Part shown: piece by piece, positions 1 to 64,000 of the stretch | Numbering within the stretch: position 1 is the stretch's first letter | How the letters are laid out: every line of letters starts with the position of its first letter | Assembly (NCBI GenBank): GCA_902762785.1 | Contig: CACWPL010000002.1 | Location: forward strand, 62,001 to 126,000 | Direction of reading: 5' to 3' | Length of the DNA: 64,000 nucleotides | Source: an uncultured Ruminococcus sp. | GTDB lineage: Bacteria; Bacillota; Clostridia; Oscillospirales; Ruminococcaceae | Made by a program: the position numbers and the translations under genes | Notes under the pieces: generated by a model | What the model was told of the DNA's origin: nothing | Databases searched by the model: none | What the model saw: only the letters and a program-made list of their open reading frames with translations

Positions 1-23
1 ACACGACGGCAGCTCCGTAAACA

Positions 24-78
24 AACCAAAACAAGTTCGGCAGTCGGAAGACTTGCATCCCGACTGCCGAAACTTGTT
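24..78 (-). terminator. Rho-independent terminator downstream of prepilin peptidase gene
   Basis: The arms ACAAGTTCGGCAGTCGG (31-47) and its complement (60-77, one bulged A) form a 17-bp stem. Read on the minus strand it is followed by the T-rich tract TTTGGTTTGTTT. It lies just past the stop of the minus-strand prepilin peptidase gene. A short T run also follows on the plus strand, so it may work both ways. Confidence 0.8.
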
Positions 79-95
79 GACATTTTTGACCAGAC

Positions 96-1013
96 TTAGA
101 AACGCGCGACCTGCGCGATCGACTGGACGGCCTCCGGATCATAGGTCAGGATGCCGATGTACCAGTCCATGATCGGCTCACCGAAGAGCGCCCCGAGGAA
201 CAGTCCTGCGGCCAGCGCCGGGCCGAACGCGAATTTCGATTCGCCGCTCGAATGCTTATTGATGATGCCCCAGACAGAGGCGATGATCAGTCCGAAGAAC
301 ATCGAGACCACGCAGGCCTTCCAGCCGATGAGCAGACCGCCTGCCGCCATGATCAGCGTATCACCGAGCTCGATGCCGCGGCGGATGTCCTCCATCCCGA
401 AGAACTTGCGTGCGATGGGCCCTGTCGCCTCACCGATCAGGAAGAACGGCACGCCCACACAGACCAGACCGATCAGATGATCCCAAACAGTATCATCCTC
501 GACGGCGTCACGCAGGAAGTCCGGCAGACGATAGAGCGTCTCCTGCGGCAGCAGGCAAAGCACGATGAGCGGGATCGCCAAAACGGCGATGAGCCCGAGC
601 AGGACAAGGTCCATCTCCATCGTGTCGTAGTCGATGAACGCCAGGCAGATCAGAAGCGAAAAGAACAGACAGTACAGCAGAGACTTTAAGTTGAAGTCCA
701 TCACCAGGAACGTCACCACATAGACCACGCCGTTGAGCGCCTCCACGATGGGGTAGCGGCTCGAGATCTTCTCCCCGCAGCTCCGACATTTCCCGTGCAG
801 GATGAAGACCCAGCTCACGATGGGGATGATGTCGATGATGCGAATCTTTGCACCGCAGGTGGTGCAGTGAGACGCGCGTTTGACCAGCGACTCCCCGCGC
901 GGCAGTCGGTAGATGACCACGTTCAGGAAGCTCCCGATACAGATCCCATACAGGAACACGACGGGAAAAAACAGGAAGTAGAACCCGGCATCCATGAATT
1001 CATTGTGAAGCAT
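96..1013 (-). CDS. pilD: Prepilin peptidase (A24 family aspartic protease)
   Basis: A 305-residue integral membrane protein of the type IV prepilin peptidase family, which cleaves and N-methylates type IV pilin leaders at the cytoplasmic face of the membrane. The N-terminal part has the family signature GSFLNVVIYRLP (about residues 27-38) followed by two CxxC pairs (CTTCGAKI and CRSCGEKI) of the zinc-binding methyltransferase domain. The conserved aspartates of the peptidase part lie in the FIDYDTMEM region and in the segment ELGDTLIMAAGGLLIGW, the usual GxGD region, here LGDT. Several hydrophobic helices fill the rest. It starts at ATG 1013 behind a GGAGG site and is divergent from pilB, so the two probably belong to one pilus system. 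No pilin gene is seen in the window. Confidence 0.93.
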   Translation of the reverse strand: MLHNEFMDAGFYFLFFPVVFLYGICIGSFLNVVIYRLPRGESLVKRASHCTTCGAKIRIIDIIPIVSWVFILHGKCRSCGEKISSRYPIVEALNGVVYVVTFLVMDFNLKSLLYCLFFSLLICLAFIDYDTMEMDLVLLGLIAVLAIPLIVLCLLPQETLYRLPDFLRDAVEDDTVWDHLIGLVCVGVPFFLIGEATGPIARKFFGMEDIRRGIELGDTLIMAAGGLLIGWKACVVSMFFGLIIASVWGIINKHSSGESKFAFGPALAAGLFLGALFGEPIMDWYIGILTYDPEAVQSIAQVARF

Positions 1014-1042
1014 AGCAGCCCCTCCTTCAATAAGATACCTTT

Positions 1043-1071
1043 ATTATAGCACATCCCGCGTGGATCTGCAA
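1043..1071 (-). promoter_or_regulatory. Sigma-70-type promoter for the prepilin peptidase gene
   Basis: On the minus strand TTGCAG (1071-1066) and TATAAT (1048-1043) are separated by 17 bases. The predicted transcript starts about 25 bases upstream of the start codon. Confidence 0.75.
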
Positions 1072-1180
1072 GAGGGAGCGGCAAATATCAGCAAGAAGAT
1101 CCAGCATCGCAGGGGAGCCTGCGCTGCTTGAAAATAGATCCCAAAACGAAAAAGAAATATCAATATATGGAGGTAATCGT

Positions 1181-2860
1181 ATGAGAAATATTCGTATCGG
1201 TGACTATCTGGTCGAGCAGAAGCTGATCACAGCAGAGCAGCTCGATCAGGTCCTCGCAGCACAGAAGGAGAGCAATGGCTCGAAGCGCTTCGGTGAGATC
1301 GTAGTGGATATGGGGTTCATCTCCGAGATCAACCTCGCCAAGGCGCTCGCAGCAAAGCTCCGCGTGCCCTATGTGGACCTTGGCAATACGGAGATCGACG
1401 AGGACGCTGTCAAGAAGATCCCCGAGAGCTTGGCCAAGAAGCACACCGTTATCGCCATCAATATCCAGGGACGACGTCTGACCGTCGCGACCGATGACCC
1501 GATCAACTTCAACATCCTCGAGGACGTCAAGATGCAGACCGGTATGGACACCATCCCGGTACTCGCGACCAAGAGCGCCATCAACAAGGCGATCGGTCAG
1601 CACTACTCCATGGACAACGTCGACTCCGTACTGGAGAGCGTGACCCAGTTCAAGAACGATGACCTCGAGGACGAGGCCTCCAGAGACCGTGTCGAGAGCG
1701 CACCTATCGTAAAGCTCGCGACCACCATCATTGAGAACTCCTTCCGTGCCGACGCGACCGATATCCACATCGAGCCCTTCAAGACCTACACCGTCATCCG
1801 CGTCCGCGTCAACGGCGACCTGGTAGAGCTCATGAAGATCTCGAACGTGGTACATAATGCACTGACCACCCGTCTGAAGCTCATCTCCGGCATGAACATC
1901 GCCGAGAAGCGTATCCCGCAGGACGGCCGTTTCACCCAGACCGTAGACGGCACCGTGCTCGACGTTCGTGTTTCCTCCCTGCCGACGGTCAACGGCGAGA
2001 AGATCGTTATCCGAATCCTTTCGACCGGTAACATCGCCCTCCGTAAGATCACCGACCTCGGTATGTCGGACTACAACTATCAGCTCTTCGAGTCCATGAT
2101 CAAGTGCCCGCACGGCGTTATCCTGGTAACTGGTCCTACCGGTTCCGGTAAGACCACCACGCTGTACGCCGCGCTCGGCGAGCTCGCAAAGCCGAATGTC
2201 AACGTCATCACCGTTGAGGACCCGGTCGAGAAGGCCATCGACGGCATCAATCAGGTACAGGTAAACGCCAAGGCCGGTATGACCTTCGCCGCGGCGCTGC
2301 GTTCCATCCTTCGTCAGGACCCGGATATCGTCATGATCGGTGAGATGCGTGACTCCGAGACCGCCGACATCGGCATCCGTGCCGCTATCACCGGCCACTT
2401 GGTACTGTCCACGCTGCATACCAACGACGCCGCCTCCACCATCGTCCGTCTGGTCGACATGGGCGTTGCACCGTACATGGTAGCGACCTCTCTGATCGGC
2501 GTTATCGCACAGCGACTTGTTAAGGTACTGTGCCCGAAGTGCAAGACCCAGAGAATGTCCACCGAGGAAGAGAACAAGCTGATGAAGCTCAAGGATGTCC
2601 ACACGCCCATCCCGGTATACGAGCACTGCGGCTGCCCGGAGTGCAACAATACCGGCTACCGCGGCAGAACGGCGATCCACGAGATCATCCACTGCACCGC
2701 CGGCATCTCCACCATCGTTGCCCGCAACGGCTCCAAGGAGGAGATCGAGAAGAAGGCCCAGGAGAACGGCACCAAGCTGCTGCGTGACAACGTTTCCGAG
2801 CTGGTACAGAAGGGCGTCACCTCCATGGATGAGCTCGTTCGTGTTACCTACGCCGTATAA
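1181..2860 (+). CDS. pilB: Type IV pilus assembly ATPase PilB (GspE/PulE family)
   Basis: A 559-residue secretion ATPase that powers pilus extension from the cytoplasmic face of the membrane. The first ~150 residues form an MshEN-type N-terminal domain (IGDYLVEQKLI, then FGEIVVDMGFI). The C-terminal motor has Walker A GPTGSGKTTT near residue 318, the Asp box VEDPVE near 344, Walker B DPDIVMIGEMRD near 380 and the His box GHLVLSTLHTNDA. A tetracysteine zinc site (CPKC near 450, CGCPEC near 485) is typical of PilB and absent from PilT. The start follows TGGAGG at good spacing. It is followed by pilT. Confidence 0.95.
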   Translation: MRNIRIGDYLVEQKLITAEQLDQVLAAQKESNGSKRFGEIVVDMGFISEINLAKALAAKLRVPYVDLGNTEIDEDAVKKIPESLAKKHTVIAINIQGRRLTVATDDPINFNILEDVKMQTGMDTIPVLATKSAINKAIGQHYSMDNVDSVLESVTQFKNDDLEDEASRDRVESAPIVKLATTIIENSFRADATDIHIEPFKTYTVIRVRVNGDLVELMKISNVVHNALTTRLKLISGMNIAEKRIPQDGRFTQTVDGTVLDVRVSSLPTVNGEKIVIRILSTGNIALRKITDLGMSDYNYQLFESMIKCPHGVILVTGPTGSGKTTTLYAALGELAKPNVNVITVEDPVEKAIDGINQVQVNAKAGMTFAAALRSILRQDPDIVMIGEMRDSETADIGIRAAITGHLVLSTLHTNDAASTIVRLVDMGVAPYMVATSLIGVIAQRLVKVLCPKCKTQRMSTEEENKLMKLKDVHTPIPVYEHCGCPECNNTGYRGRTAIHEIIHCTAGISTIVARNGSKEEIEKKAQENGTKLLRDNVSELVQKGVTSMDELVRVTYAV

Positions 2861-2996
2861 GTCCCGGCAAACGAAACTGACCGGGCGCGCCCGGTGTAAT
2901 AACGACCTGATCGCACACCCTCGCCACCGCGGGGGTGTGGGGACTGCCGCAAGGCTGCGATCGGGCAGAATCTGAACATGTTTGGAGGAAACCACC

Positions 2997-4073
2997 ATGG
3001 CTATCGAGATCAATCGGATACTGAATGAAGCGCGTGCGATCGGCTGCTCCGACCTGCACTTCACCTACGGTATCAACCCCATCGTCCGTCTCAACGGTAT
3101 GCTCCGTAAGATGACCAAGTACGATCCGCTCGACGACGAGGAGATCCTGGACATCGCCAACCAGATGACCAACGAGGCGCAGATGGCGAGCATCCGCCGT
3201 CACACCGACACCGACTTTTCGTTCCAGACCACGGCCGGCTACCGTCACCGTGTCAATGTCTACTTCCAGCGCGGCAAGACGGCCATCGCCATCCGTCTGC
3301 TCCGCAACGACATCCCGACCCTGGATGACCTGCACCTGCCGCCGGTGCTGTCCGACTTCGCGATGCGTCCCCGTGGCCTCGTGCTGGTAACGGGCCCGAC
3401 CGGCTCCGGTAAGTCCACCACCCTCGCGGGCATGATCGACTACATCAATGTACACCGCAGCGCCCACGTCATCACGATCGAGGACCCGATCGAGTACGTC
3501 CACACCCACAAGCTCTGCATGGTCAACCAGAGAGAGGTCGGCGACGATGTGCCGGACTTCGCGTCTGCGCTCCGTGCAGCTCTTCGTGAGGACCCCGACG
3601 TGATCCTCGTAGGTGAGATGCGTGACTTCGAGACCATCACCGCAGCCGTTACCGCGGCTGAGACCGGTCACTTGGTGCTCTCGACCCTGCATACCACCTC
3701 CGCTGCCGACACCATCAACCGTATCATCGACGTTTACCCGGAGCACCAGCAGGGTCAGATCCGTACCCAGCTCTCCAACAACCTGGTAGGCGTTATCTCG
3801 CAGACCCTGCTGCCGCGTATGGATGGCAAGGGCCGTGAGGCGTGCATGGAGATCCTGAACGTAACGGATGCCTGCGCCGCGATGATCCGTGACGATAAGG
3901 TACACCTGCTGCTCTCCGCGATCCAGTCTGGTAAGCAGTACGGCATGATGTGCCTCGACCAGGAGCTCGCTCGTTTTGTCAAGCGCGGCATCGTGGCCGA
4001 GAAGGACGCGCTCGAGAAGTGCCAGAGCAAATCCGAGTTCTACCGCTACCTCAACGGCGGCGTGAACGGCTAA
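2997..4073 (+). CDS. pilT: Type IV pilus retraction ATPase PilT
   Basis: A 358-residue hexameric ATPase that drives pilus retraction and twitching. Visible motifs are Walker A GPTGSGKSTT near residue 133, the Asp box EDPIEYVH, Walker B EDPDVILVGEMRD near 198 and the His box TGHLVLSTLHTTSA. There is no zinc-binding cysteine block, which separates it from PilB. I chose ATG 2997: an in-frame TTG at 2982 overlaps the GGAGG ribosome site (2984-2988) and cannot be the start. It sits 136 bases after pilB; that gap contains GC-rich inverted repeats but no gene. Confidence 0.94.
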   Translation: MAIEINRILNEARAIGCSDLHFTYGINPIVRLNGMLRKMTKYDPLDDEEILDIANQMTNEAQMASIRRHTDTDFSFQTTAGYRHRVNVYFQRGKTAIAIRLLRNDIPTLDDLHLPPVLSDFAMRPRGLVLVTGPTGSGKSTTLAGMIDYINVHRSAHVITIEDPIEYVHTHKLCMVNQREVGDDVPDFASALRAALREDPDVILVGEMRDFETITAAVTAAETGHLVLSTLHTTSAADTINRIIDVYPEHQQGQIRTQLSNNLVGVISQTLLPRMDGKGREACMEILNVTDACAAMIRDDKVHLLLSAIQSGKQYGMMCLDQELARFVKRGIVAEKDALEKCQSKSEFYRYLNGGVNG

Positions 4074-4084
4074 GATACCAACAC

Positions 4085-4120
4085 GAACGCCCCGGATGGG
4101 TCTGGGGCGTTCTTATTTTA
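4085..4120 (+). terminator. Rho-independent terminator after pilT
   Basis: GAACGCCCC and GGGGCGTTC form a 9-bp stem with a 10-base loop, followed by TTATTTTA. Confidence 0.85.
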
Positions 4121-4191
4121 AATACGTTATTGGGGGGATGTGCCTGCCGATGCGGGCAGGCCATCGGATACAAGACAGATAGGAGATCACT

Positions 4192-4881
4192 ATGAAATGT
4201 CCATCCTGTGGCCGTGAGGTACCCTACGGCCAGAAGCAGTGCCTGTGCGGCACGACCGTTTCCGGCGGCTATGACACCATGTACGATAACGACCTGAATC
4301 TCAACCCTAGACGGCCCAATGTCGCGCCCGCGCTGATCGCGATCATCCTTGTGCTGATCCTCGTGGGCGTGGCGGCCTGGATGCTGTTCATCGCACCGAG
4401 CTACAACATCACCCACGAGAGCGCTTGGGACACGCTCTACACCGACGAATACCAGATCACTGTCCCCAAGGGCCTGCACCAGCGTGAGGTGACGGTCGAG
4501 CCCGGGACAGTCGCGCTCGACGCGAGAGGCAACAACGAGGTGCTCATCGGCATCACCGCCATCCGCCTCTCGGCCGATGAGCAGCAGATCGTCGCGAACA
4601 CGGCCTTTTTGCAGGACCTGCTGATCGAGTTCTTCCCGAAGGACGACGGGGAGGGCGGCACGCTCGACCCGCAGAAGCGCGGGCGCATGATCTATGTGGA
4701 GTTCCCGGCCGACCGCCCGGGCGAGTTCCTCGGCAGCGACCGTGTGCATCTCGTGGACGCGATCTTCGTTGGCAAGACGGCCTTCTACGAGATCGAGATC
4801 CACTGCCCCGAGGACAAGTACGAGAAGTACGAGGAGAGCATCTTCGCATGGCTCGACTCCTTCCATCCGAAGGAACAGTGA
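4192..4881 (+). CDS. Membrane-anchored zinc-ribbon protein of unknown function
   Basis: A 229-residue protein that begins with a compact zinc ribbon (MKCPSCGREVPYG, then CLCG), followed by a single hydrophobic helix at about residues 47-68 (ALIAIILVLILVGVAAWMLF) and a ~155-residue extracytoplasmic domain with no motif I recognise. The ribbon would face the cytoplasm. It follows pilT after a terminator and precedes a bidirectional terminator, so it is probably its own transcription unit. Whether it helps pilus assembly is not known; only the position suggests it. The start is set by TAGGAG before ATG 4192. Confidence 0.7.
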   Translation: MKCPSCGREVPYGQKQCLCGTTVSGGYDTMYDNDLNLNPRRPNVAPALIAIILVLILVGVAAWMLFIAPSYNITHESAWDTLYTDEYQITVPKGLHQREVTVEPGTVALDARGNNEVLIGITAIRLSADEQQIVANTAFLQDLLIEFFPKDDGEGGTLDPQKRGRMIYVEFPADRPGEFLGSDRVHLVDAIFVGKTAFYEIEIHCPEDKYEKYEESIFAWLDSFHPKEQ

Positions 4882-4884
4882 CAG

Positions 4885-4920
4885 AAAAGCCCTGTATCGC
4901 GCGATACAGGGCTTTTCCTT
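4885..4920. terminator. Bidirectional terminator between convergent units
   Basis: AAAAGCCCTGTATCGC followed directly by its reverse complement forms a perfect 32-base palindrome. A-runs and T-runs flank it on both strands, so it can end the zinc-ribbon gene on the plus strand and the fatty-acid operon on the minus strand. Confidence 0.85.
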
Positions 4921-6573
4921 TTATTGCTGCTCGGCCTCCTGGGCACGGAGGACATTGTAGCAGATCTTGCCGCTGACGGTCTTGGGGAGACTGTCCGTGA
5001 AGCGGATGAGGCGGGGGTACTTGTAGGGGGCGGTGCGTGCCTTGACGAACTCCTGGAGCTCCTTCTTGAGCGCGTCGCTCGCCTCATAGCCGTCACGCAG
5101 GACGACGATCGCCTTGACGAGATTGCCGCGCTCCGCGTCCGGCACGCCGATGATCGCACATTCGAGCACCGCCGGATGCTGGATCAGCACGCTCTCGACC
5201 TCGAAAGGCCCGATCCGGTAGCCGCTGGACTTGATGACGTCATCCACGCGGCCGATGTAGTAGAAATAGCCGTCCGCATCGCGATAAGCGGTGTCGCCGG
5301 TGTGGAAGAAGCCGTTCTTCCAGTAACGGGCGGTCGCGTCGGCATTGTTCTCGTAGTGGGTACACAGTCCCTCCGGCATCCGCTCGCGCGTGTCGATGAC
5401 GATCTCGCCGGTCTCGCCCACGGGGACGGGATTCTGGTCATGGTCGACGAGCAGCACGGGGAACAGCGGGTTCGGCTTGCCCATCGAGCCGCGCTTGGGG
5501 CTCGAACCGGCGTAGTTGCCGATGATGAGGGTGGTCTCCGTCTGGCCGAAGCCCTCCATGATCTCGAGGCCGGTCGCCTCGTGGAACAGGCGGATGATCT
5601 CCTCCTGCAAGGCCTCTCCTGCGGTGGAGACATGCTTGACGCTGCGGAATGCCTCGCCGCGCAGCCCATTCTTCGCCATGAGGCGGTAGAGGGTCGGCGG
5701 CGCACAGAAGGTGGTGACGCCGTAGCGCTCGAGCACCTGCATCATCTGTTCCGCGTCGAACCGCTCGAATTCGTAGACCATGACGGCCGAGCCGCAGAGC
5801 CACTGGCCGTAGATCTTGCCCCACGAGCACTTCGCCCATCCCGTATCCGCCACGGTCAGATGCAGGCCGTCATCCTGGACACACTGCCAGTATTTGGCCG
5901 TCACGATATGTCCGAGCGGGTAGCGGTAATTGTGACAGACCATCTTGGGGTGGCCGGTCGTGCCGGAGGTGAAGTACATGAGCATCTGGTCGGTGGACTG
6001 GTTCTCGATGCGCGGCAGACGGGTCGGCTCGCCGGCCATGAGGGCGTCGATCTGGGCAAAGCCCTCGATCTCGCGGCGCACCGTGTAGAGCGCCACATCG
6101 CGCCCGGTCGCCTGGACGGCCTCGCGCACGCGGCGGCACAGATCCTCATCGTCCGCCGCGACGATCGCGCGGATGTCCGCGGCCTCGATCCGATAACGGA
6201 TGTCGTCCACGCGGAGCATATGCGTCGCCGGGACGAGGATCGCCCCGATCTTGTGGAGCGCGGGCGCCATGTACCAGTATTCGTAATGCCGCTTGAGCAG
6301 CAGCATCACGCGGTCGCCCTTTTGGATGCCGGCCTTCAGCAGGTAGCTGCCGGCCTGCGAGGAGAGCGCGCTGATCTCCCCAAAGGTCAGCGTCCGCTCG
6401 TTCCATTCTGTATCGCACCACTGCACCGCGCGCTTGTCCGGCGCGGCGTCCGCGATGGCATCGACCACATCGTAGCCGAAATTGAAATTGTCAGGATAAT
6501 GCAGTGAAAACCCGGCAAGCTCCCCCTTGTCGTCAAACTCTGTCGTGCTAAATCGATTGTACAGCGGATCCAT
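4921..6573 (-). CDS. Acyl-CoA synthetase (AMP-forming, medium-chain/benzoate-type)
   Basis: A 550-residue ANL-superfamily ligase that activates a carboxylic acid with ATP and CoA through an acyl-adenylate. It has the P-loop-like motif YFTSGTTGHPKM near residue 205, EGFGQTETT near 340, the hinge region TGDTAYRDADGYFYYIGRVDD, and the C-terminal catalytic lysine region LPKTVSGKI. The opening (PDNFNFGYDVVDA) resembles the AcsM/medium-chain acyl-CoA synthetase group; the true substrate cannot be read from sequence. It is the last gene of the fab-acc operon, 54 bases after accA. One possible role is recycling free fatty acids. A GGGAGG site precedes the ATG. Confidence 0.85.
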   Translation of the reverse strand: MDPLYNRFSTTEFDDKGELAGFSLHYPDNFNFGYDVVDAIADAAPDKRAVQWCDTEWNERTLTFGEISALSSQAGSYLLKAGIQKGDRVMLLLKRHYEYWYMAPALHKIGAILVPATHMLRVDDIRYRIEAADIRAIVAADDEDLCRRVREAVQATGRDVALYTVRREIEGFAQIDALMAGEPTRLPRIENQSTDQMLMYFTSGTTGHPKMVCHNYRYPLGHIVTAKYWQCVQDDGLHLTVADTGWAKCSWGKIYGQWLCGSAVMVYEFERFDAEQMMQVLERYGVTTFCAPPTLYRLMAKNGLRGEAFRSVKHVSTAGEALQEEIIRLFHEATGLEIMEGFGQTETTLIIGNYAGSSPKRGSMGKPNPLFPVLLVDHDQNPVPVGETGEIVIDTRERMPEGLCTHYENNADATARYWKNGFFHTGDTAYRDADGYFYYIGRVDDVIKSSGYRIGPFEVESVLIQHPAVLECAIIGVPDAERGNLVKAIVVLRDGYEASDALKKELQEFVKARTAPYKYPRLIRFTDSLPKTVSGKICYNVLRAQEAEQQ

Positions 6574-6627
6574 TTTGATTACCTCCCGTCGGGGATAGCG
6601 GCAATGCCGGCCGTCCTCAAGTCGTTC

Positions 6628-7440
6628 TCACTTTTTGTGGTGCTTTTTCGCGTTCTCCTCAAAGATGCCGAACTTGCGGAACCGATCGTAGCGCTGCGCC
6701 ACGATCTCGTCCGGGGACAGCGCGGAGAGCTCGTCGATCGCGGCCACCAGCAGATTGCGCATGTTCTTGCACATCTTGGGGAACCGATCGAAGTCCTCGG
6801 GGATGATGGCCTCGGCGACGCCGAATTCCTTCATGTCGTCGGCGGTGATGTGGAGGCAGTCGGCCGCACGGGCGACGTTCTCCGGGGAGGCCTCCTTCCA
6901 GAGGATCGAGGCGCAGCCCTCCGGTGAGATGACGGAGTAGACCGCGTTCTCGAGGATGAACACACGATTGGCAGACGCGAGCGCGAGCGCACCGCCGCTG
7001 CCGCCCTCACCGATCACGACAGAGACGACCGGGGTCCGAAGGCCCATCATCTCCATGATGCTCTCGGCGATGGCCTGGCCCTGGCCGCGCTCCTCGGCGT
7101 CCGCACCGGGATAGGCACCGAGCGTATCCACGAAGCAGATCACGGGACGGTGGAACTTCTCGGCCTGCTGCATGAGGCGCAGCGCCTTGCGGTAGCCCTC
7201 CGGCTTGGGGCAGCCGAAGTTGTGGAGCATACGGGTCTGGAGGTCGACGCCCTTCTCCATGGCCAGATAGGTGACAGGGCGCTTGTCGATGTAGGCGACG
7301 CCGCCGACGATGGCCTGGTCGTCGCTGAAGCGGCGGTCACCGTGCAGCTCGATCTGCTTGTCGAAGATCTCGTTCACATAGGCAAGCCCGGTGGGACGGC
7401 CGTTTTTTCTCGCTGTTTTCAGCTTTTCGTAGGAATCCAT
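6628..7440 (-). CDS. accA: Acetyl-CoA carboxylase carboxyltransferase subunit alpha
   Basis: A 270-residue AccA, which with AccD transfers CO2 from carboxybiotin to acetyl-CoA to give malonyl-CoA. Family hallmarks include LHGDRRFSDDQAIVGG, NFGCPKPEGYRKALRLM, FVDTLGAYPGADAEERGQ and GEGGSGGALALA. Its length suits Firmicute AccA, which lacks part of the N-terminal extension seen in E. coli. It lies 10 bases after accD, so the two are probably translationally linked. Confidence 0.96.
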   Translation of the reverse strand: MDSYEKLKTARKNGRPTGLAYVNEIFDKQIELHGDRRFSDDQAIVGGVAYIDKRPVTYLAMEKGVDLQTRMLHNFGCPKPEGYRKALRLMQQAEKFHRPVICFVDTLGAYPGADAEERGQGQAIAESIMEMMGLRTPVVSVVIGEGGSGGALALASANRVFILENAVYSVISPEGCASILWKEASPENVARAADCLHITADDMKEFGVAEAIIPEDFDRFPKMCKNMRNLLVAAIDELSALSPDEIVAQRYDRFRKFGIFEENAKKHHKK

Positions 7441-7450
7441 GGTGCCCTCC

Positions 7451-8269
7451 TTATGCGTGCTTGTGGATGTCGAGCAGCTCGATCAGTGTGTCACGCAGCT
7501 CCCCGCGCGGCACGATGGCATCGACGAAGCCGTGCGCGAGCAGGAACTCGGCGCTCTGGAAATTGTCCGGGAGCTGGCTCTTGGTGGTCTGCTCTACGAC
7601 ACGGCGGCCGGCAAAGCCGACGAGCGCGCGCGGCTCCGCGAGGATGATGTCGCCCTGCATGGCGAAGCTCGCGGTGACGCCGCCCGTGGTCGGGTCGGTC
7701 AGGACGGTGATATAGAGGAGCCCCGCATTGCTGTGCGCTTTGACAGCGCCGGAGATCTTGGCCATCTGCATCAGCGAGATGATGCCCTCCTGCATACGGG
7801 CGCCGCCGGAGGCCGTGAAGCCTACGACCGGGAGCCGGTGCTCGGTGGCGTATTCAAAGAGGCGCGTGATCTTCTCGCCGACCACGGAGCCCATGCTCGC
7901 CATGATGAACTTGCTGTTCATGACGAAGAGCGCCACGGCATGGCCGCCGATGGACGCGATGCCGGTGACGACGGCGTCCTCCTCCTTGGTGGAGGCCTGC
8001 GCCTTCTCGAGCTTTTCCTGGTAGCTGGGGAAGGAGAGGAAGTCCTTGCTGGTCAGGCCGGTGTCGAGCTCATGGAAGCTGCGCTTGTCGGTCGTCAGGT
8101 CGATGCGCTCGCGCGCGGTCAGGCGGAAATGGAAGCCGCAGTTCGGGCAGACGCAGTCGTTCTTGAAGAGCGCATACATGCTGTCCTCGTGGTTGCACTT
8201 CTTGCAGGTCACCATCTGGGACTTGGAGGGCGGTGCGACCTTTTCGATGATGTCATTGATGAGGCTCAT
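7451..8269 (-). CDS. accD: Acetyl-CoA carboxylase carboxyltransferase subunit beta
   Basis: A 272-residue AccD with the N-terminal four-cysteine zinc ribbon (CKKC near residue 22, CPNC near 40) followed by the crotonase-type carboxyltransferase fold ([34 protein letters not shown]). It pairs with AccA. Its ATG overlaps the fabZ stop codon by 4 bases. The biotin carrier and biotin carboxylase genes accB and accC are not in this operon. Confidence 0.96.
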
Positions 8270-8694
8270 TTGTTGTTACCCTCTCTTTCTACGAGCGCGA
8301 AGGAGAACTCAGCCGTCACGGCTGTCTTGCCGCCGACCGTGCCCTTGCCCTTGCAGAAATAGAAGGGCCCCTTGCTGCGGACGATCTCGCACTCGGTCTC
8401 ATAGACGTCGCCGGGCTTGACGGGCGTGCGGAACTTGACCTTATCCAGGCCGGTGAAGAAGGGCGTGCGCCCCTCGGCCTGACCGGCGAGCAGCACGCAG
8501 GCGGACTGCGCCAGGATCTCGCACAGGATCACACCGGGAACGACGGGGTCGCCCGGGAAATGTCCCTTGAGGAACCACTCCTCGCCGGTGATGGCGAGCT
8601 TTCCGTGTGCCTTGCCCTCGGAGGCCTCGGCCTCGTCGAGCAGGAGCATGTTGTCGCGGTGGGGGATGATCTGCATGATCTCTTCTTTCGTCAT
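8266..8694 (-). CDS. fabZ: 3-hydroxyacyl-ACP dehydratase FabZ
   Basis: A 142-residue hot-dog-fold dehydratase that removes water from 3-hydroxyacyl-ACP during elongation. The active-site region [19 protein letters not shown] carries the catalytic His and Glu, and the N-terminus [14 protein letters not shown] is typical. It overlaps accD by 4 bases. In many Firmicutes accB precedes and accC follows fabZ; neither is present here. Confidence 0.95.
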
Positions 8695-8731
8695 ACCTCA
8701 TATCTCCTTTCATAGGGACGCTGACAGCCCA

Positions 8732-8758
8732 AGAGAGGGCCCGGTCCGGTCCCTCTCT
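8732..8758 (-). other. Intercistronic stem-loop between fabF and fabZ
   Basis: AGAGAGGG and CCCTCTCT form an 8-bp stem with an 11-base GC-rich loop. No T-run follows on the minus strand, so it is unlikely to be a full terminator. It may be an RNA-processing or stability element in the 88-base gap where accB usually sits. Confidence 0.4.
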
Positions 8759-8782
8759 GTAAAACGGTCATGCGCGGCCGTA

Positions 8783-10006
8783 TCAGATCTTCTTGAAAGA
8801 GACCGCTGCGTTGTGACCGCCGAAGCCCAGATTCGAGCAGAGGGCGACCTCCAGCGGGGTCTTGACCGCCTGGTTGGGGGTGTAGTCCAGATCCAGCTCG
8901 GGATCCGGGGTGGTGTAGTGGATGGTCGGCGGCACGGTATCGTTCTGGAGCGCGAGCACGCAGGCGATGCACTCCACAGCGCCGGTGGCGCCGAGCATGT
9001 GGCCGGTCATGGACTTGGTGGAGCTGATGTGCAGCTTTTTGGCGTCCTCACCGAAGGCGAGCTTGAGCGCGGTGGTCTCGGTGGCATCGTTGAGCTTGGT
9101 GGAGGTGCCGTGCGCATTGACATAGACCTTGGAGAGGTCGGTGACGTCCGCGGGCATGGCATCCTTGATGGCCTTGGCGACATAGGTCGCGGCGGGGTCC
9201 GGCGCGGTGATGTGGTGGGCATCGCAGGTGGAGCCGTAGCCGGTGACCTCGGCAAGGATCTTGGCGCCGCGTGCCACGGCATGCTCATATTCCTCGAGCA
9301 CGAGCACGCCCGCGCCCTCGGCCATGATGAAGCCGCTGCGGTCGTTGTCGAAGGGACGGCAGGCCGTCTCCGGGTCGGGGTCGGCGGAGAGCGCCTGGCA
9401 GTTGCCGAAGCCGGCGACGCAGAGCGCATTGATGGCCGCCTCGGCACCGCCGCAGATCATGGCATCGGCATAGCCGTGCAGGATGGTGCGGTAGCCCTCG
9501 CCGACGGCAGTCGTGCCGGTGGCGCAGGCAGTGGAAACGGCGATACAGGGACCGTTGGCCTCCTGCTCGATGGCGATGGAGCCGGCGGCGATGTTATAGA
9601 TCATCTTCGGGACGAAGTGCGGGGAGACCTTGCGGGGCCCCTTCTCGAGCAGGTTCTGGTGGTCGGTGCAGAGGGTGTCGATGCCGCCGACGCCGGAGCC
9701 GAAGACCACGCCGATGCGGTCGGTCTCGACAGTGCCCTTGATGCCGCTCTGCTCCATGGCCTCACGCGATGCGGCGAGCGCATAGAGCGTGAACATATCA
9801 GTGGTGCGGACGGCCTTCTTGCCGAAGATGGCCACAGCGTCGAAGTCCTTGACCTCGCCGGCGACCTTATATTTGGAGTCGGTCACATCGAACTTGGTGA
9901 TGAGACCGATGCCGTTCTTCCCGGCGAACATGGCTTCCTTGAAGGCCTCCACGTTGTTGCCGAGCGGGTTGACGGTACCCATACCGGTGATGACTACTCT
10001 TCTCAT
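8783..10006 (-). CDS. fabF: Beta-ketoacyl-ACP synthase II
   Basis: A 407-residue condensing enzyme that extends acyl-ACP with malonyl-ACP. It begins [10 protein letters not shown] and has the nucleophile region [10 protein letters not shown] and the two catalytic histidine regions [11 protein letters not shown] and [12 protein letters not shown], giving the Cys-His-His triad of FabF/FabB. The reading frame is open further upstream, but ATG 10006 has a strong AAAGGAGG site and matches the family N-terminus. It lies 81 bases after fabG on the minus strand. Confidence 0.96.
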
Positions 10007-10086
10007 TGGTCCAATTGCCTCCTTTGGGTGGTGACGGTAAGAGGTACGAGCGGCCACTGCGTTCCCCAGAGAGCAGTGGTGTCCGA

Positions 10087-10821
10087 TCACATCGCCATGC
10101 CGCCGTCTACGCGGATGACCTCGCCGGTGATGAAATCGGACATGGGCGAGGCGAGGAAGAGCGCGAGATCCGCGACCTCCTCCGGCTTGCCGAAGCGCTT
10201 CATGGGGATGGCCTCACGCAGCGCGTCATTGTCCTGGAAAGCGGTGGTCATGCTGGTGGCGATGAAGCCGGGCGCGATGGCATTGACATTGACGCCACGG
10301 GAGGCGAGCTCCTTGGCGGTGGTCTTGGTCAGACCGACGATGCCGGCCTTCGAGGCGGAATAGTTCGCCTGCCCGGGATTGCCGAACAGCCCGGATACCG
10401 AGCTGATGTTGATGATCTTGCCGCTGCGCTTCTTCATGAAGGTGCGGTAGAACTGCTTGATCATGTAAAAGGCGCCCTTCAGGTTGACGCCGATCACGGC
10501 ATCGAAGTCCGCCTCGCTCATCTTCAGGATGAGGTTATCGCGGGTGATGCCGGCATTGTTCACGAGGATGTCCACCGTGCCAAAGTCCGCAAGGATCTGC
10601 TTGCAGACGGCCGCCACCTGCTCGGCATCGGCCACATTGCACTGGTAGCTGCGGCAGGTGACGCCCAGCGCGGCCACGGCCTCGCAGGCGGGAGCTGCCT
10701 TCTCGGCATCGCAGATGTCCACGATCGCGATGTCCGCGCCATTGGCGGCGTACTTCTTCGCGATCTCCAGACCGATGCCCTGTGTGCCGCCCGTTACGAC
10801 GGCGATCTTCCCCTTCAGCAT
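10087..10821 (-). CDS. fabG: 3-oxoacyl-ACP reductase FabG
   Basis: A 244-residue short-chain dehydrogenase that reduces 3-oxoacyl-ACP with NADPH. The cofactor motif TGGTQGIGLEIA is near residue 10, NNAGITRDNLILKM follows, and the catalytic Tyr-Lys pair lies in YSASKAG with the Ser in NISSVSG. The C-terminus MSDFITGEVIRVDGGMAM is characteristic of FabG. It lies 18 bases after fabD. Confidence 0.96.
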   Translation of the reverse strand: MLKGKIAVVTGGTQGIGLEIAKKYAANGADIAIVDICDAEKAAPACEAVAALGVTCRSYQCNVADAEQVAAVCKQILADFGTVDILVNNAGITRDNLILKMSEADFDAVIGVNLKGAFYMIKQFYRTFMKKRSGKIINISSVSGLFGNPGQANYSASKAGIVGLTKTTAKELASRGVNVNAIAPGFIATSMTTAFQDNDALREAIPMKRFGKPEEVADLALFLASPMSDFITGEVIRVDGGMAM

Positions 10822-10839
10822 GTTTCTCTGTCTCCCTTC

Positions 10840-11754
10840 TTATGCACGCAGCATCTCGAGCGTCGCCGCGAGCGACTCCGCGTCCTCGACATGGGCGACC
10901 TTGGCCTCCGGAAGGATCTGGCCGACGAGCTTTTGCAGCGTGGTGCCCACACCGCACTCGATGAACGTATCGAAGCCGTCCTCGGCCATGCGGCGGATCA
11001 GGCGCGTCCACTGGACGGGATGGTCGATCTGCGTGAGCATGGTGCCCTTGACGTCGTCCGTGTAGGGCGCAGCGGTCGCGTTGGCGTAGACGGGGATCTG
11101 CGGCGTCTGGAGCGCGAAGCCCTCGAGCGCCTTCCCGAACGGCTCGACAGCGGCCGTCATGTAGGGCGAATGGAACGCACCGCTCACCGCGAGCATGACG
11201 CCGCGGCCCTTTGCCGCCTTGACGTCCTTGCCGAGCGCCTCGAGCTGTGCCTTATCGCCGGAGCAGACGAGCTGCACCGGGGAATTGTAGTTGACCGGCC
11301 ATACCTTATCATAGGGCTTGGCCAGCTCCTCGACCTGCTCGGTGGGGAGCTTGACGACGGCCATCATCGCGCACTCGATGCCCTCGGAGGCCTTGGCCAT
11401 CTCGGCACCGCGGCGTGCGGCGATCGAAAAGCCGTCGGCATACGAGAAGGCGCCGCCGAGCGCGAGCGCCGGGATCTCGCCGAGCGAGAAGCCCGCAAGG
11501 CCCTCCGGCTCGATGCCGTTCTCCTTGAGGGCGAGCGCGGCAGCGAGGTCGGTCAGGAAGAGGCAGGGCTGGGTGTTCTGGGTCTGCTTGAGGTCGTTGC
11601 CGTCGCCCTCGAACATCTGCGCGAGCGTGCCCGGGCGGGACGCCTCTGCCGCGTCGAAGAGCGCCTTGACGGCCGGATAGGTCTCATACAGCGCCTGGCC
11701 CATGCCCACATGCTGGGCACCCTGGCCGGAGAAAACGAATGCTACTTTACCCAT
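10840..11754 (-). CDS. fabD: Malonyl-CoA:ACP transacylase
   Basis: A 304-residue transacylase that loads malonyl groups onto ACP. It opens with VAFVFSGQGAQHVGMG and has the catalytic serine in GFSLGEIPAL and the catalytic His region SGAFHSPYM. Its start overlaps the end of fabK by 13 bases, which indicates coupled translation. Confidence 0.96.
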   Translation of the reverse strand: MGKVAFVFSGQGAQHVGMGQALYETYPAVKALFDAAEASRPGTLAQMFEGDGNDLKQTQNTQPCLFLTDLAAALALKENGIEPEGLAGFSLGEIPALALGGAFSYADGFSIAARRGAEMAKASEGIECAMMAVVKLPTEQVEELAKPYDKVWPVNYNSPVQLVCSGDKAQLEALGKDVKAAKGRGVMLAVSGAFHSPYMTAAVEPFGKALEGFALQTPQIPVYANATAAPYTDDVKGTMLTQIDHPVQWTRLIRRMAEDGFDTFIECGVGTTLQKLVGQILPEAKVAHVEDAESLAATLEMLRA

Positions 11755-12692
11755 GCCGCCGCTCCTTTCAGGCAGTCCTCTGCCTCCTGCATGATCTCGT
11801 GGATGATCTCCTCACAGGTCTGCTCCTTCTTGACCAGACCGGAGATCTGTCCCGCAAGGACGCTGCCGTTCTTGACATCGCCCTCCACGGCCGCGCGCCG
11901 CAGCGAGCCGGCGCCGAGGTCGGCGATGCTCTCCGGCGTGGCCTCCGGGGCGTACTCCTGCTTGACGAAATTGCGGGTGAAGGTGTTCTTGATGCCGCGG
12001 CAGGTGTTCCCGCCAAAGCGGCGGCCCGTCACCTGCGTGGAGATGTCCTTGGCGCCGAGCACCATGTCCTTGTAGTTCTGGTGGACGCCGCACTCCTTGG
12101 CGACCAGGAACCGCGTGCCCATCTGCACGCCGGACGCACCCAGCATGAGGGCAGCGGCGATGCCTCTGCCGTCACCGATGCCGCCGGCCGCGAGCACGGG
12201 GATGGAGACCGCGTCGGCCACCTGGGGCACGAGCGCCATCGTGGTCAGCTCACCGATATGGCCGCCGGACTCCTGTCCCTCGGCGATGACGGCGTCTGCC
12301 CCGGCCTTCTCCGCCATCTTCGCCATGGATACCGAGGCGATGACGGGGATGACCTTGATGCCGGCCTCCTTCCAGAGCGGGATATAGGGCGAAGCGCTGC
12401 CGGCACCGGTGGTGACGACCGCGGGCTTCTCCTCGGCACAGACCTGTGCGCACTCCGCAGCGAAGGGGCTCATCAGCATGATATTCACACCAAAGGGCTT
12501 ATCTGTGAGCTCTCTGGCGATATGGATCTGTTCTCTGACATAGTCGGCGTTCGCGTTCATAGCCGAGATGATGCCAAGACCGCCGGCATTGGAGACCGCT
12601 GCGGCAAGCTTGCCGTCAGCGATCCATGCCATGCCGCCCTGGAACACGGGGAACGCGATCCCCAGCATGTCACAAATAGGCGACTTCACCAT
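11742..12692 (-). CDS. fabK: Enoyl-ACP reductase FabK (FMN-dependent)
   Basis: A 316-residue nitronate-monooxygenase-fold flavoprotein. FabK performs the last reduction of each elongation cycle and replaces FabI in many Firmicutes. Motifs seen are FPVFQGGMAWIADGKLAAAV, AGGLGIISA, EGQESGGHIGELTTM and VLAAGGIGDGRGIAAAL, all around the FMN site. Its position between acpP and fabD is the classic one. The presence of FabK predicts low sensitivity to FabI-directed inhibitors, unless a FabI is encoded elsewhere. Confidence 0.95.
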   Translation of the reverse strand: MVKSPICDMLGIAFPVFQGGMAWIADGKLAAAVSNAGGLGIISAMNANADYVREQIHIARELTDKPFGVNIMLMSPFAAECAQVCAEEKPAVVTTGAGSASPYIPLWKEAGIKVIPVIASVSMAKMAEKAGADAVIAEGQESGGHIGELTTMALVPQVADAVSIPVLAAGGIGDGRGIAAALMLGASGVQMGTRFLVAKECGVHQNYKDMVLGAKDISTQVTGRRFGGNTCRGIKNTFTRNFVKQEYAPEATPESIADLGAGSLRRAAVEGDVKNGSVLAGQISGLVKKEQTCEEIIHEIMQEAEDCLKGAAAWVK

Positions 12693-12695
12693 TGC

Positions 12696-12923
12696 TTACG
12701 CCTCGCCGGTCAGCTTCTCAACAGCCTCTACCAGCTTGCCGACAGTGGTGATCTCCGGAGACGGGGTGAACTCGATGTCGAAGGCATCCTCGAGGTCCAT
12801 GGCCATCTCGGTCATGTCGAGGGAATCGATACCCAGGTCGGAGAACTTGGTGTCGAGAGTGATCTCGGCAGCGTCGGTGTCGGTGCTCTCAGCGAGCATC
12901 TCGATGATCTTGTCCTTTACCAT
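12696..12923 (-). CDS. acpP: Acyl carrier protein
   Basis: A 75-residue acidic ACP. The phosphopantetheine site is Ser34 in the LGIDSLDMTEM motif. It carries the growing acyl chain between the Fab enzymes. It starts 75 bases after fabH and abuts fabK, with 3 bases between. Confidence 0.97.
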   Translation of the reverse strand: MVKDKIIEMLAESTDTDAAEITLDTKFSDLGIDSLDMTEMAMDLEDAFDIEFTPSPEITTVGKLVEAVEKLTGEA

Positions 12924-12998
12924 TGTCTTTACTCCTTTTTTGTGATATAATATATGTGAACGGGACGGACGCCCCGTTTACAACGAAACGTTCCTGCC

Positions 12999-13955
12999 TC
13001 AATACTCGATCAGGCAGGCCATATTGGAGAGGCCGCCGCCGAACGCGCAGAGGATGATCTTGTCCCCTCTGTGGAGCTGGCCGCTCTCCTTGAGCTCGTG
13101 CAGCGCGATCGGCACGGACGCGCTCGAGGTGTTGCCGTACTTCTCGATGTTCACGAACATCTTGGCAGGGTCGATGCCCAGGCGCTTCGAGGCGAAGTCG
13201 ATGATGCGCACGTTGGCCTGATGCGGCACGATCCATGCGATGTCGTCGATGGTCAGATGATTGCGCTCGAGCAGCGCCGTGATGTCGGACGAGATGGCCG
13301 ATACCGCGTACTTGAAGGTCTCCTGTCCCTTCATGTGGATGTAGGGGGAGTCCTGCTCGCGGTCGAAGAAGGGCGAGGTGCCCGGGAAATGCGGGATCTT
13401 GATGACGTCGTCGCCGCCCTTGACGGTCAGCACGGAGTCGAGGTAGCCCTCGCCGCGCTCGAGCACGGCCGCGCCGGAGCCGTCACCGAAGATGACGCAG
13501 GTGCTGCGGTCGGTCCAGTCGAGGATGCCGCTCATGCGCTCACAGCCGACGACCAGGATCTTCTGGTAGTCCTTATGCAGGGCGAAGAACGCCGCCGCCG
13601 TCTCGAGCAGATAGAGGAACGCGGCGCAGGCAGCGTTGATCTCCATCGCCGGGCAGGTGGCGCCGATGCGATGCTGGATCATGGTGGCCATGGAGGGGGA
13701 CACGGTCTCGCCGCTGACAGAGGCGGCCAGGATCATGTCGAGCTCCTCGACCTTGACACCGGCGTCTGCGAGCGCGGCCTGTGCGGCCTTCGCGCCCATC
13801 TCCGACGTCCACTCGTTCTCCGAGATGCGGCGCTCCTTGACGCCGACACGCTTGGTGATCCACTCGTCATTGGTCTCGACGATCTGGGCAAGATCGTCAT
13901 TCGTCACTGCCTTGGGCGGTACATACATGCCCGTACCGAGAATGCGAAAACTCAT
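12999..13955 (-). CDS. fabH: Beta-ketoacyl-ACP synthase III
   Basis: A 318-residue initiating condensing enzyme that joins an acyl-CoA primer to malonyl-ACP. The nucleophile is Cys110 (EINAACAAFLY); the other catalytic residues are in VPHQANVRI (His) and EKYGNTSSAS (Asn). The N-terminal ILGTGMYVPPKAVTNDDLA is typical. It is the first gene of the operon, preceded by a candidate promoter with a palindromic operator. Confidence 0.96.
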   Translation of the reverse strand: MSFRILGTGMYVPPKAVTNDDLAQIVETNDEWITKRVGVKERRISENEWTSEMGAKAAQAALADAGVKVEELDMILAASVSGETVSPSMATMIQHRIGATCPAMEINAACAAFLYLLETAAAFFALHKDYQKILVVGCERMSGILDWTDRSTCVIFGDGSGAAVLERGEGYLDSVLTVKGGDDVIKIPHFPGTSPFFDREQDSPYIHMKGQETFKYAVSAISSDITALLERNHLTIDDIAWIVPHQANVRIIDFASKRLGIDPAKMFVNIEKYGNTSSASVPIALHELKESGQLHRGDKIILCAFGGGLSNMACLIEY

Positions 13956-13982
13956 GGATGAAAGCCTCCCATTGTAATGATA

Positions 13983-14004
13983 GTGTCCACTAAATTAGTG
14001 ACAC
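13983..14004 (-). promoter_or_regulatory. Palindromic operator candidate at the fab promoter
   Basis: The arms GTGTC-C-ACTA (13983-13992) and TAGTGACAC (13996-14004) form an inverted repeat centred on AAT with one extra C. On the minus strand it lies just upstream of a possible -10 (TATCAT), within 50 bases of the fabH start. The layout fits a repressor of fatty-acid synthesis such as FapR or a MarR-type FabT/FabR, but the sequence does not match a consensus I can name with certainty. Confidence 0.45.
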
Positions 14005-14017
14005 AGACGGATCGTTC

Positions 14018-14103
14018 GTTACATTTTGGACTGCCAAAATAAGGGGCGCCGCGCCGCCGACTTTTGGCAGATCTGACGAAGCGGCGGGGATGTAACATTT
14101 TGG
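14018..14103. promoter_or_regulatory. Direct repeat in the divergent fabH / ECF sigma intergenic region
   Basis: GTTACATTTTGG (14018-14029) and GTAACATTTTGG (14092-14103) are near-identical 12-mers 74 bases apart. The second ends 45 bases before the ECF sigma start and contains the AAC core common in ECF -35 elements. Between them CTGCCAAAA and TTTTGGCAG form an inverted repeat. These may be sites for the adjacent ECF factor or another regulator; this is inference. Confidence 0.35.
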
Positions 14104-14148
14104 CCGCTCGTGATACTAACCTTACAGAACAGAAAGAAGAGGTGCAGG

Positions 14149-14661
14149 ATGGACCAGGGATTTGAAGCTTTGTATGAAGCGTATTTTCCGCGGATATACG
14201 CCTTTCTCCTAAAGCTGACCGAGGACCGCGACCTGGCCGAGGAGCTGACGCAGGAGACCTTTTATCAGGCCTTCGTGTCGTTCCACCGGTTCCGGGGCGA
14301 AAGCGATGTGTTCACATGGCTCGCCTCGATCGGCAAGCATACTTATTATAGACACCTGCGCCGCAGCCGTCACCAGACCGAGAGCCTGGATGCGGGGGCG
14401 CTCGCGGAGATGTTCGAGGTCGAGGCGACGGAGCATCCCGCCGAGACGGTCGAGCGCCGTCTCCAGGCGGAGGCCGCGCGCCATGCGCTCGAGGAGCTGC
14501 CGCAAAAGTACCGCGATGTGTTCATCCTGCGCGTCTACGCCGAGATGAGCTACGCCCAGATCGGGCAGGCATTGCAGATCAGTGAGAATTCCGCGAGAGT
14601 GGTCTATTACCGGGCCAAGAAGATGTTGATGGAGGCGATGAAGGATGGAAATGACGTGTGA
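14149..14661 (+). CDS. ECF RNA polymerase sigma factor
   Basis: A 170-residue extracytoplasmic-function sigma factor. Region 2 covers about residues 5-75 (ALYEAYFPRIYAFLLKLT, then EELTQETFYQAF), and region 4 covers about 115-165 (LEELPQKYRDVFILRVY, then MSYAQIGQALQISENSARV), including the HTH that reads the -35 element. A GTG at 14110 is in frame but has no ribosome site; ATG 14149 follows AGAGGTG at 5 bases. The gene overlaps the anti-sigma gene by 17 bases, so the pair is co-translated. The regulon cannot be inferred beyond the possible repeats in its own upstream region. Confidence 0.92.
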   Translation: MDQGFEALYEAYFPRIYAFLLKLTEDRDLAEELTQETFYQAFVSFHRFRGESDVFTWLASIGKHTYYRHLRRSRHQTESLDAGALAEMFEVEATEHPAETVERRLQAEAARHALEELPQKYRDVFILRVYAEMSYAQIGQALQISENSARVVYYRAKKMLMEAMKDGNDV

Positions 14662-14995
14662 TGTGATCCGTGACCTTGCAGAGCTCTATAAGGAGAAGCT
14701 CGTGAGCAAGGAAAGTATGCAGACGATCCGGGAGCATCTGCGCACCTGTGAGGCCTGCCGCCGGTATTATAAGGAATACGACAGCGTGCGTCAGGCCGCC
14801 CCTGTGCCGACCCGCGTGCGGGAGGACAGCGACCTGATGGGGATGGAGCGCCGCACCTGGCAGCACCTCTCCGAGCGGATGCGCCGCCGCCGGACGCTCT
14901 CGATCATCGGCACAGGCGCCGTGATCGGGGCGGGCTCGATCATGATGGCCATCGGCCTGGTCATGGTCACGAAGTCGATGCACCGTCCCGGCTAA
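14645..14995 (+). CDS. Zinc-finger (zf-HC2) membrane anti-sigma factor
   Basis: A 116-residue protein. Its N-terminal zinc-binding anti-sigma domain has the HLRTCEAC motif (His-x3-Cys-x2-Cys), with an upstream Cys in MTCDVI. One transmembrane helix lies near the C-terminus (SIIGTGAVIGAGSIMMAIGL), leaving almost no extracellular domain, so a signal must act on the membrane part or through a partner. It overlaps the ECF gene and is predicted to hold that factor inactive at the membrane. Confidence 0.87.
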   Translation: MEMTCDVIRDLAELYKEKLVSKESMQTIREHLRTCEACRRYYKEYDSVRQAAPVPTRVREDSDLMGMERRTWQHLSERMRRRRTLSIIGTGAVIGAGSIMMAIGLVMVTKSMHRPG

Positions 14996-15010
14996 GACCG
15001 GGGCGGAGGG

Positions 15011-15050
15011 GATACGAAAAACGGCACAGCCGGCGCTCGCCTGCTGTGCC
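15011..15050 (-). terminator. Distal terminator of the tRNA-Arg unit
   Basis: GGCACAGC (15023-15030) and GCTGTGCC (15043-15050) form an 8-bp stem, followed on the minus strand by GTTTTTCG. It backs up the terminator next to it. Confidence 0.65.
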
Positions 15051-15091
15051 AAATAAAAGCACCTGCGTCCGGGCGTGCCGATCGCAGGTGC
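15051..15091 (-). terminator. Terminator just downstream of tRNA-Arg
   Basis: GCACCTGCG (15059-15067) and CGCAGGTGC (15083-15091) form a 9-bp stem, followed on the minus strand by TTTTATTT. Confidence 0.8.
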
Positions 15092-15101
15092 AGTATTGGA
15101 G

Positions 15102-15175
15102 CGTGCCTGAAGGGACTCGAACCCCCGACCTACTGGTTCGTAGCCAGTCACTCTATCCAGCTGAGCTACAGGCAC
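15102..15175 (-). tRNA. tRNA-Arg (anticodon ACG)
   Basis: A 74-nt cloverleaf on the minus strand. The acceptor stem GTGCCTG pairs with CAGGCAC, the D arm contains AGCTGGATAGAG, the anticodon stem-loop is ACTGG-CTACGAA-CCAGT with anticodon ACG, and the T arm contains GGGGGTTCGAGTCCC. CCA is not encoded. ACG would be modified to ICG to read CGU, CGC and CGA. Confidence 0.95.
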
Positions 15176-15193
15176 ATCTACTCAACGAAAATT

Positions 15194-15222
15194 ATTATAC
15201 CACAAAAAAGCGAGATCGTCAA
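15194..15222 (-). promoter_or_regulatory. Promoter of tRNA-Arg
   Basis: On the minus strand TTGACG and TATAAT are 17 bases apart, about 20 bases upstream of the tRNA 5' end. Confidence 0.85.
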
Positions 15223-15306
15223 GCGTTTTTTCAAAAAAATTTTCCCGTCCTGCCTCTAGGATAGCGAAAACGGCGATATATCGAGATACATCTATTGAAA
15301 AAAGAC

Positions 15307-15345
15307 GTAAAAAAGGCCGATGCCCCGGTGAGCGCCGGGGCATCG
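15307..15345 (-). terminator. Terminator of hpf
   Basis: CGATGCCCCGG (15318-15328) and CCGGGGCATCG (15335-15345) form an 11-bp stem with a 6-base loop. On the minus strand it is followed by GCCTTTTTTAC. Confidence 0.88.
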
Positions 15346-15396
15346 TAAGAAGAGAAAAATACGGTAAACAGCAATGGGATCGTGTGAAAAGGGAGG

Positions 15397-15921
15397 TCAG
15401 GACCTGTCCGGCTCGAGCACGGCGTAGCCCTCGTCCTCGCGCTTGTAGACCACGTTGATGTCGCCGGTGGCGGCGTTCTGGAACATGAAGAAGTTATGGC
15501 CGAGCATATCCATCTGGAGGATGGCCTCCTCGGGGGACATGGGGCGCATACGGAACTTCTTGGTGCGCAGTACCGTGATGTCGGCCTCCTCGACCGTATC
15601 CTGGAACTCCTGCTTGAAGGCGTTGTCCTTGAGCTTCTTCTCGAGGCGGGTCTTGTTGCGGCGGATCTGCCGGATGATCTTGTCGATGGCAGCGTCGAGC
15701 GCGTCGGACTTGTCCTTCGCGGTCTGCTCGGCGCGGAAGAGCATCTGCTCATAGCGAACGGTGAGCTCGAGATCGATCATCCCGCGGCGCTCCGTGAGCA
15801 TGATCTTGGCCTCGGCCTCGTTACCGAAAAACTTGTCGAGCTTGGCGTCGAGCCGCTCCTGTGCATAGTCCGTAAAGGATCGCGAGATCTGCATCTTCTT
15901 GGCATTTACTGTAACATTCAA
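15397..15921 (-). CDS. hpf: Ribosome hibernation promoting factor, long form
   Basis: A 174-residue protein. The N-terminal S30AE domain (about 1-100) binds the decoding region of the 30S subunit. The C-terminal domain (about 115-174, KKFRMRPMSPEEAILQMDM, then FFMFQNAATGDINVVYKRED) is the dimerisation domain of long HPF, which joins two ribosomes into inactive 100S particles in starvation. It is a single-gene unit with its own promoter and terminator. Confidence 0.95.
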   Translation of the reverse strand: MNVTVNAKKMQISRSFTDYAQERLDAKLDKFFGNEAEAKIMLTERRGMIDLELTVRYEQMLFRAEQTAKDKSDALDAAIDKIIRQIRRNKTRLEKKLKDNAFKQEFQDTVEEADITVLRTKKFRMRPMSPEEAILQMDMLGHNFFMFQNAATGDINVVYKREDEGYAVLEPDRS

Positions 15922-15967
15922 AATGGGTTCCTCCTTTACTGCGGGGACTAGCCCCTTTGTATCTCTT

Positions 15968-15996
15968 ATTATAACATATCCCTAAAAAGATCGCAA
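15968..15996 (-). promoter_or_regulatory. Promoter of hpf
   Basis: On the minus strand TTGCGA and TATAAT are separated by 17 bases, about 45 bases upstream of the start codon. Confidence 0.75.
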
Positions 15997-16065
15997 GCGT
16001 TTTCGGAAATTTTATAAATATCCATAAATGCGGGCCTGAAAATTTGGTGAAGATGCAGAAAAACC

Positions 16066-16094
16066 TTGCGAAAGATGTCTGTATGTATTATAAT
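16066..16094 (+). promoter_or_regulatory. Promoter of the FHA-FtsW-PBP operon
   Basis: TTGCGA (16066-16071) and TATAAT (16089-16094) are 17 bases apart. The elements are the same as those of the divergent hpf promoter. The leader before the FHA start is about 45 bases. Confidence 0.78.
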
Positions 16095-16145
16095 AGAAAG
16101 GCGGCCTTGGTGCCGCATCTGTCAAAAAAGAAAGGAGCCTACGCT

Positions 16146-16637
16146 ATGTCCGAGCTGTTATCCTACCTATCCTCGCTGGACGTGCCGGATCTGGTCCTGT
16201 GCGCGGTCGCGGTGGTCTTTTTGGACGTGTTCGCGCTGGCGATCGTCATCAAGGCCTCGCAGGAGGCGAAGCTCTGCCGCAAGCGCTGGGAGCATGTCTC
16301 CGCCGGCATGGAGCTGCGCGCGGGCGGCGAGACCTGGCCGCTCGAGGCCGATGAGATCCTGCTGGGACGCCACGTCTCCGCGGACATCCGTTTCCTGGAT
16401 TCGTCCGTCTCGCGCTATCACGCGGTCATGACCGTCACCGGCGGCGTCTGGAGCATCACCGACCTCGATTCCCGCGCCGGGACCTTCGTCAACGACCGCC
16501 GCGTCAAGCAGTCCCCCCTGCACGCCGGGGACATCATCCGTCTCGGCGGCACAGAGATGGTGCTCTGTCCGCACGATGCCCCCCGTCCCGGGGAGGCAGT
16601 CCCGAAGAAGAAGAAAGGAGGCCGACGCCGTGTTTAA
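16146..16637 (+). CDS. Membrane-anchored FHA domain protein
   Basis: A 163-residue protein with one N-terminal transmembrane helix (about residues 14-37) followed by a forkhead-associated domain, a phosphothreonine-binding module. Conserved FHA residues are visible in LLGRHVSADIRF (Gly-Arg), SVSRYHAVM (Ser-Arg-x-His) and SRAGTFVNDRRV (the Asn loop). The reading frame is open from 16044, but ATG 16146 follows AAAGGAG. It overlaps the next gene by 8 bases. The location suggests it links threonine phosphorylation to wall synthesis, as FhaB-type proteins do in Actinobacteria. No Ser/Thr kinase is in this window. Confidence 0.87.
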   Translation: MSELLSYLSSLDVPDLVLCAVAVVFLDVFALAIVIKASQEAKLCRKRWEHVSAGMELRAGGETWPLEADEILLGRHVSADIRFLDSSVSRYHAVMTVTGGVWSITDLDSRAGTFVNDRRVKQSPLHAGDIIRLGGTEMVLCPHDAPRPGEAVPKKKKGGRRRV

Positions 16638-17928
16638 GAACGGACTCTCCTATGCGGGGACGATCATCCTCCTGCTGCTCTCCCATGCCGCCATGCTCGG
16701 GCTCGTGCTCGTGCGCAGCGGGACGGAGACGCTCCCCCTGCTCATCCTGACGGCAGCCGTGCTCGGGCTCGACCTCGTCGGCATCATCGCCGCCGCCTGC
16801 TACCGCCAGATGACCTACACCCTCGACCTCATCCTCCTCGGCATCCTCGGCATGAGCCTGATCTACCAGAGCTGCTTCGGGGGCGTGTCGCTCTCCGTCA
16901 AGCACCTCATCACCTGTGTGACGGCGCTCGTGGCGTGCGAGGTCGGCTTCCTCGTCACCCGCGACCATGACCGCATCCGCCGCCAAAAGAAATGGATCTA
17001 CGCCCTGATCGGCGTCCTCATCCTCGCGATCCTCACCCTGACGGGCGGACGGAGCATGTGGATCAACATCGGCAGCTTCTCGATCCAACCCTCGGAGTTC
17101 ATCAAGCCCTGCTACATCCTGATCTGCGCGGCCTCCATCGTGGAGCTGCACAAGAAGGTCAAGGTGCTGTTCTTCTGGGTCAGCGTGGACACGCTCTGCA
17201 TGTGCGCCATGACCATCGTGATCTTCGGCCTGCAATGGTGGTGCCGCGACCTGGGCAGCCTGCCGACCTTCGGGGCGGTGTTCGGGTGTGCGCTGGTCTG
17301 CCGCCTCTGCTACCCGCGCGCGAAGATCAACAAGCCCGCCATCGCCATCCTGTGCATCGGCGGTCTCGTCCTCGCGGGCGCGGCGTGGATGCTCGCGCCG
17401 CCCTATGTGCAGGAGCGTCTGCATGTGGACATCTGGGCGGACCAGAACGGCGCGGGCTATCAGCAGTGCCAGGCACTGATCGGCATCGCCCGCGGCGGAT
17501 GGCTCGGCGCAGGTCCCGGACAGGGCGCGCTGCATCGTGTGTTCGCCCATGAATCGGACATCGTCTTCGCGACGATCTGCGAGGAATGGGGCCTCCTGTA
17601 CGCGGGACTGACCGTGGTCATGCTCCTCATCCTGCTGACGACCGTCCTCATGGACCCGCCCAAGAGCTACTACCACGCGACGATGGCCGCAGGGGTCGTG
17701 GCCGTGTTCCTCGCGCAGATGGCGCTCAACATCTTCGGCTCCTGCAATTTGATCCCGTTCACCGGCGTGACGCTGCCCTTCATCTCCCAGGGCGGCAGCT
17801 CGATGGTGACGTGCGGCTTCCTGGTCGGCATGCTCAAGGCCGGACAGTCTCCGCTGTTCCATCATGAAGCGCTCCGGCCGCCCAAGCCGAAGCGCCGGAC
17901 GGATCCTGAAAGGAGGGCGCACGCATGA
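16630..17928 (+). CDS. FtsW/RodA/SpoVE family SEDS peptidoglycan polymerase
   Basis: A 432-residue polytopic membrane protein of the SEDS family, which polymerises lipid II into glycan strands together with a class B PBP. Typical stretches are SFSIQPSEFIKPCYI, QQCQALIGIARGGWLGAGPG, SDIVFATICEEWGL (the large extracellular loop) and GVTLPFISQGGSSMV. The start is GTG 16630 behind AAAGGAGG; an upstream in-frame ATG at 16576 lies deep in the FHA gene. It overlaps the PBP gene by 4 bases. FtsW, RodA and SpoVE cannot be told apart from the sequence alone. Confidence 0.93.
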   Translation: MFKNGLSYAGTIILLLLSHAAMLGLVLVRSGTETLPLLILTAAVLGLDLVGIIAAACYRQMTYTLDLILLGILGMSLIYQSCFGGVSLSVKHLITCVTALVACEVGFLVTRDHDRIRRQKKWIYALIGVLILAILTLTGGRSMWINIGSFSIQPSEFIKPCYILICAASIVELHKKVKVLFFWVSVDTLCMCAMTIVIFGLQWWCRDLGSLPTFGAVFGCALVCRLCYPRAKINKPAIAILCIGGLVLAGAAWMLAPPYVQERLHVDIWADQNGAGYQQCQALIGIARGGWLGAGPGQGALHRVFAHESDIVFATICEEWGLLYAGLTVVMLLILLTTVLMDPPKSYYHATMAAGVVAVFLAQMALNIFGSCNLIPFTGVTLPFISQGGSSMVTCGFLVGMLKAGQSPLFHHEALRPPKPKRRTDPERRAHA

Positions 17929-19292
17929 AGAGCATCCGCAGAGGCCAGCATCTCATCACGCTGATGCTGCTGCTGTTTTTGGCCGTGTTCGGCTTTTTGA
18001 TCTACCGTCTCCAGAAGGACGCGGGCTTCTACATGTCCCACGCGCGCAACGCGCCGCTCGGGCTCGTCTATGACCGCCGCGGCGATGTCCTCTACGACCC
18101 GAACGCCACCGCAGACCAGTACGGCGAGGACCATTTCCTCGACATCAGCAACCTGATCGGCGACGATGCCGGCCAGATGACCAACACCCTCGTGGCCAAC
18201 AACAAGGCCGCCTTGACGAACTACAGCTTTCTCCTCGGCGAGCAGGCCGACGGGAAGGCCGCCGTCTACACGACCCTCGACCATGACGTGAACCGCGCTG
18301 TCTACGATGCCTTCGGGAAGAAGAACGGCTGCGCAGTGGCGTATAACTACGTCACCGGCGAGATCTACGTCTGCTTCTCGAAGCCGAGCATCGACATCCT
18401 CGACGGCTATGAGAACATCGACACCCTCGAATCGGGCAGCATGCTCTGCAAGGTCTTCTATCCGACCGTGCCCGGCTCGACCATGAAGGTCCTCACGACC
18501 GTGGCCGCCTTGGAGCACATGGGCTACGACGGTCTGATGTCCCGCAGCTTCTCGTGCAGCGGCACCTATACCGACCTCGGCGGTGACGACATCCGCTGCC
18601 ACCAGCGCAGCGGCCACGGCCAGCAGGACGTGGTCAAGGCCTTCGAGAATAGCTGCAACCCCTTCTTCGCGCAGCTCGTGGAGGATCCGGGATGGAGCCT
18701 CGACGACATCATGGAGACCTACCGCGCCATGGGCGTGCGGATCAACGGCGAGGGCGAGGCGCAGTCCATGGATGTGGACGGCATCAGCGCCTTCACGGCC
18801 TCGACCGTCCTGACCGACAAGACCGATTTCAACACCCAATGGGGATGCATGGGGCAGGGCAAGACGCTCGTCTCGCCGCTCCAGATGATGGTCTGGCAGA
18901 GCGCTGTGGCCAATGCCGACGGCCGCACGACCGCACCCTACCTGATCGCCCGCACGACCGACGTCAGCGGCAACGAGTCCTACACGGCATCCACGTCCCG
19001 CTCCGAGGCGATGTTCACCGCCGAGAGCGCCGCGCACATGCGCGAGATCATGCTCACGAACGGCCGTGACCGCTACAGCTCCCTCCTCCCCGGCACGACC
19101 GTGGGCGTCAAGAGCGGCACCGCCCAGGTGGACAACGGCGCGAGCGAGAATTCCCTCCTGACGGGCTTCGTGGACGACCCTGCGTTCCCGGTGGCGTTCT
19201 GCATCGTGATCGAGGACCGAGTCGGCGGCGAGGTGTCCAACACGGACATCGCCGGCAAGCTCCTGCAAACGCTCAAGGCATCGCTGGCATGA
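17925..19292 (+). CDS. Class B penicillin-binding protein (transpeptidase)
   Basis: A 455-residue PBP with an N-terminal signal anchor (about residues 11-28) and a C-terminal transpeptidase domain. All three active-site motifs are present: SxxK in PGSTMKVLT near residue 185, SxN in ENSCNPFF near 243, and KSGTA near 396. It is shorter than FtsI/PBP2 types, with a reduced N-terminal dimerisation region, and resembles the PbpA-like partners of RodA-type SEDS proteins. Its ATG overlaps the SEDS stop (ATGA), so the two enzymes are probably made and work as a pair that cross-links new glycan. Confidence 0.92.
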   Translation: MKSIRRGQHLITLMLLLFLAVFGFLIYRLQKDAGFYMSHARNAPLGLVYDRRGDVLYDPNATADQYGEDHFLDISNLIGDDAGQMTNTLVANNKAALTNYSFLLGEQADGKAAVYTTLDHDVNRAVYDAFGKKNGCAVAYNYVTGEIYVCFSKPSIDILDGYENIDTLESGSMLCKVFYPTVPGSTMKVLTTVAALEHMGYDGLMSRSFSCSGTYTDLGGDDIRCHQRSGHGQQDVVKAFENSCNPFFAQLVEDPGWSLDDIMETYRAMGVRINGEGEAQSMDVDGISAFTASTVLTDKTDFNTQWGCMGQGKTLVSPLQMMVWQSAVANADGRTTAPYLIARTTDVSGNESYTASTSRSEAMFTAESAAHMREIMLTNGRDRYSSLLPGTTVGVKSGTAQVDNGASENSLLTGFVDDPAFPVAFCIVIEDRVGGEVSNTDIAGKLLQTLKASLA

Positions 19293-19303
19293 CATACAGA
19301 CGA

Positions 19304-19337
19304 CGGCACCGCAGAGAGACCTGCGGTGCCGTTTTTT
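19304..19337 (+). terminator. Terminator of the FHA-FtsW-PBP operon
   Basis: CGGCACCGCAG and CTGCGGTGCCG form an 11-bp stem with a 6-base loop, followed by TTTTTTG. Confidence 0.92.
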
Positions 19338-19453
19338 GTGCTTTTTGGGAAAGATGATCGGACCCCTTCTGACAGCGCCCCATCATAGGACAGAGGGCGA
19401 GAGGGAACAGCGCACCCGGCCTCGCCTGGCTATCACAGAAAGGAAGGATCATC

Positions 19454-19672
19454 ATGCTGGAAAGAATCATCACCATCGTAAGAGCGGCCGCACTGCTCGT
19501 GCTGGTCTATGCAGTCATCTATATCTTTGGTGACGGTACGACCGTGCCGTCCCCGGAGGAGATCCGCACCGTCGTGCTCGAGGCGACGGACAAGGCCGGC
19601 GAGATCCTCTCTGTGGTCATGGAGCGCGCCGGTCCCTTCTTCGATGAGCTCCGCCATTGGTCCCATCTCTGA
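19454..19672 (+). CDS. Small single-span membrane protein
   Basis: A 72-residue protein with one N-terminal hydrophobic helix (about residues 5-25, IITIVRAAALLVLVYAVIYIF) and a short acidic amphipathic tail. The start follows GAAAGGAAGG. I recognise no family. It sits alone between the PBP terminator and the convergent CRISPR-type operon. Confidence 0.55.
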   Translation: MLERIITIVRAAALLVLVYAVIYIFGDGTTVPSPEEIRTVVLEATDKAGEILSVVMERAGPFFDELRHWSHL

Positions 19673-19684
19673 TCGACTGCGCAG

Positions 19685-19719
19685 ACGGCGCCTCCCCGCC
19701 CATGGGAGGCGCCGTTCTC
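19685..19719 (+). terminator. Possible terminator between the small membrane protein and the convergent operon
   Basis: ACGGCGCCTCCC (19685-19696) and GGGAGGCGCCGT (19704-19715) form a strong 12-bp stem. The T-tract that follows is weak (TCTCAT), so efficiency is uncertain. It touches the end of the minus-strand operon and may block readthrough into it. Confidence 0.5.
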
Positions 19720-21112
19720 ATAGCTCGATGTGCCGGAGCGTGAGCTGGGGCGTGAGGCGCACCGCCCCCATCCCGAGCGGACGGCCGCGGCCGAGGCGGA
19801 GCGTCTGCGCGGTCATCACGTCTAGGAGACGGTCGAGCGTGGCCTGGTCGAGCTGGTCGAACCAGATCGTGAACGTGAAGGCGTTCGCCTCCCCGGCGGC
19901 CAGCGGGAGGAGGGTGGTGTGCGCAGGCGAGTCCGGCGGCGCGGCGGTCGGACGGTAGACCTTGCGGCCGCGCAGATGCAGTGCCCCCGGCAGCAGCGGC
20001 CGGACGTCCCGCCCGATGCGGTAGGCGTCGTAGCTCCAGCGCTTGGCGGGGAGGTCGGTGCGGGTGTACTGCGCCATCGCACCGGGATGGGGCGCGTGGA
20101 GCGCGATGGGACGCGGCGGCGCATAGACCGGCGCCGTCCCCGCGAACACGCCGTCCGTGACACGGAGCCGGGAGCGAAACGGATGCCCCGCGCTGTCCGT
20201 CATCCCGAAGAGCGCACAGGCCGGGCAGAGCAGCGCACGGTCGGTGCAGGGGGCGAAGGATCCGGCGAAGTCGGCGGGCGTTTGGGTAAGAAGGTCGCGG
20301 CCGATCGCGGCGGGCGAGAGCCGGAGCTGTCCGTCCGGCGCCGTGTCATACCAGACCCCGGCCCAGAGGCCCTCCGGCGCATCGTCCGGGATCCGGCGGC
20401 GGCCATAGGGGACGGCGTACCCTTCGAGGGACGCATGATACGCCCGGAGCACCTCGGCGGGGAGGGGCATTGGGCCTTTTTTGCGGTCCGGCGCGAAAAA
20501 CAGGACACTGCGCCCGTCCGGGACGAGCGTGGTGCGGATCCTGCATGTGTCTGTTCGCTTCTCCGCGAGCGCCGTGACGCGGCTGATGCGCCACCCGTCG
20601 ACGATGTCCGGCCGGAACTGTACATAGAGCCGTGCGCCGTAGCCGTAGGTCCTGCCGCCCATCCGCAGGACGGCGGATCCGTCCTTCTGCGTCACGCGGT
20701 CGGCAGGCACGCCCTCCCCGAAGGAGAGATGATAGACCACCGCCGGCTGCAGCACCCATCCCGCGCCGTCACGCCGGACGATCCCCGGCCGCTTGATCGT
20801 GAGCGACCGGGACGAGCGCGGCGCAGTCAGTCCCGCCAGACAGGAGCCGGTCTCCGCAGCGAAGCGCTCGCGCAGCATCCCCCGCAGGCTCGCCGCCGGG
20901 AGGATGGGGGCCGTCGGCGCGGCCGAGGGGGCAGGGTCGGTGCAGCAGAAGGACTGCACGCGTCCCGGGCAGGTGCGCGGGTCGGGGAGGAAGAGGTCGG
21001 TCAGCGGCACGAGCCGGACGTCGATGCGCCCGGTGCGCGTGCCGGGCTGCGGCGCGGTGCGGCGGCATCCCTCCGGGGGGAGCGGGAGGAAGCCGTAGCC
21101 CGCGGGGGTCAT
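19718..21112 (-). CDS. RAMP protein of type III CRISPR effector (TIGR03986-like)
   Basis: A 464-residue RAMP-superfamily (Cas7-like) protein, the last gene of the operon. It opens with GYGFLPLPPEG and GRIDVRLVPLTDLFLPD (about 28-44), then ILPAASLRGMLRERF (70-84), the IPGSSLRGxLR-type motif. Later come CPACALFGMTDSAGHPFRSR (296-315), with a CxxC and the usual LFG-x-SR segment, and the glycine-rich loop LGRGRPLGMGAVRL near the C-terminus. This order matches the TIGR03986 family found in type III-D loci. It probably forms part of the backbone or cap that holds the crRNA-target duplex. It overlaps the csx19-like gene by 4 bases. Confidence 0.75.
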   Translation of the reverse strand: MTPAGYGFLPLPPEGCRRTAPQPGTRTGRIDVRLVPLTDLFLPDPRTCPGRVQSFCCTDPAPSAAPTAPILPAASLRGMLRERFAAETGSCLAGLTAPRSSRSLTIKRPGIVRRDGAGWVLQPAVVYHLSFGEGVPADRVTQKDGSAVLRMGGRTYGYGARLYVQFRPDIVDGWRISRVTALAEKRTDTCRIRTTLVPDGRSVLFFAPDRKKGPMPLPAEVLRAYHASLEGYAVPYGRRRIPDDAPEGLWAGVWYDTAPDGQLRLSPAAIGRDLLTQTPADFAGSFAPCTDRALLCPACALFGMTDSAGHPFRSRLRVTDGVFAGTAPVYAPPRPIALHAPHPGAMAQYTRTDLPAKRWSYDAYRIGRDVRPLLPGALHLRGRKVYRPTAAPPDSPAHTTLLPLAAGEANAFTFTIWFDQLDQATLDRLLDVMTAQTLRLGRGRPLGMGAVRLTPQLTLRHIEL

Positions 21113-21492
21113 GTGCCGCCTCCCACGCCGAGGATGCGGTATCCGGCCAGATAGACCGCCTCGTCCTCGTCGATGGCGTAGTAGTCGCGGATGATGAGGT
21201 ACGACCGCGTGTCACCGAAGCGCGCGGAGAGGTACATGCGCTCCTCCTCGGCACATTCGTGCGCGATCGTGTCGTCCGTGAGGAGCGACTCGAGATACCG
21301 TCCCCGCGCCTCCGACCAGACAGCACGGTATTCCGTGGTCTCGTCGAAGATGTGGAGCGCCTCGAGCGTGTCCGTCTCCGGCAGCGGGACGTCCCCGCCG
21401 TGCCATGCCTCCAGCAGGACGGTGTGGTGTCCCAGAAGCAGGATATGGCCATGGGACGGCGCTTTTGCGATCAGCTCCAGTTCAGGCATCAT
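21109..21492 (-). CDS. csx19: Csx19-like type III-D CRISPR protein
   Basis: A 127-residue protein. The middle and end follow the pattern of Csx19 (TIGR03984): an Arg/Glu-containing segment EALHIFDETTEYRAVW, a short E-E-R segment, and a final LIIRDYYAIDEDEAVYLAGY, which resembles the Csx19 C-terminal motif with a Tyr followed by acidic residues before YxxxxR. It is shorter than typical Csx19. Csx19 occurs with Csx10 and TIGR03986-type RAMPs in III-D loci, as here. The biochemical role is unknown. The start overlaps the upstream RAMP gene by 11 bases. Confidence 0.55.
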   Translation of the reverse strand: MMPELELIAKAPSHGHILLLGHHTVLLEAWHGGDVPLPETDTLEALHIFDETTEYRAVWSEARGRYLESLLTDDTIAHECAEEERMYLSARFGDTRSYLIIRDYYAIDEDEAVYLAGYRILGVGGGT

Positions 21493-22528
21493 GTGGCAGC
21501 ACCTCCTTGCGCGCGGTCAGGTCGTGGGATGGGGCATCATGGACGGTCCCGGAGAACATACCGCATCCGACGGACGTCTGTCCGCCGACGGCCAGATAGC
21601 CCTCCGTCAGGTCGCGCAGCACGAGCCGCAGGACATCGGCCATCCATCCCGCACAGCGGCGAACGGTCACGGTCAGCACAGTGCGGCCGCCCGTCCAGGT
21701 GGGGCTGCGGTCGACGGGCCCGGCGCTGCCGGTCAGCGGGTCGAGCGGCATGCGCACGAGCTGCCCGGGGACGGCGCCCTCCAGCGGCGTGTCATGGAAA
21801 CGGATGCGCGAGCTGTGCCGGACATCGCCCCAGAGCGCGTCCATCTCCGGGATGCGATCCTCTGCGCCCAGCTCGCGCAGGATGGCCGCCGACCGCTCCC
21901 GGAAGGCACGGCTCCAGACCGTCCCGGGGACACAGGGGGAATCCCCAGCGTAGGCGGTGCGCTGCGTCAGCTCGGCCGTCAGGACGACGGCGTCCGTCTG
22001 CGGGGGCGGCGGGAGGACGATCGTGTCGTAGGTCTCGTCCTCCAAAAATGCGAGATACGCCGCGCCGGTGCCGGGGGCGGCATAGTCGAACACGCGCTCC
22101 CCCGCGCCGCCGTCCCCCATGAGACGACCCGCCCCGCGCGACTTGCGCGCTCCGAGCGAGACCGCCCCCGCCGCCGTCAGCGACAGGAGCTGCCGGACGG
22201 TCTCCCGCGCGGCATCGGCCGGGAGGGCATCGTCCGTAGTAAGGACCAGCGAGAGCCGGAGCGTCCCGGCGGCACCGGCCGGGAGCGGGACGGCAGCGCG
22301 GTCGAGGACGATGTCGGACACGGTCAGGCGGCTCTCGCGGCGGCCGTCCTGTCCGCCAAAGAGACACGCGGCCGTCTCGTCATCGGCGAAAGACGAGAGC
22401 GCCGCACGGAGCGCACCGGCGAGCGCCGTCCCGGGGATGCGCCCGTCGGCGGCATCGAGCAGGACGAGCGCGGTCGTGAGCCGCACCGGCAGACGCCAGA
22501 ACATGCGGCAGCGGATGCGTGCCGGCAT
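21482..22528 (-). CDS. Tandem double-RAMP (Cas7-Cas7 fusion) protein
   Basis: A 348-residue protein with two RAMP units in one chain. Unit 1: RIPGTALAGALRAAL (30-44), then CLFGGQDGRRESRLTVSDIV (55-74) and the Gly-rich loop SLGARKSRGAGRLMG (124-138). Unit 2: CVPGTVWSRAFRERS (199-213), WGDVRHSSRIRFHD (233-246), RMPLDPLTGSAGP (259-271) and the loop VGGQTSVGCGMFSG (314-327). Each unit repeats the Csm3-like order of an IPGT-x-L segment, an LFG/WG-x-SR segment and a Gly-rich loop. It probably supplies two adjacent backbone positions of the effector. Start at ATG 22528 behind AAAGGAGG; the frame is open further upstream. Confidence 0.75.
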   Translation of the reverse strand: MPARIRCRMFWRLPVRLTTALVLLDAADGRIPGTALAGALRAALSSFADDETAACLFGGQDGRRESRLTVSDIVLDRAAVPLPAGAAGTLRLSLVLTTDDALPADAARETVRQLLSLTAAGAVSLGARKSRGAGRLMGDGGAGERVFDYAAPGTGAAYLAFLEDETYDTIVLPPPPQTDAVVLTAELTQRTAYAGDSPCVPGTVWSRAFRERSAAILRELGAEDRIPEMDALWGDVRHSSRIRFHDTPLEGAVPGQLVRMPLDPLTGSAGPVDRSPTWTGGRTVLTVTVRRCAGWMADVLRLVLRDLTEGYLAVGGQTSVGCGMFSGTVHDAPSHDLTARKEVLPHDA

Positions 22529-22562
22529 GGCGGCACCTCCTTTCATCAGTTGTGAGGGGACG

Positions 22563-24131
22563 TCAGAGCACGATCCCGAGCGTCTCGGCCGGGAGGATGC
22601 GGAACGTCCCGAAGCCCTCGGCCGTGCGCTCCCCGACGGCACGTCCCTCGAGCGTGCGCGGGTCGACGGGCGCGGATGTCCTTACGAGGAAGACGCTCCC
22701 CGCGGCATAGGCCGCGTGTGCCCAGGCGGGCGTGCCCCAGCTCTGCCGCCATCCCGCGACCGTGCAGCCGCGGACCCAGCGGGCATCGAGCGCCGTCACG
22801 CGCAGGCCGTCCGGGGCGAGGAGCAGGTCGAGGTATTCCCGGAGGACGGCGGGACGGGCGGCGTACATGCCGTTCTCATCGAAGAGGACGGCCGGGGAGA
22901 GGAGCCAGACCGCGAGCAGGTCCGTCATGGGACGCGGCTGCTGCGGCCCCTCGGCATCCAGACGGATCCGGCACTCGCCCAGACCGCCGGTGCGGTAGCG
23001 GCCGCCCGCCGTCAAGAACGTGCGCGGGAGCTGTGCGGCCGCCTCGAGGACGGGGCGGGGGCCGTAGAGATAGCCGATGAAGCGCTGCCCCTCGGCGAGC
23101 GCCTCGTGCGTGACGACCTGCGTCCGGCCGTGGGGACCGCGCTCCCGGCGGGGGAGACGCGTGCGGCGGACGCGGACGAATCGCGGGTCGGAGAATGCCG
23201 CATCCACGGCCAGATGTCCCCCGCGCAGCGCCACGGCCGGCTCCGAGAGCGCCAGACACGCGGGCGTGTCGAGGACGTAGAGCGGCATCCGTCCGTCCTT
23301 GTCGGGGACGGCGCGCTTCGGTGCGGCAAGGCACGCGGGCGGTGTCCATGCGGGACAGTCGCCCAGGGCGACAGCGGCGTCCGTGAAGCGCGCGCCCTGC
23401 TCGCGGAGCGCGTCCGTATCGAGGCCGCAGCGTGCGAGCATCCCGGCGACGGTATGTCCGGGGATCTGCTCGCTGTCCTCGGAGAGCAGGAGCGGCGACC
23501 GCAGCTCGATGGTGATGCGGAGCCGCACGGTGTCCGCGGGGAGCACGGGCGGGGGCGCGGCCGGCTCCGGCGGCACGTCCAACGGCGCACAGCGCACCTC
23601 GCCCATCCCGCGCGTCCGGCCGATCCCGATATGGCGCACGAGCTTGAGACAGTCCTCGAAGAGCGGCACGAGCGCAGGATCGTCGAGCGTGCAGCGGCAG
23701 ACGAAGACCGTCCCCCGCCGGACGGCGCGCATCGTGCGGATGCGGTCGGTCACGCCTGCCTCGTCGAGGGACGCGTTCACGCGGACGACGGTGCCCTCCG
23801 CGCGGCACTGTGCCGGGGTCTTTCCGGCGGCGGCTGCGCGGCGGTCTGCGAGGTCCGCGGGATGGGCGTCGAAGACGGTCAGCGCGGCAGGGACACCGGG
23901 GACGTTGCCGCCCATGCGCGTGCCGAAGAGCCGTGCGACGTCTGCGTCCGCGGCGAGTCCGAGCGTGCAGAGCTCCTCCCCCGCCTCGCGCAGGAGCCCC
24001 TTGAGACGCGTCCCGCGGATGACGGGGATCCCGCGGCTGTCGAACGCGCAGTCCACATCGAAGCCGTCAGACGGCGCCCCGTCCGAGGTACACAGGTCGC
24101 TCAGGAGCGTGATCGTGAAGAACTGCTGCAT
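22563..24131 (-). CDS. csx10: Fused Csm3-like RAMP and Csx10-like protein
   Basis: A 522-residue two-part RAMP protein. Part 1 (1-185) is Csm3-like: DGFDVDCAFDSRGIPVIRGT (22-41) with KGLLREA after it, LFGTR (68-72), and the Gly-rich loop IGIGRTRGMGEVRC (168-181). Part 2 (200-522) resembles Csx10: strand [14 protein letters not shown] (203-216), EALAEGQRFIGYLYG (343-357) and RYRTGGLGECRIR (378-390). Asp25 or Asp27 could match the target-RNA-cleaving Asp of Csm3, but this is inferred. Its ATG lies one base after the cas10-like stop, with GGAGGG inside that gene's end. Csx10 marks subtype III-D. A long open frame continues upstream but lies antiphase to the cas10-like gene. Confidence 0.75.
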   Translation of the reverse strand: MQQFFTITLLSDLCTSDGAPSDGFDVDCAFDSRGIPVIRGTRLKGLLREAGEELCTLGLAADADVARLFGTRMGGNVPGVPAALTVFDAHPADLADRRAAAAGKTPAQCRAEGTVVRVNASLDEAGVTDRIRTMRAVRRGTVFVCRCTLDDPALVPLFEDCLKLVRHIGIGRTRGMGEVRCAPLDVPPEPAAPPPVLPADTVRLRITIELRSPLLLSEDSEQIPGHTVAGMLARCGLDTDALREQGARFTDAAVALGDCPAWTPPACLAAPKRAVPDKDGRMPLYVLDTPACLALSEPAVALRGGHLAVDAAFSDPRFVRVRRTRLPRRERGPHGRTQVVTHEALAEGQRFIGYLYGPRPVLEAAAQLPRTFLTAGGRYRTGGLGECRIRLDAEGPQQPRPMTDLLAVWLLSPAVLFDENGMYAARPAVLREYLDLLLAPDGLRVTALDARWVRGCTVAGWRQSWGTPAWAHAAYAAGSVFLVRTSAPVDPRTLEGRAVGERTAEGFGTFRILPAETLGIVL

Positions 24132-24132
24132 G

Positions 24133-25491
24133 TCATCCCTCCTCTCTCGCCTCCCATGCGGCGAGCTCGAGCGCATCGAATCCGATCCCGGGCGGGACGG
24201 GCTTTCCCATGTACATGTCCTGCAAGCGCCGCTGCGCCTGGACACGCGAGAGCGCGGGCGGGGCGGCGTGCATGGCCGCGAGCGCCTGCCGGAAGGCGGC
24301 GAAGTCGTGTTCGGGGTCGCGGTACCATCCGTCGTCCACACAGAAAGGACGCTGCCGCAGACCGGCGCGGACATCGCCCTCGGGCGTGCCGGGACAGATG
24401 TCGAAGCTGAGCCAGCTCCCGGGGATGCCGTGCGGCCCGAGGGACGCGTGCGCGCTGCGCTTGGCCTCGCTGCACAGCGCCTCGGAGAGCGCATAGGCCG
24501 CCGCGAACGGGTAGCGGGTCGTGCAGAAGGCGATCCCCGCGCACGCGGAGATCCGCCAGCGGGCGGCATCGGGCGTCCCCTCCATGCCCCTTCGCATGCA
24601 GCGGCGGGCGACCGACGTGAGGAACGTCTCCGCAAAGTCGAGCGCATAGTCCGCGCGGACGACATAGGTGATGTCGTCCCCCGCCTGGATGAGCGGACAG
24701 AGGACGGGCGTCCCCGGCTCGAGCGCGGCATCCGCCCAGCGTGCGGCCGCAGCCTCGGCCTCCCGGCAGACCGCCGCGAAGCATTCCCGGACCGTGACGG
24801 CAGAGAACCGCGCCTCCGGGCTGCCGCAGGCCGGGTCACGCAGGATGGCCGCGATCCGGGCACCCATGCTGTTGCCGTCGATGTGGACGACGGCGAGACG
24901 GCCGTGCGCGGCGTAGCGGCCGAGGCGCTCGATGTTCGGCGCCTCGCGCAGGAGCATCCGCTTGCGGCGGGACTCCTCGGTGAGGGGCGTGCCGTTCGCA
25001 TCGTACCACGCGATGGCCTCGCCGGTGACGCCGTCACGCAGACAGACGGGCGGCAGTCCCGCATGGACGAGGGGCATGGTGCGCGCCTTGCGGGCGGCGA
25101 GGCGCTGCTGGAGACGTTCGTCCACCGCGGCAAGGTCATCGCCGTCCTCATACGCCAGCCACGCATAGACGAGCTGGAGGGAGCGCGTTTTTTGCAGGAT
25201 GTAGACGGCCATCGCACGGCTGATGCGGCGTGCGGCCGCCTCGTCGGAGAAGCGCACCACGGCATTGCCGCCGGCCTTGTCGAGCACGCGGATGCCCTGT
25301 CCGGCCAGGAACGCCGCCTCACTGTAACGCACGTCAGCCGGAGCATCCGAGGGTGCTCCGGCAGCATGCAGCAGTGCGCGGTAGATGATCTTTTCGGGCA
25401 GATCCTGGACGGCCGTGATCTCGCGCAGACGCTGTGTCCGAAAGACATAGGCCTGGATCCCTCGGACGTCATAGCGTGCCAGGACGCTCAT
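24133..25491 (-). CDS. cas10: Cas10-like protein without HD domain (two palm domains)
   Basis: A 452-residue protein that begins directly at the first palm domain: YDVRGIQAYVFRTQRLREIT (7-26), then AVQDLPEKI, the Cas10/Cmr2 DxxGIQxYxF motif. The second palm has VVHIDGNSMGARI (201-213), matching the usual DGDxMG, and PLIQAGDDITYVV (266-278), matching the GGDD nucleotidyl-cyclase motif with Gly changed to Ala. The N-terminal HD nuclease is absent, and the zinc-finger region between the palms keeps only one Cys. Retained Asp residues leave cyclic oligoadenylate synthesis possible; this is inferred. The gene overlaps the 986-residue gene by 4 bases. Confidence 0.8.
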   Translation of the reverse strand: MSVLARYDVRGIQAYVFRTQRLREITAVQDLPEKIIYRALLHAAGAPSDAPADVRYSEAAFLAGQGIRVLDKAGGNAVVRFSDEAAARRISRAMAVYILQKTRSLQLVYAWLAYEDGDDLAAVDERLQQRLAARKARTMPLVHAGLPPVCLRDGVTGEAIAWYDANGTPLTEESRRKRMLLREAPNIERLGRYAAHGRLAVVHIDGNSMGARIAAILRDPACGSPEARFSAVTVRECFAAVCREAEAAAARWADAALEPGTPVLCPLIQAGDDITYVVRADYALDFAETFLTSVARRCMRRGMEGTPDAARWRISACAGIAFCTTRYPFAAAYALSEALCSEAKRSAHASLGPHGIPGSWLSFDICPGTPEGDVRAGLRQRPFCVDDGWYRDPEHDFAAFRQALAAMHAAPPALSRVQAQRRLQDMYMGKPVPPGIGFDALELAAWEAREEG

Positions 25492-28448
25492 GCGCCCTTC
25501 TCCTTGGAGGGCTTGCTCTGGCCGAAACGGTCGTATTTTTCGAGGATGGCCTGGCCGAGCAGGTCGACGGCCATGGGCACGCTGTCATCGTAATGATGCG
25601 CTTCATGCTGTGCGCCCTCGCTCGTAGGAAGATCTCGTATCTCGTCCGGGACCTTGAGCGGATCCGTTTTCAGCAGATCGAGTCTATGGGGGAGAAGGTT
25701 GAACAAGCGGATGAGGTAGTTGCGGTACTGCTCCTTCTTGGAGGAGAAGTTGTTTTTCTTCAGCTCCTTGAACTTGCCGCCATGGAAGCGCGGCCCGCTC
25801 ATGTATTCGCGCAGGACATACCACTGCATCCAGAAGGCACAGGGCAGCTCGGCGAGCGCAGGATCCTTGATCTTGCTGAGAGCGAAGCTGCCGCGCTTGC
25901 GGTAGCCGAACGCCACGCTCTCCGGGATGGTGAGATACTCGTTCTCATCGAGCTCGCAGTCGGTATAGAAATTGACGAACTGCCCGTCGATGATATCCTC
26001 GTAGAGCGCCGCTTTGGACTCGAGCTCCAGATAGGGACGGACCCTCTTGGCGAGCTCCATCCGGGCGGCCTTGTTGCTGTACTCGCCCAGGATGCTGCCG
26101 TCCGCGAGCTCGGCGACGTCGACGGTGAAGAAGCGGGGGAAGAAGTCGTGCTTGGTCGAACTGGCTGCCGTACAGGCACGGATGACGATCATCACCTCAC
26201 ACAGATAGTCGAGCGAAGTGAGCACCGCCCACCAGAGCTCGGCCTGACGGTCTCCCTCGATGCGGCGCATCGCCTGCTCATAGGTGTCGGTATTCGTGTC
26301 GGCGATGTCGACGCCGGAGCGCTCCTTCTGCTCCTCGAGCGAGCCGACCCGCTGGGACTTGGGCGCGAAGGAGCTGAGCTTGGCGTACACGCAGGCGGTC
26401 TTGTTCCTGGACGGATCGAGCGCGTTCTTGCGGTCGACCGAGGCCCTCATATAACGATGGTCATACTCCACGCGGAAATAGGCGATGAAACGGTACGGAC
26501 AGGACGGCGTGTACCCGGAGAAGCCCTTGAGCTCCGGTGCCCGGAACGTGTCCCCTTCGGGGAAGGGGGCGCCGGCGATCTTCGCCTGGGCGGCGGTCTG
26601 CACGGTCACGAACAGGTCGATGACCTCCGCGATGCCCTGCTCGCTGGCGGGGTCGTAGAAGCAGGCGTTCGTCTTGTCGTAGTAGCGCTCGAGCCCCTTG
26701 ACGTACTTGGTCATCGTGTCGATCAGGTCCGCACGGGCCTCGTCAAAGGACGGCATCCCGATGTTGTCGAGCATCGTCTCGAACTTCGAGTCCATCGAGA
26801 GATAGAGATGGCTCTCGTCGGCGTTCGGGTCGTTCCTGCGGCGGAGCTCCCTGCGGGCGATGAAGTAGGCGGTGATGAACTCGCCGCGGTAGGGCTCGAA
26901 TCGCTTGAACGCATCGCCGATGCAGGAGATCTTCTCGTCGGCATGGGGCGCATTGGGGTCGTCCGCGCGCATGAGGTGGTAGATCGCGTGGTGGCAGCGA
27001 TTCCGACAGATGACGTCCTCGGTCCGGCAGCTCAGGCGTGCGAGCGCGTTGATGGCCCAGTTGGCGTAGAACGTCCCCTTCTCCTCGAGCTGTGCGTAGC
27101 GCTCCCGGAGCTGTGTCTGCTGCTGGGGGAACCGCGCGGCGTTCTTCCAGAAGCGCGTGCGGAGGGCGCGGGAGAGGTCCTTCCAGAAGGTATCGTCGTC
27201 GCTCCCGGCGGCATCGGCGGAGAGCGCCTTGGCGGACAGGAGACCGTCCTGCATCTCGTCCTCCTCGGGCTCGGCCGGTGCGGGCTCGGGCGTCTCCGAG
27301 TCCAGATCCATCTGGTCGGAGGCCATGCTCTCGCCGTCATCGAAGGCATCGGGATCGAACGACGGGGCACTGTCGTCCTTGTCCTGCTTGGTCTCTTGAT
27401 AGGAATAGGAGACGCTGCTGATCTTGGCGAGCCGCTCCAGGAACGAGGGGTCCTCGCGCAGCACCTCGCGTCCCGTCAGCCGCTGGAGATACCAGAAGAT
27501 CTCCTCGCACTGTGCGAGAGACGCTTCCTCCGGCAGCGAGGCGGCATACTGCTGTAGGAGCGCTTCGTTGAGGTAGTCGGAGAAGGGCATCGGATCGGTG
27601 CCGGACGCATAGGCCTTGGCAAGGGCGGTGAAGTCGGCGGAGACGGTGCTGCTCGGAGCATCGGCATAGGTCTTGTAGCCGAAATACTTCTTGTCGATGC
27701 GCAGGGAGACGAGCGCGAGATAGAGGAACCATTCGGAGGGGCATCCCCGGCTCAGCCTGCTGCCGGCGGCCGCCGTCCTGCGGAACGCCGCACCGATCGC
27801 ATCGAGGCGGCCGTCGTCCTCGAACTGGGTGCGGGCGGTGTCATCATAGCGATGGCCGGTGTTCTTTTTGAGGAAGACGGGGAGAGACACATCGTCGGTG
27901 CTGCCGGCGTAGCGGTCGGCCATCTCCAGGAGATACGGCCGCAGCTGTGCCATTTTTTTCCCGGCATACATCCGGTAGCCGCTCACACCGTACTCGATCC
28001 GCAGCCACACGATCGCGAGGTACAGCGCTGTCTCACGAACGCACGCCGTGCGGGGCGTCTTCCCGGCAGAGACGGCAGCGCGGAACGTCTGCCCGATCGT
28101 CTCGAGGACCGCATCCTCCTCCTCGAGCCGCCAGGTGCTGCTGCGGCCGGCCAGCTCCTCGGCAAGGAAGGCAGAGAAGGACACCGGGGCGGTGTCGGCA
28201 GCGTAGACGACAGCGAGGGCACGAAGGGTCGGCAGGATGTGATCTGCCAGACTCCGTCCGCTGAGCGTGCCGTAGCCGGGACTCTGGGCCTTGATCCGGG
28301 ACTGGACGATCGTGAGATAGGCTTTCCAGTCGTCCGGCGCCTCGTTCTCGAGATCGAGGGAGGCAGAGCGGCGGAACGCTTCACCGATCTGGTCGAGCCG
28401 ACGGTCCTCGTCGCCGGACGCGGCGGAAGGTGTGGGTATCTTGGCCAT
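25488..28448 (-). CDS. Large protein of unknown family in the type III-D-like operon
   Basis: A 986-residue protein I do not recognise. Residues 16-98, 110-196 and 210-298 are three diverged repeats with the pattern L-x-x-IG-x-x-FRR, then YL-x-(I/V)-x-x-RI, GY-x-x-Y, YA-x-x-T and a closing F-x-x-(Y/F)L. Residues 352-415 are an acidic, proline-containing linker. Residues 476-552 hold EKISCIGDAFKRFEPYRGEF and AYFIARRELRRR, which recall sigma region 2 and echo the repeat motif IG-x-AF-(R/K)R. RNRCHH at 482-487 satisfies the HEPN pattern RxxxxH, but only once. The rest is mostly helical. It sits between the CARF-like and cas10-like genes and overlaps cas10 by 4 bases, so it is made with the effector. 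Candidate roles are an effector, a target or a scaffold. Confidence 0.7.
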   Translation of the reverse strand: MAKIPTPSAASGDEDRRLDQIGEAFRRSASLDLENEAPDDWKAYLTIVQSRIKAQSPGYGTLSGRSLADHILPTLRALAVVYAADTAPVSFSAFLAEELAGRSSTWRLEEEDAVLETIGQTFRAAVSAGKTPRTACVRETALYLAIVWLRIEYGVSGYRMYAGKKMAQLRPYLLEMADRYAGSTDDVSLPVFLKKNTGHRYDDTARTQFEDDGRLDAIGAAFRRTAAAGSRLSRGCPSEWFLYLALVSLRIDKKYFGYKTYADAPSSTVSADFTALAKAYASGTDPMPFSDYLNEALLQQYAASLPEEASLAQCEEIFWYLQRLTGREVLREDPSFLERLAKISSVSYSYQETKQDKDDSAPSFDPDAFDDGESMASDQMDLDSETPEPAPAEPEEDEMQDGLLSAKALSADAAGSDDDTFWKDLSRALRTRFWKNAARFPQQQTQLRERYAQLEEKGTFYANWAINALARLSCRTEDVICRNRCHHAIYHLMRADDPNAPHADEKISCIGDAFKRFEPYRGEFITAYFIARRELRRRNDPNADESHLYLSMDSKFETMLDNIGMPSFDEARADLIDTMTKYVKGLERYYDKTNACFYDPASEQGIAEVIDLFVTVQTAAQAKIAGAPFPEGDTFRAPELKGFSGYTPSCPYRFIAYFRVEYDHRYMRASVDRKNALDPSRNKTACVYAKLSSFAPKSQRVGSLEEQKERSGVDIADTNTDTYEQAMRRIEGDRQAELWWAVLTSLDYLCEVMIVIRACTAASSTKHDFFPRFFTVDVAELADGSILGEYSNKAARMELAKRVRPYLELESKAALYEDIIDGQFVNFYTDCELDENEYLTIPESVAFGYRKRGSFALSKIKDPALAELPCAFWMQWYVLREYMSGPRFHGGKFKELKKNNFSSKKEQYRNYLIRLFNLLPHRLDLLKTDPLKVPDEIRDLPTSEGAQHEAHHYDDSVPMAVDLLGQAILEKYDRFGQSKPSKEKGA

Positions 28449-28482
28449 GGGGAACTCTCCTTTGCGTTAGCTTAACAGTGCG

Positions 28483-29241
28483 TCATGCCTCGTCTATCGT
28501 GGATTCGATGAGGTCGAGCAGGGTGCCGATGGAACGGATGCTGAGGCCCTCGGCATGGTGGAGGGCATTGTCCAGATGGATGAGGTAGCTCAGGTCCTGG
28601 AGCTTTTGCCGCTCCGCGCCCGGGAGATACTGGGAATAGGTCACGGTCTTGACGACAGTGGTGTCCTGGACATTGTTGGCATAGCGGAAGATCATCTGCA
28701 TGAGGACGGTGAGCACGCGGATGCCGAAAGAGACGTCGGCATAGACCTCGACGATGCCGCCTGCCTCGCCGGGGACCATGGCATCGAGCAGCGCACGCAT
28801 GAGGGCGATGCTGTTCGCGGGGGTCTCCTCGCGGGGCGCGAAGATGATCTCGAGGTCGTAGGCGGCGGTCTTGTCTGCGTTGCCCTTGCAGAAGAAGGAA
28901 TCGAGCTCCTTCATGAAGCGGACGAAGTTCTCCTGCGTATCGGCGGTCACGAGGCGGTCGGGGCGGACAGTGCCCTTCTCGTCGATGAACGGCGCGATCT
29001 GGGTCTCGTCGTTGGACACGGCGTCCGCGTCCTCGGTGGTGACGATCAGCGAGATCCCGACCCGCTCCCCCGGCGCGACGGCATTGTAGAGGGGCAGCAT
29101 GATGGGGGAGATGACGCCCCGATCGCTGCCGTCAGCGGCCTTCGGCTGGGCGAGCGCGGGGTCCTCACTGGTATTGATGAACAGCTTTGCCTTGAGCTTA
29201 TCGGGGGTGTTCGTGGAGATGCTGGCGATGAAACGCTTCAT
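28483..29241 (-). CDS. CARF-like protein (TM1812/Csx2-type), no effector domain
   Basis: A 252-residue protein, first gene of the operon. Residues 165-204 (EVYADVSFGIRVLTVLMQMI, then VVKTVTYSQ) fit the TM1812/Csx2 CARF pattern of an acidic strand, a D-x-THGFR-like turn (here ADVSFGIR), a long hydrophobic helix and a strand ending in a Tyr. The next segment KLQDLSYLIHLDNALHHAEG matches the DLT-x-x-x-x-LxxW-x-x-A stretch after CARF in that family. The chain ends there, so no HEPN or nuclease domain follows. It may sense cyclic oligoadenylate for a partner or degrade it. The start is ATG 29241 behind GGAAAGGAA; the frame opens upstream without a ribosome site. Confidence 0.55.
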   Translation of the reverse strand: MKRFIASISTNTPDKLKAKLFINTSEDPALAQPKAADGSDRGVISPIMLPLYNAVAPGERVGISLIVTTEDADAVSNDETQIAPFIDEKGTVRPDRLVTADTQENFVRFMKELDSFFCKGNADKTAAYDLEIIFAPREETPANSIALMRALLDAMVPGEAGGIVEVYADVSFGIRVLTVLMQMIFRYANNVQDTTVVKTVTYSQYLPGAERQKLQDLSYLIHLDNALHHAEGLSIRSIGTLLDLIESTIDEA

Positions 29242-29316
29242 GATCGTTGTTCCTTTCCGGCACATGTGCCTGTGGCCGCAGTCGCGCGGCGTGTGGTCGT
29301 GAGACCATTCGATATT

Positions 29317-29345
29317 ATTATACACGATTTGTGCGGATCTGTCAA
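29317..29345 (-). promoter_or_regulatory. Consensus promoter of the type III-D-like operon
   Basis: On the minus strand TTGACA (29345-29340) and TATAAT (29322-29317) are exactly 17 bases apart. The predicted leader is about 70 bases. A perfect sigma-70 promoter suggests constitutive or repressor-controlled expression. Confidence 0.92.
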
Positions 29346-29566
29346 TACACCTGACGAATCGGGAGACGGATCGTGCATATCGGCAGATCTTATCGCACGG
29401 GTCAGGAGGACAGCAGCGTCTCCACACGGCGCTCGTCCGTGCTGCGGTTCGTCCTGGCTCGACCGAAGATGCGGCGCCGTCTGCCGGCGTTCGATCTGGC
29501 GCGAAAAAAGAGTGGACGGTCAGACAAAACATCTTCATTTTGTCCACCGATTCTGCGTTTTGTGGG

Positions 29567-29596
29567 TTGATGAAATATGAAATATCTGTTAAAATA
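29567..29596 (+). promoter_or_regulatory. Plus-strand promoter candidate upstream of an untranslated region
   Basis: TTGATG (29567-29572) and TAAAAT (29591-29596) are separated by 18 bases, and the surroundings are AT-rich, unlike the rest of this GC-rich region. Confidence 0.5.
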
Positions 29597-29602
29597 GAGA
29601 TA

Positions 29603-30078
29603 CAGTCAAGGAAGGATAGAGCAGACAAAAGCTCCCCAGACCTCCATGACGACCCCGAAACTGCGCCGCTTTTCTAAGCCGCGCGGTGTACCGCGCGAAT
29701 AGGTGCGTGCCGGAGAGCGTAAACGATTTCGTGACGCGAGCAGGCGGTCTCTGAGAGATGAGACGTTCGGGAGGAAAAAAACAATATTTGCTTTTACCAA
29801 AATCATCTTCTGTTTCTCGCCCGAAGCTGTGCCCTTCCTCCTCCAATATAGGAAGGGTATGGCAGACGGCAAGACCGCCCGCAGATCTTGACGCGGCCGC
29901 CGAGAAGATCATTTTGCTGATATCACCTCAAACAGTGCCGGGTGCCAAGAAGTACGCATTGCACCTGCTTGTAGGGCAGGATACCCGGCGACTGTACGAG
30001 GCTCATTACTTCGCTTTTCTTCATAATACCCTTTCTATGCTGGGTCGGATGGATCTCCATCCGACCGATTTTTTTCCT
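29603..30078 (+). ncRNA. Candidate untranslated RNA between the CRISPR-type operon and the WYL gene
   Basis: About 475 bases run from a promoter-like sequence to a strong terminator. Open frames here lack ribosome sites and protein-like composition. Several hairpins are visible: AAGCCGCGCGG with CCGCGCG near 29678, and a long stem from GCCGGGT (about 29939) to ACCCGGC (about 29985) holding CCTGC-N6-GCAGG inside. It does not match tmRNA, RNase P RNA or SRP RNA as far as I can see. It could be a small RNA, a long leader or a relic. Confidence 0.35.
30043..30078 (+). terminator. Terminator of the candidate untranslated unit
   Basis: GGTCGGATG and CATCCGACC form a 9-bp stem with a short loop, followed by GATTTTTTTCC. 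Confidence 0.9.
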
Positions 30079-30091
30079 TTTATCAGGTACT

Positions 30092-30123
30092 GCCGCTCCC
30101 CCGCCCGGGAGCGGCATTTTTCG
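30092..30123 (+). terminator. Second terminator upstream of the WYL gene
   Basis: GCCGCTCCC and GGGAGCGGC form a 9-bp stem, followed by ATTTTTCG. Together with the terminator just upstream it insulates the WYL promoter. Confidence 0.82.
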
Positions 30124-30132
30124 TCATCCCCC

Positions 30133-30161
30133 TTGACGATCGGGCGGGGACGTGCTATAAT
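30133..30161 (+). promoter_or_regulatory. Promoter of the WYL regulator gene
   Basis: TTGACG (30133-30138) and TATAAT (30156-30161) are 17 bases apart. Confidence 0.88.
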
Positions 30162-30172
30162 AGTCCTAACGA

Positions 30173-30192
30173 ATGTCCCACATAAGGGACAT
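30173..30192 (+). promoter_or_regulatory. Perfect palindrome (operator candidate) in the WYL leader
   Basis: ATGTCCC and GGGACAT are perfect 7-base arms separated by six bases. They begin about five bases after the predicted transcription start and end before the GGAGGG ribosome site. A repressor bound here would block transcription; autoregulation by the WYL protein is the simplest reading but is inferred. No copy is visible at the CRISPR-type promoter. Confidence 0.55.
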
Positions 30193-30211
30193 ATCATAAG
30201 GAGGGACCACC

Positions 30212-31234
30212 ATGGCAGACGAACAGAAGGACAGCATCCAGGCCGAGAAGACGGCCGACCCCCGCCTCAAGATCATGTATCTCTACCAGATCCTCATGAC
30301 CGAGACGGACGAGGACCACATCCTCACCATGCCCCAGATCATCGCAAAGCTCGAGGAACGCGGCATCAAGGCCTCGCGCAAGGCGCTCTATCAGGACATC
30401 AAGGCGCTCCAGCAGTTCGGCGTCGACATCGACGGCGGGCGCGGGGCGAATTCCGGCTACCGCGTGCTGAGCCGCGACTTTCAGCTCCCCGAGCTCAAGC
30501 TCCTCGCGGACGCCGTCAGCGCGGCACGGTTCCTCACGAAGAAGAAATCCGAGGAGCTGCTCGCCAAGATCGGCACGCTCGCGAGCGTCCACGAGGCCAA
30601 GGACCTGCGCCGTATCCACGTCAGCGAGAGCTACAAGGGCTTCAATGAGCGCATCTACCTGAGCATGGACGAGATCTCCCGCGCCATCTCCGCGGGGCGG
30701 CAGATCACCTTCAAGTATTTCCGCTACGACCGCCACAAAAAGAAGGACTATGGCGACGGCGAACGCGTCTGCTCGCCCATCGCCCTGACCTGGAGCGAGG
30801 AGCGCTACTATCTGGTCGCCTACTACGAGAAGTACCACGAGATCGCCAATTTCCGCGTCGACCGCATGGAGAACGTCCGCATGCGCGAGGAGAAGGCGGT
30901 CGAACCGCCCAAGGGCTTCAAGCTCGCGCGGTACCTCAGCGAGTCCTTCTCGATGTTCAGCGGCGCGACCACCGAGGTCACGCTCCGCTTCACCAATGAC
31001 CTCGTGAACGCCGTCATCGACCGCTTCGGGACGGATGTCCCCATCCTGCCCGAGGGGGAGGGACATTTCAACATCCATGTCCACGTCAAGGCCGAAAAGC
31101 CCTTCTTCGGGTGGATCTTCGGCTTCGGCGGCAATGCTGAGATCATCTCCCCGCCCATCGTGCGGGAGACCTACCGCGATACCCTTGCCGAGGTGCTCGC
31201 GCTCCACCAGGGCGAGCCGGAGAGCATGATATGA
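30212..31234 (+). CDS. WYL domain transcriptional regulator (HTH-WYL-WCX)
   Basis: A 340-residue regulator. An N-terminal winged helix (about residues 22-85; MPQIIAKLEERGIKASRKAL, then YQDIKALQQFGVDI) precedes a WYL ligand-binding domain (about 145-230; EISRAISAGRQITFKYF, SPIALTWSEERYYLVAYYEK, FRVDRMENV) and a C-terminal WCX-like segment. WYL domains can sense nucleic acid or nucleotide ligands and often regulate defence loci. This one points away from the CRISPR-type operon and has its own promoter and palindrome, so a regulatory link is possible but not shown. It overlaps the next gene by 4 bases. Confidence 0.9.
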   Translation: MADEQKDSIQAEKTADPRLKIMYLYQILMTETDEDHILTMPQIIAKLEERGIKASRKALYQDIKALQQFGVDIDGGRGANSGYRVLSRDFQLPELKLLADAVSAARFLTKKKSEELLAKIGTLASVHEAKDLRRIHVSESYKGFNERIYLSMDEISRAISAGRQITFKYFRYDRHKKKDYGDGERVCSPIALTWSEERYYLVAYYEKYHEIANFRVDRMENVRMREEKAVEPPKGFKLARYLSESFSMFSGATTEVTLRFTNDLVNAVIDRFGTDVPILPEGEGHFNIHVHVKAEKPFFGWIFGFGGNAEIISPPIVRETYRDTLAEVLALHQGEPESMI

Positions 31235-31611
31235 CGCTGCACGGCCTTTTGCACGCCGTCTCCGCCATCCTCACGCCGGAGGACGACGCCTTCTTCACCT
31301 ATGCGCTGCACACCTTCGACGATGACGGCAGCTTCCTGCGCACGCGCTGGTGCTGGTGGGAGGACCGTCCGCTCGCGGATATGGCCCTGCCCTGGGAGAT
31401 CCGCACCGTCCTCCTCACGGCGCGCGCGCCCATCGTCCCGGAGGATCTGCGCGCCCGTCCCCGGACGCGTGCCAAGCTCCAGCTCCACTATGGGATGACG
31501 GACGCCACCCTCGCCGATTCGGACTGGGACGTGGCGCTGGGGTATCCGTATGTGTACCTCATCGACCTTGCCGCGGGGCGCTATACCGTGACATTTCGGG
31601 AGCGAATGTGA
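31231..31611 (+). CDS. Protein of unknown function co-transcribed with the WYL regulator
   Basis: A 126-residue soluble protein rich in Trp, Arg and Asp. Its ATG overlaps the WYL stop (ATGA), so translation is coupled. No family or catalytic motif is recognised. It could be a partner of the regulator. Confidence 0.55.
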   Translation: MTLHGLLHAVSAILTPEDDAFFTYALHTFDDDGSFLRTRWCWWEDRPLADMALPWEIRTVLLTARAPIVPEDLRARPRTRAKLQLHYGMTDATLADSDWDVALGYPYVYLIDLAAGRYTVTFRERM

Positions 31612-31767
31612 CGGCCGGCCTGCCGTCTGGATATTTTTTAGGGTACTTCAGATTATTTTAAGCTGCTTGCCGTATACTGGTCTCATAGACCCGGGCGAGA
31701 GACAGGAGGGCGGAGCAGCTCCGCCAAAAAATACGAGGCCACACGGCCTGTCAAGGGGGAATCCCAA

Positions 31768-33114
31768 ATGAAAAGAGAACTTCGGATCATGGCAGCGGCC
31801 ACGGCAGCAGCGGCGATGCTGGCTGCGCTCCCGGCGCTCCCGCTCGCAGCGGCGCTCACGGGCGACGTGGACGGGGACGGCGCGGTCGGCGTGACGGACG
31901 TCATCGCGCTGAACAAGTATCTCCTCGGCGTCGGCACGCTGACGGCGGCGGAGAATGCGGATGTCTATGCAGACGGCACGGTCGACGTGCTCGACCTTGG
32001 GATGCTCAAGCGCCTCGTGACGGCAGAGACGGCTGCGCCGGTCTATATCCATATGAACGACACCGGCATCGTCATCGAGGGCGATGATGCGTCTGTCGTC
32101 AAGGCGGACGGCCTGACCGCGACGATCACGGCCTCCGGCATCTACTACATCGACGGCACCGTCACGGACGGTCAGATCATCGTCTCGACCGCGGCGGCCG
32201 ACATCGAGGATGTCGAGCTCGTCCTGGACGGCGTGACGTTCACGAACAGCACCCGTCAGGCCATCTACACCACCGACACGAACGGCAGCGACAAGACCAA
32301 GCTGACCCTCCTCGGGGACAACGTCATCACCGACGTCTCCACGACGGCCTATACCACGGGCGCCGCGGCGGTCTACACGAACAACAAGCTCACCGTCGCC
32401 CGCAGCTCCACCGGCACGCTGACGATCAGCAGCTATATGAACGACGGCATCCACAGCGAGAAGAAGCTGAGCCTCAACGGCGGCACGATCACCATCGACA
32501 CCGACACCGCCCCAGCGGACGGCTCTGTGATCCCGTCGGCGGACGGCATCACGTCCGATAAGGCCATCGAGATCGAGGGCGGCGCGCTGGATCTGGACAC
32601 CTCCGGCGACGGCATCAAGACCGACAGCACCGTGACCGTCACGGACGGCACCGTGTCGATCAAGGCCGGCAACGATGCCCTCCAGGCGGGCACGTCCATC
32701 GCCGTGAGCGGCGGCTATGTGACCGCCAGCGGTGACCGCGGCCTGCGCCTCACGGGCGATGCGGCCGGGAACGCGGGGAGCCTCGCGATCACTGGCGGCA
32801 CGCTGATCGCCACGGCCACGGACTACCAGTTCGACGGCAATGAGGCGGTCGACACCTCCCTGACCACGCAGGCGGCCATGGCCTTCGACCTGGCAGCGGA
32901 GTGGAAAAAAGCGAGCCTCATCGGCATCGGCGGCACGGACTATGCGTCCCGCAAGAAATATGACTATGTCCTGATCTCGTCCCCGGCCATCGCTTCGGAC
33001 GGCAGCTATGCCGTCACGATCGGCGGTGCGGCGGCGTCCCACGAGGGCGGCGACGTGTTCCAGAACACGGGCGCGGTCACCTATTACAAGACCGTCACCG
33101 CCGCAGCGCAGTGA
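31768..33114 (+). CDS. Exported dockerin protein with Cthe_2159-like carbohydrate-binding domain
   Basis: A 448-residue secreted protein. A signal peptide (about 1-29, ending ALPLAAA) is followed directly by a type I dockerin (about 30-88; GDVDGDGAVGVTDVIALNKY, then YADGTVDVLDLGMLKRL). A long beta-helix-like domain follows, with repeating segments such as DDASVVKADGLTATITASGI, LVLDGVTFTNSTRQAIYT, SYMNDGIHSEKKLSLNGG and TSGDGIKTDSTVTVTDG. The latter resembles the Cthe_2159 carbohydrate-binding family (DUF4353). The dockerin is N-terminal, a less common place. The second calcium loop has Tyr where Asn or Asp is usual. It would attach to a cohesin on a cell-surface scaffold. Confidence 0.85.
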   Translation: MKRELRIMAAATAAAAMLAALPALPLAAALTGDVDGDGAVGVTDVIALNKYLLGVGTLTAAENADVYADGTVDVLDLGMLKRLVTAETAAPVYIHMNDTGIVIEGDDASVVKADGLTATITASGIYYIDGTVTDGQIIVSTAAADIEDVELVLDGVTFTNSTRQAIYTTDTNGSDKTKLTLLGDNVITDVSTTAYTTGAAAVYTNNKLTVARSSTGTLTISSYMNDGIHSEKKLSLNGGTITIDTDTAPADGSVIPSADGITSDKAIEIEGGALDLDTSGDGIKTDSTVTVTDGTVSIKAGNDALQAGTSIAVSGGYVTASGDRGLRLTGDAAGNAGSLAITGGTLIATATDYQFDGNEAVDTSLTTQAAMAFDLAAEWKKASLIGIGGTDYASRKKYDYVLISSPAIASDGSYAVTIGGAAASHEGGDVFQNTGAVTYYKTVTAAAQ

Positions 33115-33160
33115 CCTGAAAGAGCCTTCTTCATCTAAATGATTCCTTATCCATACAGCT

Positions 33161-33200
33161 CGCCGCGGCATCCGAAAAGGGTGCCGCGGCGGGCTGATTC
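33161..33200 (+). terminator. Stem-loop after the carbohydrate-binding dockerin gene
   Basis: CGCCGCGGCATCC and GGGTGCCGCGGCG form a 13-bp stem. Only a weak T-poor tail (GGCTGATTCC) follows, so it may be an inefficient terminator or a stability element. Confidence 0.4.
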
Positions 33201-33251
33201 CGCTTGGCGAAACTACACAAAAGTTGAACAAAAAAACGGTTTAAATGACCG

Positions 33252-33280
33252 TTGAATGACGACGCGAGATGTGGTATGAT
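33252..33280 (+). promoter_or_regulatory. Promoter of the second dockerin gene
   Basis: TTGAAT (33252-33257) and TATGAT (33275-33280) are 17 bases apart, about 50 bases upstream of the start. Confidence 0.7.
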
Positions 33281-33334
33281 ATAGATAGAGGGTATCCGCA
33301 AAGGCATCCCATATCCCTGAAAGGAGGGTCTTGT

Positions 33335-34174
33335 ATGAAACATATCACAGCAAGGATGGCTGCCGTGCTCTGCGCGATGGCAGCGATGAGCCCGATGGCG
33401 GCGCAGGCGCAGACGCCGCTCGCACGATATGTTCGCAGCGCACCGCCGCTGACGGTCGAGACGGAGGCGTTCCGTTACAGCTATCAGACCGATGCGCCGA
33501 TGGCGGACATCCCACAGGATCTGGAGCTGATGACCATTTGGAAACGGTATGTCTACGGCGAACACCGCAGCTTCACCACGGATCAGATCGACGCGACCCA
33601 TGTCGTGACCGGGATCTTTGAGGTGGCCGAGACGGGTGCAAAGATCTATATCCTCATGGATGTGAACAGCGATCGTGCCGATCAGCGCCCTTACTATATG
33701 CGAGGCGCCGAATTGCAGCGCTACCTGGAGGATACGCCGCTCGAGCTCGGCGACCTGCTCCGCATCGACGCGATGCTGGCGATCACAGAGGACATCCCCG
33801 GGGAGATGTTCTTCTTTGACGAGGCGGATGTCAAGAGCGTTGCGGTCGTTGGAAATGCGTTCGACTGCTTCGGCGAGGCTTATCTTCCGGTCGCACAGCA
33901 GGAATATGCACTCGCGGCGAACTATGTGACGAATCTTCAGTACGGTCCGACTGACATGACGCAGATCGGGGCGGAGCGTGTGGTCGGGCAGCGCGGCGAT
34001 GTGAGCGGTGACAGCACCTGCGGCGTCACGGACGTGATCGCGCTCACGCAGGTCATCCATGGGACGCGCCAGCTCGAGAGCATCGGTGCCCGGCTCGCCG
34101 CAGACATGAACGGCGACGGCGTCCTCGACAGCTTCGACCTTGCGCTCCTCAAGCGCGCCGTGCTCGGTGGATAA
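33335..34174 (+). CDS. Exported dockerin-containing protein of unknown function
   Basis: A 279-residue secreted protein with a signal peptide (about 1-27, ending SPMAAQAQ), a ~180-residue domain I do not recognise, and a C-terminal type I dockerin (about 219-279). The first calcium loop (GDVSGDSTCGVTDVIAL) has lost the glycine of DGDG; the second (ADMNGDGVLDSFDLALLKR) is intact. Start at ATG 33335 behind AAAGGAGGG; an upstream in-frame start at 33269 would overlap the promoter. It probably docks to a cell-surface scaffold. No catalytic residues of a glycoside hydrolase are seen. Confidence 0.82.
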   Translation: MKHITARMAAVLCAMAAMSPMAAQAQTPLARYVRSAPPLTVETEAFRYSYQTDAPMADIPQDLELMTIWKRYVYGEHRSFTTDQIDATHVVTGIFEVAETGAKIYILMDVNSDRADQRPYYMRGAELQRYLEDTPLELGDLLRIDAMLAITEDIPGEMFFFDEADVKSVAVVGNAFDCFGEAYLPVAQQEYALAANYVTNLQYGPTDMTQIGAERVVGQRGDVSGDSTCGVTDVIALTQVIHGTRQLESIGARLAADMNGDGVLDSFDLALLKRAVLGG

Positions 34175-34185
34175 AACGAAAATGA

Positions 34186-34213
34186 GCGCCGGCATCCGTA
34201 TGGGTGCCGGCGC
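34186..34213 (+). terminator. Terminator candidate after the second dockerin gene
   Basis: GCGCCGGCATCC and GGGTGCCGGCGC form a 12-bp stem with a 4-base loop. The following tract TTGTGCG is T-poor. Confidence 0.5.
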
Positions 34214-34303
34214 TTGTGCGATCGCAGAAGGGCGCTCCGCGAGGTCATCCACGAGATCGAGGTCGAGGCAAGGACGCTTTGACGCATCGGCCACACAACA
34301 GGA

Positions 34304-34339
34304 GAAACAAAAACAGACCCGCTGCTCTCGCAGCGGGTC
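34304..34339 (-). terminator. Terminator of tRNA-Trp
   Basis: GACCCGCTGC (34316-34325) and GCAGCGGGTC (34330-34339) form a 10-bp stem with a 4-base loop. On the minus strand it is followed by TGTTTTTGTTTC. Confidence 0.88.
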
Positions 34340-34347
34340 TTATTTGG

Positions 34348-34420
34348 CAGGGGCAACAAGATTCGAACTCGTGACACGCGGTTTTGGAGACCGCTGCTCT
34401 ACCAGCTGAGCTATACCCCT
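34348..34420 (-). tRNA. tRNA-Trp (anticodon CCA)
   Basis: A 73-nt cloverleaf on the minus strand. The acceptor AGGGGTA pairs with TGCCCCT (one G-U), the D arm contains AGCTGGTAGAGC, the anticodon arm is GCGGT-CTCCAAA-ACCGC with anticodon CCA, and the T arm contains GAGTTCGAATC. The CCA end is not encoded. Confidence 0.95.
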
Positions 34421-34436
34421 ATCTGACGACTTCACT

Positions 34437-34465
34437 ATTATAGCATACTTTTTGCGGTTTGTCAA
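34437..34465 (-). promoter_or_regulatory. Promoter of tRNA-Trp
   Basis: On the minus strand TTGACA and TATAAT are exactly 17 bases apart, about 17 bases upstream of the tRNA. Confidence 0.92.
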
Positions 34466-34520
34466 GCATTTTTTTAAAAAATATCGTCCCGGCCGCGAAA
34501 GATCTGCCGTCCCCCATGAC

Positions 34521-34549
34521 TTGACAGGATCCGCCGGATACGGTATAAT
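34521..34549 (+). promoter_or_regulatory. Promoter of the acyltransferase-like membrane protein gene
   Basis: TTGACA (34521-34526) and TATAAT (34544-34549) are exactly 17 bases apart. The leader is about 30 bases. Confidence 0.9.
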
Positions 34550-34586
34550 GAAAAGGAAGAAAACATCCCCAGGAAAGGAGCCCGCC

Positions 34587-35345
34587 ATGCCGCAGGATAC
34601 CCCCCGCAAGGCGCGCTGTGCCCTGCTCGACACGCTGCGCGGCCTGACCGTCATCCATATGGTGCTGTTCCACGCCGCGTGGGACCTCGTCTACATCTTC
34701 GGTGTGGACTGGCCCTGGTACCACGGCACCGGCGCGTTCATCTGGCAGCAGTGCATCTGCTGCACGTTCATCGCGCTCTCCGGCTTTTGCGCGGGGCTCG
34801 GACGGCATACGATCCGGCGCGGGGCGATCGTCTTCGGGCTCGGCGCGGCCGTCACGCTCGTGACCGCGCTCTTCATGCCGGAGGAGCTGATCGTCTTCGG
34901 CGTGCTGACGCTGATCGGCTCGTCGATGCTGCTCGTGGGCGCGGCCAAGCCCCTGCTCACGCGCATCCCGGCGGCGGCAGGCCTCGCCGTCTCGCTCGTG
35001 CTCTTTTTGCTCACGCGCGATGTCAATGCCCACGCCCTCGGCTTTTACGGCGTCCACATCGCCGCGCTCCCGGATGCGCTCTATCAAAACTACATCACCG
35101 CCTACCTCGGCTTCCCGCATCCCGGGTTCTACACGACGGACTATTTCTCGCTCCTGCCGTGGCTCTTCCTGTTCCTCGCGGGCTTTTACGTCTACCAGAT
35201 GGCCGGACAGCGCATCCTGAAGATCTCGTGGCCGGGCCTCCCGCCGCTGAACTGGATCGGCCGTCACGCGCTGGAGATCTATGTCGTCCACCAGCCGGTG
35301 ATCTACGGCCTGCTCTGGCTCGGGAGCCGCGTGGGGGGGCGATAG
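34587..35345 (+). CDS. Membrane protein with heparan-alpha-glucosaminide N-acetyltransferase-like domain (DUF1624)
   Basis: A 252-residue polytopic membrane protein with about seven helices. The N-terminal RCALLDTLRGLTVIHMVLFH contains the LDxxRG and helix-borne His typical of DUF1624/YeiB-related transmembrane acyltransferases. The C-terminal IGRHALEIYVVHQPVIYGLL is the conserved final helix. Such proteins are thought to move acyl groups across the membrane onto sugars; the acceptor here is unknown. The frame is open from 34452, but the promoter and AAAGGAG site fix the start at 34587. Confidence 0.82.
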   Translation: MPQDTPRKARCALLDTLRGLTVIHMVLFHAAWDLVYIFGVDWPWYHGTGAFIWQQCICCTFIALSGFCAGLGRHTIRRGAIVFGLGAAVTLVTALFMPEELIVFGVLTLIGSSMLLVGAAKPLLTRIPAAAGLAVSLVLFLLTRDVNAHALGFYGVHIAALPDALYQNYITAYLGFPHPGFYTTDYFSLLPWLFLFLAGFYVYQMAGQRILKISWPGLPPLNWIGRHALEIYVVHQPVIYGLLWLGSRVGGR

Positions 35346-35459
35346 GATGTTCACCAAGCGAAAGGTCCGGCAGCTCCTGACTCAGCTCGACTGATACAAA
35401 AGACCTGCGGCACATGCCGTATCGCATAAAACAGAAAGATATAAGGAGGCACCTACATC

Positions 35460-35801
35460 ATGGCCAAGCTCATCCCCTATCATCTGACCGATACCTACAG
35501 CTACGAGGCCGTTCAGGCCATCGACCGCACGGGCATTTTGCTCGCGGACGGCACCTGCATCGACTTCCAGGAGTGCGCCCGCAATTTTGCCCGCGCCTAT
35601 CCCGAGGCGAAGGGACGCTGCGTCGCCGAGCGGGACTATCAGGCGGAGGTGCCGTATTTCGAGTTCTACGCCTGCGGCAAGTCGGTCGTGATCCGGTTCG
35701 ACCGCACGGGATTCCGTGCCGAGGCGAAGAACCGCCGCGACTTCCTCGATCTGCAATACGCCCTGGAGGACAACGGCTGCACCTCCTATGACCTGAGCTG
35801 A
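35460..35801 (+). CDS. Protein of unknown function
   Basis: A 113-residue soluble protein, mixed alpha-beta by composition, with three cysteines (CIDFQEC, GRCVAE) and no motif I can assign. It has a strong TAAGGAGG site before ATG 35460 and shares one base with the LRR gene, so the two are co-translated. Confidence 0.55.
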   Translation: MAKLIPYHLTDTYSYEAVQAIDRTGILLADGTCIDFQECARNFARAYPEAKGRCVAERDYQAEVPYFEFYACGKSVVIRFDRTGFRAEAKNRRDFLDLQYALEDNGCTSYDLS

Positions 35802-36916
35802 TGAAGCTCGAGCACGCCATCATCCGCGACGGGGAGCTGCGCCGCTACCGGCAGGCCAGCGGCATCCGGGAGGTCATCGTCCCCGAGGGCGTCCACACGA
35901 TCGGGGGCATGGCCTTTTACGGCTGTGACCGCCTCACGTCCATCCGGCTCCCGTCCACGCTGCGGCGCATCGAGCAGAGCGCCTTCTCCCGCTGCCGTGC
36001 CCTGTCCCGGCTCGACCTCCCCGACGGGGTCGAGGCGATCGGGGACGGCGCCTTCTCGCAATGCACGTCCCTCCGGGAGATCGGCATCCCGCCGCAGCTC
36101 ACGTCGGTCGGGCGGCACGCCTTCCGGGACACGCCCTGGCTCGCCGCACAGGCAGAGCCGCTGGTCATGGTCGGGAACGGCGTGGTCTGCGCGTGGCAGG
36201 GGAAGGAGGCGAACGTCGTCCTCCCGAACGGCGCCCACACCTGCGTGGAGGCGCTGTTCGACAGTGACCGAAAGCTCCGCAGCCTCGTCCTGCCGGAGGG
36301 CGTCCGCAGCATCAGCAAGCGGATGTGCCGCCGCTGCCCGGAGCTCGCCGCAGTCAAGCTCCCGGAGAGCCTGACCGTGATCGAGGACGAGGCCTTCGCG
36401 GGGTGCGAGTCGCTCAAGGCGCTGCACTTCCCCGCCCCGCCCCTCCAGATCGGCGCGGACGCGATCCCGGCGGGATGCGTGCTGACGTTCGAGACGGCAT
36501 GGGGCGCGGTGACGATCACGCTCCCGATGCGCTGGCGTGCGCACGCGGACGAACGCCTCTTCCTCGCCATCCTACAGGAGCGTGACCCCGCGCAGATCGA
36601 GTCGCTCTTCCGCACGATCCGCCAGACGGAGATGAAGCTGATGCTGGGGATCCGGCTCGCGGCCGCGTACCCGGGGCATCCGTATTTCATGGACTATGTC
36701 CGGCGGGTGGCGAAGGCGGCGGTGAAGCAGTTCGCGGAGGCGGGCGACACGGCGTCCTGTGCGGCGCTGCTGGCGCTCGAGCCGCTCTCGCAGCGGATCA
36801 TCGAGGAGCTGATCGTGTACGCCAGTGAGCACAGCGCGGCCGTCAGTGCGCAGCTCGTGGAATACAAGCGGCGGTTCTTGAAATATGGAGATGACGCCGG
36901 CCGGATGCGGCTGTGA
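35801..36916 (+). CDS. BspA-type leucine-rich repeat protein (LRR_5)
   Basis: A 371-residue protein. About residues 20-225 contain LRR_5-type repeats such as [58 protein letters not shown] and [18 protein letters not shown]. The last ~145 residues form a helical domain without repeats ([20 protein letters not shown] region). There is no signal peptide, so unlike many BspA proteins it appears cytoplasmic. A role in protein binding is likely; the partner is unknown. It starts inside the stop codon of the preceding gene. Confidence 0.78.
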
Positions 36917-36956
36917 TACGGCGTTTTATCATCTTAAAACAAGGAGGTGTATCTGC

Positions 36957-37112
36957 ATGAAGTACGTCTGTGACGCCTGTGGCTGGGAGTACGACGAGGA
37001 GCTGGGCGATCCGGAGAACGGCATCGCGCCCGGCACCAAGTTCGAGGACCTGCCGGAGGACTTCGAGTGCCCGCTCTGCGGCGTCGGCAAGGACATGTTC
37101 TCCGAGGCCTGA
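36957..37112 (+). CDS. Rubredoxin
   Basis: A 51-residue rubredoxin with both cysteine pairs for the single iron: [10 protein letters not shown] near the start and [11 protein letters not shown] near the end, with the typical [20 protein letters not shown] spacing. It carries electrons in anaerobes, often to oxygen- and peroxide-reducing enzymes. ATG 36957 follows AAGGAGG; the frame is open from 36885 but that part has no ribosome site. Confidence 0.95.
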
Positions 37113-37121
37113 CACAGCCAA

Positions 37122-37158
37122 ACAGACCCACGCAAAACGCGTGGGTCTGTCGTTTTTC
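37122..37158 (+). terminator. Terminator after rubredoxin
   Basis: ACAGACCCACGC and GCGTGGGTCTGT form a 12-bp stem with a 5-base loop, followed by CGTTTTTC. The convergent rnfB gene ends at its edge. Confidence 0.9.
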
Positions 37159-37944
37159 TCAATGCAGATGCGTGATCGCCTTGGTCGGGCAGACGGTGGT
37201 GCAGACGCCGCAGCCGGTGCATTTGGCATAGTCGATGACGGCGTGGAAGTCCTGGACGGTGACGGCACCGTTCGGGCATTTCTTCTCGCACATCCGGCAT
37301 CCGATGCATCCGGCCGAGCAAGCGAGCTTGGTCGCACGCCCATTGTCCGCGGAGCTGCACCGCACGGCGACGGTGTTCTCGAGCGGCCGCAGCGAGAGCA
37401 GTCCGTTCGGGCAGGCCTTGGCGCATCTGCCGCACGCGATACAGCGGTCGGGCAGGACACGCGCGAGACCGTCCCGGATGCAGATGGCCTTCTCGTCGCA
37501 GACGCGGGCACAGTCGCCGAGGCCGATGCATCCGAAATGGCACGCGCCCGTGCCGCCGTAGCTGGCCTTGGCCGCGGCACAGGTCGCGATGCCGTCATAG
37601 GCGTAGAGCGTCTGCGTCACATGACAGTCGCCCGCACAGTGGACGGCCATGACCATCGGCACGGAGGACACCTCGCGTCCCAGGATGGCGCCGAGCTTCT
37701 GCGCGGTCGCCGCGCCGCCGGGACGGCAGAGGTCCGGCTCGGCCCGTCCCTGCGCGATGGCCTCGGCATAGTCGGCACATCCCGCAAAGCCGCAGCCGCC
37801 GCAGTTCGCACCGGGCAGCGCCTCGGTCAGACGCTCCTGCGTGGGGTCGGTCTTGACGGCGAACACCCGCGACGCCACCGTCAGCAGGATGCCCGCGAGC
37901 AGGCCCATCCCTGCGAAGAGCAAGATCGGTATCAAAATATCCAT
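37159..37944 (-). CDS. rnfB: Rnf complex ferredoxin subunit RnfB
   Basis: A 261-residue iron-sulfur subunit anchored by an N-terminal helix (ILIPILLFAGMGLLAGILL). The Rnf-specific four-Cys cluster site CGGCGFAGCADYAEAI with a later CRPGG is followed by several CxxCxxCxxxCP ferredoxin motifs (CIACGRCAKACP, CIGCRMCEKKCP, CTGCGVCTTVCP). It is the usual electron entry point from ferredoxin into the complex and the last gene of the operon. Confidence 0.95.
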   Translation of the reverse strand: MDILIPILLFAGMGLLAGILLTVASRVFAVKTDPTQERLTEALPGANCGGCGFAGCADYAEAIAQGRAEPDLCRPGGAATAQKLGAILGREVSSVPMVMAVHCAGDCHVTQTLYAYDGIATCAAAKASYGGTGACHFGCIGLGDCARVCDEKAICIRDGLARVLPDRCIACGRCAKACPNGLLSLRPLENTVAVRCSSADNGRATKLACSAGCIGCRMCEKKCPNGAVTVQDFHAVIDYAKCTGCGVCTTVCPTKAITHLH

Positions 37945-37957
37945 TCCCAGGCCTCCC

Positions 37958-38539
37958 TCATATCATCCCGGAGAAAGCCGAGAAGCTCATGGAGACGATG
38001 GCCGCCGCGACCAGTGTGGCCGGCACGCCCTTGAACATCTCCGGCACATCGGCCGCCTCGATCCGGCTGCGCACGCCGGAGAAGATCACCAGTGCGAGCG
38101 TGAAGCCCATGCCGACGCAGACCGCGTTCCAAACGGCAAGGCCGAAGCCGTAGCCGTCGTCGATGTTGTTGATGGTCACGCCCAGCACGGCGCAGTTGGT
38201 CGTGATGAGCGGCAGATAGACGCCCAGCGCCCGGTAGAGCGGGGGCAGGAGCTTCTTCATTGCGATCTCCACGAGCTGCACGAAGAGCGCGATGATGAGG
38301 ATGAAGGCGACCGTCTTGAGATACTCGAGCCCCAGCCTCTGAAGGAGCTGATAGATCGGCCACGTCACCGCCGCCGCGCACCCCATGACGAAGATGACCG
38401 CCGCGCCCATGCCGAGCGAGGAATCGAGCTTTTTCGAGACGCCCAAAAACGGGCAGATGCCCAGCGAGCGCGAGAGGACGTAGTTGTCCGTCAGGAGGGA
38501 CGCCAGGAAGATGCTGACGATCGTTTGCAGCGTGGTCAT
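37958..38539 (-). CDS. rnfA: Rnf complex membrane subunit RnfA
   Basis: A 193-residue protein with six predicted helices. The conserved SLLTDNYVLSRSLGICPFLGVS and the repeat-like TNCAVLGVTINN are family hallmarks, and their conserved cysteines help hold an iron-sulfur cluster with RnfE inside the membrane. It overlaps rnfE by 4 bases. Confidence 0.95.
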   Translation of the reverse strand: MTTLQTIVSIFLASLLTDNYVLSRSLGICPFLGVSKKLDSSLGMGAAVIFVMGCAAAVTWPIYQLLQRLGLEYLKTVAFILIIALFVQLVEIAMKKLLPPLYRALGVYLPLITTNCAVLGVTINNIDDGYGFGLAVWNAVCVGMGFTLALVIFSGVRSRIEAADVPEMFKGVPATLVAAAIVSMSFSAFSGMI

Positions 38540-39243
38540 ACCGTGCCCTCCTTCCTGGCCTCGCGTTCCTCAGGCGTGCAGCCGGTGCAGCGCTTGGCCA
38601 TCGGGCACGCACCGCAGCCGACCTCAGCCGGGGGCTTTTTGCGCGTCAGCACGCCCGCGAGCGCGATCAGCAGACCGAGCGTCATGAAGCCGCCGGCCGT
38701 GGAGGTGAAGATCGAGAGCTGCGGCATCCCCGCCGGGAGATGCACCGCGATCGGCGTCCCGGCCATCCAGGTGCTGCACCCCAGGATCTCGCGGACGGAC
38801 CCGATCGCCAGGAGCGAGAGCGTGAAGCCCGCGCCCATGCCCAGGCCGTCCAGGATGCTCGGCAGCACGCGGTTCTTGCAGGCGAACATCTCCGCGCGTC
38901 CCAAAATGATGCAGTTGACGGTGATGAGCGAGAGGAACGTCCCCAGGCTCTCGTGCAGCTCCGGCGCGAAGCCGTGGAGCAGGAAGTCCACGATCGTGAC
39001 GAATCCCGCGATGATGACGATGTAGCACGGCAGCTTCACCGTCGCCGGGATGACCTTTCTCAGCAGCGAGATCACCAGATTCGACCCCACCAGCACGAAC
39101 ATCGTCGCGAGGCCCATCCCCAGCGCGTTGACGGCCTGCGAGGTCACGGCCAGCGTGGGACACATGCCCAGCAGGCCGACCAGTGTGGGGTTCTCCTTGA
39201 GGAGGCCCTTGGTAAATTCATGCAGATAGCCTTTTCCGCTCAT
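38536..39243 (-). CDS. rnfE: Rnf complex membrane subunit RnfE
   Basis: A 235-residue homologue of RnfA. It has KENPTLVGLLGMCPTLAVTS and TVNCIILGRAEMFA, holding the paired conserved cysteines, and a Cys-rich C-terminal tail (GCGACPMAKRCTGC) after the last helix. ATG 39243 follows AAGGAGG; the frame is open upstream into rnfG but without sense. The extra C-terminal cysteines are not universal in RnfE. Confidence 0.94.
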   Translation of the reverse strand: MSGKGYLHEFTKGLLKENPTLVGLLGMCPTLAVTSQAVNALGMGLATMFVLVGSNLVISLLRKVIPATVKLPCYIVIIAGFVTIVDFLLHGFAPELHESLGTFLSLITVNCIILGRAEMFACKNRVLPSILDGLGMGAGFTLSLLAIGSVREILGCSTWMAGTPIAVHLPAGMPQLSIFTSTAGGFMTLGLLIALAGVLTRKKPPAEVGCGACPMAKRCTGCTPEEREARKEGTV

Positions 39244-39743
39244 GGCTGCACCTCCTTGGCATACTGCTGCGCCAGCGCGACCGCCCCCGCAAGGCCGCGG
39301 GACGAGAAGGTCGCGCCGGAGATGGCGTCGGGGTAGTCGTTCTTGTCGGCGGCGCCGGAGAACTGCGCCAGATAGATCGGCTCCGTGACCTTGGTGCCGA
39401 CGCCTGCCGTCTCCCCGCAGGAGACGATGCCCACGGACGCCACGCACCCCGCCTCGTCAAGGCCGACCAGGACGCGCAGACCGCCCTTGGCATAGCCGTC
39501 GGCGGTGATGTCGTAGATGGTCAGGCCGGAATCGTTCGTGTAGACGGCCGTCACGCCCTCCGGGGCGGTGGCGGCGGGGGTGTAGGTCCCCTCGCCGAAG
39601 ACGGCCGTGAGGCTCCGCTGGACCTTGTCGCGCTCGGCCTGTGCGATGCGCTCGCGCGTGGCGCCGTTGACGGCAGCCAGCAGTCCGCAGACCACCGCAC
39701 AGATGACCGTCAGGACGATGGTCGGAAGGATCCTCTCCTTCAT
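39240..39743 (-). CDS. rnfG: Rnf complex FMN-binding subunit RnfG
   Basis: A 167-residue protein with one N-terminal helix and an extracytoplasmic FMN-binding domain. The motif DAISGATFSSRGL carries the threonine that binds FMN covalently in this family, and GETAGVGTKV is typical. It overlaps rnfE and rnfD by 4 bases each. Confidence 0.94.
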   Translation of the reverse strand: MKERILPTIVLTVICAVVCGLLAAVNGATRERIAQAERDKVQRSLTAVFGEGTYTPAATAPEGVTAVYTNDSGLTIYDITADGYAKGGLRVLVGLDEAGCVASVGIVSCGETAGVGTKVTEPIYLAQFSGAADKNDYPDAISGATFSSRGLAGAVALAQQYAKEVQP

Positions 39744-40690
39744 GCAGCATCCCCCTTTCCAGCGGCGCCGAAGGGACGCGGCATGGTGAGCCGGTCGAGG
39801 TAGGGCGTCAGGATGTCCATGAGGAGGATGGCGAGGCTCACGCCCTCCGGGAAGCTCCCGAAGTAGCGGATCAAAAACGTCAGCACGCCGCAGCCGATGC
39901 CGAAGAGGATGCGGCCGAGCGTGGTGACGGGGGACGTGACGTAGTCCGTCGCCATGAAGAAGGCGCCGAGCATCAGGCCGCCGGCCATGAGCTGATAGAA
40001 CATCTCATGGAAGTCCCCGCCCGAATACACGAGCACACAGAGCGCGAAGCTCCCCAGATACGCCCCCGGGATGGCCGGGGAGACCAGGCCGAGGAAGATG
40101 AGGAACATCCCGCCGAAGAGCAGTGCGGCCACGCACGTCTCGCCGATGCATCCGCCGTGCGCGCCCCAGAACAGATCCTGGAGGGAGACGTCCGTATTGA
40201 CGAGCGGGGTGGCGGCGGAGACGGCGTCATAGCCGAAATACAGCGTCTTCCCGCGCGGGAGGATCCAGTTGGTCATGTCGGAGGTGAGCGAGAGCATCAG
40301 GAACACGCGCGCCGTGATGGCGGGGTTCGCGAAGTTCTGCCCCAGACCGCCGAAGAGCTGCTTGACGACCGCGATCGCGAAGACGCACCCCACGCCCGCC
40401 GCCCAGAGCGGCAGCGTGACGGGCAGGTTCAGGGCGAGCAGGAGGCCGGTCAGGGCAGCGCTGCCGTCCTGGATGGTCTGCTCGCGCTTCATGAGCATCC
40501 GGCAGATGCCCTCCGTCCCCATGGAGACGGCGATGCAGAAGACCATCAGGAACGCCGCACGCCAGCCGAAGCGGATGATGCCGGACATCGCCGCCGGGAC
40601 GAGCGCCGCCATCACGAGCAGCATGATCTTTTGGGTGGTCAGCTCGTCGCGCAGGTGCGGGGCGGGCTTGATCGGGAGGCGCGTGGCCAT
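39740..40690 (-). CDS. rnfD: Rnf complex membrane subunit RnfD
   Basis: A 316-residue polytopic protein. The segment AVSAATPLVNTDVSLQDLFWG contains the SxxTP site, whose Thr carries covalent FMN in RnfD/NqrB proteins. The N-terminal KPAPHLRDELTTQKIMLLVM is typical. I chose ATG 40690, one base overlapping the rnfC stop (TGATG), with AAAGGAGG upstream; the frame is open further upstream. Confidence 0.94.
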   Translation of the reverse strand: MATRLPIKPAPHLRDELTTQKIMLLVMAALVPAAMSGIIRFGWRAAFLMVFCIAVSMGTEGICRMLMKREQTIQDGSAALTGLLLALNLPVTLPLWAAGVGCVFAIAVVKQLFGGLGQNFANPAITARVFLMLSLTSDMTNWILPRGKTLYFGYDAVSAATPLVNTDVSLQDLFWGAHGGCIGETCVAALLFGGMFLIFLGLVSPAIPGAYLGSFALCVLVYSGGDFHEMFYQLMAGGLMLGAFFMATDYVTSPVTTLGRILFGIGCGVLTFLIRYFGSFPEGVSLAILLMDILTPYLDRLTMPRPFGAAGKGDAA

Positions 40691-41973
40691 CACTGTCCCT
40701 CCTTTCGGACGAAGGCTTTGGCGAGGGCATGGCTCTCCGCGAGCGGCCGATTCGCCGGGCAGACGTAGGAGCAGCATCCGCAGAGCATGCAGAGCCCGAT
40801 CTCCAGCTCCTTGAGACGTGCCGCATCGCGCCGTTCATAGGCCTTTTCCAGCTCCGTGGGACAGAGCCGCAGGGGGCACGCGCGCAGACAGCGCCCGCAG
40901 CGGATGCAGGCCGTCGTGCGGCGCTCCGGCGCGGGGCCGAGCGCGAGCACGGCGTTCATCGTCTTGGTGACGGGGACGTCGGCGGAGGGGAGGGACTGTC
41001 CCATCATGGGACCGCCCGCGATCAGGCGGGCGACCTTCTCCTCCTCATAGCCGGCCGCCTCGAGGAGACAGCGCACGGGCGTCCCGATGGGGACGATCAG
41101 GCTCTGCGGCGCCTTGACGGCCTCACCGTCCACGGTGACGCCGCGGGAGACGAGGGGCATCCCGGTCGTGAAGTAAGTCTCCAAAAAGTAGATGCTCGTG
41201 ACGTTCATGACCAGTACGCCGACGTCCGCGGGGAGCTTGCCCGCGGGGACGATTCGCCCGGTGATATGGTAGATGAGCACCTTCTCGGCGCCCTGCGGAT
41301 AGACCGGCGGGAGCGGCACGAGCGTGATCGCCGGATCCTTCTCGGCGGCCTCATGCAGCACGCGCAGCGCCTCGGGCTTGTTCTCCTCCACGCCGATGGC
41401 GCACTCCGGGATGTCGAGAACGTCCATGATCCGCCGGATGCCGGCGAGGATGGTCAGGGGATGCTCCTGCATGATGCGGTCGTCGGCGGTGATATAGGGC
41501 TCGCACTCGGCGGCATTGACGAGGAGTTGGTCGATCTTCTGCTTGGGGTCGAGCTTGATGTGGGCGGGCAGTCCCGCGCCGCCCATGCCGACCGCGCCGG
41601 AGCGGCGCAATGCGGCCAAAAAGCCCGCGCGGTCCGTGTAGGACGGCACGGTGATGTCCGGGAAAGGAGTCTGCTGTCCGTCCGACGTGATCTCCACGGC
41701 CTTGCAGACATTGCCGTTCGGCAGACGGTAGTCCGGGATGGCAGTGACGGTGCCGGAGACACTGGCGTGGATGTCGGCCGAGAACGCGGCCTCACTGGTG
41801 CCGATCGTCTCCCCGACCGTGACGGTCTGGCGGAGCTTGACGGTCGGCGTGCATGGCGCGCCCATGTGCATCGACATGGGGATCAGGACCTTCTCCGGCA
41901 CCGGGAGCGCCGTGAAGGGCTTGGCAGCGGTATCCTTGGCGTGCGGGAGCCGCACGCCGCTGAGCTTGCGCAT
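40690..41973 (-). CDS. rnfC: Rnf complex NADH-binding subunit RnfC
   Basis: A 427-residue peripheral subunit. It has a biotinyl-lipoyl-like N-terminal part, the NADH/FMN-binding SGAVGMGGAGLPAHIKL and LLVNAAECEPYITADDR segments, and two C-terminal 4Fe-4S motifs (CIRCGRCLRACPLRLCP and CMLCGCCSYVCPANRP). It exchanges electrons with NAD. The complex couples ferredoxin oxidation to Na+ or H+ export. It is the first gene of rnfCDGEAB. ATG 41973 has a GGAGGG site and follows an intrinsic terminator in the leader. Confidence 0.95.
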   Translation of the reverse strand: MRKLSGVRLPHAKDTAAKPFTALPVPEKVLIPMSMHMGAPCTPTVKLRQTVTVGETIGTSEAAFSADIHASVSGTVTAIPDYRLPNGNVCKAVEITSDGQQTPFPDITVPSYTDRAGFLAALRRSGAVGMGGAGLPAHIKLDPKQKIDQLLVNAAECEPYITADDRIMQEHPLTILAGIRRIMDVLDIPECAIGVEENKPEALRVLHEAAEKDPAITLVPLPPVYPQGAEKVLIYHITGRIVPAGKLPADVGVLVMNVTSIYFLETYFTTGMPLVSRGVTVDGEAVKAPQSLIVPIGTPVRCLLEAAGYEEEKVARLIAGGPMMGQSLPSADVPVTKTMNAVLALGPAPERRTTACIRCGRCLRACPLRLCPTELEKAYERRDAARLKELEIGLCMLCGCCSYVCPANRPLAESHALAKAFVRKEGQ

Positions 41974-42001
41974 AGGGTCCCTCCTTTGGGAGCGATCCGG
42001 C

Positions 42002-42040
42002 AAAAAAGCCCCATCCTGCCCGCATAGACTAGCAGGATGG
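42002..42040 (-). terminator. Intrinsic terminator in the rnfC leader
   Basis: CCATCCTGC and GCAGGATGG form a 9-bp stem with a 12-base loop, followed on the minus strand by GGCTTTTTTG. It ends about 20 bases before the rnfC ribosome site. It could end the upstream XRE transcript or act as an attenuator, because no room remains for a promoter between it and rnfC. Confidence 0.85.
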
Positions 42041-42094
42041 AGCGGTCGCGTGTTCACCGGATGAGGCGCGGCGGCAAAGTTTTTTGAAAAAAGA

Positions 42095-42123
42095 CTTTTA
42101 ATTTCCGCGAAAGTGTGGTACAA
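42095..42123 (-). promoter_or_regulatory. Weak promoter candidate for rnfC upstream of the leader terminator
   Basis: On the minus strand TTGTAC and TAAAAG are 17 bases apart. The match is partial. If real, the rnf transcript passes through the terminator at 42002-42040. Confidence 0.3.
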
Positions 42124-42136
42124 TAGAAGGGCAGCG

Positions 42137-42829
42137 TCAGGCGTTGCGCTTCTTGTAGATGCTCTCCTCGCTGATCTTGATGAGGTTGAGCAGAGAGGAG
42201 GAATACTCCGGGTAGGTCTGCGAGAGGATGGCGGTGGTCAGGTAGAGGACGTCCGGGTCCTGCACACAGTCGTTCTCGCCGATCGGGATGCCGCTGGAGG
42301 CAGCCTTGATGTTGGCCTCGTTCATGCTCACGATGGCGCTCGCGTCGTCATTGGCCACGACCTTCGGCACGGAAAAGAGCTTCTGGTCATTGTGGGGATT
42401 GGCGTTGTAGACGATGCGGAAGAGCTTATACACGTTCAGCATCAGATAGGAGGAGATCTCCTTGATGAGCGTGATGCTGTTGGCCTTCTGCGCGAGCGAG
42501 AAGAGCAGCGAGATGGAGTTGTTGATGATCTTGCGGTTGAAGGCCACGACCTCCGGCGAGGGCATGCTGTTGTTGCCGTCGTCATCGGGGATGTCCTCGA
42601 TGGAGATGGTGCGCCCCTCCGGCTCCGGCGTGCGCCCGAGCAGGTAGTCGCAGGATACATTATAGTAATCAGCGATCTTGACCAAAAAATCCAGGCCGCA
42701 TTCCCGGATGCCCTTCTCGTAGTGAGAAAGCAGCGCCTGAGAGATCCCGAGGTCGGCAGCGGCTTGCTTCTGACTGATCTGACGTTCCTTGCGCTGTAGG
42801 GCGATGATCCTGGGGAAATCAGAATTCAT
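42137..42829 (-). CDS. XRE-family HTH transcriptional regulator
   Basis: A 230-residue protein with an N-terminal Cro/CI-type helix-turn-helix (about residues 6-65; LQRKERQISQKQAAADLG, ISQALLSHYEKG, YYNVSCDYLLGRT) and a ~155-residue helical C-terminal domain I cannot assign. It is upstream of the rnf operon on the same strand and divergent from the phosphatase gene. A long imperfect inverted repeat overlaps its promoter, consistent with autoregulation. Confidence 0.88.
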   Translation of the reverse strand: MNSDFPRIIALQRKERQISQKQAAADLGISQALLSHYEKGIRECGLDFLVKIADYYNVSCDYLLGRTPEPEGRTISIEDIPDDDGNNSMPSPEVVAFNRKIINNSISLLFSLAQKANSITLIKEISSYLMLNVYKLFRIVYNANPHNDQKLFSVPKVVANDDASAIVSMNEANIKAASSGIPIGENDCVQDPDVLYLTTAILSQTYPEYSSSLLNLIKISEESIYKKRNA

Positions 42830-42852
42830 AGAGGGTAGCTCCTTTCATCATG

Positions 42853-42913
42853 TAATATTATGTACGTTTATGATAGCTTGTATATCCGTACTCTTATCAT
42901 AACATACATTATA
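42853..42913. promoter_or_regulatory. Imperfect inverted repeat upstream of the XRE gene (operator candidate)
   Basis: The left arm TAATATTATGTACGTTTATG plus ATA (42853-42875) resembles the reverse complement of the right arm TATCATAACATACATTATA (42895-42913). The repeat covers the -10 element of the XRE promoter. The region is AT-rich in a GC-rich genome. Confidence 0.5.
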
Positions 42914-42924
42914 CTATTTGTAAA
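42896..42924 (-). promoter_or_regulatory. Promoter of the XRE regulator gene
   Basis: On the minus strand TTTACA (42924-42919) and TATGAT (42901-42896) are 17 bases apart. Confidence 0.7.
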
Positions 42925-43065
42925 GAGGTAACTTAGTGGAATTTTCGCCTTGTTTTTTCCTAAAAGTTGTATAATACTACCACACAGTCAAAACAGCTGT
43001 CCGCTTTTTGTGCTAAGATCACGATCACAGCGGACGATCCAGTCATATATAAAGGAGGAGACCTT

Positions 43066-43704
43066 ATGAAAGGCTATCACCTGAGCCTCATCCGCCACGG
43101 CCGCACCAAGGCCAACGAGGAGGGCATCTACATCGGCAGCACCGACCTCTCCCTCACGGACGAGGGCGCCGCGGAGCTCGCCGCCAAGACGGACCAGTAC
43201 GAATACCCGCGCGTCCAGCGCATCTACAGCAGTCCCCTGGCACGCTGCACGGAGACCGCCGAGATCCTCTTCCCGGAGCAGGACGTCTACGTCATCCACG
43301 AGCTGCGGGAGCTGAACTTCGGCATCTTCGAGGGCAAGCGCGCCGTGGACCTCGTCGGCCGGGAGGACTACCGCGCATGGCTCAAGGGCGGCGCGCCGGA
43401 CGTCCGTCCGCCGGAGGGCGAGAGCGCCGAGGAGCTGTGCATCCGCTCCTACAAGGCCCTGACGCGCATCCTCATGGACATGATGGAGAACGACATGGCG
43501 CACTGCGCCGTCATCACCCATGCGGGCGTCATCAGCAACATGCTCGCCTGCTTCGGCCTGCCCAAGTATCCCGCCAGCGAGCTGCGCTGTGAGCCGGGCG
43601 AGGGCTTCGAGATCATGCTGACCGCGCAGATGTGGCAGCGCTCGCAGGCCTTCGAGATCCTGGGGATCGTGCCCTATTCCCGCAGCGGCGAGCCGCAGGA
43701 CTGA
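43066..43704 (+). CDS. Histidine phosphatase family protein
   Basis: A 212-residue phosphoglycerate-mutase-like phosphatase. The phosphohistidine motif LIRHGRTKAN lies near residue 8, the second conserved Arg in YSSPLARCTETAEI, the catalytic Glu in ELRELNFGIFEGK and the second His in VITHAGVISNML. Such enzymes dephosphorylate small metabolites; closest by pattern are CobC/PhoE-like enzymes, but no cobalamin genes are near. ATG 43066 follows AAAGGAGG. Confidence 0.9.
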   Translation: MKGYHLSLIRHGRTKANEEGIYIGSTDLSLTDEGAAELAAKTDQYEYPRVQRIYSSPLARCTETAEILFPEQDVYVIHELRELNFGIFEGKRAVDLVGREDYRAWLKGGAPDVRPPEGESAEELCIRSYKALTRILMDMMENDMAHCAVITHAGVISNMLACFGLPKYPASELRCEPGEGFEIMLTAQMWQRSQAFEILGIVPYSRSGEPQD

Positions 43705-43784
43705 TCTCGCGCGCTCCTACATAGTATGGAGAAAGGGAGCTGATCGTTCTGGACCATCGGACACTGCATGGATTCTCGCGCAAG

Positions 43785-44501
43785 GTGCTGCACGGCCATT
43801 GGGCGGAGGCGTGGCGCATGACGCTGCTGCCGGCCTTGGTCGGGGCGCTCCGGCGGCTCGTGCCGCTGGGGACGGCCGCGATGCTGGGACTTTCCGGCGT
43901 CTGCACCGCGCAGGCGCTCTGCCTGGGGCGCGTGCCGGTCTGGACGGCGGCGCTCGCGGCGTGGGCGGCGGCCTGCGCGGGCGTCTGCGCGTGGCTGCGC
44001 TGGCGGGCGCTCCGATGGATGTCCGCACGCTGCGGCCTGCCCCTCCCGCCCGGACGGATGCTCCGCCGCACGGCCGCTGCGGCGCTCCTGCGCGTGCCGC
44101 TCACGATGCTGCCGGTGCTGCTCCTCTTGACGGCCGCGCTGCTCCTGCGGGCGGCGGCGGGACGTGCGGAGGGCGGACTTTGGCTCTTCGCGGCGGCACA
44201 GGCGGCGCTCGCGGCCGTGTGGGCGGGGGCGTTCTGCCTCTGCGACCGCCTCGGCACGTCCGGGACGATGCTTTGGCTCGCTGCCCATCCTGATGCCACC
44301 GCCCGTCAGGCGCTCCGCGGCTCGCGGGCGATGCTCCGTGGACACCGATGGGAGCTGCTCACCGTTGGGATGCGGTATCTGCCCGCGATGGTGACAGTGC
44401 TGCCGATGGGCGTGCTGCTGCCGTATCTCCATGCAGACGTCACGCTCTTTTTGCAGATCCGGATGCGCGAGCATGAGCAGGCGCCTTCTATTATATCATA
44501 A
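43785..44501 (+). CDS. Multi-span membrane protein of unknown function
   Basis: A 238-residue hydrophobic protein with about five predicted helices, rich in Ala, Leu and Arg. The start is uncertain. GTG 43785 is the first standard start, but AAAGGGAG at 43733-43740 lies well before it, and an in-frame CTG at 43749 would be at ideal distance and adds 12 residues (DHRTLHGFSRK). No family is recognised. Confidence 0.6.
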   Translation: MLHGHWAEAWRMTLLPALVGALRRLVPLGTAAMLGLSGVCTAQALCLGRVPVWTAALAAWAAACAGVCAWLRWRALRWMSARCGLPLPPGRMLRRTAAAALLRVPLTMLPVLLLLTAALLLRAAAGRAEGGLWLFAAAQAALAAVWAGAFCLCDRLGTSGTMLWLAAHPDATARQALRGSRAMLRGHRWELLTVGMRYLPAMVTVLPMGVLLPYLHADVTLFLQIRMREHEQAPSIIS

Positions 44502-44592
44502 ACGACAGGATACAGACGACGGCGCCGGTGCGCCTGTGTACGCCCGGCACCGTGTATGCGATACGCCCAGACGATGAAAAGGACTGATCGGG

Positions 44593-45462
44593 ATGCAAGA
44601 CCTCTATTTCACCTGTGGACGCCCGGCTCCGTGTAAGGCCGAGACGTTCCTGCGGCAGGACTGCGGCGTCTCCCATCGGACGCTCGCGAGCCTCAAGCAT
44701 GTGCCGGACGGCATCACGCGTGACGGCGTCCTCCTGCGGACGGTCGACACTGTCTACCCGGGGGACATCGTGCGTCTGCGCATCGTGGACGCACCGGCCA
44801 TCGCGCCGAACCCTGCCCTGCACGCGGAGGCCGTGTTCGAGGACGATGATGTCGTATTATTCAACAAGCCCGCCGCCATGCCCGTCCACCCGAGCTTCCG
44901 TCATCGGGACGACACCCTCGGGAACGTGTTCGCCGCCGGCTGGCCGACGCTCACCTTCCGCCCCGTCCACCGCCTCGACCGCAACACCTCCGGCCTCACG
45001 GCGGTCGCCAAGCATCCCCTCGCGGCGATGCACCTGCCCGGGCAGCTCGAGAAGACCTACATCGCCATTGCGGGCGGCCATCTGCACGGACGCGGCGTCA
45101 TCGAGGCGCCGATCGGGCGGCGGGACGGCTCCGTGATCGAGCACTGCGTCCGGCCGGACGGCAAGCGCGCCGTGACGCATTACCGTGTCCTCGCACAGAC
45201 AGCGGACGCCTCCGTCCTCGCGGTGACGCTCGAGACGGGACGGACGCACCAGATCCGCGTCCACATGGCCTACATCGGGCATCCCCTCCTCGGGGACACG
45301 CTCTACGGCGGCGATGCGTCCGCCATCGAGCGCCACGCCCTGCACTGCGCCCTCATGCGCTACACGGACGCCGCCGGGACGGTCCATCGCGTGACCGCCC
45401 CCTTCCCCGCCGACCTGTGCCAGATCCTGCCTCTTGACTTTTCGGTGGAGGATGTGCTATAA
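44593..45462 (+). CDS. RluA family pseudouridine synthase
   Basis: A 289-residue RNA pseudouridine synthase. The catalytic motif HRLDRNTSGL carries the active Asp, and other hallmarks are VLFNKPAAMPVHPS, LEKTYIAIAGG, ETGRTHQIRVHMAYIGHPL and the final HALHCALMRY. An S4-like N-terminal part is present (GVSHRTLASLKHVPDGI). The RNA site modified (RluA, RluC, RluD or other) cannot be deduced from sequence. The last bases contain the promoter of the next gene. Confidence 0.92.
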   Translation: MQDLYFTCGRPAPCKAETFLRQDCGVSHRTLASLKHVPDGITRDGVLLRTVDTVYPGDIVRLRIVDAPAIAPNPALHAEAVFEDDDVVLFNKPAAMPVHPSFRHRDDTLGNVFAAGWPTLTFRPVHRLDRNTSGLTAVAKHPLAAMHLPGQLEKTYIAIAGGHLHGRGVIEAPIGRRDGSVIEHCVRPDGKRAVTHYRVLAQTADASVLAVTLETGRTHQIRVHMAYIGHPLLGDTLYGGDASAIERHALHCALMRYTDAAGTVHRVTAPFPADLCQILPLDFSVEDVL

Positions 45463-45463
45463 T
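45434..45463 (+). promoter_or_regulatory. Promoter of the M23 peptidase gene
   Basis: TTGACT (45434-45439) and TATAAT (45458-45463) are 18 bases apart. The TAA stop of the pseudouridine synthase gene lies inside the -10 hexamer. Confidence 0.75.
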
Positions 45464-45534
45464 TATCTGATAGGACACGGACGCTGCGGCGTCCGCAGAA
45501 CGTAGGAAGACTTGCAAGGAAAGGAGGTATCGCG

Positions 45535-47238
45535 ATGGCGCGCCGTCAAAATCCCGACCCCCGCACGGACCGGCGGGACATTTGGGAGCTGCTCGTCCGG
45601 CTCGGCATGATCGTCGTCCACAGCACGGGCGGCCTGCTGCGGATCGTCGGCGCGATGCTCTTCGGCATCCTGCGGATGATCGGCTATCTCTTCACCCAGG
45701 TGGGACGCTTCTTCGGCGCGATCGGCGCCGCCTTCAGCCACGCCTTCCGGGAGCACGGCCGTCCGGCGCGGGAGATCATCCGGGACATCAAGCAGTCCCG
45801 CGGCAAGGGCATCGGCCTGGTGCTTTGGCATGGGCTCCGTCTCCTGATGAGCTTCATCTTCGGCGAATACGGCATCCTGCGCACCGGCTTCAACTACATC
45901 CTCCCGGTCATCTCGATCCTGTTCCTCATCGGCATCGTGCGGCTCGGCTCCGGCCTGGACTACGCGCTGAGCGTGTCCGTCAGCGGCGAGGAGCTGGGCA
46001 TCATCTCCTCCGAGGGCGATTTCGACGCCGCTGAGTACGAGGTCAAGCAGCGTCTCGCCATGACGGGCGAGGACATCAGCATGAACTTCAGTCCTGTGTA
46101 CGACCTGCGCATCGTCAATGCCGATGACCAGTATCTCTCCGTACAGACCATCGCCGACAAGCTCCTGGCCGGCACGGGCCACGACCTGCGCGATGCGTAT
46201 GGCGTCTATGTGGACGGCGAGTTCATCGGTGCCGTGGAGGACCGCGACGTCGTGGCGTCCTACATGGACAGGGCACTGGAGAAATATGCCGCCGACATCA
46301 CCGGCAACGTCAACGAGGTCTACTACACGAAGAGCGTGACCTACGAGCAGGGCGTCTATCTGGCCGAGAGCCTGAGCGCCCCGAGCGTGCTGATCCGCAA
46401 GCTCTCCGCTGAGAACAAGACCGAGGGACACTATGTCACCCGCTCCTCGGACACCCCGCAGATCGTGGCCGCCAAGCACAGCATGACCCTCGAGGAGCTG
46501 GAGGAGCTGAACCCGGATGTCGACTTCGACGAGGGATTCGAGGCGGGGCTCCTCCTGCATGTGACGACCTCGGAGCGCTATATCCCCATCGCCTTCACGC
46601 GCACGCTCACCGAGACGAGCTACATCGACTACACGAGCGTCCGCGTCGAGACGGCGGCGCTCAATCTGGGCGTGGAGCGAGTCATCTCGCACGGCTCCCT
46701 TGGCGAGCGCTCGAGCGAGGTGCTCGTGACGTTCGTGGACGGCGTCGAGAAGAGCCGTCAGGTGCTCAGCACGGTCGTGACGAAGGAGCCGGTGGCAGAG
46801 CAGATCGGCGTCGGGACGTACAGCGCACAGCCCGCGAACACCACGACTGTCCTCAGCGGCACGGGCAAATACGGCTGGCCGGTCAACGGCGGCTATATCA
46901 GCAGTCCCTTCGGCGGCGAGCGCCGTCACAAGGGGCTCGACATCGCCGCGCCCATGGGCACGGAGATCTACGCGGCCGAGGCCGGCACGGTCTACCGCGC
47001 AGGATGGAACTCCGGCGGCTACGGCAACTACGTCATCATCGACCATCCCGACGGCTACCGCACGCTCTACGGCCACGCGAGCAGCGTGGTCTGCTACGAG
47101 GGACAGCAGGTCGAGAAGGGGCAGCTCATCGCCCTGGTCGGCTCCACCGGCGACTCCACCGGCCCGCACTGCCATTTCGAGGTCCGCGTCAACAACATCT
47201 GCGTCGACCCGGCGCTCTATCTGCGGGTCAATGACTGA
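45535..47238 (+). CDS. Membrane-anchored M23 peptidase with LysM-like and G5 domains
   Basis: A 567-residue cell-wall hydrolase. Two hydrophobic segments lie near residues 30-60 and 120-140; a LysM-like region is near 300-335 (GHYVTRSSDTPQIVAAKHSM, then TLEELEELNP), then a G5 domain (about 375-425) and a C-terminal M23 LytM-type endopeptidase (about 443-567). The zinc site is complete: HKGLDIAAP (His-x3-Asp) and GPHCHFEVR (His-x-His). It probably cuts peptidoglycan cross-bridges during growth, division or sporulation. ATG 45535 follows AAAGGAGG. Confidence 0.92.
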   Translation: MARRQNPDPRTDRRDIWELLVRLGMIVVHSTGGLLRIVGAMLFGILRMIGYLFTQVGRFFGAIGAAFSHAFREHGRPAREIIRDIKQSRGKGIGLVLWHGLRLLMSFIFGEYGILRTGFNYILPVISILFLIGIVRLGSGLDYALSVSVSGEELGIISSEGDFDAAEYEVKQRLAMTGEDISMNFSPVYDLRIVNADDQYLSVQTIADKLLAGTGHDLRDAYGVYVDGEFIGAVEDRDVVASYMDRALEKYAADITGNVNEVYYTKSVTYEQGVYLAESLSAPSVLIRKLSAENKTEGHYVTRSSDTPQIVAAKHSMTLEELEELNPDVDFDEGFEAGLLLHVTTSERYIPIAFTRTLTETSYIDYTSVRVETAALNLGVERVISHGSLGERSSEVLVTFVDGVEKSRQVLSTVVTKEPVAEQIGVGTYSAQPANTTTVLSGTGKYGWPVNGGYISSPFGGERRHKGLDIAAPMGTEIYAAEAGTVYRAGWNSGGYGNYVIIDHPDGYRTLYGHASSVVCYEGQQVEKGQLIALVGSTGDSTGPHCHFEVRVNNICVDPALYLRVND

Positions 47239-47298
47239 CAGATCGGCCTCTGTGCAGGATGCACAAGAAAAATGATAAATGTTAGCAAAACATTTGGC

Positions 47299-47328
47299 GG
47301 CAGACCCTTGACAGGTCTGCCGTTTTCT
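47299..47328 (+). terminator. Terminator of the M23 gene, overlapping the S10 promoter
   Basis: GGCAGACC and GGTCTGCC form an 8-bp stem with loop CTTGACA, followed by GTTTTCT. The loop contains the -35 element of the ribosomal promoter. Confidence 0.78.
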
Positions 47329-47336
47329 GTTATAAT
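47308..47336 (+). promoter_or_regulatory. Promoter of the S10 ribosomal operon
   Basis: TTGACA (47308-47313) and TATAAT (47331-47336) are exactly 17 bases apart. The leader to rpsJ is about 455 bases. Confidence 0.9.
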
Positions 47337-47342
47337 AATAAA

Positions 47343-47799
47343 AGTCCGGCGCATACCGGACGAATGATATGCGTTGAAGCGGAAGGTTGCTGGCGGTATG
47401 CTGGGGAATTTCCGTGGAGTATGTCCGATTTCAAACCGGGCGAAAAGAGATCACGTCACAGTCTGTGCGGATGCGATGCGGCAGCGGATGCTGCATGGGG
47501 CGACCTGTGTGCCCTCATGCGGTCAGGATGCTGGTGCTTTGTCTACGCGCGCGTGTACGCATGATGTTCTGGAACAGTCCGGATCTTGCTGCTGTCAGGA
47601 AAGGTTCACGACCGTGAAAACCACCCTGTAAGGCCCCTAAGATCGCGGACGTTTTTTATCAGGCGGCGAACGGAACACCCGGCCGCGTGTCTAACAGAAC
47701 GAAAACGCACACACGAGAGCAGGACACACGCAGACACACAGTATGCGAACAGGTCTCTGACAAGACGCCCCACCGATCGTTTTTGAGGAGGCGAAAAGT
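47343..47799 (+). promoter_or_regulatory. Long S10-operon leader
   Basis: An untranslated stretch of about 455 bases with no credible gene. It begins with the hairpin GTCCGG-N6-CCGGAC (47344-47361), includes an attenuator-like terminator at 47577-47657, and ends with GAGGAGGCG before rpsJ. Several short frames exist but lack ribosome sites. The layout suggests control by a ribosomal protein, as known for S10 leaders in other bacteria. Confidence 0.55.
47577..47657 (+). terminator. Attenuator-like terminator in the S10 leader
   Basis: GTCC-G-GATCTT (47577-47587) pairs with AAGATC-GC-GGAC (47639-47650), closing a ~50-base internal domain that contains the hairpin TTCACG-AC-CGTGAA region. GTTTTTTATC follows at once. 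A terminator with a structured interior, 140 bases before the first gene, fits transcription attenuation. Confidence 0.6.
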
Positions 47800-48117
47800 A
47801 TGGCAGTCACCGAGAAGATCAGGATCAAGATCAAGGGCTATGAGCACGCCAATGTCGACGCAGCTGCTGCGAAGATCGTAGAGGCAGCGAAGAGGAGCGG
47901 CGCGAGCGTTTCCGGCCCCATCCCGCTCCCCACGGAGAAGGAGATCGTGACCATCCTGAGAGCTGTCCACAAGTACAAGGACAGCCGCGAGCAGTTCGAG
48001 CAGCGCACCCACAAGCGCCTGATCGACGTGCTCCGTCCCGCTCCGAGCACCCTGGAGGCACTTCAGAAGCTCGAGCTCCCCGCCGGTGTGGACATCCTGT
48101 CCATGGAGATCAAGTAA
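47800..48117 (+). CDS. rpsJ: 30S ribosomal protein S10
   Basis: A 105-residue S10. [40 protein letters not shown] and [10 protein letters not shown] are diagnostic. S10 sits in the 30S head and also serves as NusE in antitermination. It is first in the operon and is followed by an unusually long 146-base gap before rplC. Confidence 0.97.
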
Positions 48118-48263
48118 GGGTCCCCACCACCGCACAGCGCGTCGCAAGACACGCACCCCTAGTCCCCGGTCACGTCAGTTGCTGTGAAGCATTGACCAAT
48201 GACTAGGTCACGTCGCACCTAGCTGCTAGGTCCGACCAATAACCAAACAAGGAGGAAAAGACA

Positions 48264-48893
48264 ATGCAGAAAGGCATTATCGCCAAGAAGATCGGTATGA
48301 CGCAGATCTTCGATGAGAATGGCAAGGTGATCCCTGTAACGGTCGTTGACGCGAGCCCGAACGTGGTCGTTCAGGTGAAGACGGTCGAGAACGACGGCTA
48401 TGCTGCCGTACAGCTCGGCTTCGGTGACAAGAAGGCCACCAGAGTCAACAAGCCGCAGAAGGGCCACTTCGACAAGGCAAACGCCGGCTACAAGAAGGTG
48501 CTCAAGGAATTCCGTCTCGAAGACAGCGCACTGGAAGCAGGCAGCCTCGTCAAGGCTGATGTGTTCGCTGAGGGCGACATCGTAGATGTCTCCGGTACCA
48601 GCAAGGGTAAGGGCTATGCCGGCCCGATCAAGCGCCACAATCAGCACAGACTGAAGGAAACTCACGGTACCGGTCCTGTTCACAGACAGGCAGGCTCCAT
48701 GGGCGCATGCTCCTCTCCGTCCCGTATCTACAAGGGCAAGGGCATGGCAGGTCACATGGGCGCCGAGAAGGTCACCGTCCAGAACCTCGAGATCGTCAAG
48801 GTGGATGTTGAGAACGATCTGATCGCCATCAAGGGCGCCATCCCGGGCCCGAAGGGCGGCATCGTCACCATCGTTGACAGTGTGAAGGCATAA
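48264..48893 (+). CDS. rplC: 50S ribosomal protein L3
   Basis: A 209-residue L3 ([17 protein letters not shown] at the start; [16 protein letters not shown] and [20 protein letters not shown] in the loop that reaches toward the peptidyl-transferase centre). It is an early assembly protein of the 50S subunit. Confidence 0.97.
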
Positions 48894-48910
48894 GGAAGGA
48901 GGAAACGTCA

Positions 48911-49534
48911 ATGGCAAATGTGAATGTTTATGATATGGCCGGCAACGTAGTTGCAGAGACGACGCTCTCCGACGCCGTGTTCGGTATCGAGCCGAATGTT
49001 TCCGCCATGCATGCGGTAGTCAAGAACTACCTTGCGAACCAGCGCCAGGGCACACAGTCCACTCTGACTCGCTCTGAGGTACGCGGCGGCGGTAGAAAGC
49101 CCTGGAGACAGAAGGGCACCGGCCACGCAAGACAGGGTTCCATCCGCGCTCCCCAGTGGACGCACGGCGGTGTGGCCATCGGACCGAAGCCGAGAAGCTA
49201 TAGATATTCCCTGAACAAGAAGCTGCGCAGACTGGCTATGAAGTCGGCGCTGTCCACCAAGGTGCAGGAGGGTCAGCTGATCGTGCTCGACACTCTGACC
49301 ATGGACGAGTACAAGACCAAGACCATCGCCGCCATGCTCAAGGCGCTGGGCGTTGAGAAGAAGGCGCTCATCGTGACTGCTGAGGCAGACGCTAAGGTCT
49401 ACAGGAGCGCCAACAACATCGCAGGCGTGAAGACCGCAGCGGTCAACACCCTGAATGTGTATGACATCCTCAACGGCGGCAAGTTCATCGCACCGAAGAA
49501 CGCCATCGCTAAGATCGAGGAGGTATTTGCATAA
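48911..49534 (+). CDS. rplD: 50S ribosomal protein L4
   Basis: A 207-residue L4. The exit-tunnel loop is visible in [20 protein letters not shown] and [14 protein letters not shown]. In several bacteria L4 represses its own operon through the leader RNA, so it is a candidate regulator of the leader here. It overlaps rplW by one base. Confidence 0.97.
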
Positions 49535-49863
49535 TGAAAGCACCCCAGGATATCGTGCTCAGACCGATCATCACTGAGCAGGCGACCGATGCTCTCCCGC
49601 TGAACAAGTACACCTTTGAGGTAGCGAAGGACGCCAACAAGCTGGAGATCAAGCAGGCCGTAGAGGAGCTGTTCAATGTCGTTGTCCTGAAGGTCAACAC
49701 CCTGAACTGCGACGGCAAGCAGAAGCGCATGGGCCGCTTCGTCGGCAAGACCGCTTCCTTCAAGAAGGCCATCGTCACCATCGACCCTGAGCCGAACGAG
49801 AAGGGCACCAAGAAGGCCGACAAGAAGAAGGGCAAGATCGAGTTCTTCGAGAACTTCTTCTAA
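49534..49863 (+). CDS. rplW: 50S ribosomal protein L23
   Basis: A 109-residue L23 ([56 protein letters not shown]). It sits at the tunnel exit and is the docking site for trigger factor and SRP. The C-terminus is lysine-rich. A structured 126-base gap follows. Confidence 0.97.
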
Positions 49864-49989
49864 GAGCACGCGCACGAAGCGCGCTGCTAGCTGAAAGATT
49901 ATGGGGATCCATGTCCCCGATAATGACATGTGCTGTCGGTACGCTGTGAGACACAGCGAAACGGCAGCAGGAATAGGAGTGAAACAGAT

Positions 49990-50823
49990 ATGGCTATCAA
50001 GAGCTACAAGCCTACTTCTCCCTCCCGCCGCCAGATGACTGTTACGGATTTCTCCGTACTCAGCAAGGACGGCCCCGAGAAGAGCCTGCTCGAGCCGCTG
50101 AAGAAGAAGAGCGGCCGCAACAGCTATGGCCGCATCACGGTACGCCACAGAGGCGGCGGCAACAGAAGAAAGTACCGTGTCATCGACTTCAAGCGCAACA
50201 AGGAGGGCATGAACGCCACCGTCCTGACGCTGGAGTATGATCCGAACAGAAGCGCATTCATCGCGCTGGTACAGTATGAGGACGGCGAGAAGCGCTACAT
50301 CATCGCTCCCAACGGCCTCAAGCCCGGCGATACCATCCGCGCAGGCGCCGATGCCGACATCAAGCCCGGCAACGCCCTGAAGCTGCAGGACATCCCGGTA
50401 GGTACCTTCATCCACGCCATCGAGCTCTATCCCGGCAAGGGCGCACAGCTCGTTAGAAGCGCCGGCAACCAGGCACAGCTCATGGGCAAGGAGGGCGCTT
50501 ACGCGCTGGTCCGTCTCCCCTCGGGCGAGATGAGAAGAGTACCGGTGCTCTGCAAGGCGACCATCGGCCAGGTATCCAACCTCGATCACGAGAACGTCAA
50601 CTATGGTAAGGCCGGCAGACGCCGTCACATGGGCTGGCGTCCGACCGTCCGCGGTTCTGTCATGAACCCCTGCGATCACCCGCACGGTGGTGGTGAGGGC
50701 AAGTCTCCGGTAGGCCGTCCCGGCCCTGTTACCCCGTGGGGCAAGCCTGCTCTGGGTTATAAGACCAGAAAGAAGAACAACCGCACGGACAAGTACATCG
50801 TTAAGCGCCGCAACGGCAAGTGA
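49990..50823 (+). CDS. rplB: 50S ribosomal protein L2
   Basis: A 277-residue L2 ([40 protein letters not shown]; the conserved [20 protein letters not shown] loop with the His near the peptidyl-transferase centre). The frame is open from 49930, but ATG 49990 matches the family start. Confidence 0.97.
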
Positions 50824-50843
50824 TCGAAAGGAGGGACCACATC

Positions 50844-51128
50844 ATGAGCAGAAGTATCAAGAAGGGCCCGTTCGTTCAGGAGAAGCTCCTCAAGAGAGTC
50901 ATCGCGATGAACGAGAGCGGCGAGAAGAAGGTGCTCAAGACCTGGAGCCGTTCTTCCACGATCTTCCCGGATTTCGTTGGCCACACCTTCGCAGTGCATG
51001 ACGGCAGAAAGCATGTGCCGGTATATGTCACCGAGGATATGGTAGGCCACAAGCTCGGCGAGTTCGCCCCGACCCGGACCTACAAGGGCCACGCTGGCTC
51101 CAAGACGTCCAACAACGGCAAGAAGTAA
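50844..51128 (+). CDS. rpsS: 30S ribosomal protein S19
   Basis: A 94-residue S19 ([58 protein letters not shown]). It forms a head complex with S13. ATG 50844 follows AAAGGAGG; the in-frame upstream start overlaps rplB. Confidence 0.97.
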
Positions 51129-51149
51129 GAGCGGAAGGAGGGACTACAA

Positions 51150-51485
51150 ATGGAATCTAGAGCAACTCTGAACAACGTCCGCATCTCTCCCCGCAAGGTG
51201 CAGATCGTGCTGGACCTGATCCGGAACAAGCCCACCGATGTAGCACTGGCAACGCTGCAGCTCACCCCGAAGGCAGCGAGCCCCATCCTCGAGAAGCTGG
51301 TCAAGTCCGCGATCGCGAATGCTGAGAACAACCACAGCATGAACAAGGACGACCTGTATGTCTCCGAGTGCTACGTAACGCCCGGCCCGATCATGAAGAG
51401 GATCATGCCGAGAGCACAGGGCAGAGCGTACCGCATCCTGAAGAGAACGTCGCACATCACCGTTGTGCTGAAAGAAAAAGAATAA
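51150..51485 (+). CDS. rplV: 50S ribosomal protein L22
   Basis: A 111-residue L22 ([40 protein letters not shown]; the beta-hairpin segment [20 protein letters not shown]). The hairpin lines the exit tunnel and is a known macrolide-resistance site. Confidence 0.97.
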
Positions 51486-51514
51486 ATCCATAAGATTTCC
51501 CAAGGAGGTTTAGT

Positions 51515-52342
51515 ATGGGCCAGAAAGTCAACCCGCGCGGTCTCCGTGTCGGAGTCATCAAGGAGTGGGACTCCCGCTGGTATGCGAAGAAGGCGGACTT
51601 TGGCGATAAGCTCGTTGAGGACTACAAGGTACGCGAGTTCATCCTGAAGAAGCTCAAGGCCGCGGGCGTTCCCCGCGTTGAGATCGAGCGTTATGCTGTG
51701 GATGAGAGCACCGAGAAGGTACGCATCCACATCCACTGCGCAAAGCCCGGCATCGTGATCGGCCAGAAGGGTGCCGACATCGAGAAGCTCAGAGCCGAGC
51801 TCGAGAAGATGATGAAGAAGTCTGTCTCCATCAACGTCGTTGAGGTAAAGCAGCCTGACCTCGATGCACAGCTCGTTGCCGAGAAGATCGCCAAGGATCT
51901 CGAGGATCGTGTATCCTTCCGCCGTGCGATGAAGCAGAGCATCGGCAGAGCCATGCGTCTGAATGCAAAGGGCATCAAGGTCCTGGTATCCGGCCGTCTT
52001 GCCGGCGCCGAGATCGCCCGCAACGAGAGCTATCACGAGGGCACCATCCCGCTGCAGACCATCCGTGCCGACATCGACTATGGCTTCGCTGAGGCGGACA
52101 CCACCTACGGCAAGCTCGGCGTCAAGGTATGGATCTACAAGGGCGAGGTCCTCAAGGGCGATGCCGCTAAGGCCATGGCCGCAAGAGAGAAGACCGAGAG
52201 AAAGCGTCGTTCCGACCGTCCTGACAGACGTCGTGACAGCCGCAGAGGCGACCGCAATGGCGATCGCAATGGCGACCGTCGCGGCAGCTTCAACAACGGC
52301 GGCGCTCCGCGCAACACGAGAAGAGAAGGGGGTAACAAGTAA
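51515..52342 (+). CDS. rpsC: 30S ribosomal protein S3 with long basic C-terminal tail
   Basis: A 275-residue S3, longer than the usual ~220. The KH domain ([36 protein letters not shown]) and C-terminal domain ([40 protein letters not shown]) are normal. A low-complexity tail of about 50 residues rich in Arg, Asp and Gly (containing [20 protein letters not shown]) follows. It overlaps rplP by one base. Confidence 0.96.
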
Positions 52343-52785
52343 TGCTGCTTCCGAAGAGAGTAAAGTACCGCAGAGTCCACAGAGGACGTCTGACCGGTAA
52401 GGCCTACAGAGGCAACACAGTAAGCTACGGCGATTTCGGCCTGCAGGCGCTTGAGCCCGCATGGATCACCTCGAACCAGATCGAGGCCGCCCGTATCGCC
52501 ATGACCCGTTACATCAAGCGTGGCGGTCAGGTATGGATCAAGATCTTCCCGGATAAGCCCATCACCGAGAAGCCGGCCGAGACCCGAATGGGTTCCGGTA
52601 AGGGCTCCCCTGAGTATTGGGTAGCCGTCGTCAAGCCCGGCAGAGTGCTCTTCGAGATCGGCTCGAGCAAGGAGAAGCCCCTGTCTGAGGAGGATATCCG
52701 CGAGGCGCTGCGTCTTGCGATGCACAAGCTGCCGATCAAGTGCAGGATCGTGTCCAAGGCCGATACTGCTGAGGCTGCGAAGTAA
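52342..52785 (+). CDS. rplP: 50S ribosomal protein L16
   Basis: A 147-residue L16 ([60 protein letters not shown]). It contacts tRNA near the A site of the 50S subunit. Confidence 0.97.
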
Positions 52786-52800
52786 GGAGGGGAGCAGAGC

Positions 52801-52992
52801 ATGAAAGCAACTGAGATCAAAGAGATGACTGTTGAAGAGATGGATCAGAAGCTGGCTGACCTCAAGGCTGAGCTTTTCGCACTCCGCTTCCAGCTCACGG
52901 TAGGTCAGCTCGAGAACACCGCGAAGGTACGCGCGATCAAGAAGGACATCGCTCGCGTGAAGACCTGCATGCGTGAGGCACAGGGCAAGTAA
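52801..52992 (+). CDS. rpmC: 50S ribosomal protein L29
   Basis: A 63-residue L29 ([35 protein letters not shown]). A small helical protein near the tunnel exit. It is followed by a 94-base spacer containing CTAGTTCA repeats. Confidence 0.96.
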
Positions 52993-53013
52993 GCGACTGC
53001 CGAGACCATCAAG

Positions 53014-53050
53014 GCTAGTTCAGCTAGTTATCTAGTTCATCTAGTTCATT
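53014..53050 (+). repeat. Short tandem CTAGTT(C/A) repeats between rpmC and rpsQ
   Basis: Four copies of CTAGTT with small changes (CTAGTTCAG, CTAGTTAT, CTAGTTCAT, CTAGTTCAT) lie head to tail in the spacer. Their function is unknown; they are unlike anything in the neighbouring spacers except for shared CTAG cores between rpsJ and rplC. Confidence 0.6.
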
Positions 53051-53086
53051 TGGATATATATCCCATAAGATAGGAGGAAATGATCC

Positions 53087-53344
53087 GTGGCTGAGAGAAA
53101 CCTGAGAAAGACCAGAACGGGTATGGTCGTCAGCGACAAGATGGATAAGACCGTCGTCGTTGCGATCCAGGACAACGTAAGACACCCGCTGTACAAGAAG
53201 ATCGTAAAGCGTACCGTTCGCCTGAAGGCACACGATGAGAACAACGAGTGCAGAGTAGGCGACCGCGTTTCTGTGATGGAGACCCGCCCGCTGTCCAAGG
53301 ACAAGAGATGGCGCGTCGTCAACATCCTCGAGAAGGCCAAGTAA
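53087..53344 (+). CDS. rpsQ: 30S ribosomal protein S17
   Basis: An 85-residue S17 ([40 protein letters not shown]). It starts with GTG 53087 behind AGGAGG. An early-binding 30S protein. Confidence 0.96.
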
Positions 53345-53450
53345 GCATTACTGCTCCACTTGCCGGAACGCGGCGTGACGAATGAATTTTACCGATCGCA
53401 CCCGCCCCATGCGGGGGCGATGAAGCAGATCTGAGAGGAGGAAGCATCCC

Positions 53451-53819
53451 ATGATCCAGATGCAGACTTATCTGAAGGTTGCTGACAACACTGGCGCGAA
53501 GGAGCTCATGTGCATCCGTGTACTGGGCGGCACGCGCAGAAGATATGCGAATATCGGCGATGTTGTCGTAGCATCTGTTAAGAAAGCAACACCCGGCGGC
53601 GTGGTAAAGAAGGGCGATGTGGTCAAGGCCGTTATCGTTCGCTCCGCCAAGGGACTGAGAAGAGAGGACGGCACCTACATCCGTTTCGACGAGAACGCAG
53701 CCGTCATCATCAAGGAAGATAAGAACCCGAGAGGTACCCGTATCTTCGGGCCGGTCGCCAGAGAGCTCCGCGAGAAGGATTACATGAAGATCCTGTCCCT
53801 GGCACCGGAGGTACTGTAA
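53451..53819 (+). CDS. rplN: 50S ribosomal protein L14
   Basis: A 122-residue L14 ([60 protein letters not shown]). It sits at the subunit interface and is the docking site of the silencing factor RsfS. Confidence 0.97.
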
Positions 53820-53837
53820 GGGAGGTAGCACAGAGAG

Positions 53838-54185
53838 ATGAGTAACAAAGTCCATGTAAAGACCGGTGATACTGTCATCCTGCGCACCGGCAAGTACGAC
53901 TACAAGTTCAAGAACAAGGACAAGGACCGCCTGACTGGCAAGGTGCTCGAGGTGAGCCCGAAGGAGGGCAAGGTCATCGTCGAGGGCTTCAACATGATCA
54001 CCAAGCATGTCAAGCCCACCCAGATGAACCAGAGCGGCAACATCGTCCGTGCTGAGGCCCCGATCTACGCCTGCAAGGTACAGCTCGTTTGCCCGCTCTG
54101 CGGCAAGCCCACCAGAGTAGGCCACGCTGTGGTAGACGGCAAGAAGCAGCGCCAGTGCAAGAAGTGCGGCAAGACTTTTGAGTAA
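53838..54185 (+). CDS. rplX: 50S ribosomal protein L24
   Basis: A 115-residue L24 with KOW fold (VHVKTGDTVILRTGKYDYKF; GKVLEVSPKEGKVIVEGFNM). The C-terminal part has a four-Cys zinc-ribbon pattern (CPLCGKPTRVGH, then CKKCGKTFE), the C+ type seen in some Firmicutes. Confidence 0.96.
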   Translation: MSNKVHVKTGDTVILRTGKYDYKFKNKDKDRLTGKVLEVSPKEGKVIVEGFNMITKHVKPTQMNQSGNIVRAEAPIYACKVQLVCPLCGKPTRVGHAVVDGKKQRQCKKCGKTFE

Positions 54186-54200
54186 GGGAGGAGAAACGAA

Positions 54201-54740
54201 ATGGCAAGATTGAAGGACCAGTATGCTAGCACCGTTGCTCCTGCTCTGATGCAGAAGTTCGGCTACAAGAGCACGATGCAGATCCCGAAGCTGGAGAAGG
54301 TCGTTATCAATGTCGGCGCCGGCGAGGCCAAGGAGAACTCCAAGGTCATCGACGCGATCATGACCGACCTCGCAGCCATCACCGGCCAGAAGCCGGTCGT
54401 ATGCCGCGCCAAGAAGTCCGTTGCGAACTTCAAGCTCCGTGAGGGCATGGCGATCGGTGTGAAGGTCACCCTCCGCGGCGACCGCATGTACGATTTCGTA
54501 GATAAGCTGTTCAACGTTGCGTTCCCGCGTGTTCGTGACTTCCGCGGCATCAACGGCAACTCCTTCGACGGCAAGGGCAACTACTCCACCGGTATCAAGG
54601 AGCAGCTGATCTTCCCGGAGATCGAGTACGACAAGATCGACAAGGTACGCGGTATGGACATCAACTTCATCACCACTGCCCAGACTGACGAAGAGGCCAA
54701 GGAGCTCCTGAAGCTCATGGGCGCGCCGTTCGCAGACTAA
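54201..54740 (+). CDS. rplE: 50S ribosomal protein L5
   Basis: A 179-residue L5 ([60 protein letters not shown]). It binds 5S rRNA and contacts P-site tRNA. Confidence 0.97.
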
Positions 54741-54762
54741 GGCGTAAGGAGGACGAACACAG

Positions 54763-54948
54763 ATGGCTAAGAAGGCTATGATCAACAAGCAGCAGAGGAC
54801 TCCGAAGTTCTCCACGAGAGCCTACACCAGATGCAAGATCTGCGGCAGGCCTCACGCCTACCTGAGAAAGTACGGCATCTGCCGTATCTGCTTCAGAGAG
54901 CTGGCGAACGACGGCCAGATCCCGGGCGTAAAGAAGGCTAGCTGGTAA
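54763..54948 (+). CDS. rpsN: 30S ribosomal protein S14, zinc-binding type
   Basis: A 61-residue type Z S14 with the zinc site [20 protein letters not shown]. Some bacteria swap it for a zinc-free paralogue in zinc starvation; no such copy is in the window. Confidence 0.97.
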
Positions 54949-54984
54949 ATAATCGCTGTATAAAACAATAAGGAGGTCATTGGC

Positions 54985-55383
54985 ATGCAAATTTCCGATA
55001 CGATCGCAGATCTGCTGACGCGCATCCGTAACGCCAGCACTGCGAAGCACGCCACGGTCGACATTCCCGCATCCAACGTGAAGAAGTCCATCACCCAGAT
55101 CCTCGCGGACGAGGGCTACATCAAGAGCTTCCAGGTCGTGGATGACGGCAAGCAGGGCATCATCAGAGTGACCCTGAAGTACACCGACGGCAAGACCCCG
55201 GTCATCTCCGGCCTGCGCCGCGTTTCCAAGCCGGGTCTGCGCATCTACTCGAGCTGCGAGGACATGCCGAAGGTCCGCAAGGGTCTGGGCATCGCGATCG
55301 TTTCCACATCTAAGGGCATCATGACCGACAAGAAGGCCAGAGAGCTGAATGTCGGCGGCGAGGTGCTCGCGTACGTTTGGTAA
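54985..55383 (+). CDS. rpsH: 30S ribosomal protein S8
   Basis: A 132-residue S8 ([60 protein letters not shown]). In E. coli it represses the spc operon by binding near rplE; no equivalent site was identified here. Confidence 0.97.
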
Positions 55384-55398
55384 GGAGGAGTAAGAGCA

Positions 55399-55944
55399 AT
55401 GTCTAGAATTGGCAGAATGCCGATCACTGTTCCTGCCGGCGTTGAGGTAAAGGTAGCAGATGATACGGTCACTGTAAAGGGTCCGAAGGGCGAGCTGACC
55501 CAGAGCTTCAGCAAGGAGCTCGGCATCAAGCTCGAGGACGGCGTCCTGACCGTTTCCCGTCCCTCTGACGACAAGCTCCACAGGAGCCTGCACGGCCTGA
55601 CGAGAACGCTGATCCACAACATGATCGAGGGCGTTGTCAACGGCTTCAGCAAGACCCTGGAGATCGACGGCGTCGGCTATCGTGCCGCTAAGCAGGGCAC
55701 GAACCTGGTCATGAACCTGGGCTTCTCGCATCAGGTCATCGTTCCGGAGACCGACGACATCAAGATCGACGTTCCGCAGCCCAACATCGTTGTGATCCGC
55801 GGCATCGACAAGCAGAAGGTCGGCCAGTTCGCCGCTGAGATCCGCGAGAAGCGGCCGCCGGAGCCTTACAAGGGCAAGGGCATCCACTACCAGGGCGAGC
55901 ACATCATCCGCAAGGAAGGCAAGGCCGGTAAGGGCAAGAAGTAA
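55399..55944 (+). CDS. rplF: 50S ribosomal protein L6
   Basis: A 181-residue L6 (MSRIGRMPITVPAGVEVKVA; the conserved C-terminal REKRPPEPYKGKGIHYQGEH). It lies near the GTPase-associated centre. Confidence 0.97.
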   Translation: MSRIGRMPITVPAGVEVKVADDTVTVKGPKGELTQSFSKELGIKLEDGVLTVSRPSDDKLHRSLHGLTRTLIHNMIEGVVNGFSKTLEIDGVGYRAAKQGTNLVMNLGFSHQVIVPETDDIKIDVPQPNIVVIRGIDKQKVGQFAAEIREKRPPEPYKGKGIHYQGEHIIRKEGKAGKGKK

Positions 55945-55962
55945 GGTAAGGAGTGAAAGGCT

Positions 55963-56322
55963 ATGATCAAGAAGTTTGATAGCAACAAGGCACGCCTGAA
56001 AAGACATGCCCGTGTTCGCAGAAAGATCTCCGGCACTCCCGAGTGCCCGAGACTGAACGTATTCCGCAGCGCCAAGCACATCTATGCGCAGATCATCGAC
56101 GACGTCAACGGCGTGACCCTGGCGAGCGCTTCGAGCCTTGCCAAGGATCTGGATGTGAACGGCGGCAACGTTGAGGGTGCCAAGAAGGTCGGCGAGCTGA
56201 TCGCAAAGGCCGCTGCCGAGAAGGGCATCAAGGACGTTGTATTCGACCGCGGCGGCTATCTGTACCACGGAAGAGTACAGGCGCTCGCTGAGGCAGCCCG
56301 TGAGAACGGTCTGAATTTCTAA
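55963..56322 (+). CDS. rplR: 50S ribosomal protein L18
   Basis: A 119-residue L18 ([20 protein letters not shown] pattern; [40 protein letters not shown]). It binds 5S rRNA with L5. Confidence 0.96.
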
Positions 56323-56341
56323 GGAAAAGGAGGGAATACGA

Positions 56342-56842
56342 TTGGCAAGCTATGAGAACAGAGAGACCGAGTATCTCGAGAAAGTCGTACACATCAACAG
56401 AGTCTCCAAGACGGTAAAGGGCGGCCGTATCATGAAGTTCTCCGTACTGGTAGTCGTCGGCGACGGCAACGGCACGGTAGGCTTCGGTATGGGCAAGTCC
56501 GGTGAGGTGCCGGATGCGATCCGCAAGGGCATCGAGGACGCCAAGAAGAACATGGTCAAGGTACCGCTGAAGGGCACCACCATCCCTCATGAGATCGTAG
56601 GCAAGTTCGGCGCAGGCGAGGTGCTCATGCGTCCGGCTGCTCCCGGTACCGGCGTGATCGCCGGTGGTCCTGTCCGTGCCGTCATCGAGGTGGCCGGCAT
56701 CAAGGACATCAGAACGAAGTCCCTGCGCTCCAACAACCCCTGCAACGTGGTAAGAGCGACCATCGCTGGCCTGACCGGCTGCACCACCGCGGAGGAGGTC
56801 GCTGCAAAGCGCGGCAAGTCCGTGAAAGAGATCCTGGGCTAA
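56342..56842 (+). CDS. rpsE: 30S ribosomal protein S5
   Basis: A 166-residue S5 ([60 protein letters not shown]). It starts with TTG 56342 behind AAGGAGGG. Confidence 0.97.
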
Positions 56843-56857
56843 GGAGGGCAAAGCGCA

Positions 56858-57031
56858 ATGAAGAAGATCACACTCGTCAAGAGCCTCATTGGCTGCAAGA
56901 AGGATCAGATCGCTACCGCGTATTCGCTCGGTCTCAAGAAGATCGGCGACGTGACCACGCAGCCGGATAACGCCGGCACCGCTGGCAAGATCCACAAGAT
57001 CACTCACCTGATCAAGGTAGAGGAAGCGTAA
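56858..57031 (+). CDS. rpmD: 50S ribosomal protein L30
   Basis: A 57-residue L30, too short for standard gene-length cut-offs. The translation begins MKKITLVKSLIGCKKDQIAT and contains the family pattern SLGLKKIGDVTTQPDNAGTA and GKIHKITHLIKVEE. AAGGAGGG precedes the ATG, and it fills the usual slot between rpsE and rplO. Confidence 0.97.
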   Translation: MKKITLVKSLIGCKKDQIATAYSLGLKKIGDVTTQPDNAGTAGKIHKITHLIKVEEA

Positions 57032-57048
57032 GATAAGGAGGTGCGAAC

Positions 57049-57519
57049 ATGCAGATTCATGAACTGACACCCGCTCTGGACTCCAACAAGCCGTCCAAGC
57101 GCGTCGGCAGAGGCCACGGCTCCGGCAACGGCAAGACCGCCGGCAAGGGCCACAAGGGCCAGAAGGCTCGCTCCGGCGGCGGCGTTCGTATCGGCTTCGA
57201 AGGCGGCCAGATGCCCCTCGCACGCCGTATCCCGAAGCGCGGCTTCAAGAACCACTTCGCGAAGGAGTACACCGTACTCAACGTGAGCGCCCTGAACGAG
57301 AAGTTCGAGGCAGGCGAGGCAGTCAATGCCGCGACCCTGTACGAGAAGGGCCTCGTAAAGTCCGTTGCGAAGGACGGCATCAAGATCCTCGGCGACGGGG
57401 AGCTCACCAAGGCGCTCGTTGTTGACGTAGCGAAACTCACTGCATCCGCTAAGGCCAAGATCGAGGCCGCCGGCGGTAAGTATATCGAGAAGGATGGCGA
57501 GAAAGCTGAGGTGAAGTGA
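57049..57519 (+). CDS. rplO: 50S ribosomal protein L15
   Basis: A 156-residue L15 ([60 protein letters not shown]). It is immediately followed by secY, with one base between the genes. Confidence 0.97.
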
Positions 57520-57520
57520 G

Positions 57521-58852
57521 TTGTTTCAGACACTGAAAAACGCTTGGAGTGTTCCTGAAATTCGTAAGAAGTTCATCTACACCTTCATCATGATCCTCAT
57601 CTTTAGACTCGGGAGCGCGATCACCGTTCCCTTCCTGGATCTAGCGTCCGTACAGACGTGGGTCAACGAGAACGCGACCGGCGGTAATTTTCTTGAGTAT
57701 CTGAACATCCTCACCGGTGGCGCCCTCTCGAAGGCGACCGTGTTCTCCCTCTCCATCACCCCGTACATCAACGCATCCATCATCATCCAGCTCCTGACCT
57801 ACGCCCTGCCGCCCCTCGAAAGGCTGCAGGAGGAGGGTGAGGAAGGACGGAAGGTCATCAACAAGATCATGGCCTATGTGGCACTTGGTCTGTCGCTCTT
57901 CATGTCCATCGCGTACTACCTGACCATGCGCAACAGCATGGGCGCGGTCAAGTACACCTCCGGTGCGGAAGGCTGGTTCGTTGCTGTCGTCATCGTGGCC
58001 TGCTTCACCGCCGGTGCGTCGTTCGTCGTTTGGATGGGCAACCGCATCAGCGATAAGGGCATCGGCAACGGCGTCTCGATGATCCTGTTCGCAGGCATCC
58101 TGGCCCGCTTCCCCACCGACGTCGGCACGCTCATCGAGCTGACCAAGACCACCCCGCAGAAGTATTTCTGGGTCACCATCGCTGTGCTCGTCGTCTTCGT
58201 CCTCATGATCGGCTTCATCGTCTTCATGAACGAGGCAGAGCGCCGCGTCCCGGTACAGTACGCCAAGCGCGTGGTCGGACGCAGACAGTACGGCGGCCAG
58301 AACACCCACATCCCGATCAAGGTGTGCATGTCTGGCGTTATGCCGATCATCTTCGCCATGGCGTTCATGTCCCTGCCCGCTACCCTGAGCCTCTTCGTGA
58401 AGCCGGTAGAGGTGCTGACCGAGGACACCACGGCAGGTGCGCGGTTCTACTACCACTTCATCAATTTCTTCAAGACCACCAGCGCCGGCTATGCGGTGCT
58501 CTACCTCATCCTCATCGTGGCGTTCAACTACTTCTACGTTTCGATGCAGTATAACCCGGTAGAGATCGCCAACGGCCTGCGTCAGAACAACGGTGCGATC
58601 CCGGGCATCCGCCCCGGTAAGCCCACCTCGGACTACCTCCAGAAGGTGCTCTCCAAGATCACCCTGGTAGGCGCCATCTTCCTTGGCATCATCGCCATCT
58701 TCCCGATCATGATCACCTGGGTCGATCCGAACCTCGCTTCCCTGTCGATGGGCGGTACCTCCATCCTGATCGTGGTCAGCGTCGCGCTCGAGACCGCAAG
58801 AACGCTCGAGTCCCAGCTCATGATGCGTCATCACAAGGGCTTCCTGGGCTAA
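57521..58852 (+). CDS. secY: Preprotein translocase subunit SecY
   Basis: A 443-residue channel subunit with ten predicted helices. It moves unfolded proteins across or into the cytoplasmic membrane with SecE, SecG and SecA. Hallmarks include FSLSITPYINASIIIQLLTY, ERLQEEGEEGRKVINK, RISDKGIGNGVSMILFAGIL and FNYFYVSMQYNPVEIANGLR. It starts with TTG 57521, with the GAGGTGA ribosome site inside the end of rplO. Confidence 0.97.
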   Translation: MFQTLKNAWSVPEIRKKFIYTFIMILIFRLGSAITVPFLDLASVQTWVNENATGGNFLEYLNILTGGALSKATVFSLSITPYINASIIIQLLTYALPPLERLQEEGEEGRKVINKIMAYVALGLSLFMSIAYYLTMRNSMGAVKYTSGAEGWFVAVVIVACFTAGASFVVWMGNRISDKGIGNGVSMILFAGILARFPTDVGTLIELTKTTPQKYFWVTIAVLVVFVLMIGFIVFMNEAERRVPVQYAKRVVGRRQYGGQNTHIPIKVCMSGVMPIIFAMAFMSLPATLSLFVKPVEVLTEDTTAGARFYYHFINFFKTTSAGYAVLYLILIVAFNYFYVSMQYNPVEIANGLRQNNGAIPGIRPGKPTSDYLQKVLSKITLVGAIFLGIIAIFPIMITWVDPNLASLSMGGTSILIVVSVALETARTLESQLMMRHHKGFLG

Positions 58853-58915
58853 GCGATGCGATACGCGAGATGCATGAGAAATGCAGTTGCTACATTATGA
58901 TAAGGAGGCTAGTAT

Positions 58916-59554
58916 ATGAACCTGATTCTACTCGGTGCGCCTGGTGCCGGCAAGGGCACGCAGGCAGAGGTCATCTCCGAAGCGCTGGGCATCCCGCAGA
59001 TCTCCACCGGCAACATGCTGCGTGAGGCTGTGAAGAACGGCACGGAGTACGGCCTGAAGGCGAAGGCAGTCATGGAGGCAGGCGGTCTGGTGTCTGACGA
59101 CATCGTGATCGGCATCCTCAAGGACCGCATCGCGAAGGACGACGCCCAGAAGGGCTTCATCCTCGACGGCTTCCCGAGAACGGTCCCGCAGGCCGAGGCG
59201 CTCGACGCCATGGGCGTGCAGATCGACAAGGTCATCGAGATCTTCGTTCCCGATGAGACGATCAAGGAGAGAGTATCCGGCAGACGCGTTTGCGAGGGCT
59301 GCGGTGCTTCCTACCACATCCAGTACAAGCCTTCCAAGGTCGAGGGCGTTTGCGACAAGTGCGGCGGCAAGACCGTCATCCGCAAGGACGACCAGCCTGA
59401 AACGGTCATCTCCCGTCTGGAAACCTACCACAAGGAGACCGAGCCGATCAAGGCATACTACGATAAGCAGGGCAAGCTCGAGACCGTCATCGGTCAGGAG
59501 GAGGTCGCCGATACCAAGCGGCTGACTCTGAAGGCGGTAGGGGTCGATGCCTGA
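58916..59554 (+). CDS. adk: Adenylate kinase
   Basis: A 212-residue kinase (AMP + ATP = 2 ADP). The P-loop is [14 protein letters not shown] near residue 6; [15 protein letters not shown] and the LID Arg region [14 protein letters not shown] follow. The LID has the four-Cys zinc site (CEGC and CDKC) of Gram-positive long-type enzymes. Its stop shares one base with the map start. Confidence 0.97.
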
Positions 59555-60318
59555 TGAGTATCACGATCAAATCACAGACAGATCTCAAAAAGATGCGTGA
59601 GGCCGGAAGGATCGCCCGCAGGGCGTGCCTCCTGGCCGGCCAGTCCCTCGAGCCCGGCATGTCGACCAAGGACATCGACACGATCGTCCATGACTACATC
59701 GTCGGCGAGGGCGCGTATCCCTCGTTCCTCGGCTACGCCGGTTTCCCCGGGAGCGCGTGTGTCTCGGTCAACGAGGAGATCATCCACGGCATCCCGAGCC
59801 CGCACCGCAAGATCAAGGCCGGCGACATCGTCAGCATCGACGTCGGTGCAAAGCTCAATGGGTTCCACGGCGACACCTGCGCGACCTTCCCGGTCGGCAA
59901 GATCACCGAGGAGGCCCAGAAGCTGCTCGAGGTGACGGAAGCGGCCCTTCACGAGGGCATCGCCAAGGCAGTGGTCGGCAACCGGCTCGAGGACGTCTGC
60001 GGTGCAGTGGAGCGCTACTGCGCTTCCCGCGGCTACGGCATCGTTCGCGAGTATTGCGGTCACGGCATCGGCAGAGAGCTGCATGAGAGCCCGGAGGTGC
60101 CGAACTACGTTCAGCACGGCTCCCGCGACATGCGGATCAAGCTCATGCCGGGCATGTGCATCTGCATCGAGCCGATGATCAATGTCAAGGGCGACGCCAT
60201 TCGTCAGAGCAAGGACGGCTGGACCGTGCGCACCAAGAGCGGTTCGCTGTCCGCACATTTCGAGCACGCCATCGCCATCACGCCGAACGGTCCGGTCATC
60301 CTTACGGATCCGAACTAA
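59554..60318 (+). CDS. map: Methionine aminopeptidase type I
   Basis: A 254-residue metallopeptidase that removes initiator Met. Metal ligands lie in SIDVGAKLNGFHGDTCATFP (two Asp), YCGHGIGRELHESPEVPN (His), MCICIEPMINVKG (Glu) and SAHFEHAIAITPNG (Glu). There is no N-terminal SEC-C zinc extension. Confidence 0.97.
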   Translation: MSITIKSQTDLKKMREAGRIARRACLLAGQSLEPGMSTKDIDTIVHDYIVGEGAYPSFLGYAGFPGSACVSVNEEIIHGIPSPHRKIKAGDIVSIDVGAKLNGFHGDTCATFPVGKITEEAQKLLEVTEAALHEGIAKAVVGNRLEDVCGAVERYCASRGYGIVREYCGHGIGRELHESPEVPNYVQHGSRDMRIKLMPGMCICIEPMINVKGDAIRQSKDGWTVRTKSGSLSAHFEHAIAITPNGPVILTDPN

Positions 60319-60323
60319 AACGC

Positions 60324-60608
60324 ATGGCAGGCAGGCAAGAGACGCTTAGGGTCGGACAGATCGTCCGCGCCAGTGCCGGCAAGGAGAGCACCGGCCGCTA
60401 TGGGGGCTTCTACATGATATGTGAGCTCCTGCCCGGCGGCTATGTGGCGCTCGCCAATGGCAAGGACCGGCCGCTGGACCGCCCGAAGCGCAAGAACGTG
60501 CGGCACGTCTGCCCCACAGCCACCGTCCTCGAGCACGAGCGGCTCACGGACAGAGCGCTGCGCCGGACATTGCAGGCGTTCGCGAACAGTGAGGACCAGA
60601 ACGACTGA
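60324..60608 (+). CDS. KOW domain RNA-binding protein
   Basis: A 94-residue protein that begins MAGRQETLRVGQIVRASAGK, with a KOW/L14e-like core (GRYGGFYMICELLPGGYVAL, then ANGKDRPLDRPKRKNVRHV). Proteins of this type sit between map and infA in many Firmicutes and are thought to bind RNA or the ribosome; the role is not defined. ATG 60324 lies 5 bases after the map stop and lacks a strong ribosome site, so coupling is likely. Confidence 0.85.
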   Translation: MAGRQETLRVGQIVRASAGKESTGRYGGFYMICELLPGGYVALANGKDRPLDRPKRKNVRHVCPTATVLEHERLTDRALRRTLQAFANSEDQND

Positions 60609-60635
60609 TCGAACAAAGCAGGAGGAGGATCTGAT

Positions 60636-60854
60636 TTGTCTAAGGAAGATCTGATCGAAGTCGAGGGCATCGTGCTCGAGGCGCTGCCGAACGCGAACTT
60701 CCGCGTAGAGCTGCCGAACAAGCACGTCATCCTCGCACATGTGTCGGGCAAGCTGAGGATGAACTACATCCGCATCGTTCCCGGCGATAAGGTGAAGATC
60801 GAAATGTCGCCCTACGACCTGACCAAGGGGCGCATCACCTGGAGAGCCAAGTGA
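60636..60854 (+). CDS. infA: Translation initiation factor IF-1
   Basis: A 72-residue S1-fold protein ([55 protein letters not shown]). It binds the 30S A site during initiation. It starts with TTG 60636 behind AGGAGGA. Confidence 0.97.
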
Positions 60855-60874
60855 GCGAGCGCTCGCGGCTCTGA

Positions 60875-61003
<129 letters not shown>

Positions 61004-61034
61004 GCCTTGACAGCATTGGAGGTGTAATTCATCA

Positions 61035-61403
61035 ATGGCAAGAATTTCGGGTATTGACCTTCCCAAGGATAAGAGAGTCGAGATCGGCCTGACCTATATC
61101 TTCGGCATCGGCCGCACGACTTCCAACAAGATCCTCGCCGCTACCGGCGTTGATCCCGACACCCGTGTCCGCGACCTGAGCGAGCAGGACGTAGCGAAGC
61201 TGCGTGACTACATCGATCAGCACCTGACGGTAGAGGGCGACCTGCGCCGCGAGGTAGCACTGAACATCAAGCGACTCGTCGAGATCGGCTGCTACAGAGG
61301 CATCCGTCACAGAAAGGGTCTGCCGGTAAGAGGCCAGCGCACCAAGACCAACGCAAGAACGCGCAAGGGTCCGGCTAAGACCATCGCGAACAAGAAGAAG
61401 TAA
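61035..61403 (+). CDS. rpsM: 30S ribosomal protein S13
   Basis: A 122-residue S13 ([60 protein letters not shown]). It contacts P-site tRNA and the 50S subunit. Confidence 0.97.
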
Positions 61404-61418
61404 AGGAGGGCGAATTCT

Positions 61419-61823
61419 TTGGCACAGCAGAAGGGCAAGAAGGTGACCGCTGTACGCCGCCGCAGAGAGCGCAAGAACATCGAGAGCGGTGCCGTACACA
61501 TCCAGTCTACCTTTAACAATACGATCGTGACCATCACTGATACGCAGGGCAACGCCATCTCGTGGGCGAGCGCAGGCGGTCTGGGCTTCCGTGGCTCCAG
61601 AAAGTCTACCCCGTTCGCAGCACAGACCGCTGCCGAGACCGCAGCAAAGGCTGCGATGGAGCACGGCCTGAAGACCGTTGAGGTATACGTAAAGGGCCCG
61701 GGCAGCGGCCGTGAGGCTGCCATCCGTGCGCTGCAGACCGTAGGTCTGGAGGTCCGCATGATCAAGGATGTCACCCCGATCCCGCACAATGGTTGCCGTC
61801 CGCCTAAGAGACGCCGCGTCTGA
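61419..61823 (+). CDS. rpsK: 30S ribosomal protein S11
   Basis: A 134-residue S11 ([58 protein letters not shown]). It starts with TTG 61419 behind AAAGGAGGG. Confidence 0.97.
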
Positions 61824-61838
61824 TTGGAGGTACATGTC

Positions 61839-62453
61839 ATGGCAGTTAATAAGGATCCGATTCTCAGAAGATGCAGATACCTGGGCATCAGCCCGGCCGT
61901 TATGGGCATCAACAAGCAGTCCAAGCGCAACCCCAACGCCAACAGCCGCCGCAAGGTGTCTGAGTATGGCCAGCAGCTCAAGGAGAAGCAGAAGCTGAAG
62001 TTCATCTACGGTATGATGGAGAAGCCCTTCCGCCACTACTTCGAGCTCGCTGAGAAGATGGAGGGCAAGGCCGGTGACAACCTGATCACCCTGCTCGAGT
62101 CCCGTCTGGACAGCGTGGTATACCGCATGGGTATGGCTTCCACCAGACGTGAGGCAAGACAGCTCGTTGGCCACGGTCACTTCACCGTGAACGGCAAGCG
62201 CGTCGATATCCCCTCCTTCCGTGTATCTGTTGGCGACGTGATCGCGCTCGACGAGCGCAGCCGCTCCAGCGCACAGTTCAAGGGCAACGAGAAGGCCCCT
62301 GGCATCCTCGCTCGCACTGAGGGCGTCGTAGTGCCGCTGTGGCTCGACGTTGACAGAGACAAGTTCTCCGCTACGGTCACCAGAATGCCCGGCCCGGCTG
62401 ACATCGAGTACGAGGCAGAAACGCACCTGATCGTCGAGCTGTACTCCAAGTGA
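61839..62453 (+). CDS. rpsD: 30S ribosomal protein S4
   Basis: A 204-residue S4. The S4 RNA-binding domain is clear (LESRLDSVVYRMGMASTRRE; ARQLVGHGHFTVNGKRVDIP). The N-terminus MAVNKDPILRRCRYLGISPA has a single Cys instead of the zinc-binding set, so it is the C- type. ATG 61839 follows TTGGAGG; an upstream in-frame TTG overlaps that site. Confidence 0.96.
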   Translation: MAVNKDPILRRCRYLGISPAVMGINKQSKRNPNANSRRKVSEYGQQLKEKQKLKFIYGMMEKPFRHYFELAEKMEGKAGDNLITLLESRLDSVVYRMGMASTRREARQLVGHGHFTVNGKRVDIPSFRVSVGDVIALDERSRSSAQFKGNEKAPGILARTEGVVVPLWLDVDRDKFSATVTRMPGPADIEYEAETHLIVELYSK

Positions 62454-62564
62454 TCGGTCATTGCTTGGCGTTTGCTATTCGGAACACGATCTATCCTACG
62501 AATTCAAACACACATATCCGTTTAGGATGACAAGTGATCACTATCACGAAATAGGAGGGTTTAT

Positions 62565-63548
62565 ATGCTTGAAAAAATCGGAAAGCCGGAGATCGTTCTT
62601 GAAGATCAAAGATCGGATGGGAAGTATGGCAAGTTCGTTTTGGAGCCGCTCGCACGCGGCTACGGTACGACCCTGGGCAACAGCCTGAGACGCGTACTGC
62701 TCTCCTCCATCCCTGGCGTGGCTGTCGATTTTGTCAAGATCGATGGCGTACACCACGAGCTTTCTACGATCCCGGGCGTTAAGGAGGATGTCACCGAGAT
62801 CATCCTGAGCCTGAAGGGCCTGACCGTCAAGCTCTATGGGGATGGTCCCAAGACGCTCCTGATCAATGCAGAGGGTGAGTGCGAGGTCACTGCCGGCGAC
62901 ATCGAGGCAGATTCCGAGGTCACCATTCTGAATCCGGGCATGCACATCGCGACCCTGGGCAAGGATGCAAAGCTTCATATGGAGATCACCATCGACCGCG
63001 GCCGCGGCTATGTGTCTGCTGAGCGCAACAAGCAGCAGGCCGCTGAGGAACGCAAGAACCAGCAGGCTGCTGAGCTCCCGATCGACGTGATCGCTGTAGA
63101 CAGCATTTATACTCCTGTTTTAAAGGTGAACTATACCGTAGAAAATACGAGAATCGGACAGGTCACGGACTATGACAAGCTGACCATCGAGGTCTGGACT
63201 GACGGTACCATCAAAGCCAAGGAGGCTTTGTCGCAGGCAGCCAATCTCCTCAACGAGCACCTGAAGCTCTTCATCGATCTCTCCGATGAGGCTTACCCGC
63301 GTGAGGTCCTCCAGGAACCGAACGATAAGGGCAAGGAGAAGATCCTTGAGATGACCATTGAGGAACTTGACTTGTCGGTACGCTCCTTCAATTGCCTGAA
63401 GCGCGCCGGCATCAACACCGTCGATGACCTGATCAACAAGTCCGAGGAAGAAATGATGAAGGTGCGTAACCTTGGTAAGAAGTCCTTCGACGAGGTCAAG
63501 GAGAAGCTCCAGTCTCTGGGCTTCGACCTCTCGTCCGAGGAGGACTGA
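62565..63548 (+). CDS. rpoA: DNA-directed RNA polymerase subunit alpha
   Basis: A 327-residue alpha subunit. The N-terminal assembly domain ([40 protein letters not shown]) and the C-terminal domain ([40 protein letters not shown]), which binds UP elements and activators, are complete. A 111-base gap separates it from rpsD. Confidence 0.97.
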
Positions 63549-63604
63549 CCGAGACGGACGCACGAGGCAATACTGCAAATAGGTACGAAAAGGAGTGAAT
63601 GATA

Positions 63605-63949
63605 ATGCCGGGTACCAGAAAGTTGGGCAGAACGACTGCACAGAGGACCGCTATGCTGAGAGCTATGGTCACCTACCTGCTTGAGAACGGCCAGATCGAG
63701 ACGACCGTTACCAGAGCGAAGGAGGTGCGCAGCGTTGCGGAGAAGATGATCACCCTGGGAAAGAATACCGACCTGCACAGCAAGCGTCAGGTGTTCGCTT
63801 ACATCACAAAGGAGGGCGTCGCCAAGAAGCTCTTCGAGGAGATCGCCCCGAAGTACGCTGACCGCAAGGGCGGCTACACCCAGATCATCAAGATCGGCCC
63901 CCGCCGCGGTGATGCTGCCGAGATGGCCATCATCAAGCTGGTAGACTGA
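63605..63949 (+). CDS. rplQ: 50S ribosomal protein L17
   Basis: A 114-residue L17 ([40 protein letters not shown]). Two in-frame ATGs lie close (63599, 63605); 63605 has better spacing from AAGGAGTG and matches the family start. It is the last gene of the block. Confidence 0.96.
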
Positions 63950-63970
63950 TCCTGCTGCAAGATGCATCAG

Positions 63971-64000
63971 ATGCTCCCCCGCAAGGGGGAGCATTTTTTG
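63971..64000 (+). terminator. Terminator of the ribosomal block
   Basis: ATGCTCCCCC and GGGGGAGCAT form a 10-bp stem with loop GCAA, followed by TTTTTTG at the window edge. Confidence 0.95.

What the first reader, a model, noticed from the sequence alone, without database searches (positions are those of the whole stretch)
25488..28448. 986-residue protein of unknown family with three N-terminal repeats inside the CRISPR operon
Three ~90-residue repeats (residues 16-98, 110-196, 210-298) share L-x-x-IG-x-x-FRR, YL-x-x-x-x-RI, GY-x-x-Y and a closing F-x-x-(Y/F)L. An acidic linker and a ~570-residue helical part follow. It is one of the longest proteins in the window and is translationally coupled to the Cas10-like gene, so it is probably a dedicated effector, scaffold or regulator of the system.
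Basis: partly seen in the sequence, partly recalled or inferred. Interest (0 to 1): 0.85.

Follow-up and report, generated by a model that had tools for sequence, protein, structure and literature searches.

The report
Giant sigma-like partner of CRISPR CARF
A very large unfamiliar protein in a bacterial CRISPR gene cluster appears to be an overgrown relative of a sigma-factor-like transcription protein that related gut bacteria keep beside the sensor for the CRISPR alarm molecule, which suggests that this immune system may answer invasion by switching genes on.

Summary
The ORF and its three N-terminal repeats are real. The operon is a type III-D effector module with no CRISPR array in the window: CARF, the 986-aa protein P0001, Cas10d, Cas7-Cas5, Cas7, Csx19, Cas7. 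P0001 has no significant HMM match. In related III-D loci the slot beside a ~200-aa CARF is held by a 277-383-aa protein that is a divergent sigma-70-type factor: 14 distinct CARF-partner loci are known here; a profile of 11 partners, run on 38 genomes of the genus, hit three partners and eight other proteins, all eight sigma-70 factors; one member hits TIGR02937 sigma70-ECF at 1.6e-6. P0001's only relative, P0006, shares the partner's C-terminal domain; P0001 alone does not reach significance and is tied in through P0006. Best reading: P0001 is an enlarged, fast-evolving member of a CARF-sigma pair that turns the cyclic-oligoadenylate signal into transcription, without the protease of CalpL/CalpT/CalpS or Craspase. 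The partner's sigma kinship is well supported, P0001's place fairly, the mechanism is inferred.

The parts
29317..29345 (-). Consensus housekeeping promoter upstream of the operon (TTGACA-17-TATAAT, 12 of 12)
   Evidence: consensus match only, not a functional test
28483..29241 (-). Stand-alone CARF protein, 252 aa from the ATG at 29241
   Evidence: best match PADLOC CARF2--CARF E 1.1e-13 (run on the longer frame P0003); no Pfam or NCBIfam match; 36% identical to the CARF of the sister locus
25488..28448 (-). P0001, 986 aa: the finding; enlarged relative of the CARF-adjacent sigma-like partner
27537..28412 (-). Three N-terminal repeats of about 90-100 residues (residues 13-102, 106-205, 206-304)
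   Evidence: z 14-22 against shuffles
27189..27533 (-). Acidic linker, residues 306-420
   Evidence: 32 acidic against 8 basic residues
26853..26927 (-). Segment like sigma region 2, residues 508-532 (SCIGDAFKRFEPYRGEFITAYFIAR)
   Evidence: region-2 subprofile of the partner family against P0001+P0006: score 19.6, 150 shuffles at most 15.8; a sigma-only profile picks the same place but is exceeded by shuffles
25707..26168 (-). C-terminal domain shared with the CARF-adjacent sigma-like partner, residues 761-914
   Evidence: hhalign of partners against P0001+P0006: 42.2, 50 shuffles at most 21.4; P0006 alone 43.8 against 21.8; P0001 alone 22.6 against 26.6, same place but not significant
24133..25491 (-). 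Cas10d, 452 aa, palm motifs IDGN and AGDD with both Asp; no HD model matched
   Evidence: PADLOC Cas10d E 3.4e-59; motif comparison with 19 relatives; Pfam lists only palm2, 26.7 bits, just under its cut-off of 27
22563..24131 (-). Cas7-Cas5 fusion of type III-D (Csx10-like C-terminus)
   Evidence: PADLOC Cas5_IIId E 2.2e-54; TIGR02674 Csx10 E 1.2e-10, below its cut-off
21482..22528 (-). Cas7 of type III-D
   Evidence: PADLOC Cas7_IIId E 3.1e-32
21109..21492 (-). Csx19 (small subunit of III-D)
   Evidence: PADLOC Csx19 E 2.4e-14; NCBIfam Csx19 E 0.0028, below its cut-off
19718..21112 (-). TIGR03986-type Cas7 of III-D
   Evidence: TIGR03986 E 3.1e-31, below its cut-off; PADLOC Cas7_IIId E 5.3e-51

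Best explanation
P0001 is a greatly enlarged, fast-diverging member of a CARF-adjacent family of sigma-70-like proteins in type III-D CRISPR systems. Proposed working: the III-D complex meets target RNA; its Cas10d, for which no HD nuclease was matched, makes cyclic oligoadenylate; the stand-alone CARF protein encoded next to P0001 binds that messenger; CARF binding frees, or switches on, its sigma-like partner, which recruits RNA polymerase to defence promoters. Shown here by computation: the operon, the CARF, the kept Cas10 polymerase motif, the partner family being sigma-70-like, the homology of P0006's C-terminal domain to that partner (and of P0001 to P0006), and the same position beside CARF. 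Inferred: that CARF and P0001 touch each other, the sign of the control, that P0001 still works as a sigma factor, and that the N-terminal repeats and acidic linker are add-on regulatory or docking parts.
For: Position: CARF - P0001-type - Cas10d in both known cases, window and G021, the slot that the sigma-like partner holds elsewhere. CARF-partner linkage: 11 loci fetched by a CARF profile (4 of them the profile's own source contigs) have the partner directly downstream in 11 of 11; 2 of 2 loci then found by the partner profile alone (L114, L115) have the CARF directly upstream, as does L035. Partner is sigma-like: the 11-member profile in 38 genus genomes gave 11 hits, three partners (one of them a profile member) and eight others, all 8 above Pfam's Sigma70_r2 cut-off; top 4 of 8 PDB sequence hits are sigma factors, best E 0.026, and top 5 of 19 with another member set, best E 0.024; L078 alone: TIGR02937 sigma70-ECF 1.6e-6 with 12 of 13 listed families sigma factors, PHROG 1740 sigma factor 1.7e-5; hhalign to the own genome's sigma factors 31.6 against at most 14.6 in 50 shuffles. 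P0001 link: partner HMM finds P0006 at 2.3e-5 among 442 ORFs, no shuffle near it; profile comparison with P0001+P0006 42.2 against at most 21.4; region-2-like segment. Genus: all 4 genomes of 38 with a Cas10d match have a P0001-type or partner protein, the 34 others none. CARF and partner distances correlate more (r 0.83) than CARF and Cas10d (0.36) in 8 loci. III-D seldom has an HD domain and is thought to act mainly through the messenger (PMC11229360, passages).
Against: P0001 alone does not reach significance by either test: HMM E 2.5 with 15 shuffles scoring as high, hhalign 22.6 against shuffles up to 26.6; the partner profile A6 at E up to 0.01 found neither P0001 in G000 nor P0006 in G021. 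The link runs through P0006, and weaker builds of the profile comparison exist (E 0.0016, probability 16%; E 0.0024, probability 12%). The clear homology is in the C-terminal domain, which resembles sigma region 4 only weakly (15.1 against at most 13.6 in 80 shuffles); region 2 is clear in the partners but marginal in P0001. Most partners alone match no sigma model. Known sigma factors are smaller (recall). No structure could be predicted. The window's CARF departs from the other CARFs at TYG.KP and YG...H, so messenger binding is uncertain. The N-terminal third has no known relation. Not every short CARF has this partner: in L081 an unrelated 642-aa gene follows, in L046 a 312-aa gene that the profile does not reach. 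No direct evidence for CARF-P0001 binding.
Confidence: 0.5

Rival explanations
1. P0001 descends from the sigma-like partner but no longer works as a sigma factor: it kept the C-terminal domain that docks onto CARF and acts as another kind of CARF-gated effector or as a decoy, with the repeats as its working part.
For: Region 2 is marginal and the C-terminal domain is the conserved part; much of the protein is new sequence; repeat number differs, three in P0001 and one in P0006.
Against: No catalytic or toxin family matches; the region-2-like segment is kept between P0001 and P0006 (z 11).
Confidence: 0.27
2. P0001 is a structural subunit or scaffold of the III-D complex itself, for example replacing a missing part.
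For: Translational coupling to Cas10d; no array in the window and no PF10040-type Cas6 found in the genome.
Against: The usual III-D subunits are already matched in the operon; most Cas10d-bearing genomes lack it; the partner gene sits with CARF, and in six of the 14 loci no Cas10 was found in the fetched stretch (L071, L076, L077, L079, L080, L115), though three of these stretches are under 8 kb.
Confidence: 0.1
3. The CARF-sigma pair controls the system's own genes (autoregulation of cas genes or array) rather than a separate antiviral response.
For: Co-directional placement with cas genes; ECF sigma factors often regulate their own expression (stated in PMC10028731, passages).
Against: The operon has a perfect housekeeping promoter, and similar ones precede the CARF gene in L029, L071, L072 and L035 (read by eye), so a special sigma is not needed for its expression. 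In L071 the pair is directly followed by defence-type genes.
Confidence: 0.1

Closest known systems
CARF-adjacent sigma-like partner of type III-D loci in Ruminococcus/Oscillospiraceae/Clostridia MAGs (named here; L070-L080 and others)
   Same: Gene position beside a stand-alone CARF and, in several loci, before Cas10d; C-terminal domain homologous through P0006; region-2-like segment
   Different: P0001 is about three times longer, has three N-terminal repeats and an acidic linker, and its region 2 is marginal
CalpL-CalpT-CalpS (type III CRISPR Lon protease, anti-sigma, sigma)
   Same: Type III signal that ends in a sigma factor (PMC12751052 and PMC11229360, passages seen)
   Different: Sensor is SAVED fused to a Lon protease that cuts the anti-sigma; here a CARF, with no protease or anti-sigma model listed for the operon genes
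Craspase / CASP-sigma of type III-E (Csx29, Csx30, CASP-sigma)
   Same: CRISPR-controlled sigma factor (PMC10028731, passages seen)
   Different: RNA-triggered protease with Cas7-11 that cuts the inhibitor Csx30; CASP-sigma is a clear ECF factor by the paper's HHpred, P0001 matches no sigma model
Csa3 and other CARF-HTH transcription factors
   Same: CARF-controlled transcription (PMC8699464, start of abstract in a listing only)
   Different: Sensor and DNA-binding part in one protein, no sigma relation

Membership tests
Sigma-70 family (for P0001) | Region 2 (core binding, -10 recognition) | tested here: inconclusive
   Partner region-2 profile at 508-532 above all 150 shuffles with P0001+P0006, sigma-only profile not; no Pfam or NCBIfam match
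Sigma-70 family (for P0001) | Region 4 helix-turn-helix at the C-terminus | tested here: inconclusive
   C-terminal domain homologous to the partner's through P0006, which aligns to region 4 in register but weakly
Sigma-70 family (for the CARF-adjacent partner) | Region 2 | tested here: met
   below the curated cut-offs and only some members match alone, so a divergent branch
Sigma-70 family | Binds RNA polymerase core and directs it to promoters | not testable with these tools
   needs experiment
CARF-adjacent sigma-like partner family (for P0001) | Encoded directly next to a stand-alone CARF | tested here: met
CARF-adjacent sigma-like partner family (for P0001) | Homologous sequence | tested here: met
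   met for P0006 and for P0001+P0006 as a profile; P0001 by itself is not significant
Type III-D CRISPR effector module | Cas10d, Csx10-type Cas5, several Cas7, Csx19 | tested here: met
   PADLOC matches; the NCBIfam matches are below their cut-offs
Type III-D CRISPR effector module | CRISPR array and Cas6 with the effector genes | tested here: not met
   No array in the window or in L029, L111, L112; no PF10040 Cas6 match in G000 at E up to 1, genome about 92% complete, other Cas6 models not searched; arrays lie beside cas1 on contigs C19 and C6
CalpL-CalpT-CalpS | SAVED-Lon protease and cleavable anti-sigma | tested here: not met
   None among the listed PADLOC, Pfam or NCBIfam matches of the seven operon genes
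CARF effectors (Csm6/Csx1) | HEPN nuclease fused to the CARF | tested here: not met
   CARF gene is 252 aa from its ATG; the best matches are CARF-only models, matches to CARF-HEPN models lie in their N-terminal half

The most novel reading that the evidence does not exclude
A protease-free CRISPR-to-transcription switch: a CARF sensor directly controls a sigma factor, and in this lineage the sigma factor has grown into a nearly 1000-residue protein with repeat modules, run by an array-less III-D complex that borrows guide RNAs from other CRISPR arrays in the cell.
Probability: 0.3. Interest if true: 0.85.

Novelty: new variant of a known kind. Interest (0 to 1): 0.7.

Why it matters
Two type III routes to a sigma factor were found in the papers seen, and both use a protease. 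A CARF next to a sigma-like protein, in 14 distinct loci here, would be a third and simpler route, testable at once by binding assays with cyclic oligoadenylates. It would give a role to an unnamed gene beside the CARF of III-D systems in gut Ruminococcus relatives, and P0001 shows how far such a factor can diverge. Seven paper searches showed no description of a CARF-sigma pair in the titles, abstract starts and passages that I saw; most subscription papers are not in that library.

Tried and rejected
Direct family search of P0001 in Pfam, NCBIfam, PADLOC and PHROGs gave nothing above noise; PDB sequence search with P0001+P0006 gave nothing. tblastn in phages and plasmids: no match; partner in plasmids: no match. 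IMG/VR scans with P0001 (alone and aligned with P0006), P0006, CARF and partner: no relatives; these scans use a few peptide patterns and are not exhaustive. The order-level hit L003 (E 0.004) lies among ordinary housekeeping genes, judged by eye, and was dropped as chance. The 642-aa gene between CARF and Cas10d in L081 was considered as another large version and rejected: no detectable relation. N-terminal repeats as copies of region 2: no signal. PDB search with the CARF profile gave only chance matches. A shuffle control for the C-terminal domain crashed and was repeated with 80 shuffles. Searches used query files that by my mistake held several proteins joined behind P0001 and P0006; one search repeats the comparison with clean files.

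Full report
Observation. The 986-aa ORF at 25488-28448 on the minus strand is present as described. It follows a CARF gene after 34 nt (28449-28482) and its stop codon overlaps the start of the Cas10-like gene by four bases. The three N-terminal repeats are real: z-scores of 14 to 22 against 500 shuffles each, none reaching the observed values. The linker after them is acidic. Whether the rest is helical was not tested.

The operon. HMM scans identify the seven co-directional genes from 29241 down to 19718 as a stand-alone CARF protein, P0001, Cas10d, a Cas7-Cas5 fusion with a Csx10-like end, a Cas7, Csx19 and a TIGR03986-type Cas7, that is, a type III-D effector module; the PADLOC matches are strong, the NCBIfam ones below their cut-offs. 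Cas10d is short (452 aa); no HD model matched, and it keeps IDGN and AGDD with both aspartates. AGDD also occurs in L029, L028, L033, L036 and L038, 5 of the 19 relatives compared. A perfect consensus promoter (12 of 12) lies upstream of the CARF gene. My repeat script found no CRISPR array in the window, in two further 20-kb stretches of the same contig, or in the sister locus. Cas1 matches lie only on contigs C19 and C6, beside arrays of 15 and at least 4 repeats. No Cas6 of model PF10040 was found in the genome at E up to 1 (genome about 92% complete; other Cas6 models were not searched; the control genomes rang over the cut-off in only 2 of 14). So if this module is guided, its guides are probably made elsewhere.

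Distribution of P0001. Among 150 genomes (our own and relatives) only our own and G021 (same genus) had it (E 5e-44, 29% identity over residues 204-926). An even sample of 396 genomes of the family gave only our own, and of 394 of the order our own plus one chance match. The relative P0006 (802 aa) has the same neighbours, CARF before and Cas10d after, and a single repeat most like R3 (z 11). Cas10d itself is wider: with P0008 as query, 4 of 38 genomes of the genus and 18 of 396 of the family.

What holds that slot elsewhere. I fetched the surroundings of 19 Cas10d matches and saw that several carry a ~200-aa CARF followed by a ~300-aa unnamed gene. A scan of genome contigs with a profile of four such CARFs (two peptide patterns, so not exhaustive) returned 11 loci, four of them the contigs that the profile came from (contig lengths); 11 of 11 have such a gene directly downstream. 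L035 from the Cas10d set, and L032/L114 and L115 from a later search with the partner profile, also have the CARF directly upstream, which makes 14 distinct loci. L031, L039, L040, L042 and L045 are the same contigs as L078, L075, L073, L070 and L072 and are not counted twice. Short CARFs without a matched partner also occur: L081 (followed by an unrelated 642-aa gene) and L046 (followed by a 312-aa gene that the partner profile does not reach, E 3.6); a CARF frame at the edge of L038 was cut by my stretch and not examined. Of the 14 loci, 8 have Cas10d on the same stretch, 3 have it elsewhere in the genome and 3 show none in their assemblies.

The partner is sigma-70-like. (a) Profile against profile of the own genome's sigma factors: 31.6, 50 shuffles at most 14.6. 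That sigma set holds 22 rows: the seed from the window and one frame for each of 21 of the 23 Sigma70_r2 places of the genome, two frames over 300 aa being left out; two rows are the same protein and the seed is part of a third. (b) The 11-member profile against 38 genus genomes: 11 hits at E up to 0.01, three partners (1e-89 to 1e-46, the best one a member of the profile) and eight others (6.5e-6 to 0.009), all eight sigma-70 factors above Pfam's Sigma70_r2 cut-off. The same search found neither P0001 in G000 nor P0006 in G021. (c) Against the PDB: the best four of eight matches are sigma factors, best E 0.026; with another set of eight members the best five of 19, best E 0.024, 12 of the other 14 being insulin-degrading enzymes at E 0.3 or more. 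(d) Single member L078: TIGR02937 sigma70-ECF E 1.6e-6, with 12 of 13 listed families sigma factors, seven of them SigI, and PHROG 1740 sigma factor E 1.7e-5. L115 and L077 have one weak match each, both sigma models; L114, L079 and L075 have none, and Pfam at E up to 10 gave no sigma match for five members. So this is a divergent branch, with region 2 clear and region 4 only suggestive (15.1 against at most 13.6 in 80 shuffles, in the right register).

How P0001 belongs to it. The partner HMM finds P0006 among 442 ORFs at E 2.3e-5 (18.7 bits); shuffled P0006 never exceeds 6.8 bits (1000 made, 787 reported by the program). Profile comparison gives P0006 alone 43.8 (50 shuffles at most 21.8) and P0001+P0006 42.2 (at most 21.4), at P0001 762-915 (similar). 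P0001 alone is not significant: HMM E 2.5 with 15 shuffles as high, hhalign 22.6 at the same place but shuffles up to 26.6. With two more members in the partner profile the joint score is 33.6, E 0.0024, and with a differently aligned set 34.5, E 0.0016. P0001 is joined to the family through P0006: a profile of the partners plus P0006 finds P0001 at 1.5e-7 (25.7 bits, shuffles at most 5.9, 635 of 1000 reported), which mostly reflects its kinship with P0006. A region-2-like segment at 508-532 exceeds all 150 shuffles with the partner's region-2 profile; the sigma-only profile chooses the same place but is exceeded by shuffles (17.4 against up to 25.6). The repeats are unrelated to either.

Co-occurrence. 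In the genus, Cas10d (query P0008) is in G000, G008, G021 and G023; the partner is in G008, G021, G023 and the P0001 type in G000, G021 (that all 38 genus genomes were I infer from the handle numbers). So 4 of 4 Cas10d genomes have one or the other and 0 of 34 others do. G021 has both kinds, each near its own III-D locus. Distances between CARFs and partners of 8 loci correlate at 0.83, CARF and Cas10d at 0.36, partner and Cas10d at 0.61.

Mechanism. An HD domain is rarest in type III-D (3%), which is taken to mean that III-D works mainly through the messenger; that survey left out Cas10 proteins under 500 residues, such as ours (PMC11229360, passages seen). CalpL cuts an anti-sigma to free CalpS on binding cA4 (PMC12751052, passages seen), and the Cas7-11-Csx29 complex cuts Csx30, which inhibits CASP-sigma (PMC10028731, passages seen). 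Here no protease model was listed for the operon genes, so the simplest proposal is that CARF itself holds or activates the sigma-like partner and the messenger changes that. In L071 the pair is followed after 3 nt by a 526-aa gene with a partial MkoA match (6.7e-10), a kinase and a helicase with a strong MkoA match; in L080 a protein with a kinase match below Pfam's cut-off and a VWA protein lie near. This fits control of defence genes but may only reflect defence islands. The window's CARF departs from the others at TYG.KP and YG...H, so its ligand may differ. That the repeats and linker of P0001 are docking or inhibitory parts is a guess.

Limits. All function is inferred. Motif names for CARF and Cas10 come from recall; the reading of the C19 and C6 loci beyond Cas1 (Pfam) is by eye.

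Noticed in passing
L071 8001-16365: CARF-sigma pair directly upstream of a 526-aa protein, a protein kinase and an MkoA-like helicase; no Cas10 was found in that assembly. Possibly a CARF-sigma pair serving a non-CRISPR defence operon.
   Followed up: partly
L081 8083-12447: In G1030 a short CARF is followed by a 642-aa protein and then Cas10d; the 642-aa protein is not detectably related to P0001 or to the partner.
   Followed up: partly
L046 15709-17278: A CARF (213 aa) plus 312-aa gene pair downstream of a III-D operon; the 312-aa protein looks like a divergent partner by eye but the profile does not reach it.
   Followed up: partly
L075 5405-7174: 589-aa protein between a CARF-HEPN effector and the CARF-sigma pair without any PADLOC match at E up to 0.001.
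   Followed up: no
window 30212-31234: WYL-type regulator (by eye) divergent from the operon, behind a strong promoter match at 30133-30161; the sister locus L029 has a rubredoxin-like gene before the CARF instead (read by eye).
   Followed up: no
window 14110-14661: Ordinary ECF sigma factor (L091) about 5 kb beyond the operon's end; among 442 ORFs it was the second best match of the partner HMM after P0006, E 0.31, not significant.
   Followed up: partly
window 31768-34174: Two proteins with dockerin-like motifs, and Rnf-complex-like genes at about 37000-42000 (read by eye), fitting a Ruminococcus-like host.
   Followed up: no
L032 11788-15510: A 1240-aa protein with an ATPase-like segment (by eye) next to a 355-aa protein upstream of a III-D operon that has the CARF-sigma pair on the other side.
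   Followed up: no
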